Positions 1-64,000 of a stretch of DNA of 64,000 nucleotides are shown here, in pieces. Below the pieces are notes generated by a model that saw only the letters and a list, made by a program, of their open reading frames with translations, did no database searches and was not told the origin of the DNA. A program made the translations under genes and the position numbers. Position 1 is the stretch's first letter; each line of letters opens with the position of its first letter. Source of the stretch: Rhypophila decipiens (taxonomy: Eukaryota; Ascomycota; Sordariomycetes; Sordariales; Naviculisporaceae); assembly GCA_033297075.1 (NCBI GenBank), contig MU858109.1, forward strand, positions 62,001 through 126,000. The letters are read 5' to 3'.

Positions 1-218
1 CTGCACTACAAGTTCATGGTTAAAAGGGGGGCTAAGGCGCTATGCCTTGTATCATCAGAGCTAGTAGTTCCCGCGATGACTTACATTTATTTTGAGAATT
101 CATACGTACACTACGAAGGCTTACGCCAGCCTAAAGTGGACCTCATTATGTTTTTGAACCTCGGTGAAAACTCGAATATGTGGCACCTAGGTATCTAAGC
201 GGAAACTAGGGCCTAGTG

Positions 219-236
219 TAGGGTTAGGGTTAGGGT
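219..236 (+). promoter_or_regulatory. Telobox: three tandem telomere-type TTAGGG-like repeats
   Basis: The sequence reads TAGGG-TTAGGG-TTAGGG, the G-rich strand of the usual filamentous-fungal telomere repeat. It lies about 60 bp upstream of a TATA box and about 545 bp upstream of the HNH gene start. Genes lie on the downstream side, so a promoter telobox is more likely than a chromosome end. A second, shorter telobox occurs at 52844-52855, also just before a TATA-like motif. Confidence 0.6.
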
Positions 237-292
237 GAGGCGTAATTTTTCCTTTGGTGAGCTTCCTTGAACAAACTCTAATTTTATATCCT

Positions 293-301
293 TATAAAAG
301 G
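293..301 (+). promoter_or_regulatory. TATA box and pyrimidine tract of the HNH gene
   Basis: TATAAAAGG at 293-301 is followed by a long C/T-rich stretch (about 302-365), a common core-promoter layout in filamentous fungi. The leader to the ATG at 782 would be about 430 nt and contains the palindromic repeats described separately. Confidence 0.5.
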
Positions 302-436
302 TTCCCTTTTTTTTCCTTTTCCCCTTTCTTCCCTCTTTCTTCCCTCTTCCTTCAACTTCCCCTTACAGTTCTCTCCCAATCTTATAACAACGCACCGTTG
401 GTCCAGATTCCGGAAGATTGATCTTTTGAACTTCCC

Positions 437-718
437 CAATTGAACTACTTTCACTCAGTCTACGCCTAGACAAGCCACATACTGGACGGTAAGGACTTCC
501 AAGTTGCCCAATTGAGTTGGTTTCCGTTCTTATACGACCAGATCAGAACTCGATTCGACTGTGGCAATCCTGTTAACTGTGCTGACGAATTTGTGGAAGT
601 AGTTCAATTGAACTACTTTGAGCCATTCTGCGAACTGCCTAACAGCCACACTCGATCGATAAACCTGCTTGAAAGTAGTCCAATTGAACTACTTTGGGCC
701 ACTCTGCGAACTGCCTAG
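437..718. repeat. Palindromic direct repeat in the leader of the HNH gene
   Basis: The core CAATTGAACTACTTT occurs at 437, 605 and 681. At 597-618 it forms a perfect 22-bp palindrome (halves AAGTAGTTCAA and TTGAACTACTT). At 672-695 it forms a 24-bp palindrome with one mismatched pair. The last two copies belong to direct repeats of about 41 bp (603-643 and 679-718) that also share TCTGCGAACTGCCTA. The array ends about 60 bp before the ATG at 782. Confidence 0.75.
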
Positions 719-781
719 CTGTCGACTGGTCGGCCGTGGATCAGTCTATTGGAAGTTTACAGGAACGGATCCGCTTGTAAA

Positions 782-2131
782 ATGGACGACAAAGACGTGT
801 CGCCGCAGTCAAAACAACTGGCCCCGGAAATTGGGGCAAAGAATTTGACAGCGCAGTCATGGAGTGCGCGGAAGGTTTCGGACCGCAAGCGAACTGAGTA
901 CAAGGCGTTGAAGAAGAGGGTGAACCCAGGTGCCGATAGTGATACAAACTTTGAGGAGGAGGAAGAGACAATCGACACAGAAGATATTGACATTGAGACA
1001 AGGGAGAAACATTTGGCATTGGCTAAGCTGGGGATTGAGTATCGCGCCAAGGAGAAAGAAGCATTGAAGTTGGAGCGGGAGTTGATCGGAGAGAATCTGG
1101 AAAGAGGCAAGATCACAGAAGAAGAGGCATTGGTTGAGATTGCAGACGCGAACAGGCGAATTCTGTCATCAGGAGACCTTTTATGGCGCAATATGCGGAA
1201 GAAGGCAAGGTTGGAAGATACTGGGGGTGTGAAGCTTCTGGATCCCCACTGCGGTAGCGGAGCTGCAGAGGCAGTGCTGCATATCTTTCGAAAGGCGGAG
1301 AAGACTGGGGAGACTAAGGCTACGAAGAAGAAGCGCGAGTCGCATTTCAGGGAGGATTCGATAAAGCACTACAATATGGGAGTCCTGGAGGATAAGCAGC
1401 TGATGAGAGTTTATTGTCATGCCACTGCTGACTCTCTCAACGCTCCCCCCAAGGAGGTTATTGCTGCCCATATTGTACCTCATCACTTCTATAACAAGCG
1501 ACTTGCGGCATTGCTCTTTGGGAGCAGAGCAGAGGAGTTGCAAAAGCCAGGGAATTGCCTATTGCTGTACTCAATTATTGGGGACTGGTTCGACCAACAT
1601 TCAATTGTCATTATTCCAGTCGACAACAAAGAACAGACGATAAAGAGGTGGAAGATGGAGGTTGTCAACAAGGGTATTGAGGAAGGACCTTTATACATTG
1701 AGAAGGGGAAGCCACTTTTTGGAAAGGACCTACACGGCAGAGAACTTACTTTCCGAAACGACGAAAGGCCAGCAGCTCGTTTCTTATACTTCAAGTTCGT
1801 CTTAGCACTGGTGTGGATGAGGGATGTGAAGCGGCCTGGGTGGCAGGTGTTCTGGGCCAAGTATTACCAGGAGCGACCCTTTGCAATCCCGGGGCCTTAT
1901 ATGCGAAAGTCGATGCTGATCGCGATTTCAAGTCATTTCGGGCCGGCGGATACGAAGGTGCTCGAATCATGGATTGCAGACAACGGATTTGATAAACCGA
2001 TTCTTTTATCGGACGAAGCGGAGAAGCTTGTAGCTGATGAGGTGGCCCGCCAAGTTATGGAAATTACAGGCAGGGCTGGGATTGCAGATGACTCGGAGGA
2101 TTCTGATGACTCGAGTGATGGTGGATGGTGA
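782..2131 (+). CDS. HNH nuclease-domain protein
   Basis: A single-exon gene for 449 residues. The N-terminal half is highly charged (E/K-rich, about residues 35-130, probably helical). The second half carries the pattern of the fungal HNH-endonuclease-like domain: AHIVP with the first histidine near residue 230, GNCLLL with the central asparagine near 258, and a DWFDQHS segment with the last histidine near 273. The tail is acidic and serine-rich (DDSEDSDDSSDGGW). The first ATG of the frame is at 782; upstream in-frame codons are TTG, so I start at 782. Proteins of this family are common and expanded in Pezizomycotina, but their substrates are mostly unknown, so I infer only possible DNA binding or cleavage. 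A telobox, a TATA box and palindromic repeats lie upstream. Confidence 0.85.
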   Translation: MDDKDVSPQSKQLAPEIGAKNLTAQSWSARKVSDRKRTEYKALKKRVNPGADSDTNFEEEEETIDTEDIDIETREKHLALAKLGIEYRAKEKEALKLERELIGENLERGKITEEEALVEIADANRRILSSGDLLWRNMRKKARLEDTGGVKLLDPHCGSGAAEAVLHIFRKAEKTGETKATKKKRESHFREDSIKHYNMGVLEDKQLMRVYCHATADSLNAPPKEVIAAHIVPHHFYNKRLAALLFGSRAEELQKPGNCLLLYSIIGDWFDQHSIVIIPVDNKEQTIKRWKMEVVNKGIEEGPLYIEKGKPLFGKDLHGRELTFRNDERPAARFLYFKFVLALVWMRDVKRPGWQVFWAKYYQERPFAIPGPYMRKSMLIAISSHFGPADTKVLESWIADNGFDKPILLSDEAEKLVADEVARQVMEITGRAGIADDSEDSDDSSDGGW

Positions 2132-2214
2132 GTCTGGCGATGAAGCTTCGGAGGATGGGTTCTAGTGATGGAGAGGCTGGTAGGGATTGAAGTTTGGCTT
2201 GATTAGCTTTAGGC

Positions 2215-2480
2215 GCCTATAGTAATATTCAGGCACCACTACTCTCGTATACAGGCACAAGTCCAATTTCACTTTCTCAAGGCATTAATTCCAGCCTGTC
2301 ATGGCCTCTGTTCTAGTCCAGTCAAGGCATTTATTCTCACCAGTCAAGGCATTTATATAGCCAGTTAAGGCATTTATTCCAGCCAGTGAAGGCCCCTATT
2401 CTAACAAGAGTAGTGCCTCTATATAAGAGGACTGGTGCCCGTATACAAGAGGACTGGTTCATCTATATCAGGCGTCTAGT
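2215..2480 (-). repeat. Minisatellite locus 1 (degenerate 21-22 bp unit)
   Basis: A tandem array with units such as AAGGCATTTATTCCAGCCAG, repeated about every 21-22 bp with substitutions. The best units lie at about 2276-2400 and the array decays on both sides. Read on the minus strand the unit is GGCTGGAATAAATGCCTT, the same family as at about 13070, 47727 and 50655. It lies between the HNH gene and the 3' end of the following F-box gene. Confidence 0.7.
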
Positions 2481-2646
2481 TCTATAGGGGCAGTAGACTC
2501 GCGACTGTGTCTGGAGTCCTTTTATTTCCAGGTGCAATTTGACCCTACCCCTGTCACAGAGGTGAGAGCAGCAACTGGAGTAGGTGCGAGTAGAAATGCT
2601 CAAAATAAATCCTCATATCATCCATTGGAATAGCTACTTCATCGGA

Positions 2647-4267
2647 TCACATTAGACATGAAGCTTTAACAATCTCCCGTGCTCTCGCCGTTCCTTCCAT
2701 TGAGGCTAATTCTTCCTGAAGATGTGCCTCATCCTCCAGTCTCTTCGCCGCACTCTGTTTCGCCCTCTGAGCGGCCTCAGGGAATTCCTCCTCCATCCAC
2801 TCAATGCACTTGACAAAAGCCATCAACCACTCCATCTCCCTTGGTTCGAAGGGCGGCATGTAGTCAGTCTTGTTGGCCCCAATGGCCAAGGCTTCGGTTT
2901 CGTGAATCACAAATTTGGCAGAAATCCCCAAATCTGCTCAACATGTCAGCATAGCTCAATGGGAGAATGGAATAGTAAAACCCACTTTGATCAGGATCGA
3001 CCATAACACGCGGCAGCTTGGAAACCGCCACTCGCAGCTTATCCTCCATGCTATCCTCCTGCGGCAAGTTGCCGTCCTTCTCAAACTTGTTGCTGTAGAA
3101 GAACCGCTTCAGGCCCTGGTAGGTAATTGGGAGCAACGTTGTGATGTCCTCTGGCAGCTTGACATCATCGTCGACAGTCGGCCTTTCCATTGCTTCTTGA
3201 AGTCCTTCCTCGACATCCCCAGTCCTTGCGCCAACCAAAGCGGCCACCAATACCGACCGGTTACTTTGCATGACATCATACCACAGGTTCAAACACCAAT
3301 CGTACGGCACAAGAGACGCGTGGGGATACCGGAAGCGGGAGATGCCCTGGCGGCTCCTAGGTTGCAGTGACCGTTCGATGTCAACGATTCGGAGAACATG
3401 CTCCGCCACAAAGTCCAGCTGCTGTGGAATATGCGCCGTATTCTTGCGCGGGGACTGCGGCGCAAGCGGCTTCTTGAGTCGATCATGGTGGATTTTGTAC
3501 ATGGCTCCGAGGGCCTGAAGCTGTTGTGCTTTGCGGGTATTGAGGTCCTTTTGGACAGTGGTATAGGCGTCGACAAAAGCCTTCATCTGCGGGACTGTCC
3601 AGTCGGGGGTAGATTTCTTCGGATGCTTGAATTCACAAAGCCGGGAGACGAGATTCTTATGCTGCGCGATGAAGCTGGTCTGCAGGGGGCCGAGGGCCGA
3701 GTTGTCGGAGAGCAGGCCGCACTTGCAGTTGGCTGCCATCGTCTTGAGAAACTTTTGCCGGATGGACTGTTCATCTGCCTCGGCCATCACCCATGGACAT
3801 ATTATAGCGACACTCTCGAGAGGAATCTCATCACAAATGAAGCCCAGGGTCACCGTGCTCAGGTTGCGCAGCTGCTTCTGGATGTTTCGCGACGCTTTCA
3901 TGACGGTCGCGTCAAAGAAGCTGTAATCTCGCCCATCAGACATGATATTATGGCGCGCAATGCGACGGCTGAATTGGCCTGGTGTCAGGTTCAGTGCGTT
4001 GTTGGTCGGGTCGTAGAGTCGACTGCCAATGGGCATCATCAGCGAGACCAGCGTCTGCAGATCTTGTTTGTGTTTGCAATATGTCGGCCAGGCTTTGCCC
4101 CATGCTGGGCTAATTTCCAGCGCGGATTCGAGCCTGCCACCCTTGGGGGCATATTGGGCGACGGCGATGATGTCGCGGAGGGTCAGCTGCGAGAGAATCG
4201 GCTCGTGCAATTCCACCGGGAGTTTCTCCAGATGGTTGGCGATGCGTTGGTCTTTGGTGAGAGTCAT
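2647..4267 (-). CDS. F-box domain protein
   Basis: Two exons, 2986-4267 and 2647-2933, coding for 522 residues. The 52-nt intron (2934-2985) has a GTGGGT donor, a GCTGAC branch point and a GCAG acceptor; joining restores one frame into the C-terminal exon. Near the N-terminus (residues about 14-45) is an F-box-like segment, EKLPVELHEPILSQLTLRD, which would bind Skp1 in an SCF ubiquitin ligase. The rest shows no domain I recognise but has several helical, charged segments, with E/A/K-rich helices at the end. The upstream part of the open frame begins at TTG, and the first ATG at 4267 lies just before the F-box, so I use it. The substrate is unknown. It is the first of three F-box genes in the first 15 kb, but it is not clearly a close paralogue of the other two. 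Confidence 0.8.
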
Positions 4268-6180
4268 TTGCTGCGATTGGAACTCGAATGGAACTGGATG
4301 CCGATGAAAATGTCTTGGACGGAAAATTCGTAAATATCCACTTTCCAGGCGGGGAAAATTGAGGATAACATTAAAAAGGGGAGGAGAAGGGAAGAGGTCG
4401 GTTTTAAGTATTGCCAAGACAAACGAGCAAGGATAGAATGACTCATTCGCGTCGCTCGCCCAATCGGCGCGTCAGAAATCCGCCCAAGTCCGAAGCTCGC
4501 CTAAGAGGTCACATTTGTGTCGGTCAGTATGTTACCGACGACTAAAATCCTCATATCTCTTCCAAACAGTAGATTGGGCAGTAGAAAGAACTTGTACCTG
4601 GTAGTTAATGGCGGCATTTATCACTAGACGACTCATGAGGCCACGTAAACAAGGGGCTCCGCCTTACTTCAACTTGCAGCGCTCTTAGCCTCCTCCAGCT
4701 CATTAGTCTCATCAGACATGACAGACGAAGGGACGGGCATGCTCTTTACGATGAAATATAAGAGTTGTCAGATGAGCGAAAACCGGCATGCACATTCAGT
4801 CGCCTGCCAGTCGGGGTTTTCGCAAAGGTCTGACATCCACAATGACATGATCACCGTCGATAGGCATCAAGGTTCCGCCCGAAGGAATGGAATCATCCAA
4901 CTGCACATACTTCTGCTTCCCACCGCAGTTACAGTTTACGCAGCGCAATGATCAATCACTACCAGATTGCACCACTCTTAGTGGAGGGTTGTATAAAATG
5001 CAGCATTTTGAGGAGAGGAATGTGGACGAAAATCATCATTAACCAGAGTAGATCATCGGGTACACAGAGAACTGGTCAGTGGGGGTGTTTATTACAACAT
5101 TCGCAATACTCCCTTGAAAGTTTCCCGAAGCTCCGTTCTTCATTACAGGGTTGTCATGGACGATCGATGACGGCCTGCGGTCAGGAAAAGTCCCTCTAGA
5201 TATACCGGTAGCTAAAGAGCCGAACTCCTGGCACCGTGGTAATAAGAGTTCAGGTCAAGTCCAAACAGATCCGGAAAAGAAGCACCAGGGCAAGGCACAA
5301 CTTTTCGTTTTTGGGGTGGGGCAGAGAACCCCGCCTGGTGGGGTCGGAGGTTAAATCTTATTGGTGCCAACCAATCACGTCTACTACCGTCAAGCAGCCA
5401 ATCATATGATTGCTGGCAAGCCCCCAGCCGTGTCAACGTCTCAAACTTAACTCTAGGATATCACTGTGAATGAATGGGCGATGAAAAAAGAGGCAAGAAT
5501 GCATCTGTGAGTTGGATAAAGAGCAAAAAGACCATGGAATTTCCATGGGTAGTCCTTAATTATGAGTGTAGCGCTGTTTTCTCGGTCCGTTGTTTGTCTC
5601 ATTCTTGCATCACAAAGCTCTAGTCCCACGAGAGGACCAGCGGAAAATCAAAGATATTGGGGACAAATGCAATGGTAGACAGAGAATTGAAGACGGATCA
5701 TTCTCTTTGACGCCCTGATTGAGGTCTCTTGCTTTCGTCCATTCTGCATTGATTACACCTTCGGCGTTCGGCGGGTTGCCTAGCCAGCTCTTTTCGTCTG
5801 ATCAGAGGCTTGGAAAAGTTTTCAAGTTCTAGGAAATTCTTGAAGCTTCGTTTGGGCGCGGGGTTCGGGGAGTTTGGATCTCCCTGCTCACCTTCCTGCA
5901 CTCACCTTCCTTCCTTACCCTGACTGTGTACTCTAGCTCAATTATCGAATCACGGTGCCGTATGGCCGGGCGAGCCTCAATTATCCCCTCTTCCATCTCT
6001 TGGCATTCCGATTTTCGCATGTGCTGCCTCCTTTTTGTTGCACATTTCGTCTTCAAATTCTTCACCATCACAAGACCTGCTTTTATTCGATCTGAAATCG
6101 TTTTCAAAACTCGTCACCACCCCCGCCGAACAACTGAAATCATTCTGCCGCCAGCTTGGCTGACCGCCTCGGCCACTGAC
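4268..6180. other. Intergenic, no gene recognised
   Basis: Only short open frames without coding character are present. Nothing here resembles a tRNA, transposon or conserved protein. The 3' part (5.9-6.2 kb) becomes C/T-rich and leads into the promoter-like module described next. Confidence 0.5.
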
Positions 6181-6418
6181 GACTATTTATTGACCTTCCC
6201 CTTCAACTTTTTTCCTTCCCTCTACAACTCCTCACACCTTCCAAAAAGCCACCTCCTCCAGTCAGACCCGCACACCACAGCGGTCAACAGGCAAGTCACA
6301 CTCCCTTCCAACCGGTCAACCATTCCCAACACCTCATTCAACATTCTAACAATCCTTTTCCAGTGCAGCGCGACCAGTGCAATCGTCCAGGAGGACCGAA
6401 GAATTTGTCTCTGCAATC
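6180..6418 (+). promoter_or_regulatory. Promoter and 5' leader of a highly expressed-type gene, with a GC-AG leader intron
   Basis: A C/T-rich leader is followed by a likely leader intron, 6291-6363 (73 nt). It has the non-canonical donor AG|GCAAGT, a TTCTAAC branch point and a TTTTCCAG acceptor. The leader then runs to an ATG at 6419. This layout is typical of strongly expressed fungal housekeeping genes, but no such coding region follows. Confidence 0.45.
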
Positions 6419-6617
6419 ATGGTAAGTCCGCAATTCAATTGTGTTCCCAGCACGGTTTCCATGCCATTTCTGTTTCCCCTTTTCCTTTGCGGAGAAGTTT
6501 CTTCGGTTTCGAGCAAAGCTTTATCCCCCACAGATCCGTGAAACGAGGGGGTACGCCCGAGAACGCCTGTACATGGTGCTGGTGCTTAAATGGGAGTTTG
6601 GGCGCGCCGTCCGGTGA
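6419..6617 (+). other. Start codon followed directly by an intron; short or broken ORF
   Basis: The ATG at 6419-6421 is followed at once by GTAAGT. A plausible intron runs 6422-6533 and ends CCCCCACAG. Splicing gives a product of only 28 residues (beginning MIRETRGYARERLYM) that stops at 6617. ATG|GTAAGT architecture is known from fungal genes such as ubiquitin, calmodulin and cofilin, but the downstream sequence matches none of them convincingly. It may be a gene 5' end separated from its body, or a small peptide gene. I do not assign a function. Confidence 0.35.
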
Positions 6618-7099
6618 CTGAGGAACTCAGGGTACCTCGAGTCCCGGGTGTGACCAACTCCGAAATCCATGGCAGGCAGTATCCCGTCCTCATGCGGCTC
6701 TCTCCAGTGGCTGGCCCGAATCGCTTCGGCCTTTCGGCGGGCAACTCTCCCCCAGCGTCAAGTGGCGTTGACGGGAGGGGGGTGTTGGACCCGGGAGAAA
6801 TATTCTGGGTGATTTCCAGACAGCGAAAAATGCATAGCTTGCTCGGGTTGGATCATTCTTGTGGTTTTGCGACCTTGACTACTCCTGGCCAACTATCGTC
6901 CCTGTCGGGAGGGCGGTGGGCGTGTGGATCGACTTTCTTCGTTGCTTAGTGGGTACGGGGGTAGAATGATGTCCAGGTTGCAGATTCAATGCTTGGGGGG
7001 ACAAACAGATTTCACCTTGGATTCCGTGTGGTGGCTTAGTAGTAGGTTCTCTGCTAACCGGGAAAGGCACAAAATCCCCAGGACATTCAGGGAGATCCC
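6618..7099. other. Intergenic, no gene recognised
   Basis: A GC-rich stretch of about 480 bp with no convincing coding region. It probably contains the promoter of the coiled-coil gene that starts at 7100. Confidence 0.4.
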
Positions 7100-7702
7100 A
7101 TGCCTGGAGCCGACTGCAACGGTTTCGGCGGCGTGATTGACGGCCTACTCCCTCTGGACCCCAACCAGGACCCCGGAAACCAAACTCACAATGTCAAAGA
7201 CTTCATAAATTGGGGACAACCCCTGGTCCCAGCCATGAGACAACCGGACCCTGTTGAAGCCCATACTCGTCAGCTCGAAGTCGTTAGAGCCACCGGAGAA
7301 AACGATACTCGTCTGTATGACTTCCAACGTCGAGAAAACGAGAAGGACCGGGAGGTCCAGTATCGCCAACTGTCACACGAGAGAGACATGGTTCGAGAGA
7401 GAATGGCCCAAGATGCTGCAAAGCACGGCCATGCGATGGAGATAATGGCGGCCCGGCAGGAGCATTTCGAAGCTCGGGTCAAGTTCGCGATGGATGTAAT
7501 GGCGGCCCAGCATCGACATGACATGGACATAATTGCGGCTCGGGAGCAAGATTTCAAGGACCGGGTCAAGATCGTGATGGATGCAATCCGTTCGTTGGGT
7601 GCGCTTGGGCTCATCGGCTTGCTGGTGTTGGGTGCGTTTGGGCTCTTCGGCTTGCTGGCCTGGATTGGCTATCTTGTTGGTCGCCAATCTGGTTTGTATT
7701 AG
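7100..7702 (+). CDS. Small coiled-coil protein with C-terminal membrane anchor (1 of 3)
   Basis: Single exon, 200 residues, start ATG at 7100. Residues about 75-165 form a charged, His/Met-rich helix. It contains two 29-residue repeats (starting near Met113 and Met142, both of type MxIxAARxxxFxxRVK). A hydrophobic segment follows at about 166-193, made of a tandem 11-residue repeat (LGALGLIGLLV, LGAFGLFGLLA), with a short basic tail. The repeats are also visible in the DNA (87-bp and 33-bp periods), so they are recent duplications. The topology suggests a tail-anchored protein with a cytosolic coiled coil. A motif NVKDFINWG near residue 31 resembles NDFNVNWAE encoded just upstream of the third gene of this group. 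I recognise no named family and infer no function beyond oligomerisation and membrane attachment. Confidence 0.65.
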   Translation: MPGADCNGFGGVIDGLLPLDPNQDPGNQTHNVKDFINWGQPLVPAMRQPDPVEAHTRQLEVVRATGENDTRLYDFQRRENEKDREVQYRQLSHERDMVRERMAQDAAKHGHAMEIMAARQEHFEARVKFAMDVMAAQHRHDMDIIAAREQDFKDRVKIVMDAIRSLGALGLIGLLVLGAFGLFGLLAWIGYLVGRQSGLY

Positions 7703-8173
7703 GAGCAACGGAACATGGTATTCAGCATCATAGTAGTATAACATCGGATATACGACTGTACTGGGCTTTCCTTACATAGCCATCATCTTCCAAGCTATCT
7801 TGTAATGTTCTTGTAAAATAAGATACCCAGCCTCAAACCCACCAATTGCTGGAAATATCGCATCTCAGATGCGTGTATAACAGAACTCGGAAAAATAATA
7901 ACATCGACGTTTGATCATGGCAGATTCGTGCCTTTCAAGACCCCACCCTTGGCATCCTTAACATGGCATTCTGGTACAGATCTCTGTTTTTCGTCTGTGT
8001 CGCTCAGTGCCCAAACCCACACAGTATTCACCAATCCATCATCAGATTGGCCCTTGCCTTACTTCGTACCATGCTTTCGTTTGCCTGTTCTCGCAACACT
8101 TTGTTTGCTCATCAACTCCATCGTTCCTTACACCCCTCTACTCTGGATTGCCAGGCTCTGACAACCATTCACG
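7703..8173. other. Intergenic between two coiled-coil genes
   Basis: About 470 bp with A/T-rich DNA after the first gene and a C/T-rich stretch before the second. No gene or repeat recognised. Confidence 0.4.
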
Positions 8174-8854
8174 ATGGGCCACTACTTTAGGAAAGCAAGA
8201 GCTCCCGCAAGCACTAGCCGAGATTACATGATTGCCAAGCATTCCAACCCGAGTCACTCGACTTGGCCAAAGGCTGCTTCACCTCCTCATTCACCTCAGT
8301 TTCCTCATTCATCTAACTCAACCCAGGAATCCGACAAGCATTCCATCATCACAGCCACTTCCAGCCTCGAAATGCTCACCTCCGACGGAGAGAGCGTCAA
8401 CCTCCACGAGACCAAGCACGTCATCAGGCTATCGCACGCCATGGAAGAGATGAAGCGCATTGACATCAATTTCGGCAACACGGACGTCAAGAGCGAAGCA
8501 CATCGTGAGATCCTCCTGCAAGAGATGTTACCGGAGTTTCTCCCCATGCGCGATGTCTGGCAGCAGGAGTGGAATATCCTCCGCAGACGCAAGGCTGAGG
8601 TACTCCGCGATCGCTGGGAACAAGGGATTTTTTCGGAGAAGGAGAGGGCTATATTTGAGATTACCTCTGATCATTTGCAAAAGGCTGCTACCACGAGACG
8701 CCGCAGCACCCGTCGCTTTCTTGTCGGTGTTGTTGGGTATGCTCTTCTTGTGGTTGGGCTGGTTGGGGCTTTGGCATGGTTGGGCGTGAATTATAAGAGG
8801 GTCGTGGCTGTTCTGGAGAAGATGGAACATATCGACTTTTTTCTTGGCGAGTAG
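8174..8854 (+). CDS. Small coiled-coil protein with C-terminal membrane anchor (2 of 3)
   Basis: Single exon, 226 residues, start ATG at 8174. The first 70 residues are Ser/Pro/His-rich and probably disordered. Residues about 80-180 are charged and helical, with a basic cluster TTRRRSTRR right before the membrane. One strong hydrophobic segment lies at about 182-204 (FLVGVVGYALLVVGLVG), with a short amphipathic tail. The size, order of parts and position match the neighbours at 7100 and 9369, although sequence similarity is low. I do not recognise a family. The basic residues before the segment favour an N-in, tail-anchored orientation. Confidence 0.6.
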   Translation: MGHYFRKARAPASTSRDYMIAKHSNPSHSTWPKAASPPHSPQFPHSSNSTQESDKHSIITATSSLEMLTSDGESVNLHETKHVIRLSHAMEEMKRIDINFGNTDVKSEAHREILLQEMLPEFLPMRDVWQQEWNILRRRKAEVLRDRWEQGIFSEKERAIFEITSDHLQKAATTRRRSTRRFLVGVVGYALLVVGLVGALAWLGVNYKRVVAVLEKMEHIDFFLGE

Positions 8855-9368
8855 GCTGGTGTAAAGCATGGACTTGGGTGAACAGATGGTGGTATATATG
8901 TCACTACTGGCCCTCGTAAAATATGGCTGGAGTGCTTTTGAGCTGCTGCACTGTTATTTCTTTGAGACCAGTAAAGTCAAACTGGTTGCTCTTGCCAGTT
9001 AAGACTCTCCTTTTGCGCCGTCTTGCCTTTCATGAATAAGAATAGCCTCGAGGCTCGAGGAGATTTGAAACCAGATCTCTCTCGCTGTCCTTTCTCTGGG
9101 CCAACGTTGATGTGATTACATTTCCATGTTACTGAGCCGGTGATAAACATAGTCAGTCACTAAAGATGAAACAAAATGTATAGTTTTACTTTGCTGGTAG
9201 TTGCTATATATTGCTGCGGCTATATAGCAGGCCTGATGATTGCAGTGTCTTCGCTTTCTTTAAAAGACCTTGCCCATCTCAAGTAAGTACAGACGGTCAT
9301 GCTCCCACTTGAAGTGAGTCAAGAATGTGGGGAGAGAGGCCGGGTCAAAGGTTCAAATATTGACATCA
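8855..9368. other. Intergenic (convergent 3' regions)
   Basis: About 510 bp between the 3' ends of two convergent small genes. No coding region or repeat recognised. Confidence 0.4.
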
Positions 9369-9803
9369 TCAACGCCCCATGACACGCCCAAGGAGCTTTA
9401 AGAATAGCCCAAAAAGTGCTAATAACAGCCTTGTGGTGTAGATGGTGGCTATCCCAGCCGAGCTAAAGAAAAGCACCAATCCAAGCCAGCCAGTCACCCA
9501 ACGCCAGAGCTTCCGCATCGTCCCATCCGTGGGTTCTAGATATTGCCTATCGGCCTTTGTACTAGTATCATCCCTGAGGCGGAGGACATCCAACTCATGC
9601 CGGTAGTTGCGTTCTATCACGGAGAGCTCGTGTGAGTGCTGGATGCGCATGAAGTCGAATTCGCGGCTTTGTCTCAGCTGTAGCATATCAAGCTCGTGAG
9701 CGAGGTGCCTCTCGTGCATGTGATCGACCGCTGTGGCCGCGATGAGGAGTCGCTCAAGTTGCTCATGCCTGGAATCTGTGGGTATGTCGTCCTCGTCTGC
9801 CAT
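9369..9803 (-). CDS. Small coiled-coil protein with C-terminal membrane anchor (3 of 3)
   Basis: At least 144 residues from the ATG at 9803. Residues about 14-78 are a coiled coil built on repeated HELD/LRLR units (AHELDMLQLRQ, RHELDVLRLRDD). A hydrophobic region at about 101-140 is enough for one or two membrane helices and ends basic. The frame stays open upstream to an intron-like acceptor (CTAAC branch point, GATTAG acceptor, exon start 9866). That would add A-T-L-N-D-F-N-V-N-W-A-E, similar to the N-terminal motif of the gene at 7100, so the real gene may have further 5' exons that I could not place. It is convergent with the gene at 8174. Function unknown. Confidence 0.55.
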   Translation of the reverse strand: MADEDDIPTDSRHEQLERLLIAATAVDHMHERHLAHELDMLQLRQSREFDFMRIQHSHELSVIERNYRHELDVLRLRDDTSTKADRQYLEPTDGTMRKLWRWVTGWLGLVLFFSSAGIATIYTTRLLLALFGLFLKLLGRVMGR

Positions 9804-9866
9804 TGTGTGGGTCTGATGCCCAGTGATCCGCTCCGCCCAGTTCACATTGAAGTCATTCAGGGTTGC

Positions 9867-10763
9867 CTAATCAGCACAAGTTAGTCTTGACTACGAGGAA
9901 ATAAGTACAATACACGGCCCCTGAAAGGTCGTGTGTCGTGATATTGTTGGAAACATCAGATATTCCTGGTGTTCAGATCCAGGTAGGTGATCAACAGGGT
10001 AAATTGTAATCATTTAGTCATAAAACTGCCATTTGATTGACCGGGTTCAAGGCATGTCTGGCGGGACCCACCCTGGAAAGGAAACACGGCTTACCATTTT
10101 TGTCGGAGGTATTTCTTTCTGCTGGAAATAGAGGCATGTGGTTGCTTGATTGCAGGGTCTATACTATCCCCTCGAAGGGGTCTCATCGAAGCTCAAGCCC
10201 CATTTTTCGAACGAGTTTCAAGACGCCTTCAAGTATTTGGGATAACTGGTGGTTAGGGGTTTCTGTAAATTTAACTTTTAGCTGTACGACTCAAGGTCGG
10301 GGTTCTGCCATCTCCTTCTCCGCCCAACATGGAAAATGCATTCAACCTGACCACCACCGCCAGGTTCCAGGAGCGTCTTGCCTATCTGGTACCGGCAACT
10401 AGCCCAGCCACAGCTTGTCGCTAACACACACCAACAGTAACGCACTCTCTGTCGTCTTCCGTTCAGTAATCAAGATCTTATCCATTGATCAACTTCCTCA
10501 GCCTTTTGAGCGACGGTGGAGATTTTACATTCACCGTTTCACCGATAAACCCACTTTTCGACGCAAAGCGGCAGGTTAGCTGCCCGTCATCGATTCCCTA
10601 CCGGACATTACGGCGCCGGCAAAATTCCCGAGTCCACTAGGTATCGTCGGTCAGGCACAACCGCAAAGCTTTGGTCTAGTCCGTCTCACATCACGTGCGG
10701 TCGAACTCGAATACCCTGTCGCATTGTCCTCAACTCGCTTGAAACCATTCCATCATCGCAAAT
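9867..10763. other. Intergenic, divergent promoter region
   Basis: About 900 bp between the minus-strand small gene and the plus-strand F-box gene. It may hold unplaced 5' exons of the gene ending at 9369. The 10.44-10.76 kb part is the leader of the F-box gene. No other gene recognised. Confidence 0.4.
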
Positions 10764-12305
10764 ATGTCGCTCAGAAATAAGCTCCTCTTTATGATGACCC
10801 CAGAGGAGCGAGACGCCTGGGTCAAGGATCTTGCCGTCGAGGAAAAGGCGGCCTTATTCGATCGCTTGGTAGTCGGAAACGACTCCCACAAGTCCACCTT
10901 CCTCGATCTTTTGCAGAAGGAGGAGGAGAATTACATCAAGTTGGTTGAGAAAGGCGTGGAGCGCTCGTACGAAGGCTATGTGCCAAATCCCTGGGTCGGA
11001 CTTCCAATCTGCGGTCTCCTGCCTGGGAAGGCTGAGTACTACCAGATCGATAATCCGCATTTTACTGACTACTTCAGACTTGGAGATCTGCCCATAGAGC
11101 TGTTCCTTTCAATCGTCGCCTTTCTTCCACCTGGATCTGTCGCGGCTTTGGCTCTTGTAAACAAGGAACTGAAGGCCAAGCTAGGACGAAGGGTATTCGA
11201 ATTTAAATCTAAGAGCGACCGGAGGCATTTTCTGCAATTGATGGAGCGGGATTACCCAGACCGCATCGCATGCCCGGAATGCATGGTTATCCACTCACCC
11301 TTCCAGTTTGGCGACCTATCATGCCACCCCGCGACTCGCAACGCCGCGTTCTTCGGAAGAAGAAGATGTCTGGATGACAACATCGTTCGAGCAATCGCAA
11401 TTCAAAGAGCGAGGGGACAACAAGGTGCACCGCGGTGTGCAGAGCTGCTGGAGAGGATCGCATACAGGAAGGCTTCTTATAACCAGTTCGCCAAAGTGCT
11501 CTTCACCACCGACCTAGTCTTTTCTGCTGAGGGCGCGTTGCTCTTGAGAGACCGGATTATCATCGACCCGGTTGGCGATGTCGGCAGAATCACTGGAAAT
11601 TCTCTCAAACTCCTGCTTCAATGTTTCCTTAACGGCGGTCCACTCGCGCCATGCCCGCATATTTCACGATACCACTGGCCAAAGCATGATGCACTGAGCC
11701 TGCATATAACAAATCACTTGATCGGCGAGGCCGCGAAGCTCGGGGATGCCGCAATAGAGACACAGCATGTGGCTCTACCTTCACTTCGAAAGCTACTCTC
11801 CAGTCCGGGGAAGGCTCTCCGCCAAAGTTGCAATCACTGTGCTACAGAATGCGCGACGGAAGTGGAGGATATTCCCGGGGTTGGCCGGGTCGTTAACCTC
11901 CAGACTTGGAAAGATTTCGGAGGTGTGAGCGAACACGGATCAGTTCAGGGATATCATGATCAGAAGTGGAGGTGGGAATCGCATCGGTCGGTCGCCCATC
12001 GCGATAATCTTGATCCGCGGGGGATGATCGGAGAGAAATTGGCGAGATGTTGGCAAGACGGCGCCAACTTGAACATAATGCACGATTTCGAACTCCAGAC
12101 CGGAGCCACGATCACCTACCACCCGGAAGAGGGTGAAGTACGACTCACCTCCCAACCACTGAAGGGGTGCAAGTGGATTGTGAAAGTCCTCCAGGGAAAC
12201 GACGAGATAGAATCCGAGCCCTCTGTCATCAAAGTCACCTATGACGACTTCGAGCACTTTTGTGTCGCCCACTTTCCCAGGAGTCATGTCTATGAAGCGT
12301 GTTAA
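10764..12305 (+). CDS. F-box protein with Cys-cluster domains (paralogue A)
   Basis: Single exon, 513 residues, ATG at 10764. Residues about 107-140 (LGDLPIELFLSIVAFLP...) fit an F-box. A FLQLMERD segment follows, then a possible metal-binding group CPECMVIH at 170-177 with C187/H188. Near residue 355 a second group, CNHCATEC, is followed by a PGVGR loop and a W-x-W-x-SHR element. The same order of parts occurs in the convergent gene at 13165-14790, which is therefore a paralogue. By family knowledge an F-box would recruit Skp1-cullin. The Cys clusters may bind zinc and form the substrate-recognition part; that is inference. Substrate unknown. Confidence 0.8.
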   Translation: MSLRNKLLFMMTPEERDAWVKDLAVEEKAALFDRLVVGNDSHKSTFLDLLQKEEENYIKLVEKGVERSYEGYVPNPWVGLPICGLLPGKAEYYQIDNPHFTDYFRLGDLPIELFLSIVAFLPPGSVAALALVNKELKAKLGRRVFEFKSKSDRRHFLQLMERDYPDRIACPECMVIHSPFQFGDLSCHPATRNAAFFGRRRCLDDNIVRAIAIQRARGQQGAPRCAELLERIAYRKASYNQFAKVLFTTDLVFSAEGALLLRDRIIIDPVGDVGRITGNSLKLLLQCFLNGGPLAPCPHISRYHWPKHDALSLHITNHLIGEAAKLGDAAIETQHVALPSLRKLLSSPGKALRQSCNHCATECATEVEDIPGVGRVVNLQTWKDFGGVSEHGSVQGYHDQKWRWESHRSVAHRDNLDPRGMIGEKLARCWQDGANLNIMHDFELQTGATITYHPEEGEVRLTSQPLKGCKWIVKVLQGNDEIESEPSVIKVTYDDFEHFCVAHFPRSHVYEAC

Positions 12306-13069
12306 ATTCCAACCAGGCATCGATGTACGGCCTGGGCTCAAAATCCTCGACCTTCCTGCCACGAGTCTTCTCTGAGGAGAACTTGAAACTGGAACTATTA
12401 TGGGACGTGGCGGTCTGCTGCGAGGCGCGAGGTTTTCGGGTGGGATACTAGCAGTCTTGGGCAAAGAGGGCTTGGTGCGACTTTGGTCCCTCACGCGAGG
12501 CTGATTGAAGCTTTAGTGGGCCGGACAATGCCAGCACCTTGCTGTGTGATATCGCTGTATAATATCTGCAAGTATCTGGCTGAGAGCACTGGCACCTTCT
12601 TCAACACTCATCGATGAAACATTTCAGTGCTAAACGGAGGCCCCTGGGAATTTGTTTTTGGGGCGTACGTAGTACTGGGATACTCGGCTCAAGGCGTTCT
12701 GGCTTATCATGGCTTCTAAGTGACTTCAAATAATATTTCCCGTTTCTCGGGGTCACAAACTGCTTGCGTCGCTGTCTTATGTTGTTTATCATTCTTTATT
12801 TGCATTCGCTACATCGAAAAGAACAATCGGATCCCTAAATTTGATGTCATCATCTGCTTTTCTCCCTTCCCAGTAGTTACGGTAGCCCTCACCGACGCCG
12901 TTGGTGGCCTGATAAAGAGACACCACTCTCACACGAGTTACTTAGGGCTACACATTACGAATTCCGTATCATCTACTTTTTAGTTGCGTTTTGATGGGTT
13001 CACTAAGTGCGCTCAAATACACTACATGAACTATCTGCCGAGAAGAAATGTCCTTGCTGGCTAGAATGG
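12306..13069. other. Intergenic between convergent F-box paralogues
   Basis: About 760 bp of 3'-flanking DNA. The last part grades into minisatellite locus 2. No gene recognised. Confidence 0.4.
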
Positions 13070-13185
13070 ATACCTTGACCAAGATCGAGTAGGTGCCCTA
13101 ACTATCTGGACCAGGCGCCTTCACTTGCGAGATTAAATGCCTTGATCAGCGGGAATAAATGCCCTTACTGGCTGGAATAGATGGT
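13055..13185 (+). repeat. Minisatellite locus 2 (degenerate 21-22 bp unit)
   Basis: About six degenerate units. The clearest are GCGGGAATAAATGCCCTTAC and TGGCTGGAATAGATGGTGAA. The period is 21-22 bp and the orientation is opposite to locus 1. The last unit overlaps the 3' end of the F-box gene, so its final codons and stop appear to be repeat-derived. Confidence 0.7.
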
Positions 13186-14790
13186 GAAGAAAGCCGACCT
13201 GTTGGAGGCAGAGTTGCCATGCCACAAAGTTTCGGTATCCTCCGGGTCCAAATGTGGGACAAAGTCCGTCGGCTTCAGGGTCTCGGGGTCCACTCCTCTG
13301 GCTACCGACTCGAAGCCTTTGTAAATAGCTCCACGCGTAGTCGTGCCGGCAGTTTTAAGCTCAGCCATCTTCAAAACCCAATCGCCGCCTAGGGGCTTCT
13401 CGATTCCGACATTGCGGTGCGAGTCCCATTTCCATCTCCCAGCGGAGCGCAATGCATCATCCCCCACCTTGCAAGGCCCTCCAAGGTTTCTCCAGACCGA
13501 CATGACAAGTGTAGGTCCAGCCCCGGGAACCGTCTGGACCCCAAGACCGAAGTCGGTGGCGCAAAAGCTGCAGCTGCGCACCTGGCCCGGAAATCCCCAG
13601 AACAACATGCCACGAAGGGCGCGAGATAAGGTCTCGTTTTGGGCCTGACTGTCCATCTCGCCGGCCCCGAGTTTGATAATTCCCAACCTATCGGCCCCAC
13701 CCCAGATCTTGTAGAAGCTGTACTTGTCTTCGCAATGGGCGCCCTTCTTTCCCCAAGTCTCGGTGATGCTGGTAGAAAAGATGGAGGGGTATTTGTCATT
13801 CTCGCCGTAGTTGTCTTGGGCTTTGAGTAGGTCCATGTAGCGAAGAAAGGTCGGGAAGTCGAGATGATCGCAGATCTGGAATTGTGGCGTGGTGAAGGCC
13901 TTGATGAGGGTCAAAAACGAAGTACCGGTAAACACGCCGTTCAGACAGGGCGCAATCGCGATCTGGCTTCGGGAGATGAGGTGGTCGTTGATGAAGCGAA
14001 TCGAAATACTTCTAGTGGCTCTAACCGACGGTTCCCACAGCGACTGAGATTGGGTACGCGCCAAATCGAGAAGCTGCGTGCACTGCCGGCTTTTGTCACC
14101 ATATTTGACATAGAGCCGACCGATTGTCCGAATCAGAGCGTAGCCGAGAAACGGCGGCAGTCGCAAATGTAAGCGAGGGGAGTAGGGTCGCGCAGGGCTG
14201 TTATTGGCGTTGTCGTCGGTTCCATCGCGGCAACCCGCAGAGCTCCAATGGTGCAACTTGCGGCAGCCAGGGCAAGCTACCAGGCAGCTGGAGTCACGTT
14301 CTAGCAGCTGAAGGAACTCGAACCGCTTCATCGCTGACAAACCGGACAGAGGTGCAAGATAGATTGGCGCAAACTCGTGGTATAAACGCCTGCTGGTCAA
14401 GGCAAATGAAGCTTTCGACATGAGCGGAAGGTAATCGCCAATCTCCTTCAGTAACTCGGTCGGCAGAGAGTCAATATTCGCTCGGCGACCTCGATTCCCC
14501 TGTAGTGGTGTCTGCGACTCAGAGTCTTCTCCACGAAGCATTCTCTCCAGGTTCACCGGGGGCAGGTTTTCCCACGGATTGGGGTCAAACCACTTTGGAT
14601 TGTGCTGCAACCCTCTTTGGATTATGGCCAGCTTCTCGTTCTCGTGATGTAACATCAATTGCTTGAAAAGTTGCATGCATTGGTCGGACCTGGTATGGCG
14701 GAACAAGAGGCTTAGGAGCTGCGACTCATTGAGAAAGTCGACATACTCCCTGAGCTCGAAAATGCCCAGTTCTGCCGTTGTTCGTGCCAT
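13165..14790 (-). CDS. F-box protein with Cys-cluster domains (paralogue B)
   Basis: Single exon, 541 residues from the ATG at 14790. An upstream in-frame ATG at 14817 also exists; I prefer 14790 because the distance to the shared NPW motif then matches paralogue A (73 and about 77 residues). The F-box (IDSLPTELLKEIGDYLP) is at about 107-140, the same position as in A. FEFLQLLERD, the cluster CPGCRKLH (173-180) and a later CSFCATDF with PGAGP and W-K-W-D-SHRNV match A in order. The two genes face each other and probably arose by tandem inverted duplication, now strongly diverged. Minisatellite sequence overlaps the 3' end. Substrate unknown. Confidence 0.8.
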   Translation of the reverse strand: MARTTAELGIFELREYVDFLNESQLLSLLFRHTRSDQCMQLFKQLMLHHENEKLAIIQRGLQHNPKWFDPNPWENLPPVNLERMLRGEDSESQTPLQGNRGRRANIDSLPTELLKEIGDYLPLMSKASFALTSRRLYHEFAPIYLAPLSGLSAMKRFEFLQLLERDSSCLVACPGCRKLHHWSSAGCRDGTDDNANNSPARPYSPRLHLRLPPFLGYALIRTIGRLYVKYGDKSRQCTQLLDLARTQSQSLWEPSVRATRSISIRFINDHLISRSQIAIAPCLNGVFTGTSFLTLIKAFTTPQFQICDHLDFPTFLRYMDLLKAQDNYGENDKYPSIFSTSITETWGKKGAHCEDKYSFYKIWGGADRLGIIKLGAGEMDSQAQNETLSRALRGMLFWGFPGQVRSCSFCATDFGLGVQTVPGAGPTLVMSVWRNLGGPCKVGDDALRSAGRWKWDSHRNVGIEKPLGGDWVLKMAELKTAGTTTRGAIYKGFESVARGVDPETLKPTDFVPHLDPEDTETLWHGNSASNRSAFFTIYSSQ

Positions 14791-16176
14791 TATAATGGTT
14801 TGTCCTTTGCTGAGCATGTGTTTCGAGTTTTCAACTACCAGTCGCGGGCTTGGAGAACTGTACGCGGTGGCTGCCAGTGGAAGGGCAATCCGCACCCGCC
14901 GTGCGGAAAGACCCCTACAACCGTGCAGCTACAGTCTCGGAAATCTAACGGCATGTTATCTTCAGCTCGCTTGTGCAAGTGGGGTGCTTAATTCAGATGA
15001 CAGCTTCAAGTCAAGCAGACCAAGTTCAAACCAAAACTCCAAGACTCTTTTCCGGCTGGCCCTTATGATCCGGTATTGGCTGAGACTGAAGGGGTATTCG
15101 GATATCCTCTTCTGGTATATTTGACAGACTGAGAAGCATCATCCTTGATGATATACATATATATCCTCAAGACAACGAGGCCTCAAGCGAACAGGTTGTC
15201 AGGAATAAGATCTCGAAAGAGCCGGAGCCACTGATCTTGATACCTGGAATTAGCCAACGAGTGGCCTGTGAAATGATTCTCGTAGCATAATAAGATGACC
15301 CCCAGTGTAGTGAGTTCCAAGCTTTTTTGACCTGCTCAGCTTCCCCTTTTCGAGTTGGTTGAGTGTTATATGAGGTTGAGGTTGGTAGCCACGTGACTTC
15401 GCGTCCGGATGTGCCCCATTCCCCACTGGCTGCAGTGGTCGGTGTTCCCGCTTGCCAAGTGCATGTGGCGACGAAAAAAAGAGCGCCATTTTTTTCAACG
15501 CGAGACCCCACCGAATCGAGTTACCCGAGGACTGGACAAACTTGTTTTTCATTACTACAGATACGCCTCATTGAGCCGCCATTCTGTAACACAACAGTGT
15601 TTCGTTCGTGACAACCGTAATGAATATTGGTGTTGGTCGAGATTATCTGATCATTATTGAAGCCGCGGTTGACCAAGCTCCCCGTAAAGGCCTCTCCTGT
15701 TCAGTTGAGCCGAGTCCGAATTGTGTTTTCGTGGAAAGGCCGCGTGGCTCATCTCGTGCTCCGTACTGTCCGATGCTGTGTGCTGGCGGATTTCGGACCT
15801 GGGACTTTTGCCAGTTGTCATTTGAACGCTGGCAGGCGGGCTGGCAGTGGGGCGCCACTCTTAGATGGGTCAGTGCGGGTGCACACCAGCTGCTAGCCAC
15901 TGGAGCCAGTAACTCTCTGGCTGGGCCGCGGCGGGCGGCGTCGCGAACCGCGTAACCAACCAAACCAAGCCCGTCACCCGTCACCCGCTCGCTGGCTGTG
16001 ACCCTGGGCCAAATCTCGCAAACCATAATTCCTGCTTCCTGCCCGGCTTCCTGAACGACGCTGCAGCCCTCACACCCCAAGACTGGCTTCACGCAGCATC
16101 GCCAGCCGTCGGGCTCATTTGCCGCCAATTCGCATCCCCCCAACCCCTGCTCGAGCTGCTGCGACCTTCGCCGACG
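14791..16176. other. Intergenic, divergent promoters
   Basis: About 1.4 kb between the F-box gene and the Whi5-like gene. The last 300 bp is GC-rich and likely the promoter and leader of the latter. No other gene recognised; the open frames here lack coding character. Confidence 0.45.
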
Positions 16177-18043
16177 ATGAACCTGGATTCGGCCTCGATC
16201 CCGCCTCGGCTCGACCCAGGACCTGTCTTGGACAAAGACACTCGCACAATGCAGCCAGCTGCACATGACCGAACCACGGCCTCGCTCCAGAGCAACATGC
16301 AGCAAGATAGCGATAAACAGCCAACAGAAGACAAGCGAGAAACGCGACCTGCACTTGGTCAGGACGCGACTTTACTGCGCGTCAATCAACCCAGTGGCAG
16401 CGGCAACCCGACTGGACGCGATCTCGCAACGCTCCCAGGAGGTGGTGACTCCAACCCGTCAAGGTCACTTCCCTCCGACACAATGACTGGCCACGACAGT
16501 CGTACAACGCAATCGTCTCAACGACACCCTGTCTTCACTTCGAGCAGCAATTCCCAAGGCACAAGTTCCACCAACGACACCGACCTCGTCTTTACCCCGC
16601 CCGCCAGCGAGGGTCGCCTGAGTCCCAACAAGGGGCCACTGGGGGACTCGAGTCAGGAGTCGCAGCTGCTGCAGCTTTCACAGATTGCTGCTGCCCAGGA
16701 GAGGATACCGGATCATAGCATGGACGTGGGAGACGCCGGGGCTGCATCGAGGAAGAGAATGGCTGACGGCGTGGTCAAGCATACGCGTGATAAATCGAGC
16801 GCGTCGCCAGTCCGCATGGGTGGCCATTCGAGAAACACAAGCACGGTCAGCATGGCCTCGACCACGAGTAGTCGCATCGGCGAGGTAGGTCCTGGCTCGA
16901 CGAGTCACAAGCAAGCAACACGGCCACGATACAATGCTAACTCTTTGCCAGATCTCGGCCACTCTGAAGGAGCGTCTTTCATACGCCATGGTAAAGGTCA
17001 ACAACGGATGGCAGTCCCACTCAATCGACCAGGTCGAGGCATTGGCCTCGCAAGGAGGGTCGCCTACGTCGAGCAATTCGAACTCGACAATCCATCTGCG
17101 CAACGGCTCATCGGCGAGCCCACAACTGTCAGCCGCGTCTCACCGAGGGAGCAATAACACAACTCCCGCTACCGCACCTCAACACCAGTTCCCTTCTCGC
17201 TTGAATGACTCGGCTTGGAGGAAATCACCACACTCTGGCTCTACAGCGAATCTGACTTCCCCAGTAAAAGCACCACATCCACATAGGCTTGCTCCTCCCG
17301 TCTCCATACAACCATCGAGACAGCTCCACCACCCACGCAGGAACTCCATCCCGAGACACACGCCGACCTTTCTCTCAGGGGCTCACCACCCCTCCCCAAA
17401 TACAGGCCCTCTTACACCGGGACAGCCGAGTCCGTATTTGGGGAACGCAAATCACCGAACACCCGTTGTTGATCCCATCCTCTTCTCGCCCCATCAGAAC
17501 GTGCGAGAGCAAGACGCAATAGAGTCGCTCTTGTTTATGAGCAGTCCTGGAAACTCTGCGAGCCTCAAACACACCTTCCCAGGATCCTCTTCGCAGCCTG
17601 GGCCATCGAACCTCGGAACACAACGAACCGCTTTGCCTTCTGGGCAGCCACGCAAGAGCCTCCCAAGCGGCAGGCCAACCCATGCCCGTTCTCAGTCGCA
17701 CTCGCAGAAGCGCGTTGGTTTTGAAAAGTCGCCCAATCAGATGGATGTTGACGATCCGTATGGATCCCCTTACGCCAGAGCTACGCCAAGGAGAAAGCTC
17801 AACGGCAACGCTGGGTCTCATGGCCATGTTGACGTGCACTCGACGGCCCTTCGCCTGAAGCAATTGCCCGTATCCATGGGGCTGACTGTGCCGTCAAGGC
17901 CACGAAAGGTTCTGGGCGAGGAGGACATTGACCGCATGTTGGATCGTGTCGCAGCAGATGACGGATCTGATTCTGAAGGCGAGATCCAGATTCCCGTATC
18001 CAGGGCGCGTCGGGACGGCGCCGCTCAGGTCGTCAGTGCTTGA
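16177..18043 (+). CDS. Whi5/Nrm1-family G1/S transcriptional repressor
   Basis: Exons 16177-16884 and 16952-18043 encode 599 residues. The 67-nt intron has donor GTAGGT, branch point GCTAAC and acceptor GCCAG. The spliced junction creates the diagnostic Whi5-domain segment ISATLKERLSYAMVKVNNGW at residues 237-256 (the motif that binds the SBF/MBF-type G1 transcription factor), followed by HSIDQVE. The rest is Ser/Thr/Pro-rich and disordered, with many S/T-P sites (for example TPP, SPNK, SPVK, TPGQPSP), expected targets of cyclin-dependent kinases that relieve repression. The C-terminus holds an acidic DDGSDSEGEI patch. By family, it would restrain entry into the cell cycle in the nucleus. Family assignment rests on the one motif plus overall architecture. 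Confidence 0.8.
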
Positions 18044-19723
18044 GAACATCTGGGTGGCTTCCAGTGTCGACAGACAACGATTGGTGTGGGCTCTTCGCGT
18101 CTTATCGCTCGTCATTGCGAGGTCTTTCTGAACAATGGGCTTGTCAATTGACCAGGCAACTCTTTCTTGGTCGAAACTCGAGCGCTGTTTGGTTTCTGAG
18201 GACCAAGCGCTAGCAGCACCCGCTGGTTGTCTGGCGGACAGCACCGATCATTTCCTGCCATGGCGCAGATGGCAAGCTTGTATTGAACACACATACGTCG
18301 CTGGGGCTCAAGCTCAAATCTGGACAACTTGTTTGCAGAAAACAAGAGAATGACGCCGATGGTCTTTTTTTCCCCGCTGTTTACTCAGCTACAATTCAAC
18401 TTTCAACAGCCAACCTACCCGTTTTGTTGATTCACCTTGTTCTGGCAGTTCCATTACACGATTGCAGTTCCCCGCGGTCTCTGTTCCATCTTTGCGGCTT
18501 GTCCTGGGGTTGACACGAGCGTCATTGCTATCGGCATGGAGGTGTTTTTGGCGTTTTCTCTCATCATGATGACGGGTTACGAATCCTGCTGTGACGAGTT
18601 CCATGCATGGCGGCAAACTAGCACGGCTTGGCTGGTTCCCTGTGGTCTTGCTCAACGTCGGGGGCTCTCTCGAGGTATGATGGCCAGATAGGTCTCTACC
18701 ATATTGGATGTTTCCGAAAGCCGACGATCATGAACTCCAAAATGGACAAAGGCTTCGGGTTGGACTTTGGCTTGGAGGGCGGGTGATTCCAATCTGTGAG
18801 ACCGAAAAGACAATAGGCATTGTCTACATTGTCTCCCTTTTCAGTTGCTGGTGCCAAACGGTCTTGACATGGGATGTGTTTCATCTGTGGTCATCACCCT
18901 GCATGTTTGTCTTGGTTGCTTTCTTCCTCCCAGTTTCTGTTCCCGTTCATTTGGCATTGCTCTTGGGAGTTGCTTTTCGTTCCCCTTTGCTTTTACTCCA
19001 TTCTTCACCTTGCTCGAATTGTAGGGATGGACGGCCATGTTCTATCTTTGTGGCTTTTGGTCTGCATGCCTGGTCCAGTAAGTATGGGATTTCTGTTGAT
19101 ATGGCTTTCATCCCTTTTTTTGCGGCATGGGCTATATATTATATAACCTTTTGGCAGCGTTGGGAATGAATCAGGGGGTGATTGCTCACAACAAGTATTG
19201 CGTGTCGAGGAATCACACACGCATCTGTATGTATAGCCATCATGATATCTTGGAGCCTCCTGCTTGACTCGTCATTTTATGGGCGATGGGGCTAGGTTGT
19301 GCCAATTAACGAGAGCTATTGACTGCCTCATCAAGTCCATGTCGCTGACATGTTTTCGTTCATCTTTGTCCTGTCAAATATGTGCCACGAACTATGTAGA
19401 TGGTGGTAGAGCTTGGCTACTCGGATGTACAAGTCATGTGGATCATTCCATTGCCTCGAGATGGCGGCCTGGGTATGACTCGGCATTATCGGAAGGGAGG
19501 CATGGAACTTATCTCATGAGAAGGTTCACGCCATACAACGCATTCAAGAAAGGAGTCATTCTGAACCATCTCTCTGTCATGTTCACCACGTTTCACATTG
19601 CTCACTCAGGTATGTAGTCACCTACACTTGATCAAAAAGAACCTTGTTGGGTTTTCCCGTTACTCTGTACCAGTAATAGTCTGTATTTACCCACCCCTTC
19701 AGGTCCATCCGAACAAGAATCAT
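18044..19723. other. Long 3'-flanking region, no gene recognised
   Basis: A stretch of 1.7 kb between two convergent genes. It is T/C-rich, and its open frames are hydrophobic by composition rather than by conservation. It may hold long 3' UTRs or a non-coding transcript; I see no defined structure. Confidence 0.4.
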
Positions 19724-21313
19724 TCACCAACCCCCGCTACTGTGACTGTGTCCATGTCCATGATGACCTGCACCCTGCTGTGGATACCCACCTGCACCTC
19801 CCCCATACTGCGGAGACTGGCCAGGTTGAAATCCTCCACCATACTGCTGCTGCTGTTGGTGCTGCCGTTGTTCTTGGGAGCTAGAAGTTCCATACGGAGG
19901 GGAGGACGGCGACTGCTCATCATATGGCACAGCTGCTGGTGGGCTGTTATATGACTGCGAGCCAGGTTGGTTCTGCGGCTGTCCTATGTAGCTGTACGGG
20001 TATCCATATTGACCCCCGTATTGTCCGCTCCCCTTGGCGTTGCCATGGATGTTGTTGTACCCGAGCGCTGCTGCTTGCTGCTGGGCGTACTGCTGTTGGG
20101 CGTATTGTTGGTGGTAGTGTTGATTGTACAGTTGCTGGTTGTACTGCTGATGGTGCTGCTGAGCGTACTGATGGCCGAATTGCGGGGGTACTTGTGCATG
20201 TCCCTGCCCCTGGAATCCGTACTCATAGCTCCTCTGGTCTTGGCCACGTGACCCGTAGCTGCTCTGTCCTTGAGCTTGTGCCTGGCCTGGACTCTGAGGG
20301 TTGACCTCGAGTCTGGTGTTGCCAGCACCATCACTCTTTCCAGCCAGCAGTCCGCCCAGCTTATCAAAAGTCCCAGCCAGTCCGCCGGCATTTCCACCGG
20401 TGCTTCCATGAGTCTGCTGCTGCTGCTGCTGCTGCTGACCACCCTGCTGTGACTGTGAGTAAAAGCTCGAACCTGTGGCATATTTCTGGTTCTTGGGCTT
20501 ATCCTCAATAACGTTCGCAGTGACTGCCCCGGCTACGGCTCCGGCAGTCTCGATCATGGTGTTGTGTTGTCCATTGCTAACCTTGAACTTGCTTCCAATA
20601 AAGGCGTTGCCTGCTCCGCCTGATAGTGTTGCTAGGAGGCCCCGGTCTTGTTCGCTTTGCGGGTCGGTCTGGGGACTGCCGGTCTGTTCGTTGTCGTTCG
20701 AGTGGCTTTCATGCTCGCCGGGGCTGAGAGCACCACTTGCGGGCGGCGAAGTCGGGCCAAGAGCGGGACTGGAAGATTGATGGTAGCTAGTATTGGGACC
20801 GGAACCGGCAGCCGGCGGTCCGGGCCCAGGACTGGGGCCGAGAATGGGGTTGACATTCATACTTCCCAAGCTGTGCTGTGACAGTGTCGACGGGGGAAGG
20901 TGGGAGGGAGACGGAGATGTGGAGTACGACGACTGGCACGGTTGTAGGTGCAGCTGCTGCTGATACCATTGCAGTGGTTGTGGGCTTAGCCAAGTCTGCG
21001 GAGCAGGATAACCTTGCGCAGGCGGGGACGGGCTCGAGTAGTAGGCGGAATAGATGTTGCCCGTGTCTGCATGGTTGGATTGCAAGTATGGAATCTGACC
21101 TCGAGGAGGGGTGTTCTGAGGCAGAATGTAGCCCTGAGCTGAACCAACCGGTGAAGGACTCTGGTACGGCGAGTAGCCAGTGGTGTTCTGGTCGTGCGGA
21201 ACGCCGGGAGTCTGTGTTGGGGGATAGACGGGATAGTAAGAATTTCGGGGCGGGGGAGAAGACCGGTACTGCTGTCGCTGCTGGTCGTCTTTGTAGTAAT
21301 CTTGTTCTGCCAT
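19724..21313 (-). CDS. Q/G/P/Y-rich low-complexity protein with a short conserved core
   Basis: Single exon, 529 residues from ATG 21313 (the frame upstream starts only at TTG). Residues 1-200 are Pro/Ser/Tyr-rich. A Gly-rich core near residue 235 (LLATLSGGAGNAFIGSKF, then TAGAVAGAVTANVIED) looks like a glycine-zipper segment. The remainder is Gln-rich, including eight consecutive Gln (CTG repeat on the plus strand at 20414-20437), many HQQY/YAQQ units and a Gly/His-rich tail (HHGHGHSHSSGGW). The Q/Y-rich composition is prion-like and could support condensate formation. No enzymatic domain is visible. The C-terminal His run could bind metal. Confidence 0.65.
   Translation of the reverse strand: MAEQDYYKDDQQRQQYRSSPPPRNSYYPVYPPTQTPGVPHDQNTTGYSPYQSPSPVGSAQGYILPQNTPPRGQIPYLQSNHADTGNIYSAYYSSPSPPAQGYPAPQTWLSPQPLQWYQQQLHLQPCQSSYSTSPSPSHLPPSTLSQHSLGSMNVNPILGPSPGPGPPAAGSGPNTSYHQSSSPALGPTSPPASGALSPGEHESHSNDNEQTGSPQTDPQSEQDRGLLATLSGGAGNAFIGSKFKVSNGQHNTMIETAGAVAGAVTANVIEDKPKNQKYATGSSFYSQSQQGGQQQQQQQQTHGSTGGNAGGLAGTFDKLGGLLAGKSDGAGNTRLEVNPQSPGQAQAQGQSSYGSRGQDQRSYEYGFQGQGHAQVPPQFGHQYAQQHHQQYNQQLYNQHYHQQYAQQQYAQQQAAALGYNNIHGNAKGSGQYGGQYGYPYSYIGQPQNQPGSQSYNSPPAAVPYDEQSPSSPPYGTSSSQEQRQHQQQQQYGGGFQPGQSPQYGGGAGGYPQQGAGHHGHGHSHSSGGW
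20414..20437. repeat. CTG/CAG trinucleotide microsatellite (8 units)
   Basis: Eight uninterrupted CTG units on the plus strand, coding for eight glutamines in the minus-strand low-complexity gene. Likely length-polymorphic. Confidence 0.9.
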
Positions 21314-22484
21314 TTTGGCCGAGATGATATCAAGATAGAGAACACATAGATGTCTTGTGGTGTTTCGGCTTTTTGGGAAGCGACAGACTGATTGAGGACG
21401 TCTTGCAAGGAAAGAATTCGATTGGGAAATCAAGACGGGCGAGGGACGGGGAAATTGGCAGTCGGATTAGAGTTGACGCAAACGCGCCCCTTTGCCCGAG
21501 GTTGTCCATGGATGATGACATGGCGGGATGGTTCGGATGGATGAGAAACCCAAACCTCAGCTTCAAAGACAGGCTCAGGAGTTCAACTTTGCGGCAGGTC
21601 TGGAATTAAATCCCAAAAGGTGGTCTTCCCTGACAACCGTTCAAGCGGTATAGAGCTATAAATCCTTTCGATGTTGTATGTTTTGTAATGTTGACTTGTG
21701 CTGCGTAATGTTGACAAAGCCCCTGAATTGGTCATGTTCAGGGGCTGAGGGGCAACAACACCCCGCTGAGAGGGGTCCTCTCTTCTGACACTAAAATTGC
21801 AGTGTATGCTGCAGCTGATATTTTGCCACGGTACACATTATACGGGGTACTGTACATACCTATCCTCCGTGTCTGCCTGAGGGACCGTTATCGAGTTTCA
21901 TCCCCCTTCCCCAGGTCTAAAATTGCAGTCAACTCAGACTCTACATCCTGACTTGAGCAACCCGAACCCATCTCGTCTTGTCAGCGACGTTGTACTGTAC
22001 CCGCCGAGCTGCAGGGTACCATTGCCAGCTGCCAACCAGCGACAACTTGAGACCGTAGACTGACGATACCGCCAATACCTTCCTCGTCGTGTTGCGCAAA
22101 TTTCTGGTCTCGTTACGATGATATCAAGCGGTTACAGTGCAGGATCCGATGGCGTCACAGTTCGCGGGGCGCAGTTGACTTGGAAGCGGAGAAAACCCGA
22201 GAAATGGTCGAAAATCTGCCTATCGGAGCCTGGAGATGAAGGCTTGGCGTTGGAGGTGTTGGAGATGGGATGACGCCGTTGGCCTTGAGAGGCCGCCTGA
22301 GCCGCCATTTCTTACTCTCGTCATTTAAAACAGCTTGACTCTTTCATTTGCATTATCGTCATCGTCATCTTCAATCACCAACGTCTCTTTTTAGCCTTCA
22401 TTTTACGCCACCGTGGAAGACTTTGACCAACAACGTCTCACAAACTTCGTGAAACAATCTCATCAATCTCACCAAACCACCAAA
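21314..22484. other. Divergent promoter region
   Basis: About 1.2 kb between the Q-rich gene and the coiled-coil gene. It contains the 10-bp stem-loop at 21718-21746 listed separately and a twice-repeated GTAATGTTGAC. No gene recognised. Confidence 0.45.
21718..21746. other. Perfect 10-bp inverted repeat (stem-loop)
   Basis: AGCCCCTGAA at 21718-21727 and TTCAGGGGCT at 21737-21746 with a 9-nt loop. Just upstream GTAATGTTGAC occurs twice. It lies about 400 bp from the Q-rich gene start and about 740 bp from the coiled-coil gene start. It could be a protein-binding site or an RNA hairpin; no T-run follows. Confidence 0.5.
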
Positions 22485-23693
22485 ATGGCATCGATCCAAG
22501 ACCGGCTCCGTGAAGCATCGGCCAAAAACAACTCCCTGCTTCAAACTCTTTCCCAGACCGACCATGCTATCCCGTCGCTATCAGCCCAAAACAGACTCAT
22601 AGCAGACCTCCAATCCGAAATCGCGGCTTCGGAAGCTCGCCTCAAGAAACTCGACGCAGCCCGCAAGAAGGAGCTCAAAGACCACGAGAAATATCGCGAC
22701 AGTGTGATGCGTCGGTTCGCCTACAAAGCAACCCTCAAGAGCGCCAAGTTCGAAGCCAAAGCCCAAAAAGAAGAGACCGAGTATTTTGCCGCCTTGCAGG
22801 ACGAGCATCGCGAGGGCGAGATCAATCGGAACTTGAAGGAACGTCTAGTGGAAGCTCAAAAGGTCGCCGGTGACTTGAACGAAGTGGTCAGACGGCATAA
22901 CTCTGCCCAGAAGGAACTGGACAATCTGTATGATCGCTTGTTCAAGGGCGAGACGCCCGGGTTCCCGGAGGAGGACGAGAAAGAGCAGATTGTCGAGCGG
23001 CTGTTGAGGGAGTATCAGGATGCCAAGGAGAGGGCGGAATCCGAGCAGCACGCTATTCGTCTGCTAGGGGAGGCGCAGTATCGTATGAGAGGAGCGCTCA
23101 GGGCCGTCGAGGAGGCGCTCCAGCATTCACGGGTCGATATGTTTGGTGGCGGGACTTTCAACGACATGATGGAACGGAATGCGCTGCACAAGGCGGAGAC
23201 GGAGGTCATGGGCGCGAGGATGCTGGTTCTGCAGGCACAGAGGTTTGCGCCTCCGGGAACGGTCTGGGATCTGCCCGAGGTGAACATCAACCACGGCAAT
23301 GTCATGATGGATGTATTCTTCGACAACATCTTTACGGACATGCAGTTCCACGAGGAGATCAAAGCTAGTCGAGCGAGGGTGGAGAGGGCCGCTCGAGTGC
23401 TGGACGAGATGATTGCCAAAGCGAATCAGAGGGTCAAGGGTGTAGGGGACGAGCTGAGCAGGTTGGAAAAGAAGCTCACCGAGTCGAGGGAAGAGCTGCA
23501 AAAGGTTAGGGCAAACGTTTTCAAGCGTGTCGCCGAAGGTCAGGCGGCTGGGACGGACAGTCCAGCGCCGGCGTATAAGGAAGTGGATCCAAGCACGGGC
23601 GCCGCTGGAAATCCGTACGAAGGGTTCCAGGCCAGCCATAGCCCCGGTGGTGCGAGACAGGGATGGAATCCGTTTGATCCCACGATGGGCTGA
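22485..23693 (+). CDS. Conserved fungal coiled-coil protein
   Basis: Single exon, 402 residues, ATG at 22485 (the frame upstream begins at GTG). Coiled coils cover about residues 30-200 and again about 290-350 (SRLEKKLTESREELQKVR). Between them is a motif-rich centre, FGGGTFNDMMERNALHKAE, then VNINHGNVMMDVFFDNIFTD. I recall this general pattern from uncharacterised proteins of both ascomycetes and basidiomycetes, but no named family. It is not a convincing Pil1/Lsp1 eisosome BAR protein. The last 50 residues are Pro/Gly-rich and disordered. An intracellular structural or scaffold role is only an inference. Confidence 0.75.
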   Translation: MASIQDRLREASAKNNSLLQTLSQTDHAIPSLSAQNRLIADLQSEIAASEARLKKLDAARKKELKDHEKYRDSVMRRFAYKATLKSAKFEAKAQKEETEYFAALQDEHREGEINRNLKERLVEAQKVAGDLNEVVRRHNSAQKELDNLYDRLFKGETPGFPEEDEKEQIVERLLREYQDAKERAESEQHAIRLLGEAQYRMRGALRAVEEALQHSRVDMFGGGTFNDMMERNALHKAETEVMGARMLVLQAQRFAPPGTVWDLPEVNINHGNVMMDVFFDNIFTDMQFHEEIKASRARVERAARVLDEMIAKANQRVKGVGDELSRLEKKLTESREELQKVRANVFKRVAEGQAAGTDSPAPAYKEVDPSTGAAGNPYEGFQASHSPGGARQGWNPFDPTMG

Positions 23694-24078
23694 CGAGCTG
23701 ATGTGGGCGAGAGGAATTTCCTTTCATTTTCCTAAAATCTTGCGTTTGTTGCGAATTCTTGATATCCAAGCACTTCTTAGATCTGTTTAGTTGGCATATT
23801 CGCCATAGGGCTGGGCAGATTTTCCGTTCTGTCCGATAGTTCTTTTCGTATCGAAACGAGCGGTTGAACTGAATCGTTGTATTAACTACATCTTCCGACT
23901 CCCAATTCTCATGTGTTCTGGATCCCAATATGATATTGAATATTCTCACTCTGAGACCTATCTTCTCATTCCACTTCACCAAACCCAGTAATATCAATCA
24001 TGGACGGCAATATGGCAAAACCCGTCCTCTTTATCCTGGGCGCCTGTTTTGAACTCTTCTCTGCCCGCCCTAGGGGCC

Positions 24079-25378
24079 TCAAAGGAGATGCGTTAGAGCT
24101 TCTATTGTATCCACCACTGTCCTCTCCCAAGGGATATACTCCCTCCCCGTGATACTGACCACCTTGCCGCCATCAAACGCAATCCTGGCAGGAAACCCAT
24201 ACCCAACTTCATAGCCTGCTCCTTCGACTCCATGCTCCATTGCGCTCTTTCGATCAGGATACTCCCTTCTCAAGATATCTGCCACTGCCTGCGGAGGCGA
24301 GTACCAGCGAGCCAGGATGAGTCTCTCGCCGTCAGTCTCTCCCGGATGATCTACTGTGTATACAACCGCAGCAGCTACGTCCCGTACGTCCACATATCCT
24401 TGGTAAACTCCGGGAATGGCCGCCTTGTCAAGGGGCACACCGTTAAAGATGTTCCATATCATCTTTGTCGAGAGATGGATCTCTTCCGGGCTCTCTGGAC
24501 GGACGATGGGTGGTCCCGCACACATTCTGTTGCCTTCATTAGCATTCGGCCATTTCTCCCCCAATTCAATATTCTCATGCATTCTAGCCCAAACGTCTAC
24601 GCCTTTTCCCCAGCAGGAATACGAGCGAAGGTGGTCCGGAGCGGAAACTCGACTTACATCGGATTCACGGCAGTCATGGCAAATTTTGGCGCCTTTCTCT
24701 CCTCAAAACTCCAAAACTCCCCTTCAGCAGCCACCTTACTCGCTTCATACACCACATGCCGTGGAGCAGCCATGACTCCTTTCTCAGCAACCATCCTCTC
24801 GGCATACATGTTCCAGTCTGCCTCGGTAAAGGTATAGTCTCCACCCTTCTCCGAGATGATAGCAGCAGTGGAAGACATGAACACAAAGGATTGGACAGTG
24901 TCTTGGTTTTCGTAGGCTGCGTTTAGGGCCTGCTTGATACCTTCAACAGAGGCGTGCATGAAGGATGAAGGGTCAGCGGTGAAGATATTGACTGGGGCGG
25001 CGATGTGGACGATTGCGGTGGTCCCTATCGGTAAAAGTAAGTATATACTCCAGTGAGCATCACTGCTCAGATGAAATACACCTCGACGGCCACAAGAAGG
25101 TGAAGGATCAACGTACCCTTGGCAGCATCATGAAAGGCATTCGACGCCGTGATGTCTGAAACCTGGATAATCTCAAGACGACTTGCCAACTGGTCTCCGA
25201 GGGCTTCTCTGAGTCTTTTGGCGGCAGATGCTACGCGTGGATCGGACCTGATGGTACCTCTGACGGCGTACCCGGCCCTGAGGAGCTGCTCGATGACGTG
25301 CCCGGCAATGTAGCCGTTTGCACCGGTTACGAGGACTGGCCCCTTTGCCGTACCTCCGTGCTTGTTGTCCGCTGTCAT
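24079..25378 (-). CDS. Extended short-chain dehydrogenase (cinnamoyl-CoA/dihydroflavonol reductase-like)
   Basis: Three exons, 25117-25378, 24658-25024 and 24079-24526, give 358 residues. Introns are 25025-25116 (GTACGT donor, GATAG acceptor) and 24527-24657 (GTAAGT donor, CAACAG acceptor). The N-terminal Rossmann motif VTGANGYIAGHV (residues 17-28) binds NAD(P). Catalytic residues fit the atypical/extended SDR class: Ser in FMSSTAA (about 137-139), Tyr180 and Lys184 in VVYEASK. The NP...GPPIVRPESPEEIHLS segment after the second intron and YVDVRDVA near the C-terminus also fit aldehyde-reductase-type members. It probably reduces an aldehyde or ketone in the cytosol; the substrate cannot be told. 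No biosynthetic partners lie next to it. Confidence 0.85.
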
Positions 25379-25728
25379 GGTCTCAATGCTGTTGTGTGCT
25401 TTCCTTGCTGAGGGTTCACGGCATGAGAAGCCATGAGAGACGGTTCGTACTCGAGTGTTGAACGGACATGAACTGCGGAGTCAAAGCCACAATTTCGGAC
25501 TCCCGAGGTGGCGACCGTCTCAGTGTAACCCATAAGATGTGGCTGGAGCCCTCGACGATGCGATTACTTCACGTTGTTTAGATATGAATAGCACCCCCAA
25601 CAGTGCAGGTGAACATTATTCTGCCTTTCTATTTCATAATCACGGCGTATCACGGCATGTCAAGTCCACCTCCCGCCCGTTCCTTGACTATCTTCCGTCT
25701 ACATCACACAAGAAAAGACCGTGAGCTC

Positions 25729-27019
25729 TCAAACATCGCCAGGATGGTACTGCGCCTGAAACCCGCCGGGAAGAGCATCCAACCCTGTTGTTGAGAGAAA
25801 TTGTTAGCACGCAGCGCATGCATTTCCCCATTCCACACATGAAATCTGTACAGTCCAGGAGAGAACAAAACTCACAAGCATCACTCCCAATATCCTCATC
25901 CACAACCGTCTTCAACCGACAGTTATTCATCTCCTCCAGGCTCTGCAACGTAGCACCGCTCTTCTTGCAAGCCGGCTCATCAAAATAACAGGGCGTGTCC
26001 AAGATCCTCTGCAGCGCATCTCCCTTCCAGCCAAACACGTAGTCGGCATGGTTCCCATACCCAGTAGCATCACCAAATGACCACACCCACGGGTTAGACC
26101 CAGCGGCCGGCCAGTCGAGGTCATTAAACCGCTTGGTATCCCAGAGCACTTCGTACATGACCTGGGACATTCGTACGGGGTGAGTAGCCGGGCAGGGACC
26201 ACCAGACTCGAAGGTCCCGGTTTCGGGATAGGACATGTGGGACATGTGATCTGGCGAGTCGAGGTTCTTGCCGTCCCAGCAGGTTGGGAAGCGCAGGGTG
26301 ATCATCACACCTTCTTTGCACTTCTTTGTGGGGAAGGCCATTGTCTCGGGCTGGCGCTGGGTCCAGGTGTCCATGCAGGTGTAGGTTAGGTACCGGAACC
26401 GGGCTGCTTCGGAGAGGGAGCGCGCGTTGATGTCGCCTATGAACATGCGGAAGCCCTTTTTCCACGGTCAGATTGTCAGTCAGCCATGTGTCAGCAAGTC
26501 AACAGGGGAGAGGGATACAGACTGGCTTGAAGGCAGTGACTTTGCTTTTTTGAGCTGGATCGTAGATGGCATCTTGCATGTAGTAGATGGTCAGGCCGCC
26601 GTTGGCTTTCTCATATTGGTTGTTGCCCAGCTGAGGGACACGTTTGTAGGTGCCGTTCTGGGCGCGGAAATAGAGCACTGCCGTCCAGTAGTTGCTAAAG
26701 TCTTCGCTGAACTGGCACGTCGTGCAGGTCGATTCGCCGGGCATGTCTTTCTCGGGGTGCATCGTTGCGTTGAACGAGTTCTGTGGCAAAGTCGAAAAAG
26801 ATGTCGGTCAGAACGACTGAGTGAGGGATCCCAGATACAGACAGAGAAAGGAGAGCTTGGACATACACCGCCGACGATTTGATGAACATGTGGCGATGGT
26901 ATCATGCCTGGGCTGACCAGCGGGTCGAGTCTCTCAACGACCAGCTGTGAACAGTGGAATCGGACAATGGCGCTGGCTGGGGCGGCGACCGCCAGTGCGA
27001 AGACCGAGGAGCATCTCAT
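25729..27019 (-). CDS. Secreted DUF1996 family protein
   Basis: Four exons: 26867-27019, 26523-26780, 25876-26455 and 25729-25784, 348 residues. Intron donors are GTATGT, GTCTGT (weak) and GTGAGT; the last intron has a GCTAAC branch point and CAACAG acceptor and restores the end WLDALPGGFQAQYHPGDV. A signal peptide (MRCSSVFALAVAAPASA) is followed by the family start FHCSQLVVERLDPLVSPG and HVHQIVGG. CTTCQFSEDFSNYW, TCWDGKNLDSPDH and HMSYP motifs and many Cys fit DUF1996. The molecular role of DUF1996 is unknown; members are extracellular or cell-wall proteins. It is divergent from the small secreted Cys-rich gene at 27651, with 630 bp between. The acceptor of the second intron (AAAAAG) is the least certain point. 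Confidence 0.85.
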
Positions 27020-27552
27020 CTTGGTGGCTGTCCCTGCTGATGGACGATTTCACCATGTGAACCCCGTAAAGAGCGATGTTTTACAAGAAGAACAGTCCTT
27101 CGTCGAGACACAACAGGCACCTCCTGTCACCCTGAATCCTGGAATGGTATGGCCAGCCATATAATAGGCATCCGGATTAGCCGCCATAGGGGTTCACCAG
27201 TGCTACTACTTGTGTGGCCGAAGTGCCGAAACCATGACAAGAGACCTCTGGGCAAAAGCAGATAGATTAAACGCCGTGCCTCAATATTGAGTTCCCGTTA
27301 TCCGGCTTCTCGAAGGTCTAAGTATCTGCAACGTAGCCTTGGCAAAAAGACATCAAGTACTTTTGTACAACCGTCCGGGCCAATCATGGGCCGTGACCTC
27401 TCGGGGTAAAGCGGGATACCACGACTGTCTGCTTGGAAACATATTACCGATAGAGATTACCCCGTCAGTCAAGACTGCAGACGGTATATTGTGATCAGGG
27501 TGGCCAATATTGGCCGGCATGTAAGGGTAAGGATACCCAGGGCGGATGAGCC

Positions 27553-27558
27553 TATATA
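27553..27558 (+). promoter_or_regulatory. TATA box of the small secreted protein gene
   Basis: TATATA in CCTATATAGC lies about 95 bp upstream of the ATG at 27651, a usual distance for a fungal TATA promoter with a short leader. Confidence 0.45.
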
Positions 27559-27650
27559 GCAGTCAGGCAACCTCACGATACGGACTGGATATGTTGCCCA
27601 TGATGGTCTCACGAGCGCTTCCTTGTGGATCAACTTCAAATCATCGCAAG

Positions 27651-28025
27651 ATGTACACAACAAAGCTCAATCTCGGGCTCTTGTTTGCTCTCGTGGCAAT
27701 TGTCAACGCCCAGGCTGCGGTGGACAAGTGCCCCAAGGATGAAATCGCCTGTCTTGATATCATCAACTCCAGCCAGTGTATCGCCAACGTGATCATCGAC
27801 GGACGGCCGCCATTGACAAAGGCCAACCTTGCCATGTGTGTTGAGCACGAGGGTACCGCGAGTAGCCTCCCTGGAGCCGAAAAGGTGAGTGATGACATCC
27901 ATGTAAGACAATAGATTGCAGATCCAATATTGACTTGGGAATCAACCCAGTTCTGTCGATGCACCGGGTGCCACACCGCGCAGATAAACGAAGCCATCAT
28001 CAAGACCTTTAATTGCACCCAGTGA
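27651..28025 (+). CDS. Small secreted cysteine-rich protein
   Basis: Exons 27651-27884 and 27951-28025 code for 102 residues. The 66-nt intron has a GTGAGT donor and an ACCCAG acceptor. A signal peptide (MYTTKLNLGLLFALVAIVNA, cleavage near 20-24) precedes a mature chain with eight cysteines, four of them in the short second exon (FCRCTGC ... FNCTQ). Even cysteine number, size and signal peptide fit an apoplastic or effector-like secreted protein, but no named family or activity can be read from the sequence. It is divergent from the DUF1996 gene and has its own TATA box. The stop at 28023-28025 directly follows a sequon-like NCT. Confidence 0.75.
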
Positions 28026-28207
28026 GGGGGGATGCCATCAGATTGAAGAAGGAACAGCCCAATATCTTGATTATAAGTCGGGGCTCTTTCTGGAGTGACG
28101 GTTGCTGGTGCTTGGTCGAGGGCGTCCATCAAGCCCGGGTTAGCGCAGCAGAGACGAGCTGGGTATACATGTGTACAAGAGAGTGACAGCCGACGTCTTA
28201 TTCAATG

Positions 28208-29239
28208 TTACAGATCCTCAAACTCGACAGGCAACTCGTCGCACTTGACCCAAGCCTCGACTCCCCTGGCAAACAGCTCTGGGAACTGCAAATCCCAGGC
28301 ATGCACTGCCTCCTTGATGACAACAACTCTATTCCTCTCCGGCACCGTCAACGCCCCCTCTTCTGTCCAGACCTTTTTGACACCGGCTGCACTCCCCAAA
28401 TCATCCATCTTGGCCCCCGAGACATTCACCATCCTGACTCTCCCCGGCTCCGTCTTCCCTAACCGTCTGACAACCTCCCACCCCTGCTCGCCCGACAGAC
28501 TCTCAAGAATACTCCAATACACCGCCTTGACAACCCTCCAATCCAAGTTTCTCTGCTGTTCAACCCGTAGCTCCTTGAACCGCTTCACATGCCCTGACCC
28601 ACTGACCTCCGAAAGCCACCAGTAAATCCCATCCGGCAGTGTCTTGAACGTCCACATAAGCCCATAAACAACCCAACAATGTTTTGCCATGAACGCAAAC
28701 ATGCCTTCCAAAGGCGCAGCCCCCGTGACAAACGCGCTTTGACACAGTGAAGGATACCGATCTGCCAGACTCATGGTCACAAAGCCTCCCATGGAAAGAC
28801 CCACGATATGAGCTCGCCTGTTGTGCGCATGTCGACGGATGAGACGGGCCACTTTGTCCGCCATCGCTGGCATGGTCAGATTCTCATCATCGTCCGCGAG
28901 GGAGGCAGCTTCGCCATGGCCAGGTAGGTCGACGAGTATGAGGTGGTAATTATTCAGGTGCGGCGTGACAAGGGCATATTCCAGGTGGGAAGACCATAGG
29001 CCGTGGAGAAACACGATTGTTTCGGGCTGAGAGGGATTCAAGGAGATGTGGAAGAGCGTCTCTTGTTGTTCTGTGTCTTGCTCGTCGGGATGTGGTACGA
29101 CAGGCATGGTCTCGGGCGAACGCAAGGTTTTCGGCTGGGGGTGCGGCACTGGATTGGTGGCTGAGTATGAATCCGACATTGCGTGATTGAGTCTGTTGGT
29201 GGTGAAATATACAAAATGGAATGCTGAAATATGGACCAT
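28208..29239 (-). CDS. Alpha/beta hydrolase
   Basis: Single exon. Two ATGs are possible: 29239 (343 residues, used here) and 29179 (323 residues, better -3 context). The fold is shown by VFLHGLWSSH (oxyanion region, about 76-85), DLPGHGEA, the nucleophile elbow GLSMGG with Ser149, and a late histidine in AVHAWDLQFPELF (about His313). About 60 residues at the N-terminus are Pro-rich and disordered. By family the enzyme would hydrolyse an ester, thioester or amide; the substrate is unknown. No signal peptide is clear. If the first ATG is used, VHISAFHFVYF gives a mildly hydrophobic start. Confidence 0.8.
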   Translation of the reverse strand: MVHISAFHFVYFTTNRLNHAMSDSYSATNPVPHPQPKTLRSPETMPVVPHPDEQDTEQQETLFHISLNPSQPETIVFLHGLWSSHLEYALVTPHLNNYHLILVDLPGHGEAASLADDDENLTMPAMADKVARLIRRHAHNRRAHIVGLSMGGFVTMSLADRYPSLCQSAFVTGAAPLEGMFAFMAKHCWVVYGLMWTFKTLPDGIYWWLSEVSGSGHVKRFKELRVEQQRNLDWRVVKAVYWSILESLSGEQGWEVVRRLGKTEPGRVRMVNVSGAKMDDLGSAAGVKKVWTEEGALTVPERNRVVVIKEAVHAWDLQFPELFARGVEAWVKCDELPVEFEDL

Positions 29240-29586
29240 GGGATACTGAGACTGGATCTAGATGACAGAATGCTGAACTAAATTCCAATCCTAGATCGTA
29301 AAAAAAAGACCAGTGCCTGGCATATAAAGCTGTGAATTTGGCACTGATAGTGTCAAGTGAAATCATGCCGTGGCGTGACCGTTGATCGCGTGGTGCTAAA
29401 CAATGTCATGTCGGAACAATGATGACCCCGACTGAACCGATACTAGTGTAGTACGAAGCGAGCTCCGTGTCAGGTCACGGGACACCCGAAAACACGGCCA
29501 ACGAAACTCTGCAATTGCAAAGTCGAATGAAATGTCATCAAGTCATTAGTATATCCAACTTATGTACATAATACAAAGACACAACC
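29240..29586. other. Intergenic
   Basis: About 350 bp between the hydrolase promoter and the 3' end of the dioxygenase gene. No feature recognised. Confidence 0.4.
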
Positions 29587-31117
29587 TCAAGCCTCGACTG
29601 AAGGCTCAATGTCATACTCAATCTCGGTTCGAATCACATACTTGGCGCCCTTCCTCACACCAGTCCCTTCATGCAACAGCGCACCGCGTGTATCCCCGTG
29701 AGGGAATACAGCCACACCGCCCATGACAGGCCGCACAGGGTACGCATTCAGCGTCCCCTCTCGCGCGGCCGGGATAAAAAAGGTCGTCTCCCCGCCCTCA
29801 AATTCGTCATTGAGATAAATGAGGAAGGTGAACAGGGAGCTCTGCTTCTTGTCCGGCGGCGAGGCGTCATACACATATCTATCATCCGGCAGGATACCCG
29901 ACGGAGGCCACGCGCCGTCAATATGACACCTGTATTCGGCCCCAGGAACATAGCGATACACGCGGAACCGTCTGTTGATGCCACGCGCCAGACGCCCATT
30001 GACCGACGCTGGCACAAACGGGGAGATGCGCGACCAAAGCGTGTCGTGGAATGCGGGATCCACCACCCAGTAAAAGTTGTGCGCCAAGATGCTAATGTCG
30101 CCGTCCTCTCTCAGTGGCGCATCGGGCACAAAGTTGACCATCTCACCCGCCGCGATGATGGCCTTGCATTCCGCAGGCGACAAGACATTTGTTGCTAAAC
30201 CCAGATCGGGGACAGTGGGGTGCTTGTGCCATTTTACAGCCGGCTTGTCGGACGAGAGCGGGATGGCGCCTGGTGCGTTGGTGTAGAGTATCGCGTCGTG
30301 GTGGTTTGGCGGTTTGCGCTGAGGGCCAGGAGTGACCTCGATAACACGAAGGTCGGACGCCAAAGATGGAGGCGCTGAATCGAATATGGTCTTGTCCAGC
30401 ACTGATGCATAGACCTGCTCGGGCTCGTGGGGCGGTCGGAGATTCCAAATGGGCTGCAGCGCAATCGGGCAGTTGGGATACCATGCCGCGTTCGGGTTGC
30501 TATCGACGGGCCCTGTGACGCGGAGTATGGCATCCATGACTGTTATCAACTCCTTCTCGCGTGCGGTGCGTTCCACTTGGGCGTTGCCCGAGTCCGGGAC
30601 GGTCGACAAGCCGCTGATAACATCAAGGTCTCGCACCCATCGGCAGAGGGCGCCGAGCTTCGGTTCTTCGCCACGAATCCTCATCTCGGAGAGGAGGATT
30701 CTCGCTTCCGTGTATTTCTCATCCGTGAGAGCGCCCGTGATCTGGCCTGTGAGATTTGTACCAGCTGAGGGACGTGTTAGTGACCTCTGCGGAGAATATT
30801 TATCAGCGTCGGGGTGCGAGTAACGACGTACGAGCGCTGTTGACACCGGTGTTGCAAGCCTGTCGGAAGTCGTAGACGGCCACGCGGAGGTCCTTGCATG
30901 CTTTCGACTTGAGCAAACTGGGGTATTTTGCTAGTGCTGCCAGGGTATCAACCGTGATCTCGAGCTCCTCCTCGGAGATGACGCTCTGCAGGCTTTTCGG
31001 TTCGGTCGGCGCGCCATCGGGAGGAGGCGTGATGGTCGTCGCTGTGGTTTTGACAACTTTGTTTGGGAGATCGACCTGGGCGGTCTGCTTGCGCTTCCGT
31101 GACTTGGACTTGCTCAT
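29587..31117 (-). CDS. 2OG-Fe(II) dioxygenase, prolyl-4-hydroxylase-like
   Basis: Exons 30832-31117 and 29587-30764, 487 residues. The 67-nt intron has a GTACGT donor, a CACTAAC branch point and a CCTCAG acceptor. The first exon starts with a basic stretch MSKSKSRKRKQ, a possible nuclear signal, followed by a helical region. The C-terminal catalytic domain has the iron ligands HxD (YRCHIDGAWP, His376/Asp378) and His460 (LLHEGTGV), and Lys470 to bind 2-oxoglutarate (KGAKYVIRTE). FLIYLNDEFEGGETTFF is the typical strand pair of the P4Hc fold. It would hydroxylate a protein side chain. The absence of a signal peptide argues against a secretory collagen-type enzyme. The role of the long N-terminal part is unknown. 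Confidence 0.85.
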
Positions 31118-31703
31118 GGTGTCGCTGACTTTGCGTGGATGGGAGTCGTGATGGTGTCAATCGCGGGGCCGGAATTTCAAGTTTGAACTTTTCCTGTGGT
31201 GGGAGCTTCAATTGTCATTTTGTGGGGCACGGGACACGCCAAGGTTGTCAGTAGTGGAGCTCAGAATGCACCCCGCCTTTGCCCAGGGGCCCAACCGGCC
31301 TTGGCGCCGTGGTAGCCACCTGCCAGAGCACTGTCAGCTGTCAGCTGTCAAGCTTCTACGGCCCGGGGGCCAGGACGGGAATCGTGAAAATGACCTAAAT
31401 TTGACATCAAGTCCAACTACCCAGCGGGCCAACGGCTAGTAATCAATCTTCTCGATCTCGTCTTTGGTCTGTCTATCACTGTTGGAGATGACTTCAATTT
31501 ACTTATTACTCTACAGGATGAGCCCACAGAAGGCAGGGGGGCGCGCACGCCGTGCAGTCGCATTTGAGCGACCGTTCGACAGGCACCAGAAGTACCATGG
31601 TAAGTAAAACTCCTGACAACACACCCGCCTTCCACAGTCTGTTCAGCGCGCCTGGCCTTGTCTCCGAATGTGTTAGCACATTATGAAGCAAGCAGATCCA
31701 GAT
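31118..31703. other. Intergenic
   Basis: About 590 bp, with the promoter of the dioxygenase gene on one side and the 3' flank of the interrupted secreted-type gene on the other. No gene recognised. Confidence 0.4.
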
Positions 31704-32861
31704 CTAGGCGTTCCAGTCTAGTACCTCGGAGTATTCCTTGTCCATCACGGCGTCCCGCCCAATAATGGCACCGCCACCACGGACTCTGAGCGTCTTGACG
31801 CTGTCGTCGAAGCAGTTGCCGGTGACGCCTGGGCCGCAAAGGGGTAGAACCTCCCGGGTCGACATGTCGCAGTACTTGCCCTCGCGCAGCGAGACCAGAT
31901 CGGGCCCGAGCGACGACGGGCTCTCGCAAAGCTTGACGGCGCTGTGTTCGGGGTCAGAGGACCGGACGAGACGCGTCTCGTTGAAGTACGGCCGCGTGCC
32001 AATGAGTCTCTTGCGCTTTTCGTTTGCGGGCTTTACCGGGCCGACGGCAACGGCCGACTGAAGCTCATCTGGACCCTCGATGCCTCTCTTCTGGGACGTA
32101 GTCCAGTACGTGATTGAGTGAGGCTCCCAGTCTGTGTACCATTTGAGAGAAGGATTGCCGGCGCAGTAGCTGGCAGCAGGATTCAAGTCAGCCGTGATCT
32201 AGAGGCTTTGGGGGCGGGGAATAGTGAGCCTACTAGCTGGTATCCTTGCCTCTGTTGCCATCATCATCAGCAAATTCATGGATTCGCATCTGGAAACCGG
32301 TTGTGGCTACGTCGCCATTGCGATCAACCCAGGCACAACTCAGAGACTTGCCGTCCAGCACAATGTTGGAGTAATACCTATCGTGCACATACCACTGTTA
32401 GATGTGATGACGGAAGTGGTCACAGACGAACAAGACTGAGGAGAAGGCGACTCTTACCAGTTTTGCTGGCAGGTCTCGGCCCAGTTACCGACCCAGGCAT
32501 ATTTCTGCCCGTCGGCCCAGCTGTTGGTGATGTACGCGATGCAGACCGCATCGTTGTTGCCGGTAAACAGCGCGTACGTGGGCTGGTTAGGCTTCTTCAG
32601 ACTGACCATCACGTCCCGGAACGAACCCGAAGCCACTTTCCCGGGGTCATATTTTGCCCCCAGGAACTCGGCGGCTTAATTCCAGACACGGATGTCTGGT
32701 GCGTGGCCTCCAGCACCGTTTAAGCCGTCCGCGCGATCAAGACCGACTTGAATGCGGAACGTGGTCTGATGCTGGTTGGGTCTGTCCGGGGTGGCGGAGT
32801 GGACGAACCCGACGACGGCGTGGATACCCTCCACTATTGCAAAGGCGGTGGCGGCGGCCAT
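31704..32861 (-). pseudogene. Secreted-type fungal protein gene with one in-frame TAA
   Basis: Exons 32458-32861, 32234-32377 and 31704-32169 join into 338 codons without a frameshift. Introns: 32378-32457 (GTAAGA donor, GATAG acceptor) and 32170-32233 (GTAGGC donor, GCTGAC branch point, GCCAG acceptor). The frame is interrupted only at codon 62 (TAA, 32676-32678), between DIRVWN and AAEFLGAKYDPG; both flanks read as the same domain. Conserved-looking parts are PTYALFTGNNDAVCIAY, WVGNWAETC, YYSN, YCAGNPSLKWYTDWEP, and a C-terminal LCESPSSLGPDLVSLREG with paired Cys. I know similar uncharacterised extracellular proteins from other ascomycetes, but no function. No intron could remove the stop. 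A recent pseudogene, a strain polymorphism or a sequencing error are all possible. Confidence 0.65.
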
Positions 32862-33587
32862 GATGAATAAGAGAATATTTGAGTATCGTTGGGATTTGGG
32901 AGTTTAACACGAGCTTGCTCATGGGTATCGCTGGCCTGAAGATTTCTTTCATTTTCGAGTGCTCGTAGGGCTTAAATAATATTTTTGCTTTTGTTCCTCG
33001 ATATGGAAAGTTAGTATTTGAGTTCAATGAGAAAAATCTTGTTTTTGGTGTTACAAAACCTTCGAATCTGAATTCCTTGCAAAGTTAGAGTTTAATATCT
33101 GGTTAGTTTTGTTGAACTCTGATATCAGCAGTCTAATAGTACTGTGCTTTGCATATATGGCCCTGTTTCTTTTTCGTTGAAACAAAACTACCTGCAAATA
33201 CTCCATATAAACCTCAAAACTTTGATAATCAAGTGACAATTCATATACTCCCGCCCAAACAGGGGCAAAGAAAACACGGCAATCTTAGCCAAGGTCGGTG
33301 CCTAGAGTCTTTACCGAGTTGCCGGAGAAAGAAGCTAAGGATGCTCCAAGGCAACCCTAGGACGTTGTAGTGAAGCTCGCCGAGTCTTCAAACGAGCAAA
33401 AAAGCCACTCGAATGTAATGCAGGGACCAATAAGCGCCTGTCCGTCTCCATCTAGAGCGGCCGCATCAATCTCGGCGCTAGGGCTGAGTTAAATAAAGGT
33501 AAACATGCCCCGTGCTAGAACTGCTTTCCAGAGAGTACAAGAGATTGTCGAAGCCTGCATCTGCGTGAAGGCCGATAAAAGGAGAAA
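32862..33587. other. Divergent intergenic region
   Basis: About 725 bp of A/T-rich DNA between two divergent secretory-type genes. The 32.95-33.25 kb part is especially A/T-rich. No gene recognised. Confidence 0.4.
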
Positions 33588-34403
33588 ATGATGTACTCAA
33601 CGCTTTTCTTACTAACAGCTTTATCGTCGGTCTCATCGGCCTTTGACCCTGCCAAAGACACAAGCTGCAACGAGCAAGGAATCTGCCTGTCTTCGTTCGT
33701 CTGGTGCGATGGGAGAGGCAAGGCGTGCTCCTACCCAGAGGGCGCGGATGCGTTGATACCAGGCAACACCGCCGCGTCGTACGCTGTGCTCTATCACGGC
33801 GCCGAGTACGAAATACGCTGGCGCCAGGCCGAACCCGGCACCGATGTTTTGGTCGAGTGGCTTTTCGATGGTAGCCCCTTCTTGAAAGGGGAAGAGAGAC
33901 TGGCTCGCGAGCTTCCCGTCATGTGGAGTACCAGTGAGTGACCCTTTCGGCCCTCCTTCTACTCGATTGTATTAGACAATGAGATTTAGACTAACTCGTT
34001 CAACCGTCCAGACGTCAGGACCCCTGCCACCGAGGGTACCTTCATCTTTGACCCGTTCTCTATCTTGAAGGGCTTTCCTACGTCACATGCTCGCGACATG
34101 TCCCCAGAGGAAGCCGCATCCGCCGCGGGTGGCATTGCCAACACCATCCGCTTCAGCCAGCCCGGCTCCGGCTTTCCAGAGGTTTACACCGACCAGTTCA
34201 CAGTCCAGTCGAGCTGGGCCCACGAGCTGGTGAAGAACGTCCGCCAGCAGGAGACAGATCTCCGCTCGGCCGATAAGCATAAGATGAGACTTGGTGTCGG
34301 CATCGGCGTGGGGCTGGGAGTTCCGTTGCTGTCTGGGTTGATGTGGTGGGCTGCCTCTAAGCATGCTTCTAGCAGGGCTACTCTCCCCGTCCTAGGGAAA
34401 TAA
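33588..34403 (+). CDS. Secretory type I single-pass membrane protein, function unknown
   Basis: Exons 33588-33933 and 34012-34403, 245 residues. The 78-nt intron has a GTGAGT donor, a GACTAAC branch point and a GTCCAG acceptor. A signal peptide (MMYSTLFLLTALSSVSSA) precedes a lumenal or extracellular domain of about 185 residues with four early Cys (CNEQGIC, WCDGRGKAC). A Gly-rich membrane helix follows at about 209-230 (LGVGIGVGLGVPLLSGLM), then a short Ser/Lys tail. The layout is common for fungal cell-surface proteins, but no family is recognised. It is divergent from the interrupted secreted-type gene. Confidence 0.75.
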
Positions 34404-36465
34404 GTAGCAAGTTTACGGCACTGGTGGTCAGTGTTCAAAGCGCATTGGGAGCTGATTTTAACACACCAACGACGGTCAAGGACTCACAATGAGAACATGT
34501 TGCAAAAGATCGACGTAGCGAGTTTCAATCTTTATGCTCAGATTCTCATTGTCCTGGTCCAGCTGTCTCATTTTTAGCACTTGACGGGAACATCCAATAT
34601 CTGGTCAATCTCATCGCAAACGTCGATTTGAGAATCCATCTTCATAGACATCGAAAGACATGAATCGTCGACAAAGCTCACCAATGGCGCCATTGTCGCT
34701 GCGTGTCTTGGCGAGAAGGTCAGAACAGGTTACAGGACTCGGGATAAACCAAACCAAATGAACCCAAACCGACTCAAAAGTATATTCAAATAGCCAAATT
34801 CAGTTTCTTATGGTGTGATTTTGCCGGGAGGGTGGTTGCTGGTGTTATCCTGCTGGTTGAGGGGTTGTGGAAATAGGGGTAAATTACCAGAAAGAGCTCC
34901 AAGCCAGATCCGGCAACCCAAATACTCAAGCAATCCGAACCTAGCCCATTCGGTATAATAGATTTATTTCGAGCCTTGAAGGATCAGACACACTCCCAGA
35001 GGCCTGGTCGCCAATACTTAGACAGACGGCACCAGTACACTACCCGATACCAAGTGTACGGAATGGCACCACCAAACCAGTGTAAGTATGAATTGCACAT
35101 ATAGCTTCTAAATATCTCATAACAGTGGAACAGTGGAAGATTTGACCTGTGATAAATGTAGAGAGACTTTCAGGCACTCCATAGTGCGATCTCTAGTGCC
35201 CCTGGGCCCTCACAAGATGAACCTACGGATACCTGTACGTGTATATCCTCTCCCTTGTTTAAGCGTGAAACTGGCATTGTTATCACTCAGGCATTTCTTT
35301 CATCTTCACGCATGAATACTTGAGACTGCAACTGGTCCGAGTTGGCCCTAGTTGATCTCTACCCCTGTTCCTTCCCCAGGTTTTAGCTGCTTAAGTTCAA
35401 CGTCTCTCCACAACTTGAATGTCCACATGTCCACAGCGGACGCCAACGACGATCTGAATGGCTTCCCCCGCATATCTGCCCAGCCCTTGGCGCGATGGGT
35501 CCCGCTCCATAACAAGACAGTGGGCCCAATCAGAGGCCAGCGTTGACAAAGCCGATCTGCCTCCACAAGGTCACCCTCCCATAAATATTGAGACTAGCGA
35601 GTTCTCCATCACACATCGCGCTCAAGGAGCAAGAGGGACAATTGGATCCATGTCATGGGAGAAGCAGAGAGGGGTATCAGTGATCTACCAAGTTCCTTCC
35701 AGGACAAGCAGCTGAGGCACCAGGTCAAAGAGCAAGATTGAAGAAACACATGCATGGTGCAAACGTCGGGAGCATAAAACACCATCATTGGTGTGGGTTA
35801 CTAGTCTCATCAAGACGGGCCCCGATCCCTGTGTTCACTCACTGCTGAGCATTCCCGTCAATATATGCAACATGGCTGCTAGTCATAGCTAGTATGTCCT
35901 TCCACGTGAGACCGACACCGATAATCAACAACACACACAACCCGAGTCTCACAAGCACGCGAGCAGCCGCATGTCGCGCATCAGACCGACGTGGGCAGAT
36001 TACACGACACTCGCAGGACATGTGTAATCGCCATTGCTCTGGCTGCTGTGGCATGTGAAGCGGTCCTGTTAATGGTAAGCTTACAAGCAGACCTATAACG
36101 CCTTGGAAGAATTGTCGTGAAGGGGTTGCCAGTTGCATATGGGAGGTCTTGGCTTCCTTAGCCAACTGCTCTCAGCCATTGCCAACCACCGCGATACCAC
36201 GGTACCATATAAATTAGTGGCGTTGCTCGTGCATGGTGTCAGATTGTTGGGTCTTGGTGATTTTTGCTGCTTCTTTCGTCTCTATCTGCCACCTCACGAA
36301 TGTGACGGTGACTTTGTTCCGTCTTTCTGTTGATCAATGGGTGGATACAAAACAGAGATCCTTCCCCTCAATTGAATTCGGTCTCAACACGAGACGGAAG
36401 CAGTCGGCGCACTTTCCGTGCCTGAATTCTCCAGTTTACTTTTACGTCATCTGTCTTCTTTCTAA
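34404..36465. other. Intergenic, 2 kb, no gene recognised
   Basis: Short non-coding-looking frames only. A TATAAAT at 36208-36214 lies about 250 bp before the permease ATG and may be its TATA box. No repeat or RNA gene found. Confidence 0.45.
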
Positions 36466-38442
36466 ATGGCGGACCAAAACATAGACGGCAAAGAAGCACC
36501 ACCGCCGACAACCGGTGCGGAAGTCGGAGTTGACCCAATTACAGTCACTCATTCCCCGGTCCCGTCCAAAACCTCATCCGCCAACATCGCCTCGGCGGAA
36601 CACAGCATGATGGAGAATAACACTGGCCCCGATCCCGACGTGGATCTCACCCTCTGGCAATCCGTCAGGAAATATCGGCGGGTCGTCTACTATGCCCTTG
36701 GCATGACCTCGGCGATTCTCATGTATGGCTACGACTATGTTATTATCGGAACCATCTCTGCCATGCCGAGTTTCCAGTAAGCTTCCGCCCTTCTCCTTCT
36801 CCATCTCAATTCTCGTCGGCCTTTATTGACGCTGGCAACTACCGCTAGGCGGGACTTTGGCGAGCTCTTTCATGCTGGAACCCCGAAAGCGCAATGGATC
36901 CTCCCCTCCCTCTGGCTCGGCCTCTGGAACTTTATCTCGCCCGGCCTTTCCATGCCAGGCGCCATCGTGGCCGGCTGGTTCCAGGACCGTTTCGGTCGCA
37001 GAGCCTCCCTCGCCGTGGGCTCGTTCCTCTCAGCCGTGGGCGTTGCAATCTGCTACGTCTCCAACCTCCCTGACGCCTCATCAATCGATCTCCGCCGGGG
37101 ACTGTTCTTCCTAGGAAAGGGTATTCAAGGTGCTGCAATTGGTATGGTCATGGCCACTGCGCAGACCTATCTCAGCGAGATCCTCCCGCCGACTCTGAGA
37201 GGTCCTCTTCTCGCCTTCTTTCCCATCTTCACCCTCCTAGGCCAGGTCATCGGTGCCTTGGTCATCTTTGCCTGTCTAGAGATGAAGAACGGGTACACGA
37301 TTGCCTTTGCCTCTCAGTGGGTCTTTAGCGCCCTGCCAATCATCATGGCCTTTGTGTTGCCCGAGAGTCCAACCTTCCTCGTTCGGAGAGGCAGAGACGG
37401 CGACGCAATCAGGATGCAGCGGCGTTTTATGACCACCCAGGCGGAACCCATCGAGGGCAGACACGGAGACGCAATTCAAACCAAGCCGAAAGACGACAGT
37501 ACCAGTGCCAGCGAGAAAAGCGGCGGTGAGCAAGTACAAACAGCCGAAACAGCAGAGAGCATCGTCGCCCGCATCAAGCGCAATATCGAGCTCGAGAAGG
37601 AACACAACCTGTCTGGGAAAGCGGCAACCTACATGGATTGTTTCCGCGGCGAGAACCTCAAACGCACGGGCATCGTCATGTTTGCTGCCCTCATCCCCCA
37701 GCTGTTTGGGTTGACTCTGCTCTCAAAGGCTAGTTATTTTGTCCAGATTGTGGGCATGAAAGCCGACCTGAGCGTTATCGTCTTGATTCTGGGCATTGTT
37801 GTCGGTCTCCTGGCGAATATTGCTTCCATGTGGGTTGTGAATCGGTTCGAGAGACGGGTTCTCATCATGGGAGGATTGGGTATCGCTGCCCTGCTCTGGG
37901 GCGGGATGGGCATTGCTGGCATTTGGTCTGGGCCGGTTGTTGTCTGGTGAGTTTTTATTCCCTTTCTCTCCTAGCATGCTGCTGGCACTTGGGTCGAGGT
38001 TCTGACTGTCCACCTTCTGGAATAAAGGTACACTTCAGCAACCATGATTGCCGTCATCACCATTTGCGGATTGGGAGCATGGCCCTGTTCCTTCGCCGTC
38101 GGGGCTGAAACATCCGCCCTCGACCTGCGCGCCAAAACCCAGGGAATCGGCTGGTTCACCGCCGGAGCGGCCAGTGCATTGTTTGGATTTGTGCTCCCCT
38201 ACATCTTCAACCCGGACCAGGGCGATCTGCGTGCCAAGACGGGCTTTGTGTTTACGGGATTGTGCGTCATTGGTGTAGTCATCACATACTTTTATGTTCC
38301 TGACATGAAAGATCGCACACAGGCTGAGATCGACCACATGTTTGACCTGGGTCTGTCGGCGAGAAAGTTTGCGGCTTGGAAGAACCCTGGTGGTGTTGCT
38401 GAGAGACACGAGACGGCTTTCGAAACCGGCAAAGTGTGCTAG
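36466..38442 (+). CDS. MFS sugar permease, alpha-glucoside (maltose) transporter type
   Basis: Exons 36466-36776, 36849-37946 and 38028-38442 code for 607 residues. Introns: 36777-36848 (GTAAGC donor) and 37947-38027 (GTGAGT donor). About 75 disordered residues lead into a 12-helix sugar-porter fold. Signatures: GYDYVIIGTISAMPSFQ in the first helix, GWFQDRFGRRAS (loop 2-3), LPESPTFLVRRGR before a long central loop, and NRFERR. The C-terminal cytosolic tail DMKDRTQAEIDHMFDLGLSA is typical of alpha-glucoside:H+ symporters of the maltose-permease group. It should import a di- or oligosaccharide across the plasma membrane. The central loop is unusually long and charged. No glucosidase gene lies beside it. 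Confidence 0.85.
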
Positions 38443-38949
38443 AAAGGTGTCGATACTTTTTAAGCACCTTCTTGGACGGTGGCTACTTATGATGCATATT
38501 CAAGGATCTGTCACCATTCAAGGTTAATTTTGAGGGCAGAACACAATACAAGATTCAAGACGTTCTTTTCAGGAGAATGAGCAAACGATAAAGCCACGTC
38601 ATGATGGTTTTACAAACTTGACTGGGTATTCGGGCGCCAATACGCCATGTATCTATCTATCTGGGTGATAATGCACCGTGTATGTGCTCATGTTTTGCTC
38701 CGGGTGGTGCCCATGGCGGCCTCGCCGTTCAAAAACACGATTTGTGCAATATGATCCAAAACAAGATAGCCGCGCCTTCCCTTCTTCCCGTGCATCTTAC
38801 AATTTTCCCCCACGCAGGGAGCCAAAACTCAAGACCTCTAGACACCCTTGAACGCTCCAGGCGTGGGTCTATTGTAGATAGTAATACAACACACGAAAGT
38901 AAAATATATAAAAGGCCCAAGACATCCATACCCCCATTTCGGTGTCGGC
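38443..38949. other. Intergenic (convergent 3' regions)
   Basis: About 510 bp between convergent genes. A/T-rich; no gene recognised. Confidence 0.4.
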
Positions 38950-40377
38950 CTAGATCGAGTCCATTCTCTTGCAGATGAGCTTGCCACCCTTGTGGATGAG
39001 ATAACGCAGTCCCTCCGCTTCAAACTTGATGTTTACATCCCCAGGCAGTTCCCACTTCTTGTGAGATGTTGTCACAGCGGCGTGAGTGTTTGATTCCTTA
39101 CTGGCAGTCTCCATAGCCTCGTCTTCCTGACCGGGAGCTGCCTCTTCCTCGGGCGAATACGCAAAGCGGTCCAGAATAGGACCGTGGTCCATACGACCAG
39201 TAATTGTTAAGCCCAGGTCCTTCAGACTGGGAATCTGCGCCTGGATACCGTCCAGAATCTGGTCAAGGAGCTGTTGGCCAAACAGGTTCAGACAGCATCT
39301 TGGTGTTGAGCACTGATGGGAGATAGGCGTCGTTGCCGTGCTCGACTCTCCAGGCTCACCAATGACTTCCGAAGCTGTGGACCCGCCTTCGGTATCGTCC
39401 TGAATCATGTTCATGTTTTCAGCTCCTTCCAAATCGGCATGCTGAATTTGCTGGAGGAATAGGTGATCGTTCTGATCGGTGAAATTCAACTCCAGTGTTC
39501 GAATGTGGCTCGCAAATGGGTGCGGGTGAAGCACAAAGAACCGGTGGGCATCCTTGGATGAGGTGAAGATGGGAGTGATGTTTTCGAAGCAGGATGCGAT
39601 GGTCTCCCAGTACCTGTTAAAAACTCAACAGTTAGTCTCTATGCGATCCAAATAGAGATTAACTCAAACTCACATCTTCTTGCAAGTCAGAAACATGGGC
39701 AAGAATGGACTCCGCTCAACCTCGGTGACGCTCCCCGTGTCTGGATTCCAGCGCTTCATGAGGGCGCTCTGGCACTTCCAGTGCCTGTTCCAGTGCTGGC
39801 GCATCACCCACGCCCGCCAGAGCCACATGGGCGGATGATTTCCCTCTTGGTACATCCACGGCTGGATGCTCAATCGATTCTGATCACCTTGGTCAGGTGG
39901 AGCATCATGAACCCGGCAAAGAGTGTGGCCAAGTTTGGTGCCGCCCGTGCCATCCGTGTATATGTGGAGCCCGAGATCCGTGCTGAACAATGACGGAGCG
40001 ATCACCGGCGGCTGTGCGGTGGATACCACGGGCACCGAGGACGATGAGGTCCTGGGCATAGGCATGGGGATCTGACGACATGAGGACTCGAGATACCCTC
40101 TCCAGACTTCGCGGTAAATGAGACGCCTAATTTCCAGCGGCAGGCGAGCGAAAAAGAGGCAAATGAACTGGTTATCGGCCGACGTCACCATCTCGCGTTG
40201 GGTGATCAGGGCCTGCCTGTCGCTGTTGTCCTGGTCTCGCCTGAGACCAGCATGATGCACAATGGATGAGATTGGGGTGCAGTCGCCTTCCTTTTCTTTT
40301 CCTTTGTCCTTGGCCGTCTTCTTGTCCTTGCTCTGTCCCAGTCCGACCAGACGCAGAGCAAGCTTCTTGAGTTCCAT
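38950..40377 (-). CDS. DUF7730-type (F-box-like) protein
   Basis: Exons 39674-40377 and 38950-39613 give 455 residues. The 60-nt intron has a GTGAGT donor, a GACTAAC branch point and a TAACAG acceptor. After a Lys-rich N-terminus (KDKKTAKDKGKEKEG), residues about 78-100 read FFARLPLEIRRLIYREVW, the LPxEIRxxIY start of the DUF7730 domain common in filamentous ascomycetes. A long Ser/Pro linker, LGLHIY and the tail LPMFLTCKKMYWETIA follow. The intron falls inside this conserved CKKxYWE motif, which supports the splice. The function of the family is unknown; it is often described as F-box-like. The second half is acidic and low complexity, with a final basic end. Confidence 0.75.
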
Positions 40378-41261
40378 TTGAGGTGCTGGCCGGCGATGCC
40401 AGTTGCCGACGGTGACGTGTGTGGGCTAATGCAAGCAAAAATGGGCGAAGGGAACGGCGGCGCTCCCGACTATGTGGACGCACCGGCGGCCGACTGAATC
40501 GGGTCGCGGAATGGGGTGATGTTAAATGAGGGAAACGAATGGGTCGAGCATCCGACGAAAATGAGATTTTGGGTTTGCTGGAATGCCGAGGCGCCTCAGT
40601 GCCTGCCTGCCGCCAGGCAGTGACAGTTGTGTGGCAGGGAAAGGGCTGACTGGGACTGGGAAACAGTCAGCTTCCAGGTTCGCAACTGAAAGGAGTCCTG
40701 GCCAGCGGTCCTGGCTGCCTCCATTTGAAAGAGGGCCCCTGTCGGCAATGTCGGGAATGAAGCAGTTCGGTTTCAGAACCGCGCTTGTGGCGTCCAATAA
40801 TGCCAAGAGCGCGGCAAGTTCCACTGATTCCCGGGGCGGCTCGGCTCCAACGCTTGGCGTGGGGTCGAAATCAGCCCTAAATTACAGGGGGTTTATGAGT
40901 GGTGCCTCCTGGTTTAGTGAGAATGAAAACAAGACGACAAAACAGAAACCGGTGTTTTGTCATTTTTATGGGGTAGGAGACTGGCCTGTTTGGTTCTTGC
41001 TAACCAAAAATACACCCATCTCTACTAACGGACATTTTGTCTGAGTGACATGTAAAAAGATGAAACGCCAAATGATAATACAAAATGATGACAGTACATT
41101 AATATTAATACAACACAAACACACCAATAGTTATACACCAAAAAGAAACAATAATCCAACACCAAACGGCTGCCACAGAAACGACGACAGACGTCAAAAC
41201 AACCAAGAGATGCTGTTCCGAGCACAGAGAAGAAAAGTCCAACCACCACAAAACTCGCAAG
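40378..41261. other. Intergenic
   Basis: The first half is the GC-rich promoter of the DUF7730 gene; from about 41.03 kb the DNA becomes very A/T-rich. No gene recognised. Confidence 0.4.
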
Positions 41262-41953
41262 CTAGTAGTATCGGGCACGGCAGCGTTCATCATTATATCC
41301 AGCTCGCTTTCCGCAACAAGACCAGACGTGTTGATACTCCACCTCGGGGATGGCATCACCACCGTGAATGCGACCACAAACGGTGACCTCTATGGACGTG
41401 ATATTGCCTACAAGGGAAAGAAACATGCATGTTAGTAATGGAAGGAAAAGAAAAAGAAAAGGATATACCACTAACCGCGATGCTCCGGGCTGGGTGATCT
41501 CAGTGGCGGCTGCTCAACAACCGCGGGTCGGCTTTCCCTCAGCTCTGAGCCAAGCGACGGGACAGGGTGCGCAGTGGCAGAAACCGGAACGGCAATGGGC
41601 AACGCGGGGGACGGAGCACGAATGATTTGGCCCCTCTCATCCGTGGGATGAACCACAGGCCTCTGGTAAGTACTCCGAGGCCTGGGTCGTTCCGGATCGA
41701 TCTCATCCCAGCCTCTGTCGCCCGAAGGCTCCCAGTAGGGGTTTTCGACCCCACAAGGAGGATTGGTCTCCCAATCTCTTCTTTTCTCCTTCTCTTCCCT
41801 GTCCCGACGATAACGGGCCTTGGCCTCGGCCCGCCCAGCGGCACACGATCGGTCAACCTTGGATCTCAATGGCCTTCTCCAGCAGGATGCCTCCGTATGG
41901 CCTACCTCACCACAACGAGAGCATGTGAAGCTGGGAGGGAACCCGTCTGCCAT
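41262..41953 (-). CDS. CCHC zinc-knuckle protein, short paralogue with WSxCG...C module
   Basis: Exons 41476-41953 and 41262-41407, 207 residues, ATG 41953. The 68-nt intron has a GTTAGT donor, an ACTAAC branch point and a TTGTAG acceptor. One zinc knuckle, C11-x2-C14-x4-H19-x4-C24 (CSRCGEVGHTEASC), opens the protein. A basic/acidic and Pro-rich middle follows (AKARYRRDREEKEKRRDWE, RPRPRSTYQRP). The C-terminal exon carries VCGRIHGGD and QHVWSCCG...YNDERC, alignable with the ends of the two larger CCHC proteins in this window. The intron splits a glycine codon after its first base, as in both paralogues. CCHC knuckles bind single-stranded nucleic acid; the role here is unknown. Confidence 0.75.
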
Positions 41954-43696
41954 ATTTCAGATTCGAAGGCCTATCACACATTTGATCATGTTAGCTACCG
42001 ATAAACTTTTATTTCGGAAACACGCAAAGGAGTGGTACGGAATCAAAACGAAGAGAACTTACAAGACCAAGAAATGCAAGCTACCAACAAGCAATACCGG
42101 GAAGCGCAGACTAACGGGCGAAGAGAATAAGGCGCAAAAAACACCGAGAGAAGAGGTCGAGAATCGTTGAGAGTTTAAGCTATACCCCCTATAAAGTGTC
42201 AACAAACGAATACCGTAGATGCTGAAGTGTTTGAACAATGAATCAAGACAATGAGAAGCCTTTCCAGACTTTGAAATGAGTCTCAGCCGATCACTTACTT
42301 TGTTTTCCACGACGAGGCGGGATACGAGAGCTGTGCGCGTGACAGAAGACAAGGCAGAGGGTATGGGTAAATCTAAGTCGCCATTACCTGCCAGCCTGTA
42401 CCGAGCAATGAACTTCAAAGGGAAAACAGAACAGAAAAGACGTATAGACGGAAAGTAACGAGCAGACTAATCAATCACCAGGGTATCGAACCCTTCGGGT
42501 ACAAGTAGTTGGATGATACTGAGGATCTGGCCAGAGCTTGCCTGGGGACGAGACGTCAAGGGCGATACTTACTGTTTGCGCTGGGCTTCTGGTGGTGGAA
42601 AGGAAAAGGACGAGTTCAGAATGAGATCTCGTAGACCATAAACACCAGACTGGGGGGGAGACGCGCAGGACAGAGGGGTAGCTCTTCGTGCAGCACTCAG
42701 GAGCTTTGGCCACAGAGCTCCCTGTATTGAACTGCTATGGACGATGGTATTTTCGTTACAATTACACGTGGTACACGACGAGAGGTTTGAAAGAAGAGAT
42801 GGAAACAAATCAAGGCGATGGAGGTTAAATGATTGAACAGCAGTCAGGCTACGAAGGGCAACGGGATTGGAAACCGACCATCACAACTGGGGAGCAGTTA
42901 CCCATAACCCTCATGACACCGTAGATACAAACAAAACAAGCTCTGAGAATGCAGTTCGATTGCCCCAAAACATTGAGACAACTTGTTGAATATGTTATGC
43001 CAAGCCAGTATCGTACGTAGATCAGTCACTTTGTCCCGGCCATATGAGGCAAGAGTCAGCGAACGGCACAAGAAGTACCGCAAAGATAAAATAGGGCATC
43101 GCGTTGCTGAACAAACTACCGTGCCACCCGTGAATCGAACCATCATGGTGGTTTTCGCCAACGATCTTTCCGGCAGCACTGGCAGACCTTGAGCCACTCA
43201 AGCTGAGTGAGATGGTACCTACCTGTTTTGCTTGCTGATTCTTGGCCCGTTTTCCTCGACGTCAGCTCCAGTCTGCTCTGTTCAAAGTTTCGGTCTTGAC
43301 CCAAGCCGTGTCACGGGTGACGGCTACTCGGGCAATCACTTTCAAAGCTCGAACAACCCACTGCCGTAGCAAACCGAAGCCCAGAGCCTCTTTGGTGGTT
43401 CTTGCAGTATACTCGCGTGATGTTTCTGTCAGAGGATGCCGAAGTCAGCTTGTTCTGCTGGACTAAAAAAGTCCCGACGCAGAGCCACTTGTGAGGTGAA
43501 ATTAGAGATAAAGCAGTTGGAACGGGGCTGATGTCCATTTTCGATGTCTTGGGATGGCGTTATCCGCCAGGTGTCGAAAAGAAAAAGAAAAAGGAGGGGA
43601 GGGGGGGGATTGGGAAAGGAAAATCATGTGTAAGAAAAGAGAAAAAGAAAAGAAAAGAGAAAAAGAAAAGAAAAGAGACCATAGAAAATATTCGCT
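41954..43696. other. Intergenic, repeat-like, no gene recognised
   Basis: About 1.7 kb upstream of the short CCHC gene. It has no sustained coding region. The right end (43576-43680) is a purine-rich GAAAAG microsatellite with a G run. A T-arm-like GGTTCGATACC occurs on the minus strand near 42483, but without a matching D arm. Confidence 0.4.
43576..43680 (+). repeat. Purine-rich (GAAAAG)n microsatellite with G run
   Basis: An almost pure A/G strand: GAAAAAGAAAAAGG, then a GGGGAGGGGGGG run, then repeated AAAAGAGAAAAAGAAAAG units up to 43680. It lies directly downstream (minus strand) of the tRNA-like element, so its T-rich complement would provide multiple Pol III stops. Confidence 0.8.
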
Positions 43697-43697
43697 T

Positions 43698-43867
43698 TTG
43701 CACCTCGGATTCGAACCAAGGAGCTGAAACACCCAGGGGAAACGCTCCTCGAAAACGTACTTGCTCTTCGAAAATATGGTGCCATAAGGCCGGGTTGAAG
43801 TGAGAGCTTTCTTCTTTCATTGCGGTCAGCCTTTCGGTGCCCGTGTTACCAACTACACCATGCAGCC
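43698..43867 (-). ncRNA. tRNA-derived Pol III-type element, copy 1
   Basis: Read on the minus strand, GGCTGCATGGTGTAGTTGG begins a tRNA-like 5' half: a D arm with GTGT/ACAC pairing and an A-box-like TGGTGTAGTTGG. The 3' part has a perfect B box, GGTTCGAATCC, in a T arm (CTTGG/CCGAG), then GTGCA able to pair with the start. About 100 nt lie between the arms instead of a normal anticodon arm; this core is shared with copy 2 at 47330 (AACCCGGCCTTATGGCAC; GCTC...GAGC pairing). Downstream are TTTT runs, and upstream TATAAAA (43887-43893). It could be a SINE-like element, a structured RNA gene, or a tRNA with a large insertion. No amino-acid identity can be given. Confidence 0.6.
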
Positions 43868-45362
43868 ATGAAATTTTACTGGTCTGTTTTATATTGAGAT
43901 TGGAATTCTTCCTGGCTTTCCTGATTATATAACGGGTGCCGGGAGGGGTACGACTGAAGAGGCCGAGGGATGACATTTCGTCTGAAGTTTTCAAGGGAGA
44001 TGCTCTTTCTTTTGTCTGGTTCAATCTGACAAACAGAAAGATCCACAACGGTTATTATATTTACACGTGATTAATTCGTTTTTTCCGCGTTTGTTGTTGA
44101 AATGGTTTTGGGCACCCCATCCGTCGCTGCACACCTGCAATTCGCTGAGCATGCGGAAATGCACTGGGACTTGCCTCCTATCTTCCGCCAGCATCAGCTA
44201 GAAAGATGATGAACGTAGTATTTGTTCTGCTATAGCTGGTCGGATGCGGATCGAGCCCATCGCCGGTGTGAAAGATTGAGGCCGTTCCTTTTGGACAAGC
44301 TATGAGGTTCTAAAATGTTCGCTCATGACTCTTAGCAGCAGACCTTTTGTGGAGCCGCCACCAAATTTCGACATCTGCACACTCTCTAAGAGAAGTCCGG
44401 GCTGAGGATCTTCTTCGTCAGGCACAGAGCAGTGTACATGGACATTGCAGCCTCTAGCTCAGCTCTGAAAGTCGATATTTGGCGTACTCGGGTGACAGAG
44501 ATTGTGACAGTGCTGGTTATGTCTGCATTGCTTCTATATGTTCCTCTAACTTCAACTTCTAACGCTTTGCGTCTTTCTCTTTTACACGTACTTTTAGTCT
44601 TCTCCGTCGGGCATCTCGCAGAATAAGAAAGGGGCATAATTAGGTAGGAAAGAAACGGCCCATTCTATTCATTGGATCGGCATACGGGATATGCGCCAGA
44701 GCCGGTCCCGCACATACTTGCCGTGTTTTCTACATTGGATTCTCACCGAGCCCTGAAATCATGCATGCGTGGACCTGCGTGCAGCCTATGGTGCCTCAAG
44801 CTGGAGGGGGTGTGTGTGTCTGTGTGCCTCAGCCGAAGTGGTGTGGCATCCTGTATTTGCAAGCGCACCAGTCAATTTACAGCATGCCGCCCAGTGAATG
44901 GTTCACCGATTCCACACTCCTGCAGCAACTGCTTGGACTATTCTCCTGCCACCCACGGACCCACATGCGACAGCCACCCTCCAACCCTCCATTGAACCCT
45001 TAGCTGCCTGTTTGGTGCACCGGCCGGTATTTCCTGTCGGGGTCTCTGCCCACCTTACGGGTGCGTACCTGGCCGTTTGTGGGGAGCAGCAAGCGTTCAT
45101 ATAAGCATAAATAGGACCCTTAGAGCCCCACATACTGTGTTACATCCATGGAATTCAGTTATATAGGAATTCAGCGATTGCAGCCGTCTTCCAGGATCCT
45201 GGATAACCCTCCCGTCCCTTGTCCCATTGTTGTTTCCAGCAGCCAGGTTCTGCGTTTTGTCCTCACCATTTCCGCTTGCTGTTGCAACCTGGCGCTTCCA
45301 AGCCCCAGTTCGATCTTTGCTTGAAGTTCTCAACGGTGAGGGCATCGCGGAAAAGGAAAACA
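43868..45362. other. Intergenic, no gene recognised
   Basis: About 1.5 kb. The last 250 bp is the leader region of the PTH11-like receptor gene. A short (GT)n run lies near 44811. Nothing else recognised. Confidence 0.4.
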
Positions 45363-46944
45363 ATGTCCGGGACTGCCCTGTCCGCCGAAGACATCGCCAA
45401 GCTTCCCCATGACGACCGCGGCCCGGCTATCCTAGTCTCGCATTGGATCCTAACAGCAGCCGCGACTTTATTCCTTGGCCTTCGAGTCTACTGCAAGAGG
45501 TCGACGAGCCGGCAATTATGGTGGGATGACTGGATCCTGATAGCTTCCTGGGTGCGATATCCTGCAAGTCCTGCCCCTTATTGGCCTGTGCCAAAGACTA
45601 ACTTGGACCCCAAAACAGTTGACGATAATCGCGACCGACATCCTGACAACAATCCTAGTCTTCGAGTTCAAGCTCGGGAAACATAGCTGGGACCTGGAAG
45701 TGTCGCCCGTTAACTTTGCCAAATTCATCATCCTGCTGAGCGCGCGCGCGAGCTTCACCCTGACAGCACTGGGGTGGACCAAGACCGCCTTTGCCATAAC
45801 ACTCCTGCGATTGACGGAGGGGATCACAAGGACGTTTGTCTGGTTCATCATTATCTCATTGAATGTCACGACCATCATCAGCGGGCTTGTCCCCTGGATC
45901 CAGTGCAGCCCGCTTGAGAAGACGTGGGATCCCATGACGCGGGAGGGACAGTGTTGGGCCCCCAAGGTTGGAACCAAGATTTGGATTGGAATGGGAGGTA
46001 CGTCTCCGTTTCCGAGGGCAAGCTCTTGCTTTTCTGAACACTGACCGACATGATCCCATTCTGACAGCCTACTCGGCCTTGATGGACTTTACTCTCGCTA
46101 TCCTACCATGGACATTCTTATACCACCTGTCACTGAGAAAAAAGGAAAAGCTTGGTATCCTGGTGGCGATGAGCATGGGTGTCATGTAAGCATGGAGCTT
46201 GAACCCGAGCCCCCGACACTCCGCACAGGAAGCTGATGGCATTTTCATCATTATAGCGCAGGAGGAGTAGCGATAGCCAAGTACGTCCATCTGAGGGTCC
46301 ACGTCTCCTTGATCCACCTCATCTGTGTGATACGCTTAGCTTGCTGATTCCCGGGTCCATGAATGCAGATGCGCGAAACTCCCCCAGCTCGGGTCTGGAG
46401 ACTCATGTACGTTACTCCAATTTTCTCCCAGGGACAGAACCCAAGATTTTCACAGCTGACACAAACACGCGCAGACAACGAGGTTGAACTCTACATCTGG
46501 GATATTACCGAATCCAGCGTGACCATGATGGCCGCGTGCATCCCGACCCTGCGAGTCCTCCTCCAAGCAAAGACGAAATCCGATCTACGAGGCTCAGGCT
46601 CGGGTACTACTTCGGGCGACACATCCCAGACATACAGCTTGTCTCCGGTATCACGTCCTCGATTTCCTCCCTCAGCTCACATACGCTCCGAGACAGACTA
46701 TGACCAGAGAGCCGCGGGCTTTATGCTCACGAGCACCTACGAGTCGAGTAGTTCCAAAGCAACGCCCGTCTTCAACACAATGGCCAGGACTCGAAAATTC
46801 TCAAGACATGGAAACGGAAATGACGAAGAGCAACAAGAGCATATGGACAACTACTTTGACCTCCATCCGTCGCCGCAGAGAACAGGGAGCTCAGAGCCGG
46901 TATTGGCTGGGATGCGGACGAGGTATGAGTATCCTTCCAACTAG
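45363..46944 (+). CDS. PTH11-like seven-transmembrane receptor (fungal rhodopsin-domain family)
   Basis: Six exons: 45363-45551, 45619-45997, 46068-46185, 46257-46280, 46369-46406, 46475-46944; 405 residues in one frame. Exon 4 has only 24 nt. Donors are GTGCGA, GTACGT, GTAAGC, GTACGT and GTACGT. Family marks: RVYCKRSTSRQLWWDDW after the first helix, KTAFAITLLRLTEG, SLNVTTIISGLVPWIQCSPLEKTWDP, Cys-Trp before WIGMG, YSALMDFTLAILPW, then YNEVELYIWDITESSVTMMAACIPTLR in the last helix. A long Ser-rich cytosolic tail follows. Such receptors sit in the plasma membrane; some sense surface or host cues. The N-terminus lacks a CFEM domain. The ligand is unknown. Confidence 0.85.
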
Positions 46945-47329
46945 CTGGCCGAGAAGTGTAAGCATCACTCACACCTTTATTTCTGATTCGCCACATTATC
47001 ACGTCAAGCAAATCCCATACTGACCGGATCAATACCTCTGTTGTAATTAGCGTAAGCTCATATTATTCGCTCAGATAGTCAGATTCAGTATCTCAGAACA
47101 AAAACAAGCTTCAACCTAAACGGAAAACGGTAGCTCCACCAGAGGTCCCACTGCAGCCTTGTGTTCCCAATTACTATAACGACACTTAATTTAAGAGCAG
47201 ACCAAATCTACTCCGCCGCCCAGTCCCAGCTATTTTAAGACAGCAGTCTAAGGTAGTCATATATTCTCTAATGCCAAATAAAAGGCAAACACAAAAAAGA
47301 AAAATCGGGCCAAGAAACGAAATAACCAC
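46945..47329. other. Intergenic
   Basis: 3' flank of the receptor gene and A/T-rich DNA that would form the T-rich 3' side of the minus-strand tRNA-like element. Confidence 0.4.
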
Positions 47330-47501
47330 TGCTGCACCCTGGATTCGAACTAGGGGGTTGAAACACCCAAACACGGAGCGCCCTTACCGTAATTGCTCTC
47401 CGAGAAATAAGTGCCATAAGGCCGGGTTGAAAGTGGGAGCTTTCCAGAATTCAGGGGTACCCGCGAGGCGGTGCCCGTGTTGCCAATTACACCATGTGGC
47501 C
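47330..47501 (-). ncRNA. tRNA-derived Pol III-type element, copy 2
   Basis: The second copy, in the same orientation, about 3.6 kb from copy 1. On the minus strand: GCCACATGGTGTAATTGGC (A box and D arm), the shared core (GGGCACCG; AACCCGGCCTTATGGCAC; GAGAGCAA; GGGTGTTTCA), then AGTTCGAATCC and GTGCAGC. Taken together the copies suggest an ancestral acceptor stem GCTGCAT/GTGCAGC: copy 1 keeps the 5' half and copy 2 the 3' half. Runs of five and six T follow (47300-47304, 47293-47298 on the complement), and TATATAAT lies upstream (47545-47552). Sequence outside the element is unrelated to copy 1. Confidence 0.6.
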
Positions 47502-48003
47502 GTGGAAATTCTGATTCAGGGCGATAGATTGACCCTTGTGCGTCATTATATACTCAGTTTGTGCGTGTGGGTAGGTGGCTGCCTGGTCTGGGGACGTCAA
47601 ATTTCGTCACAAGATTCAGTGTTGAGATGACAATTGAATATTTCCAGGCCAGCTCACCAGCGGCGATGGATCCACAAATTTTACACGGACTGATCTTGAC
47701 AACTGTAGGGAGCACTCGCCGCTGGATTTCTTACAGTGGCTAGAATAGATGTCTTCAGTAACGGGGATGGATGCTTAACTGGCAAGAATAAATGCTGTGA
47801 CTGTGCTGGAGTGATATCCCTCAACTGCCAGTGTCTAGAATAGTTTGCTCATAATAATTCAATTCAAAGGACGGCGCACTGGGTATCGATCACTGATGCT
47901 CGGGTAGTTCCATTATTTGGGGAGCATGACCAGAAAGGTCATGTACTGCCAACCGTAGCCAAAACAACCAAAGCTGCCCAGAACGGACTATCCAGATAAC
48001 CGC
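47502..48003. other. Intergenic with minisatellite
   Basis: Upstream region of the tRNA-like element, then minisatellite locus 3, then 3' flank of the next gene. Confidence 0.4.
47727..47845 (+). repeat. Minisatellite locus 3 (degenerate 21-22 bp unit)
   Basis: About five units, for example GTGGCTAGAATAGATGTCTT and CTGGCAAGAATAAATGCTGT, spaced 21-23 bp, same orientation as loci 2 and 4. It lies between the tRNA-like element and the 3' end of the gene at 48004. Confidence 0.65.
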
Positions 48004-48789
48004 CTAGCCCTTGTTCATGTTGGCATATGCGTCGATCAAGGTGGCGGAGGAGGACGAGCCTGAGGATCCATCTCCGACCTCGGGCTCCCGCTTTCCCTCA
48101 CCAGAAGGTGGAACCTCTTCCTTCACGAGCACCCAGCCCATTCCATCAAACTCGTCGGCCTGTCCTCTCTTGCTTTGGGCCCCATCGGCAGGCTCATAAC
48201 CAGGTTGGAAGCTCCTCCGGCCGCGAAAGACCAATACATTGCCAGGTCCAAGCTGATAATGGTTGTCTCCCTGATTCAAGCTGTATTCTCCGCCGTCGTC
48301 GAATATCTGAAATTCCCACCCAGTGGTGTCCAGCCCATGCTCGACGAGGGCGTCCCCGGACAGGTAATCTTGCAGTCGATCCCGGTCGATTGTGATAGTG
48401 GCGACTCCGTTGTGGTCATGAGTCAGCGGGGCTGTTTCGGTGCCATGGCCCAGGCAGAGCGTGTCCCCGAAACCGTAGATGCTGGTCTGTGGTCTGTTGC
48501 AGCCCCCGCTGTAGGTCAGGTTGCGGGGGACGTCGTTGTCGGGGTGGCAGTCGGGCATTCGGATGCCGGCGACAATGATCTCGCTGATGCCGTTTGTGGT
48601 CGCTTGAGGGAGGAAGATGTGCTTCTTGGGGAGGACAGGCAAGACGTCGTCCTCGTCTTCGTCCTCACTGCCGCTGGTGCTGGGCGATGGGTCCTTGTAG
48701 GTGGCGGGCCACTTTTGTCGGTTGATTATTTTGATTCTGGGCCGTTTATGGATGGTTGTAGGGTTATTAAATGAGGGAGGAGGTGTCAT
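48004..48789 (-). CDS. Hypothetical protein with acidic N-terminal linker
   Basis: Single exon, 261 residues from the ATG at 48789 (the upstream frame begins only at GTG). The N-terminus is basic (HKRPRIKIINRQKW), then a Ser/Asp/Glu stretch (GSEDEDEDD). A central globular-looking part has a Cys-containing segment MPDCHPDNDVPRNLTYSGGC and GFGDTLCLGHG. A strand-rich end follows (WEFQIFDDGGEY, QLGPGNVLVFRGRRSF, GMGWVLVKEEVPP) and a Ser-rich tail. No signal peptide and no family recognised. Coding character is supported by length and uniform codon use. Downstream lies a minisatellite. Confidence 0.6.
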   Translation of the reverse strand: MTPPPSFNNPTTIHKRPRIKIINRQKWPATYKDPSPSTSGSEDEDEDDVLPVLPKKHIFLPQATTNGISEIIVAGIRMPDCHPDNDVPRNLTYSGGCNRPQTSIYGFGDTLCLGHGTETAPLTHDHNGVATITIDRDRLQDYLSGDALVEHGLDTTGWEFQIFDDGGEYSLNQGDNHYQLGPGNVLVFRGRRSFQPGYEPADGAQSKRGQADEFDGMGWVLVKEEVPPSGEGKREPEVGDGSSGSSSSATLIDAYANMNKG

Positions 48790-51249
48790 GGTGCTGGTTG
48801 GTAGCAGCCTCGCAGCCACGAGCCGAGGTCTTGGAATTTCTTTATTTGGAATTGGTCAGCTAGTCAAGCCATATCATCTGGTACAGGGGGACCGAATGAT
48901 CGATTCTGCTAATGGGTCGACGGGTGGAAATTGAGAGCAACCTACCGAGATTGTCAGGCTCGCCAGTAATTTAATGTCAAAGACACCTAGATAATGCTGC
49001 AATAATACCCAAATCATGTCTTTTTGAAATCAAGAATAATGTTTAGTGGCTGCCGAGTAAATGAAAGCTCTGAATAGTGCTGGACCTACGAAAAAGCAAA
49101 TGACTGCTCACTGCGGTTGTTGCGAACGCGAAGGTGTGTGCAAGGACAGAAATTTGGCAAAGGAGGGGCAAGGACAAAGTGTTGTTTGGATCAAACGGTA
49201 GCTGTGGTGACGTGGGAAAGGCCTGGGGGCTTCGGTGGTTTTCCGGCATTAGCAACAATGCTTAAACTGCCAATGATCTTTTCGATCAAATTTCCAAGGA
49301 TAATTATCACCGCCAAGAAAGACAAAGCTCATGATTCATTGTACCATGCAGTCAATGGTTTGTCTTTTGTCTTGTTGAATTCTGGCGTCAGTGCTGGCGG
49401 AACATGTCTTCTACCCCCTTTTTTTCTTTTACTTCTGCCCGACAGAAACTTCGCACTGATATCACGACCCTCACTTAAACTTTTAGGTGGAGGATGGATG
49501 GTTGGACCAAGGGTATATGAGTGGTGGATGGAATATGCAAAATAACGAGGTGGACAATCGAAACTAAGGATGACGAGGAACCACTGCAAAGCAATGTTAG
49601 GCTTAACAAACAACGACATTATTCTTCATGGCGTAGTATGTGTTCAAACGTATCCTGTGCCGCCATTTTGTGATGTCCGGCGCAAAGAGGGAATGAAAGC
49701 ATGAAGAGAGAACCGGGGGTCTTGAAATTTCCGCTCAACGAGGGGCACGCCATAATCCATCCTCCTAGATAGTAAACAGCGGCAAAGTCTTCCGGGTCCG
49801 GATATAGCCACAAAAGATGAGAATGTTACATTACAAGGGGTGCCAGTCACACCACAGTGCCCAGAGGTATCGATATTTGACGATTATCCTCTTGGATACT
49901 ACGGTAGTTGGAAGTACAATGTCGAGTTCAAGATCATTCGGGGCCGTACGGGATGTTCAGATCAGATCCAGGCCGTACTAAGGTGGTCCCTCGAGTTACA
50001 AAGACTCGTTGAGGGAATGTATCAAACGTGGCTCCAGCATTCGCACATACTTTTCACCTAGCCAGGTAGGTTGAGCGCTCATACAGCATTACTTGATGTA
50101 ACAACGTCCTCGCTCACTTCATGATTTTAGCTCAAGACGGACCCAAGTGTTTCCGTAGACTTATTTATACGCATATTTGATGAACGTTTGTTCGAGCCCT
50201 AAATGGTGGTCTAGACATTGTATCATCATATCCAAAAACACAGCCAGTCTGATCAGTTGAAGGCCATTGACACTTCGCGTGATTCCACGACGTCACCAAG
50301 TTGGGACACCGGGCATTGCGAGGCGAGGTACAGCCTGAGAGCAAGAAAGAAAATTCCGCATCATGAAACACACTACCGATCGACCCAAACTGGAGTAACC
50401 GATGGCTTGCAAACAACCGGCTATCAGGACAGGACACGAGAGCAACCACAGTCGCCACAACGACAACTGGGCTAGATAAGATGTCAGCCGTGGGGCTTTG
50501 CATGGGCGCTCGAGAACCACGCATCACCGTTCACATATACCAGCACCAATCTTCTCATACGTCGACACGGCTCTTATAAGGCCAGGGATATACGGTCGGT
50601 TTGACTTTCAGTCGTGTTTTAGTGGATGACCTGAATGGCCTGAATATATTCCCTCACTAGCTTGAAGAGATGCTTTAAATGGCTGGAATAGAAGCTTTGA
50701 TTGTCCAGAGTCAATGCTTTACTGGCTGGAGTAGATGCGCTGACTGGGCGAGAAGACCGCTTTGGGCCGGTGCCTGTATATAATGTAAGGCCGGTTTTCA
50801 TAACAACGCCAGCGGCGATGGCTTCGGTTTTGACCAGTTGAGAATGCAAGGGCAGATAGACAAAAAACAAGAGCAAGGTGAAAAAGGAAATTGTTTGCCC
50901 CAAAATATTAAGATAACAACTAGTACCTAGTCGTCTACACTACTCAAACACCCATACCATACATCACTCAACACTCTCCTAATCGTACAACCCAACGTTA
51001 AACCCAACAACACCCAGGGGTATCAAAGCATAGAATATCCCACACTCCAGTACTCCTCAACAATAACAGTTCAAGGCGCGCGGCCGGAACATGCACCAGC
51101 TCCAAGAACGCCGTCGCCTTGTCAAACAAACGATTGAGCCATCCAACTCATTCTCTCATCTTTTGGACCAGTTGTCCTTATCGCATCGACAAGTCCGTCA
51201 TCGCTACTAGTAGCCTCTCCCCAGTTGATGAGGCCCAACCGCATAAGCC
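48790..51249. other. Intergenic, 2.4 kb, repeat-containing
   Basis: No convincing gene; open frames are short or start without ATG. Minisatellite locus 4 lies at about 50655-50765. The rest is unassigned. Confidence 0.45.
50655..50765 (+). repeat. Minisatellite locus 4 (degenerate 21-22 bp unit)
   Basis: About five units such as ATGGCTGGAATAGAAGCTTT and CTGGCTGGAGTAGATGCGCT, spaced 21-22 bp, same orientation as loci 2 and 3. It lies about 500 bp beyond the 3' end of the CCHC gene at 51250-52262. Confidence 0.65.
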
Positions 51250-52262
51250 TTAGGCGTCCAGCCACCATTTATATGGCTTTCCCTTGCCACAGAAGTCGTT
51301 CAGTCCGTCGTGCGATACAATCTGACCGCAACGACTCCAGATATACACTTGGCATTGGATCACGATCGGCAAGCCCTCTTTCTTGTCGAAACGAGTGAGC
51401 TCAGGCTTGTGGGGCATACCTGTACGCAGTTCCACAAGGTATTAGCACGTAAGAGCATTTCATGGGTGGTGGGAGAAAGGGGGGATCGCGGCAAAGATAC
51501 GCAAGTTGAAAAAGGAGGAAGGAAGTACGAACCCGGGGGATCTACAGGTATTCTTGTGCCACTCTTGGGGAGCTTGCCCTGTTCTCCCTCTCCGTTTCCA
51601 GCGACGTCCTGAACGGGTTCCTTGGAAGGCTTGTCATCGTCTTCTTTCTCTTGCTTTTCAGCATCATCCTCGGCGGCTTTATTGGCCGTCATTTCGTTGT
51701 GCGTGTCTTTGGTGAGATCGCCTTCTCTCTTCTTGCTGCCCTGCGGACCGGAAGCACGCTTCGCTACTGGGAATGAAGCGACAGGGGCGGGCCTCTTTGA
51801 AGGTCCATTCAGGGAGAGACCGGCTCCAGCAGCGGGAGCTGAACTGGCTACAACAGCAGCTGGGCCAGAGTAAGAGGTAGCCTGTGGAGCAGAGACAGTG
51901 CTGGTGGTATCTCTAGATTCAGCGACACCCGCCGAATAAACTCTGTCGCACTCAGCAGCAGCATCCAGGATGATCTGTCGCGCTGTGTCGGAGTTCTGCC
52001 CAACGGCTCGAAGTGTCTCAGCTACACCAGCTATATCCAGACGCCGGAAAAGGGTAAGAATGGCTCGGTTGGTCGGATCTGTGTCTGAACATCGACCATG
52101 GCGGTGACTTGGGCTGCCACAACACCGACAGACAAACTTGTTGCTGGGACAATCTCTCGTAATATGTCCAGGCCTTCCGCAACAATAGCAGTGCAGGTCC
52201 AGACTGGGTCCGTTGCCACCTTCACCAGGGGTACGGCCCACGGAGGAGGTTTTGCGGGACAT
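51250..52262 (-). CDS. Double CCHC zinc-knuckle protein with WSxCG...C module (paralogue)
   Basis: Exons 51533-52262 and 51250-51419, 299 residues, ATG 52262 (the upstream open frame starts at TTG). Intron 51420-51532 (113 nt), donor GTTCGT, acceptor TACAG, splits a glycine codon after base 1. Two zinc knuckles, C25-x2-C28-x4-H33-x4-C38 and C45-x2-C48-x4-H53-x4-C58, are followed by DTDPTNRAI and a helical segment ending ECDRVY. An Ala/Ser/Pro linker with KRPAPVASFP and an E/K-rich region lead to the C-terminal module (C266, IWSRCGQ with C274, NDFCGKGKPYKWW with C287). Knuckle spacing, linker motif, module and intron match the gene at 56498. Probably a nucleic-acid-binding protein; no retroelement gag or pol domain is attached. 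Confidence 0.8.
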
Positions 52263-53900
52263 TCTACTCGCTTCGAGTGCTGGGCAACTGTAACGCGTCG
52301 CTTCTAATAAATAGGTTCGGGGATAATCAGCAACAGGAAAGCTCGTCAAACGGAGAAAAGCACCGGGTCATTACCTTGTGTCCCTGAGGGTGAGTGAGGT
52401 TGAAAGTCGGATTGTCAGGGTGATGCTACTCTGGATCGGCGCAGTTCCGGACTGTTGACGGAGTGGAATGGAGTTTTTGGAGGGGACAGAAATCTCAAGA
52501 GGGGGGGATTTTGTAGTCGACGACTCATTGAGGGGTAGCAGAAGGCCTGTGAGCTGCTTGGTGAGCGCGGTCTGTGCTTGAATGTCGTCGATCCCAAGTC
52601 TTGGCGAATGACAGCCCGCCGCCCGGTGATGAGTGAAGAAGGCTTCAACATGTGCCCAGGGTTCCGAAGAAGCCAAGCCAAGTCAATTCGAGCCCACTTT
52701 TGGCTTAGATTGAACTAATATAGGCCAAATTAACTTGAGAAATAGTTCAATTCAATTGAATTGATATACTTGAAATACTTAAATAGCTGGGAAAATGGTA
52801 GAAAATGAAGTTATTCCTAGTTTTAAGGGGGTAAGATTAGTACAGGGTTAGGGTTCTATATAAGGCCTCTACTAGTTCAAGTATTCCAAGTAGTCCAAGT
52901 CAAGTAGTATGACTAGATTGAATTGGCTTAACAGTATTTTCGGCCTCTTTAGATTAGATTGTTTTCAGTTGATTTGCCTTAGCTTTCATAAAGTTGGCTT
53001 GTTCGGAACCCTGCATGTGCCAGCCTCTGGTGAGATGAAACTGCAGAGCAGAACCATCCAGTCAACGCAGAACTCTTGACATGGAGTACGTCATTGTCAC
53101 AATCACCAAGTACGAAGGTTCAACGCGCCAACGAATATTGTAGTATTGTACTGAAAAAGTAAGACGAAGAAGAAAGGAAGGAAAAGATCAATCCAGCGAT
53201 CGCGGCCGTGGGGTAAATGGCCAACTGTTGGCTGTGCAGCCCCACTTTCCGATAAGCCGATAAGCCCCACCTTGTTGGATTACTGACTTGCTGGCTTGCG
53301 GGCTGCCAGCTGGCTGCAGGTGCCAGGCGAATCTCGTGACAGTCATAAACAATATAATGCGCGCAAAACGAACTCTCGTCACAGTTTCTCCCCGCGAATA
53401 ACTGACCAAATCTAACGCGTGACATCACGCCCAGGGATGAAATCTTTGGACGGGGGAACGGTTCCTTTCCGCCGCAATCCACCCACAGCGGTCGGCGACG
53501 TTGATAAAATACGAGACTCGGAGTGACCTTCACCTGTTATGTGTTCTGTAGATGTGATACAACTTTCCACATCATTCCCGGGCCCATGCCTCATCACTAG
53601 TGTATCTAGCCGTTCGTTCTTGCTTATCACTGCAAGGCAAAATGGAATCTGAGTAAATTAAGGATTGAGAATAAATGTCGATGCGCGCGTTGGTGGGTGG
53701 GTTCGAGTTATGGGTCGTTTGAGTCGTTTGATCTTATACGTCTTAGATGAATTTTTTGTTCCTGTGACACTTTAGCTTAGGATATCCAATCTCAAGATCG
53801 GACTTTACGGATAGCCTATGAATATTATCCAATTATTCAGATCGGTGCTTTATTACGAGGGAGAATGGCCATTGAGATCACAAAAACAATTCAGAAAGCC
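52263..53900. other. A/T-rich intergenic region with telobox
   Basis: The first 400 bp is the promoter of the CCHC gene. From about 52.68 kb the DNA is A/T-rich, with a 16-bp palindrome at 52748-52763 (CAATTCAA/TTGAATTG), a telobox (AGGGTTAGGGTT, 52844-52855) followed by TATATAAGG, and scattered AGTTCAAG/AAGTAGT motifs like those upstream of the HNH gene. No gene recognised. Confidence 0.45.
52844..52863 (+). promoter_or_regulatory. Telobox followed by TATA-like motif
   Basis: AGGGTTAGGGTT at 52844-52855 is followed directly by CTATATAAGG. The layout parallels the telobox and TATA box at 219-301, but no gene follows on the plus strand within 1.9 kb. Confidence 0.4.
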
Positions 53901-53904
53901 TGGC

Positions 53905-54003
53905 CGCGTGTATGGTGTAATTGGTTAAGCACAGGACTTCGCGCAGCGGTTTTTATGTCACTGTGATTTCTCTCGAGAGGCTCAAGTTCAACTCCTAGCA
54001 CAA
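53905..54003 (+). ncRNA. tRNA-like sequence, probably degenerate
   Basis: TATGGTGTAATTGGTTAAGC forms an A box and a D arm (GTGT/GCAC). About 60 nt later AGTTCAACTCC is a B-box-like T arm, followed by TAGCAC. The T stem has mismatches and I could not pair a normal anticodon stem, so it is more likely a tRNA relic or a tRNA-headed repeat than a working tRNA. The D arm resembles those of the two Pol III-type elements at 43.7 and 47.4 kb, but the core does not. Confidence 0.4.
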
Positions 54004-54050
54004 GTCGGTTAAATGAAATTTCTAGCACAAGTCGGTTAAATGAAATTTCA
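53995..54050 (+). repeat. Tandem duplication of 27 bp at the 3' end of the tRNA-like sequence
   Basis: The unit CTAGCACAAGTCGGTTAAAT followed by GAAATTT is present twice in direct tandem from about 53995 to 54050. The first copy begins inside the tRNA-like 3' end, so the duplication includes the element's tail. Confidence 0.7.
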
Positions 54051-54836
54051 AATAAAACCTAAGGCCTGGAGGAGACTTGAGAACTCTACGTAGGAAGAAG
54101 GTTTTCGACAGTCGCGATGTTCAGGTTTAAAAACTCAAAAAGCTAAGCTAGAAGAATTGGTTTTTAAGAGCTTTTTTTTTTCTTTTTCCTCTACATTTAG
54201 AGGTTTCATATATACACCTACTTTTTTATACGTATACGACAAGGCTAAACTTCTAAGTACCTAGTAGCTTATCTTAAAACACCTACTCTTTCCATGTAAA
54301 AAAATAAATGTATTAATTCGAAGAGTATTCTACTCAGTGGATAACGACACGTTGAATTGACAGCGACATATTGAATCGACAGTGATGCGTTTAATTGACG
54401 GCGATGTGTTCGATTCACAGCGATGAGATGCAGATGGTCGGGGCACGAAGAAAGGCCTTTCCTTGGTTGACTGCATGAACATTGGGGAGGACATCGCTTA
54501 GAACATCAAAACATCCGCTGCCTAACAGCACTGCAACACGAGCTTCTCAGCCAAATACCATTTTGCAACCTCGCCACGACGGTTCCATTGCGAATACGAA
54601 CTTCTTTGCTTCCCCCGCCCCTTATCTCGGCCGAGATCAAGCGTGGTGGAACACACTAACCGTTCTTATACTTAGTACTGCCGTGTCATGCCTGCTAGCA
54701 CCATGCTTATTCCAACTTCATTGTATTTTCCCCCACCTCCCCGAACTGAACTTACGCCATCTTCTTTCTGATAATCCTGTCCTCTCTCCCTCGTCTATGA
54801 TCATCGAGTCTTCTCACACCGTGAAGAAAGACAAGA
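54051..54836. other. Intergenic, A/T-rich then promoter
   Basis: 54.1-54.3 kb is A/T-rich. At about 54350-54425 a degenerate tandem of GACAGYGAYRYRTT-like units occurs (TTGAATTGACAGCGACATA, TTGAATCGACAGTGATGCG, TTTAATTGACGGCGATGTG, about 22 bp). The last 350 bp is the promoter and leader of the hydrolase gene. Confidence 0.45.
54350..54428 (+). repeat. Short tandem repeat, about 22-bp unit
   Basis: Three to four degenerate units of type GTTGAATTGACAGCGACATA spaced 22-23 bp. The unit is unrelated in sequence to the GGCTGGAATAAATGC minisatellite family, although the period is nearly the same. Confidence 0.6.
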
Positions 54837-55836
54837 ATGGCTGCGAAAACCACCATCCACGTCCCTCACCTTGGGGGAATTGACGTTGGCTATCGTCTCT
54901 CCTCGCCGTTCGACCCTTCCAAACCAACGCTCGTACTGGTCAACTCGATGTGCACCACCTCTTCCCTTTATGACCTCCAGTTTTCTTCCGCCAGACTCAC
55001 CCAAGCCGTCAATCTCCTCGCCATCGAGCCCCTTGGCCATGGAGCCACTGCGCTCTCCTCGGGGTCTCCTAAATCAGACGAGGGCCATGGGCCAGACCGA
55101 CATTTTACCTACTGGGATTCGGCAACCATGTCTCTCCAGGTCATGGAGGCCTTGTCCATCTCAGCTGCCTTCTGCTTGGGTACGTCCCAAGGCGGCTGGA
55201 TCGTGATGCGGATGGCTTTGCTCGCGCCGGATCGGGTTCTTGGCGTCCTTCCACTGGGGACGTCGATGGACTGTGAGTCTGCGGATTCTCGGGAAAAGGG
55301 GTGCTGGGATCCGCAGACGAGTCTGAGACCGTTCTTGGAGGCATGGACATCCGATACCGCAACACCGGACTTTGCGGTCAGCGAGGTCTGGTGTGGAATG
55401 GTTGCATCCCTTGGGTTCGGTGACAGTGTTGGCTCGGAGACAATTGAGTTCTGGAAGAAGACCGTGAAGGATGTGTATTTCGGTGATGCCGGGAGGATGA
55501 AATTGAGGATGGCCTTGATTTGTTTGCTAGAACGAGACGGTTTGTTGTTCAGAGTCGGGGATGTTCGATGTCCTGTTTATTGGCTCCAGGTTAGTAATCT
55601 CTTCACAGAACGAGGTGCATATTCCCTGACTGACTGGTCGCGTCGTGCAGGGCGATCAAGACCCAGTGTTTGGAACGATCGTGCCGGAGGAACAAATCAA
55701 GCTGTTTACGTCTTCTGTGGAGGCCAGGCTCGATTTTGTCAAGGGCGGAGGGCACTATTTGAATGCGACAAGGCCAGTTGAGGTCGAGGAGGCTGTGCTA
55801 GAGATGGTGTCAAAATATGCCCTCGGGTCAGGTTAG
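54837..55836 (+). CDS. Alpha/beta hydrolase
   Basis: Exons 54837-55589 and 55651-55836, 312 residues. The 61-nt intron has a GTTAGT donor, a CTGAC branch point and a GTGCAG acceptor. The nucleophile elbow is CLGTSQGGW with Ser117. The spliced second exon supplies the acid in WLQGDQDPVFG (Asp255) and the histidine in KGGGHYLNAT (His286), completing the triad; without the splice both would be missing, which supports the intron. EPLGHGAT near 65-71 matches the usual strand-4 loop. By family it is an esterase- or epoxide-hydrolase-like cytosolic enzyme; the substrate is unknown. It is not a close relative of the hydrolase at 28208. Confidence 0.85.
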
Positions 55837-56497
55837 GCAGAGTGTAAGCACCCGACGAGTTGATTGGTTACCAGGTAAGGTAAAACAACAATATGATCGC
55901 CGTGCAGTACCGACCAAATGCCAGAATAATCGATTGCACAGTGATATTAAAACCGTGCTAAATATTCCACTAGACACGGCCAAGCATTTCGAATGCGAGC
56001 ATTGGTTTGTTTGACCTCCTAATAAAGGACTGAAATATCCAAGAATAAAGCTCGGCTCCAACTCCCTCCACCGCAGCATCCTGTCATGCTGTGATTGGTC
56101 AGGCGTGACGAACCACGACCCCCGCAGCGCGCACAAATCACCTGCACGGGGGCAGCTCAGGGGTCATTTGCTCACCGTTCAGAATTGAGGACCAAAACCT
56201 TTCTTCTCTATCAACTGTTGCCAATTAAGGTGCTTTGCTGATCACTGTTGCGCTCGACTAAGAACACACACACTTGTCCGTTGATTCAAGCGGTTCAAGT
56301 TCGGCAGCCGGCTCTCTCTAAGCTGCATCTTCCACCGTTCCGCATTGTTGACCTCTCTGAATCCTGGCACGTTCAGCATCGTCCCGACGTTCGTCTCTCG
56401 AAAAGCAGCGTGAGTCCAGGAACTGCATCTACTGAGTCTCTTCTGCAGTGAACCTCGGCTGACACCATCCTCACCCCAGCCCCAAGTCATCCCGAGA
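55837..56497. other. Intergenic, promoter of a CCHC gene
   Basis: About 660 bp. The second half is the leader region of the zinc-knuckle gene. No other feature recognised. Confidence 0.4.
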
Positions 56498-57572
56498 ATG
56501 CAGCCCTCGAGCACTTCTTCCTCAAACTCTCGTGTCCAGGACGGCCGCCCCAGTCGCAATCCTATTTGCCAACGCTGCGGAAAATCCGGACATGAGAAGC
56601 AGAAGTGTCCCAACAATCAACCTGTTTTCTGTCTTTGTTGTGGCAGCCCCACGCACATCACGTCCAAATGTCCCGATACCGATCCGACAAACCTCGCTAT
56701 CCGTACCATTGCTCTCCGCTCCGGCTACATAGGTCTGACAGAGAACCTTCGAGCGATTGCCAAGAACCCGGAGGGGGCTGAAAAGCGGCTCCAAGAGACT
56801 GCCGCCGAGTATGACAGATTCTATCGGGAGGGCGCGGTTCAATCAGCAGGTACCACCGTCATGGCGAATGCCACTGGCAATACTACAGATGCCACTGCTC
56901 AACTTGAGAGGGGTCCCTCGAACGCTCGCCCTTCTGTTACCACTACCAGTACACCTGCCGCCGCCGTGGCTGCTGTTCCAGCTCTCAACGTGCCAACCAA
57001 GCGCCCGGCTCCTGTTGCTGCAACTCCTCCTGATGCCAAGCGCCCTGCACGCTCTTCTACTGTTTCTTCCAAAGTCACAGTCCGTCAAATAATTGAAGAG
57101 CCCGTCAATAAGCATGTTGATAAGATCGTCAATAAGCCTGTCGAGAAGCATAATGGCAAGCTTGAAGAGAAGGCTCCTGGAAACCTCTTCGGGGGCAACG
57201 GCCAAGGCAAGAAGAATGAAAGCGAAAGGCAGACGGAGAAGCAGAAGGAGAACAAGACACCCAAGATTCAGGCGGTCCATCACAAAGGTTTGCTATATTT
57301 CCATTTTCTTTTCCTTTCTTGTCTTTGCCCATGCTTCCCTTTCCTTGGCGCTTCTTCCAACGTGTTGCTAATTTCTTTTGTAAAACCCAAACACAGGCTA
57401 CTCTCACAAACCCGAGAGAACCTTCTTTCGCAAAATGGATCGTTGTCCTGTTTCTGTGCAATGCCCCCGATTTATTTGGAGCTGTTGCGGCCAGCTCGTG
57501 CCCGCGGACGGAGAGAACGACTTTTGCGGGAAGGGGGAGGTCTACGAATGGTGGCTGCTTGTCGACGTTTAG
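56498..57572 (+). CDS. Double CCHC zinc-knuckle protein with WSxCG...C module (paralogue)
   Basis: Exons 56498-57287 and 57397-57572, 321 residues. Intron 57288-57396 (109 nt) has a weak GTTTGC donor and an ACACAG acceptor and splits a glycine codon after base 1, exactly as in the gene at 51250. Knuckles: C24-x2-C27-x4-H32-x4-C37 and C45-x2-C48-x4-H53-x4-C58. Then come DTDPTNLAIRT, a helix ending EYDRFY, an Ala/Thr/Pro linker with KRPAPVAATP, and a Lys/Glu-rich part with VNKHVDKIVNKPVEKH repeats. The spliced end has C286, FIWSCCGQ (C293/C294) and NDFCGKGEVYEWW (C307). Reading through the donor instead gives a hydrophobic, unconserved tail, so the spliced form is preferred. It probably binds nucleic acid; function unknown. 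Confidence 0.8.
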
Positions 57573-58846
57573 AGCTCTCTTGGTCTCGCGTCTTTTGAAC
57601 TCTTGGCTTCTCTTTCTCTTTCTCTGTTTGGCTTCTGTTTGCTTGTTATTATAAGGGGCATGAAACTGTTGGGCTTTCGTGGAGATCCCCGATTTGGGCG
57701 AGGTTTGGTTTATTCCTTGCCATCTTGGTTGATATGCCAATGGGGTATGAATATTGGAATTATGGTCTGTGCAGTTCTCAGCACATATGGGGATATTCAG
57801 GGAGAGTAGGGCCCGAATATGATGAAAATATGTTTGCCATTCTGGGAGTGGTATGTGACACGTGTTCTCAAGACATTTACTGCAGCTAGGCCTTCCAAAT
57901 GATTGCAGTGGGCAACGGAATTAGCCATTTCGGTGCTTCAAGTATATATGAAAGATGATGCATTGCGCCTAGAGATGCAATTCAGCGCGCTTTTACCTAG
58001 AATGCCTACGAGTTCTTTGTGCTGTGACAACGCTGGTTTTATTATCCTCTCCTACGGTGACGCAGACAGCGCGTTGTGGACGCCTGGGTTTGACTCTTGG
58101 TTCCAGAAAGGATTCAAAAAAGAGAAAAAGAATCTGAGCGAGTAGTAAGCCAACAGCTGGGATTCATCTACTCCAAGTACGCAGTTTGTTCCACTGGCTG
58201 GCACCGGGTAAGTCTAGCTGGTCCGGGCTATAGTTCTAAGCGAAAATACTACTAGAGTTTGAGGATATGTCACGGGTACATTGGATAAGTTCATTCTAGT
58301 ATGGTACGACAAGTTGTTTGGTTATCTCTTTCAAGTTTTACTCATTAAATCCATTTTATGTTACTAATCTCACCTTTTTTCTGCACGAATCATGGAAAGG
58401 TTGCCTCATTTATCCGAGGTCTCGCTTGCTTATTTTAGTTCGACGTAGCCCAATCACAGCCCAAGGCCCAATGTCCGAGTTCCCGAGCCTCTGGTTTCTT
58501 TGTCCCAGTCACCCGACATCAAAGTTCCTGGAATTGGCGTTGTCATGGAATGTTGGCCCGGGAACAAAGAACTTCTCCTTGCCGAGTGATCATGATGATA
58601 TAGGAAGAACAAAGGAACCCCACTCATGGCACCGAACACGGAATACCTTGCGCACTCCCAACAAAGGTGAGAGCCGGCACCCTGGTTCCTTTAAGATGGT
58701 CTCGGCCACCCTTCCGAGCTTCTTTTGCGTTCAACCAACACCATATTGTCTCTCCAGCTTAAAGTTGAAGGCAGCCTCCATACTAAACCACAAGGGCAGA
58801 GTCTTCATTGCTCTCATCAGATCAACCAAGCATTTCACACATAGTT
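57573..58846. other. Intergenic, no gene recognised
   Basis: About 1.3 kb of mixed composition. No conserved frame, repeat or RNA gene found. Confidence 0.4.
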
Positions 58847-59086
58847 ATGCCTCTCAGGAAACTCGATCCTTACTCATGGGAGGCGCACGGGCTTGACCAG
58901 GACAGGATAGACCGCATGTTGGACTCGACGTCCCCGATACTTACCATCAACGTGGCCGAAGATGCCCTACACGATCTCATGCTGAAGGGCTACGAGATCA
59001 GCGACGACGAGGAGAGCAGTGGAGGAGGCAGCGGAATAAAACCTTGTTTTGTGCGCAGATTCTGGAAGGCACTTAGGCAGAGGTAG
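58847..59086 (+). CDS. Small hypothetical protein
   Basis: 79 residues from the ATG at 58847 (the frame upstream begins at TTG). The chain starts MPLRKLDPYSWEAHGLDQDR, has an acidic Ser/Gly patch (SDDEESSGGGSG) and ends basic (RRFWKALRQR). No signal peptide, membrane helix or known family. Composition looks protein-like, but the short length leaves doubt. Confidence 0.4.
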   Translation: MPLRKLDPYSWEAHGLDQDRIDRMLDSTSPILTINVAEDALHDLMLKGYEISDDEESSGGGSGIKPCFVRRFWKALRQR

Positions 59087-60266
59087 TCGCGGCCTGGCTC
59101 ACACTCAGTCGACATGACATTAGCGGATACATCATTGTCGCGCGGCACAAGAGTGTGCGCTTGCATCATGATGATGACTCAAGACGTGACACCCAACGAA
59201 TGGAGTCTTGTTGTCGGATCGCCAGTTCAGTAACTTGAGGTGCTCCATGCGGCTTCGACAAGGCATACTACGTGATCCGCCGGGATCATGACCGCCCAAG
59301 GTACCTTGGACAGCAGTGTTGCTTGACGATGAAGGATGAAAGGCTACATACTTGTGTTGGCGTTGAACAAGAGCACTGGCATGGATAAATGGAACGAGCA
59401 TGTGGCCTGAGTAGTAAAAAGGTCGGGAATATTTTCAGGGATCGATTTCCAAGATCCGATATGACAACTGTACAATTGAAAAGGGACGAAGTACTGAAAT
59501 GATGAGGCTAAAATACCCGCTGGCTGCTAGTTTAATAAAGATCAGGATGTACAGAAACTCAGTTTTGTAATCGCAATGCAAGGATTCATGTTAGTTAGAG
59601 AAGACTGATGCTCTGAGCTTTATGTTCCGCTGTTGCACTGGACAGGTAGTGAGTATCAACATAAATTTTGTCGTTGTGCGATCAATATGGGGAAATAGAA
59701 AAATATGCGCTCACTTGTCTTTCATTTTCGGTTTTCTTTTACCCGTCTTCATGCTAATGGTATATCCACTCACTCGGCGCTTGTGACAAGGCTCAGCAGA
59801 ATGTAAAAAGGGGCTGGTCACGTGATATCCACGTGGATCACCCCTGTGGGAACGGATTACAAGGCTGATACGACAACCTGGACGGTCGAGTTTGGTTTGG
59901 AAAGAGTTGGAATTCAGGTCGAAGAAGTTCAGATGGTCTGTCGTAGCCAAGAACTCGGAAATATGGGCGTAGAACTGGGCGAAGGACACCCGCCGGAGCC
60001 GCAATTTGCGGTTCCCCTTAGATCGAACTGCAAGCTTGGACCAGCTTTATTTAGTCTGGTGATGCCTTCAATCGCACCGAGCTCGAGAGGCGGGGTTAAG
60101 ATAATGCACAGGCCGCAATGCGATTCTCGAACGTGTTGAACTTGCCAGCTCCCTTCATCTCTGGCATTTTTTCACCTTGCTTTGGTCAAATCGCCCAACC
60201 CGTCTCTCCCGGCTTTGCGCCCCAATTTCTAGCGACTGTCTCAACAAACAAACGATCAGTCGCAAG
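59087..60266. other. Intergenic, no gene recognised
   Basis: About 1.2 kb. The last part is the leader of the gene at 60267. No repeat or RNA gene found. Confidence 0.4.
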
Positions 60267-61426
60267 ATGAGACTCCAGGATGTCTGGGCTCCATGCGCCT
60301 CCAGGGTGGACTCGACCAAAGTTCTGAGCATCGAGCTTGGCGTGGAAGAGACCGCGCCACCGGGGCAAAGCAGTAGCGGGCTCCCGGAATGGAAATGGCG
60401 GATATCGGCACTAAACACTGACAAGATCAAGCGCAGGAGTATCGGATATGAGCCGCAATTCCGACAAGTTATTATTGCCTCCAAGACTAACGCCGCGCAG
60501 CCGCAGACTGAACGTCGCTTAGAAGACCTCCTGAGAGCACTCGGGCTCTGGAACACGGACCTTGTCGATGACAGCGGACAGAAACAGCCTTCCGGCGCGA
60601 TCCTGATCAACAACCTCTCCACCGTTCTGAATCGCATCCTAACACATCCACTCATCGTAAAGGCCCGCCGGGACTGGGACTTGGGTGAGCGCGCCGAGGA
60701 GCTGAAGCTACCCGTCGAGCTCCACAGCCTGATCGGCTTGTTCGGCCAAATCTGGATCCCGGAGCGAGAATCTAGGAACATTTTTGGATCCCTCTACCAG
60801 GATCCATTTGTGGGGCCCGAGCTAAAAAAGCTCTTTTTTGCGCCTCGCCCGTATGTCGTTGACGTGGGATTCTACGTCGGGAATCCTGTCCCGAACCACC
60901 AACCAGTCAGGTTCCGAACCCCGACTGAAGACGAGGAAAAATACTGGACGGACAAAGTTGTCAAGAATCCCGTGTTTGCCTTCAATCTTCACATTCTTCG
61001 GGAGAATGGCGGTCGCAGCCTCCCTGGAGCAGGATTCCGGCCTGGTCTGTTTCAGACTGTTTTCGAGATGGATCCGGATTTTGAGGGCCCGGATGGGAGA
61101 CTCATCAATTTGTTTGTATGTTCTCATATCTCGCGGTGATCCTGATAGATAGAACCAGCTGCAGAGGACCTTTGGCTAACAACCTGATTCGATAGGCCCC
61201 TCTGGTGAACCCGCTCAAACCGCCCCCTCCTCGTCCAGCCCTGCATTATTGGACCAGCCCGACGCGGCCTCCTGTGAAAATGCCGGGCACTTCCGAGAGT
61301 CGAGAAGCGCCGAGTCGCGTTCCAAAAGAGAAGAGGTATCCATTCAGGAGCAACCGTTCGCGGGTTGTCTCGCGGGAACTGAGATCACGCATGGCACACT
61401 TCAGACTCGACGACGACGAGGAATGA
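60267..61426 (+). CDS. Hypothetical protein, conserved-looking, no known domain
   Basis: Exons 60267-61115 and 61196-61426, 359 residues. The 80-nt intron has a GTATGT donor, a GCTAAC branch point and a GATAG acceptor. I see an N-terminal domain with alternating hydrophobic and charged stretches (WKWRISALNTDKIKRRSIGY), a helical middle (LNRILTHPLIVKARRDW, ELHSLIGLFGQIW), and a strand-rich part with Pro/Tyr (PRPYVVDVGFYVGNPVP). The tail after the intron is Pro-rich and basic (PLKPPPPRPALHYW, RSNRSRVVSRELRSR) and ends RLDDDEE. No signal peptide or membrane helix. The family is not recognised. Confidence 0.65.
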
Positions 61427-62025
61427 AGACGGCTGCCCATCACCGAGAGGGCGAGCAGTATACGGTTGTGTACGAACTGCTACCGCTGTTAGATATTGTT
61501 ACCACCGCCACGACTGAGCGAGAAAGGCGTGGCGGGATGTCCTTGTCGAGTCAGAAGTCCCAGATAGACGCTGGAGTCTGTGTTTGCACAGGCTGTCCAT
61601 AGCGTCCTTGGGCAGAGTCAGGAAAGGGGATCATGGACGACGACTAGTGTCTGGGTATCTGGAGTAAGGTCTTCTAGTGTTGGGTAGTAGGATATCGATA
61701 CTTGGCTTACTATACCCGTCAGCGGTACATTGTGGTTGGCTTCCCGTGGTGGAGAATCGGGGGAAACATAATTGCTTGTGGAATAGTAATCCTCAGCACG
61801 AGTCGGGGCTAATATGGTTGGATACTGTACAATGTCTTTGATTATACATATTGCTTCACTCTACTCGTGGTGTGTTATATGTCTCCTATGTATCAGACGC
61901 GAATCAGGTACAACGATATCAGGTATGCCGTCTATGTCGAAATCACCAAGGTGTCTGATTTGGGCCTTTCAGATGGGGTGTTCTTTTTGGATTCGAACTC
62001 GCAAGTTGCATGGGAATAAGATGGT
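61427..62025. other. Intergenic (convergent 3' regions)
   Basis: About 600 bp between convergent genes. No feature recognised. Confidence 0.4.
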
Positions 62026-62759
62026 TTATCGTCCCTCTTTCATGATCAAAGAAGTTCTAGACGGCCATGTCACTCGCTCATCAAACGATTCATAAGTGAG
62101 TGTTGCCCCATCATTATCGACACATCTAAAATAACAATTCCACCCGAGCAAAATCACATTGACAACGACAACCCGACGCTCCAAGGGAACAAATCGAAAG
62201 TTAACGAGCTGAACAAACGGCCAGACCATACAGCTCCTAAGCAGTGCCGTGGTATATGACCTCTCCAGCTTGTCCACTGGACTCGTGCCCTCCATGATCG
62301 ACATGGAAGTCTAGTAAACAAACAGGCTGGTCGGAACAGAGAGCGTTTGGTCGACGGCAACACGGGCAACCCTCTCGACGTTCTTATTACGAAAGAAAAT
62401 TCTATGCTGCAAAAATCCGAACCACGTCGAGACGGCCGGGCGCCAGATTGCTTGACAGTGAGAAGTGATCAGCATGGGTGAAAAGATCGAGCATTTCTAG
62501 TGACGCATGGCAGGCGACTTGACTCACCTACTCCATAGAATGCCATGCGCGCAGCCCTGGCAAACTCATGGTTGGAGAATTTCTTCTTTTCCGCACCCTG
62601 CTGTGCTATAAAACCCCCAGTCGCAGATAGGACTGCAGTGCTGATGCTCTGAGTAAGCAAGGGGCGTCTTGCCAGCCTATCGTCGTACCCCGTCAGCTGT
62701 TTGAAAACGACGAAGAACGGATCACCATCACATCTACGGGGGTCATACCATCTCAGCAT
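62026..62759 (-). pseudogene. SYM1/Mpv17/PMP22-family gene with one in-frame TAG
   Basis: Exons 62749-62759, 62528-62676 and 62026-62450 join into 195 codons without a frameshift. Introns are 62677-62748 (GTATGA donor, GCTGAC branch point) and 62451-62527 (GTGAGT donor). Family marks: LARRPLLTQSISTAVL near the start, FARAARMAFYG, STWFGFLQ, RVARVAVDQ, then MEGTSPVDKLERSY and WPFVQLVNFRFVPLERR with VNVILLGWNCY. A TAG at 62311-62313 (codon 100) sits between SLFVY and TSMSIMEG, where a hydrophobic residue is expected. After GWNCY the protein runs about 34 residues longer than usual. Functional relatives are inner-mitochondrial or peroxisomal membrane channels. The start region is uncertain: YDDRLARRP lies in the predicted first intron and resembles the family start. 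A pseudogene or a sequencing error would both fit. Confidence 0.7.
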
Positions 62760-63389
62760 GTCGGGTCGAATCCACGTGGTTATGACTACTCCGCTACAAG
62801 TGTGTTTCCAGCAAGACCAATCAAGCCGCTTGTTCGACTCTACCTCGGTTCCTGACTAATGCTGAACTCCCTTCGGGTGTGGGTGGCTCAAGAGATTCGC
62901 TGCCAGTTTCGCTACTCCCAAGGTACCTAGCTTTGCTTCTTCGCAGATGGGCGATTTCTAGAGAGGATATATGTGTCACCGTTCTCAAAGTCCGCAGAGC
63001 ACAGACGATTTGGAAATCTGGAAAGGAGTTATCCCATATTCCGTAACGCCAAAGAGGCGGACAACCATAAAATCCGCTGTCAATAGTGAAAAAAATACAT
63101 AAAGGGGAGAGCCGCAAATAACACGTCGAGCAGAAAACCTCCCAGAACTAAGATGCGAATATGAATAAGCGACAATCCCTGCTCTCAAAAGACGAGCCAA
63201 TCCAGCTCATCTACACGAGTACCCCATACGCTACGAGTTCCCTCCACGAGGAATAGACCCCATATTTGCCAAATTTGGAGGGACCGTCCTATGGTTTCGA
63301 CCTCCCGGCGGGACTCTTCTTGAAATACCTAAGTGGAACCATTAGCATTCGCCAGCCTCTACCGGACGGACGATTCCGACGGAGTAAAC
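62760..63389. other. Intergenic, no gene recognised
   Basis: About 630 bp between the SYM1-like gene promoter and the 3' end of the OM14-like gene. Nothing recognised. Confidence 0.4.
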
Positions 63390-64000
63390 TTACTGAAGGA
63401 AGACACTTTCGAACGCGCCGACAAGTCCAACAACGCCCAATCCGATCGCAACAGCCTTCTTGTCCAGCAATCCGCGAGAGTACAGCCCGTACGCCTTGTA
63501 TCCCACGACACTGCTAATACCTGCAAGAGCCAAGGCATTCCCGGCCAAAAGCGCCCAAGACGTCTCCTCGCTCATACCCTCAAACTTTCTGGACATCCAG
63601 TTATCGGCTTGGTGGGCCTTGCGACGCGCCTTCTTCTTGGCCAGGTCGGCCTCGGCGCGCGCCTTGTCAACTAGCTCCTTCTCACGCTTGTCGTGCTCGA
63701 TGCGTGCAGCCTGTGTCTCGGTCTTGATTTCCTGCTCCTTGAAATCCGAGGGAACGGTGTGAACGGAAGGCATATCGACATCGATGAGCGAAGAAGACGA
63801 AACCGATTCGGAAGCTACCTCGATTTGAGGTGGTTGCGGAGCTGCAGCCTGTTGACAGAGCGTTAGCTATTGGTCTGATCGAGCGACACGGGGGAGACAA
63901 AGAACGGGGTCACAAACCTCCTCGGGGGTCTGCTTGGGACCTTTCGACGCGATTTCTGCGTACGACACTGCAAGCCTGTCAGTTTCATTGTTTCGAGCAG
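63390..64000 (-). CDS. OM14-like mitochondrial outer-membrane protein (5' end outside window)
   Basis: Coding exons visible are 63918-63967 and 63390-63848, separated by intron 63849-63917 (GTTTGT donor, AGCTAAC branch point, CAACAG acceptor). The upstream exon begins with TG TCG TAC GCA after an acceptor (ACTGAC branch point, TTGCAG). Its start codon is therefore probably split, with the A beyond position 64000, giving SYAEIASKGPKQTPEE. The total would be about 169 residues: a disordered acidic/Pro part, a charged helix (HDKREKELVDKARAEADLAK), then two or three membrane helices (WALLAGNALALAGISSVVGY, VAIGLGVVGLVGAFES). The N-terminal SYAE...GPKQTPEE and the end fit the OM14 C-terminal-domain family of the outer mitochondrial membrane, from memory. 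Its neighbour is also a mitochondrial-type membrane protein. Confidence 0.65.

What the first reader, a model, noticed from the sequence alone, without database searches (positions are those of the whole stretch)
41262..57572. Three CCHC zinc-knuckle paralogues sharing a C-terminal WSxCG...C module and the same split-glycine intron
Genes at 41262-41953, 51250-52262 and 56498-57572 have N-terminal CCHC knuckles. The two larger ones have identical positions for the second knuckle (C45, C48, H53, C58), and both carry DTDPTN and KRPAPVA motifs. All three end in a small exon with W-S-x-C-G ... N-D-x(1,2)-C, and in all three the only intron splits a glycine codon after its first base just before this exon. 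Shared intron position and phase shows common descent. The combination of single-strand nucleic-acid-binding knuckles with an unnamed Cys module is not a family I know. Inference: a lineage-specific expanding family of RNA- or DNA-binding proteins, possibly domesticated from a mobile element.
Basis: partly seen in the sequence, partly recalled or inferred. Interest (0 to 1): 0.75.

Follow-up and report, generated by a model that had tools for sequence, protein, structure and literature searches.

The report
Genus-restricted fungal zinc-knuckle gene family
A dung fungus carries three related, intact genes for small proteins with zinc knuckles of the nucleic-acid-binding kind at one end and an undescribed cysteine module at the other; relatives were found only in the same genus, so this looks like a fast-changing lineage-specific family rather than a new kind of system.

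Summary
In detail: the genes, CCHC knuckles, last exon with WSxCG...C, and phase-1 glycine intron are as described. Two of three models equal deposited Rhypophila decipiens proteins letter for letter. g2 and g3 are clear paralogues; their last exon is 57% identical and constrained (pN 0.28, pS 0.80). g1 is linked mainly through its last exon and through P0003, a Rhypophila sp. protein joining a g2-type front to a g1-type end. Four decayed pieces lie elsewhere in the genome. Three searches of 5.8 billion proteins returned only Rhypophila, at limited sensitivity. No family in Pfam, NCBIfam, PHROGs or solved structures explains the C-terminal module. In g1 and P0003 it has H-x15-CC-x10-C, recalling a CHORD zinc lobe, but sequence similarity to CHORD is not significant. 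A mobile-element origin found no support. Most likely: RNA/ssDNA-binding adaptor proteins with a C-terminal docking module, in birth-and-death evolution. The function is inferred only.

The parts
41476..41953 (-). g1 exon 1: one CCHC knuckle (residues 11-24), Pro/Arg-rich middle, ends in ...EHRG
   Evidence: protein identical to P0004 = QBC37DRAFT_374073
41408..41475 (-). g1 intron, 68 nt, phase 1 in Gly, GTTAGT...TACTAAC...TAG
   Evidence: same junction in deposited model P0004
41262..41407 (-). g1 last exon (type B module, GNITS...HGGD...VWSCCG...NDERC) with stop
   Evidence: 43% identical to the end of P0003
51533..52262 (-). g2 exon 1: two CCHC knuckles (25-38, 45-58), DTDPTN, probable helical stretch, KRPAPVA, charged linker
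   Evidence: P0001 is 96% identical over 82% of g2
51420..51532 (-). g2 intron, 113 nt, phase 1 in Gly, GTTCGT...CTAAT...CAG
   Evidence: the model of P0001 does not use it
51250..51419 (-). g2 last exon (type A module, HKPE...IQC...WSRCG...GLNDFCGKG..YKWW) with stop
56498..57287 (+). g3 exon 1: two CCHC knuckles (24-37, 45-58), DTDPTN, probable helical stretch, KRPAPVA, Lys/Glu-rich linker, ends in HHKG
   Evidence: protein identical to P0002 = QBC37DRAFT_388033
57288..57396 (+). g3 intron, 109 nt, phase 1 in Gly, GTTTGC...CTAAT...CAG
   Evidence: same junction in deposited model P0002
57397..57572 (+). g3 last exon (type A module, HKPE...VQC...WSCCG...GENDFCGKG..YEWW) with stop

Best explanation
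The three genes are members of a small family, found only in Rhypophila (Sordariales), that duplicates and decays. Each protein has one or two N-terminal CCHC zinc knuckles, in g2 and g3 separated by 6-7 residues and followed by a conserved, probably helical stretch, then a long low-complexity charged linker, then a separate exon coding a small Cys/His module. Most likely the knuckles hold single-stranded RNA or DNA, the helices make a dimer, and the C-terminal module is a small zinc-bound docking surface for a partner protein. Shown: gene structure, common descent of g2 and g3, coding constraint, restriction to the genus at the sensitivity used, decayed copies. Inferred: zinc binding, nucleic-acid binding, dimerisation and docking.
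For: Exact gene models and shared phase-1 Gly intron; two models identical to deposited proteins; g2/g3 constraint: pN 0.28 vs pS 0.80 (saturated) in the module and 0.34 vs 0.61 in the N-terminal part, pN>=pS in 0 of 1000 bootstraps for each; the best solved-structure match of g3 is a retroviral nucleocapsid over the two knuckles (2ec7, E 6.6e-4); P0003 and P0001 pass Pfam's zf-CCHC cut-off (27.4 and 21.2 vs 20.8 bits); g1 and P0003 share H-x15-CC-x10-C exactly, while W188 and C170 of g1 are not kept in P0003; only Rhypophila proteins in 3 of 3 searches; four decayed pieces on C67, C83, C95 and C100.
Against: None of the three window proteins reaches Pfam's zf-CCHC cut-off (g1 14.8 and g2 18.9 vs 20.8 bits; g3 lists only zf-CCHC_4, below cut-off). 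Structure models are of very low confidence (mean pLDDT 43.0 and 39.4), so fold and zinc ligands are unsupported. g2 lacks the first Cys of the CC pair, so types A and B cannot use the same ligand set. The link of g1 and P0003 to g2 and g3 is modest: local alignment scores reached by shuffles, g1-g3 1, g1-g2 30, P0003-g3 50, P0003-g2 643 of 2000; global 3, 8, 77 and 222; profile comparison aligns 15 columns at probability 59.6, E 8.9e-5. P0001's deposited model omits the module.
Confidence: 0.5

Rival explanations
1. Domesticated Gag or LINE ORF1: the knuckles come from a retroelement nucleocapsid-like protein taken over by the host.
For: CCHC knuckles are typical of Gag and of fungal LINE ORF1 (recalled); the best solved-structure match of g3 is a retroviral nucleocapsid; pieces are scattered over contigs.
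Against: Knuckles start at residue 11-25 with no capsid part before them; in a Gag-like ORF of this genome (C376; my reading, not a profile hit; cut by the contig end) about 250 residues precede the knuckle. None of 14 scored reverse-transcriptase matches is on C65. g1 and g3 have no other DNA match in the genome, g2 four partial ones. Viral-contig scans: 117 and 22 pattern matches, none confirmed.
Confidence: 0.08
2. g1 is not a paralogue: an unrelated CCHC protein whose last exon resembles the others by convergence on a small Cys motif.
For: g1 exon 1 shares little more than the common knuckle with g2 and g3; similarity of its module to g2 is weak (30 of 2000 local shuffles reach it) and hhalign aligns 15 columns.
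Against: Same intron phase and Gly position; g1-g3 module score reached by 1 of 2000 local and 3 of 2000 global shuffles, joint test 6 (local) and 2 (global) of 2000; P0003 carries a g2-type front (68% over residues 1-41, 61% over 56-148) with a g1-type module (43% over 177-220); g1 and g3 end exon 1 in H-x-G, and P0003 and P0001 have H-x-G at the aligned place; all three genes lie within 16.3 kb.
Confidence: 0.2
3. The C-terminal module is a diverged CHORD or Btk-type zinc lobe, so that the family is a knuckle protein that captured such a lobe.
For: g1 and P0003: H-x15-CC-x10-C, with HGG at the His and, in g1, WSCC. Rar1 CHORDII C-lobe binds zinc by His181, Cys196, Cys197 and Cys213, i.e. H-x14-CC-x15-C (PMC2935968, passages). 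Fungal Rex3 carries a single CHORD (PMC12129344, passages).
Against: No CHORD or Btk hit for the three modules, P0003 or P0001 in Pfam at E<=10. The genome-wide CHORD search gave 4 matches, none in the window. Local alignment to the second CHORD of the genome's own CHORD gene (C184) is not better than shuffles: reached by g1 476, P0003 620, g2 1498, g3 1307 of 3000; to the half of the first CHORD: g1 42, g3 190, P0003 1083, g2 1331 of 3000, but globally g1 480. g2 lacks CC.
Confidence: 0.15
4. Transient orphan genes with little function, drifting towards loss, as the four decayed copies suggest.
For: No g1 relative other than itself among 204 candidates (the search also missed the known relative P0003); four decayed pieces against three intact genes; P0003's model lacks the second knuckle.
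Against: pN well below pS over 149 aligned codons of g2 and g3, pN>=pS in 0 of 1000 bootstraps; intact frames and canonical introns in all three.
Confidence: 0.15

Closest known systems
CCHC zinc-knuckle proteins (zf-CCHC, PF00098), e.g. retroviral nucleocapsid
   Same: CX2CX4HX4C knuckles, two in tandem with a 6-7 residue linker in g2 and g3; nucleocapsid 2ec7 is the best solved-structure match for g3
   Different: Knuckles stand at the N-terminus; no capsid part; extra helical stretch and C-terminal Cys module
Two-knuckle gene on C30 of the same genome (branchpoint-binding-protein-like; name recalled from its architecture, not from a call)
   Same: Best knuckle match in the genome outside the family (42% over residues 17-61 of g3, E 7.1e-5)
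   Different: For g3 the similarity stops after the knuckles; no KH match in g1-g3; no WSxCG module in the C30 ORF printed
CHORD zinc domain (Rar1, Rex3/REXO1; PF04968)
   Same: Order and near spacing of a His, a CC pair and a Cys in the g1/P0003 module
   Different: No significant sequence match; N-lobe absent; g2 lacks the CC pair
Rhypophila proteins V8F06_007633 (P0001) and V8F33_005911 (P0003)
   Same: Members of the same family
   Different: P0001's model lacks the C-terminal module; P0003's has one knuckle and a type B module on a g2-type front

Membership tests
CCHC zinc knuckle (zf-CCHC) | CX2CX4HX4C spacing | tested here: met
   g1 one, g2 two, g3 two exact matches
CCHC zinc knuckle (zf-CCHC) | Pfam score over the curated cut-off (20.8 bits) | tested here: inconclusive
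   P0003 27.4 and P0001 21.2 pass; g2 18.9 and g1 14.8 fail, g3 not listed for PF00098
CCHC zinc knuckle (zf-CCHC) | binds zinc and single-stranded nucleic acid | not testable with these tools
   needs protein
CHORD domain (PF04968) | profile match | tested here: not met
   no hit at E<=10 for the modules, P0003 or P0001; genome-wide search finds C184 (three matches) and a weak C169 match
CHORD domain (PF04968) | two zinc sites with six Cys and two His (from PMC2935968) | tested here: not met
   g1's module has 4 Cys and 2 His and no N-lobe; g2's has 3 Cys
Btk-type zinc finger | H...CC...C single zinc site (recalled) | tested here: inconclusive
   order met in g1 and P0003, not in g2; no Pfam hit
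Gag-like retroelement protein | capsid part upstream of the knuckles, linked pol, multiple copies | tested here: not met
   knuckles at residue 11-25; no scored RVT_1 match on C65; no full second copy at DNA level
One family g1+g2+g3 | homologous last exon behind the same phase-1 Gly intron | tested here: met
   intron exact in 3 of 3; g2-g3 57%; g1 by shuffle tests and P0003, modest
One family g1+g2+g3 | homologous exon 1 | tested here: inconclusive
   met for g2, g3, P0001, P0003; g1 shares the knuckle and an H-x-G exon end, with a weak 25.4-bit alignment to g3

The most novel reading that the evidence does not exclude
The phase-1 glycine intron is a swap point: one knuckle-bearing front exon is paired in different genes and species with either of two last-exon types (A in g2/g3, B in g1/P0003), so that the same nucleic-acid-binding front is given different docking modules by exon exchange, in a fast-evolving set of genes. 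P0003 is the swapped combination, and the decayed C67 locus holds a type B module 250 bp from a g2-type exon 1 piece, on the opposite strand.
Probability: 0.15. Interest if true: 0.5.

Novelty: new variant of a known kind. Interest (0 to 1): 0.3.

Why it matters
If true, it adds a small taxonomically restricted family with an undescribed C-terminal Cys/His module and a case of gene birth, decay and possible last-exon swapping in a Sordariales genus with several sequenced species, and it argues against the mobile-element reading. It does not by itself settle a long-standing question; the function is unknown.

Tried and rejected
Structure prediction of the module (A5, 3 sequences) and of g3 (A6, 5 sequences) gave mean pLDDT 43.0 and 39.4; I made no fold search, since one with such models would mean nothing. 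Solved-structure searches with the module profiles gave no credible match (A2: 6 sequences, best E 0.37; A4: none). Near-hits below any cut-off were set aside: for g1's module zf-HIT (E 0.062) and a rubredoxin-like domain (0.06); PHROGs for P0004 (0.09, 0.21) and P0003 (0.085, a nuclease family over its charged linker and end), eight NCBIfam models for P0003 (best 0.099) (these two libraries are made for prokaryotes and their viruses, and g2 was not scanned against them). RIP as the cause of decay: C>T plus G>A from g2 to relic against the reverse are 5:1 (C100), 3:3 (C95), 5:5 (C83), 1:2 (C67), no clear bias. Relation to the C30 gene beyond the knuckles: not seen for g3; for g2 the alignment runs on at 26% over 133 columns (E 3.9e-7 unfiltered), through low-complexity sequence, and I give it no weight. 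Literature: searches (2 papers; 17, 15 listed; 0; 4; 33, 8 listed; 2,496, 8 listed) showed no description of this family; I saw listings only, except passages of PMC12734299, PMC12129344 and PMC2935968. The 4 papers holding WSCCG are by title and abstract start not relevant.

The protein search collects candidates by shared 5-residue words, so distant relatives can be missed: the module search had a single candidate, g3 itself (it did not even return a g2 relative), and the g1 search did not return P0003. Absence outside Rhypophila is only as strong as that.

Full report
Where it is. The window lies at C65:62001-126000 of a 45.7 Mb, 408-contig genome. Rhypophila belongs to Naviculisporaceae, Sordariales. 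PMC12734299 (outline and passages) names R. decipiens PSN293, sequenced at JGI, as the previously published genome and lists 47.1 beside it, probably its size in Mb, slightly more than here; it also describes Rhypophila sp. PSN637 and a strain CBS 256.69 moved from R. decipiens to R. myriaspora. That this window is PSN293 and that V8F06 is CBS 256.69 are inferences.

The genes. g1 (minus strand, 41262-41953), g2 (minus, 51250-52262) and g3 (plus, 56498-57572) each have one intron, of 68, 113 and 109 nt, phase 1 within a glycine codon, with GT...AG ends and a single CTAAC or CTAAT site. g1 has one CX2CX4HX4C knuckle, g2 and g3 two, the second at residues 45-58 in both. Among 525 ORFs of at least 60 aa in the window, 5 of 5 knuckle matches belong to these genes; in six frames 3 of 3 WSxCG pentapeptides are in their last exons.

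Coding evidence. Between g2 and g3 the last exon (56 codons) has pN 0.28 and pS 0.80 (synonymous sites saturated), with 18, 14 and 34 differences at codon positions 1, 2 and 3; the N-terminal part (93 codons) has pN 0.34 and pS 0.61. pN reached pS in 0 of 1000 bootstraps for each. So both exons look translated in this frame and constrained. Against: P0001, 96% identical over 82% of g2, is annotated to run on into the intron and then to end in WCMFRPRALNCYC, whose coding sequence lies in the window about 150 nt beyond g2's stop; that model seems to skip the module. It may be a prediction error, a strain difference or an alternative transcript; the DNA of that strain was not seen.

Family relations. 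g2 and g3: 40% over residues 16-241 of g3 and 56-57% over the last exon. g1 joins through its last exon: the local alignment with g3 was equalled by 1 of 2000 shuffles, with g2 by 30; global 3 and 8 of 2000. P0003's module is not significant against g2 (643 local, 222 global of 2000) and weak against g3 (50 and 77). Joint tests: 6 (local) and 2 (global) of 2000. Profile comparison of the A and B pairs aligned 15 columns, probability 59.6, E 8.9e-5. The bridge is P0003 of Rhypophila sp. PSN 637: residues 1-41 and 56-148 match g2 at 68% and 61%, residues 177-220 match g1's last exon at 43%. g1 and g3 end exon 1 in H-x-G; P0003 and P0001 have H-x-G at the aligned place, g2 has not. There are thus two forms of the last exon: A (g2, g3; HKPE...QC...WSxCG...NDFCGKG..Y.WW) and B (g1, P0003; GNI..E.TV.GR.HGGD...SCCG...C).

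Copies elsewhere in the genome. A-type module pieces lie on C95 (DNA 85% over 78 nt, truncated; protein E 1.4e-7) and C83 (DNA 73% over 104 nt, E 8.0e-8, with a stop and frame changes; protein E only 0.016). A B-type piece on C67 (75% to P0003 over 28 residues, E 9.7e-5; with g1's module only E 0.077) lies 250 bp from a g2-type exon 1 piece on the other strand (87% over 54 nt). An exon 1 piece is on C100 (89% over 166 nt, open for 94 codons). The remaining matches are other knuckle genes (C30, C3) or have E-values of 0.003 or worse. So the family multiplies and decays.

Distribution. Three database searches: g2 returned 3 proteins of 2217 candidates, all Rhypophila; the g3 module 1 of 1 candidate, itself; g1 1 of 204, itself. 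Two viral-contig scans confirmed nothing (117 and 22 pattern matches). The protein search needs shared exact words and missed P0003 from g1, so distant relatives are not excluded.

What it is not. No curated family covers the C-terminal module (Pfam for all three genes, P0001 and P0003; NCBIfam and PHROGs for g1, g3, P0001 and P0003; the near-hits are below cut-off or have E-values of 0.06 or worse for that part). A mobile-element origin found no support. CHORD membership fails, though in g1 and P0003 the order and spacing H-x15-CC-x10-C recalls the C-lobe of Rar1 CHORDII, H-x14-CC-x15-C (PMC2935968, passages), and a single CHORD is described in fungal Rex3 (PMC12129344, passages).

How it most likely works (inference). 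Knuckles bind single-stranded RNA or DNA; the conserved stretch after them (TDPTN...AAE.DR.Y), predicted helical at low confidence (residues 63-118 of g3), may dimerise; a disordered charged linker leads to a small metal-stabilised docking module. The least secure step is the last: type A and type B cannot share one set of ligands, since g2 has Arg in place of the first Cys of the CC pair; in type A the conserved candidates are His of HKPE, Cys of QC, the Cys before G in WSxCG and Cys of NDFC.

Verdict. A real, small gene family, so far confined to one genus, with an undescribed last-exon module; a new variant of a known kind, of modest interest. The boldest reading that remains open is exchange of the last exon at the shared intron.

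Noticed in passing
43686-43876 and 47320-47510 (minus strand): Two copies, 73% identical over 198 aligned columns, of a sequence with A-box-like (TGGTGTAGTTGG in the first) and B-box-like (GGTTCGAATCC in the first) motifs about 130 nt apart and T-rich stretches after them (motif names recalled, seen by eye); perhaps a pair of Pol III-type RNA genes or tRNA-derived elements. ARAGORN at default settings called no tRNA and Rfam no family.
   Followed up: partly
50626-50783: Short stretch with 70-75% matches at 10 other places (10 of the 11 matches of window 42000-51200 outside itself, a lower bound), probably a dispersed repeat; the eleventh is 50257-50432, 90% identical to C54.
   Followed up: no
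10743-12305 (+) and 13165-14928 (-): Two neighbouring large ORFs with F-box matches just below the cut-off.
   Followed up: no
39670-40425 (-): ORF with a DUF7730 match below the cut-off (24 vs 27 bits), near g1.
   Followed up: no
6163-6305 and L036 (C83) 4706-4835: A 72% similar stretch lies close beside the decayed module on C83, so that relic seems a patchwork of two sources.
   Followed up: partly
L042 and L043 (C184:51548-52222): A gene with one full and one intron-split CHORD is present in this fungus.
   Followed up: no
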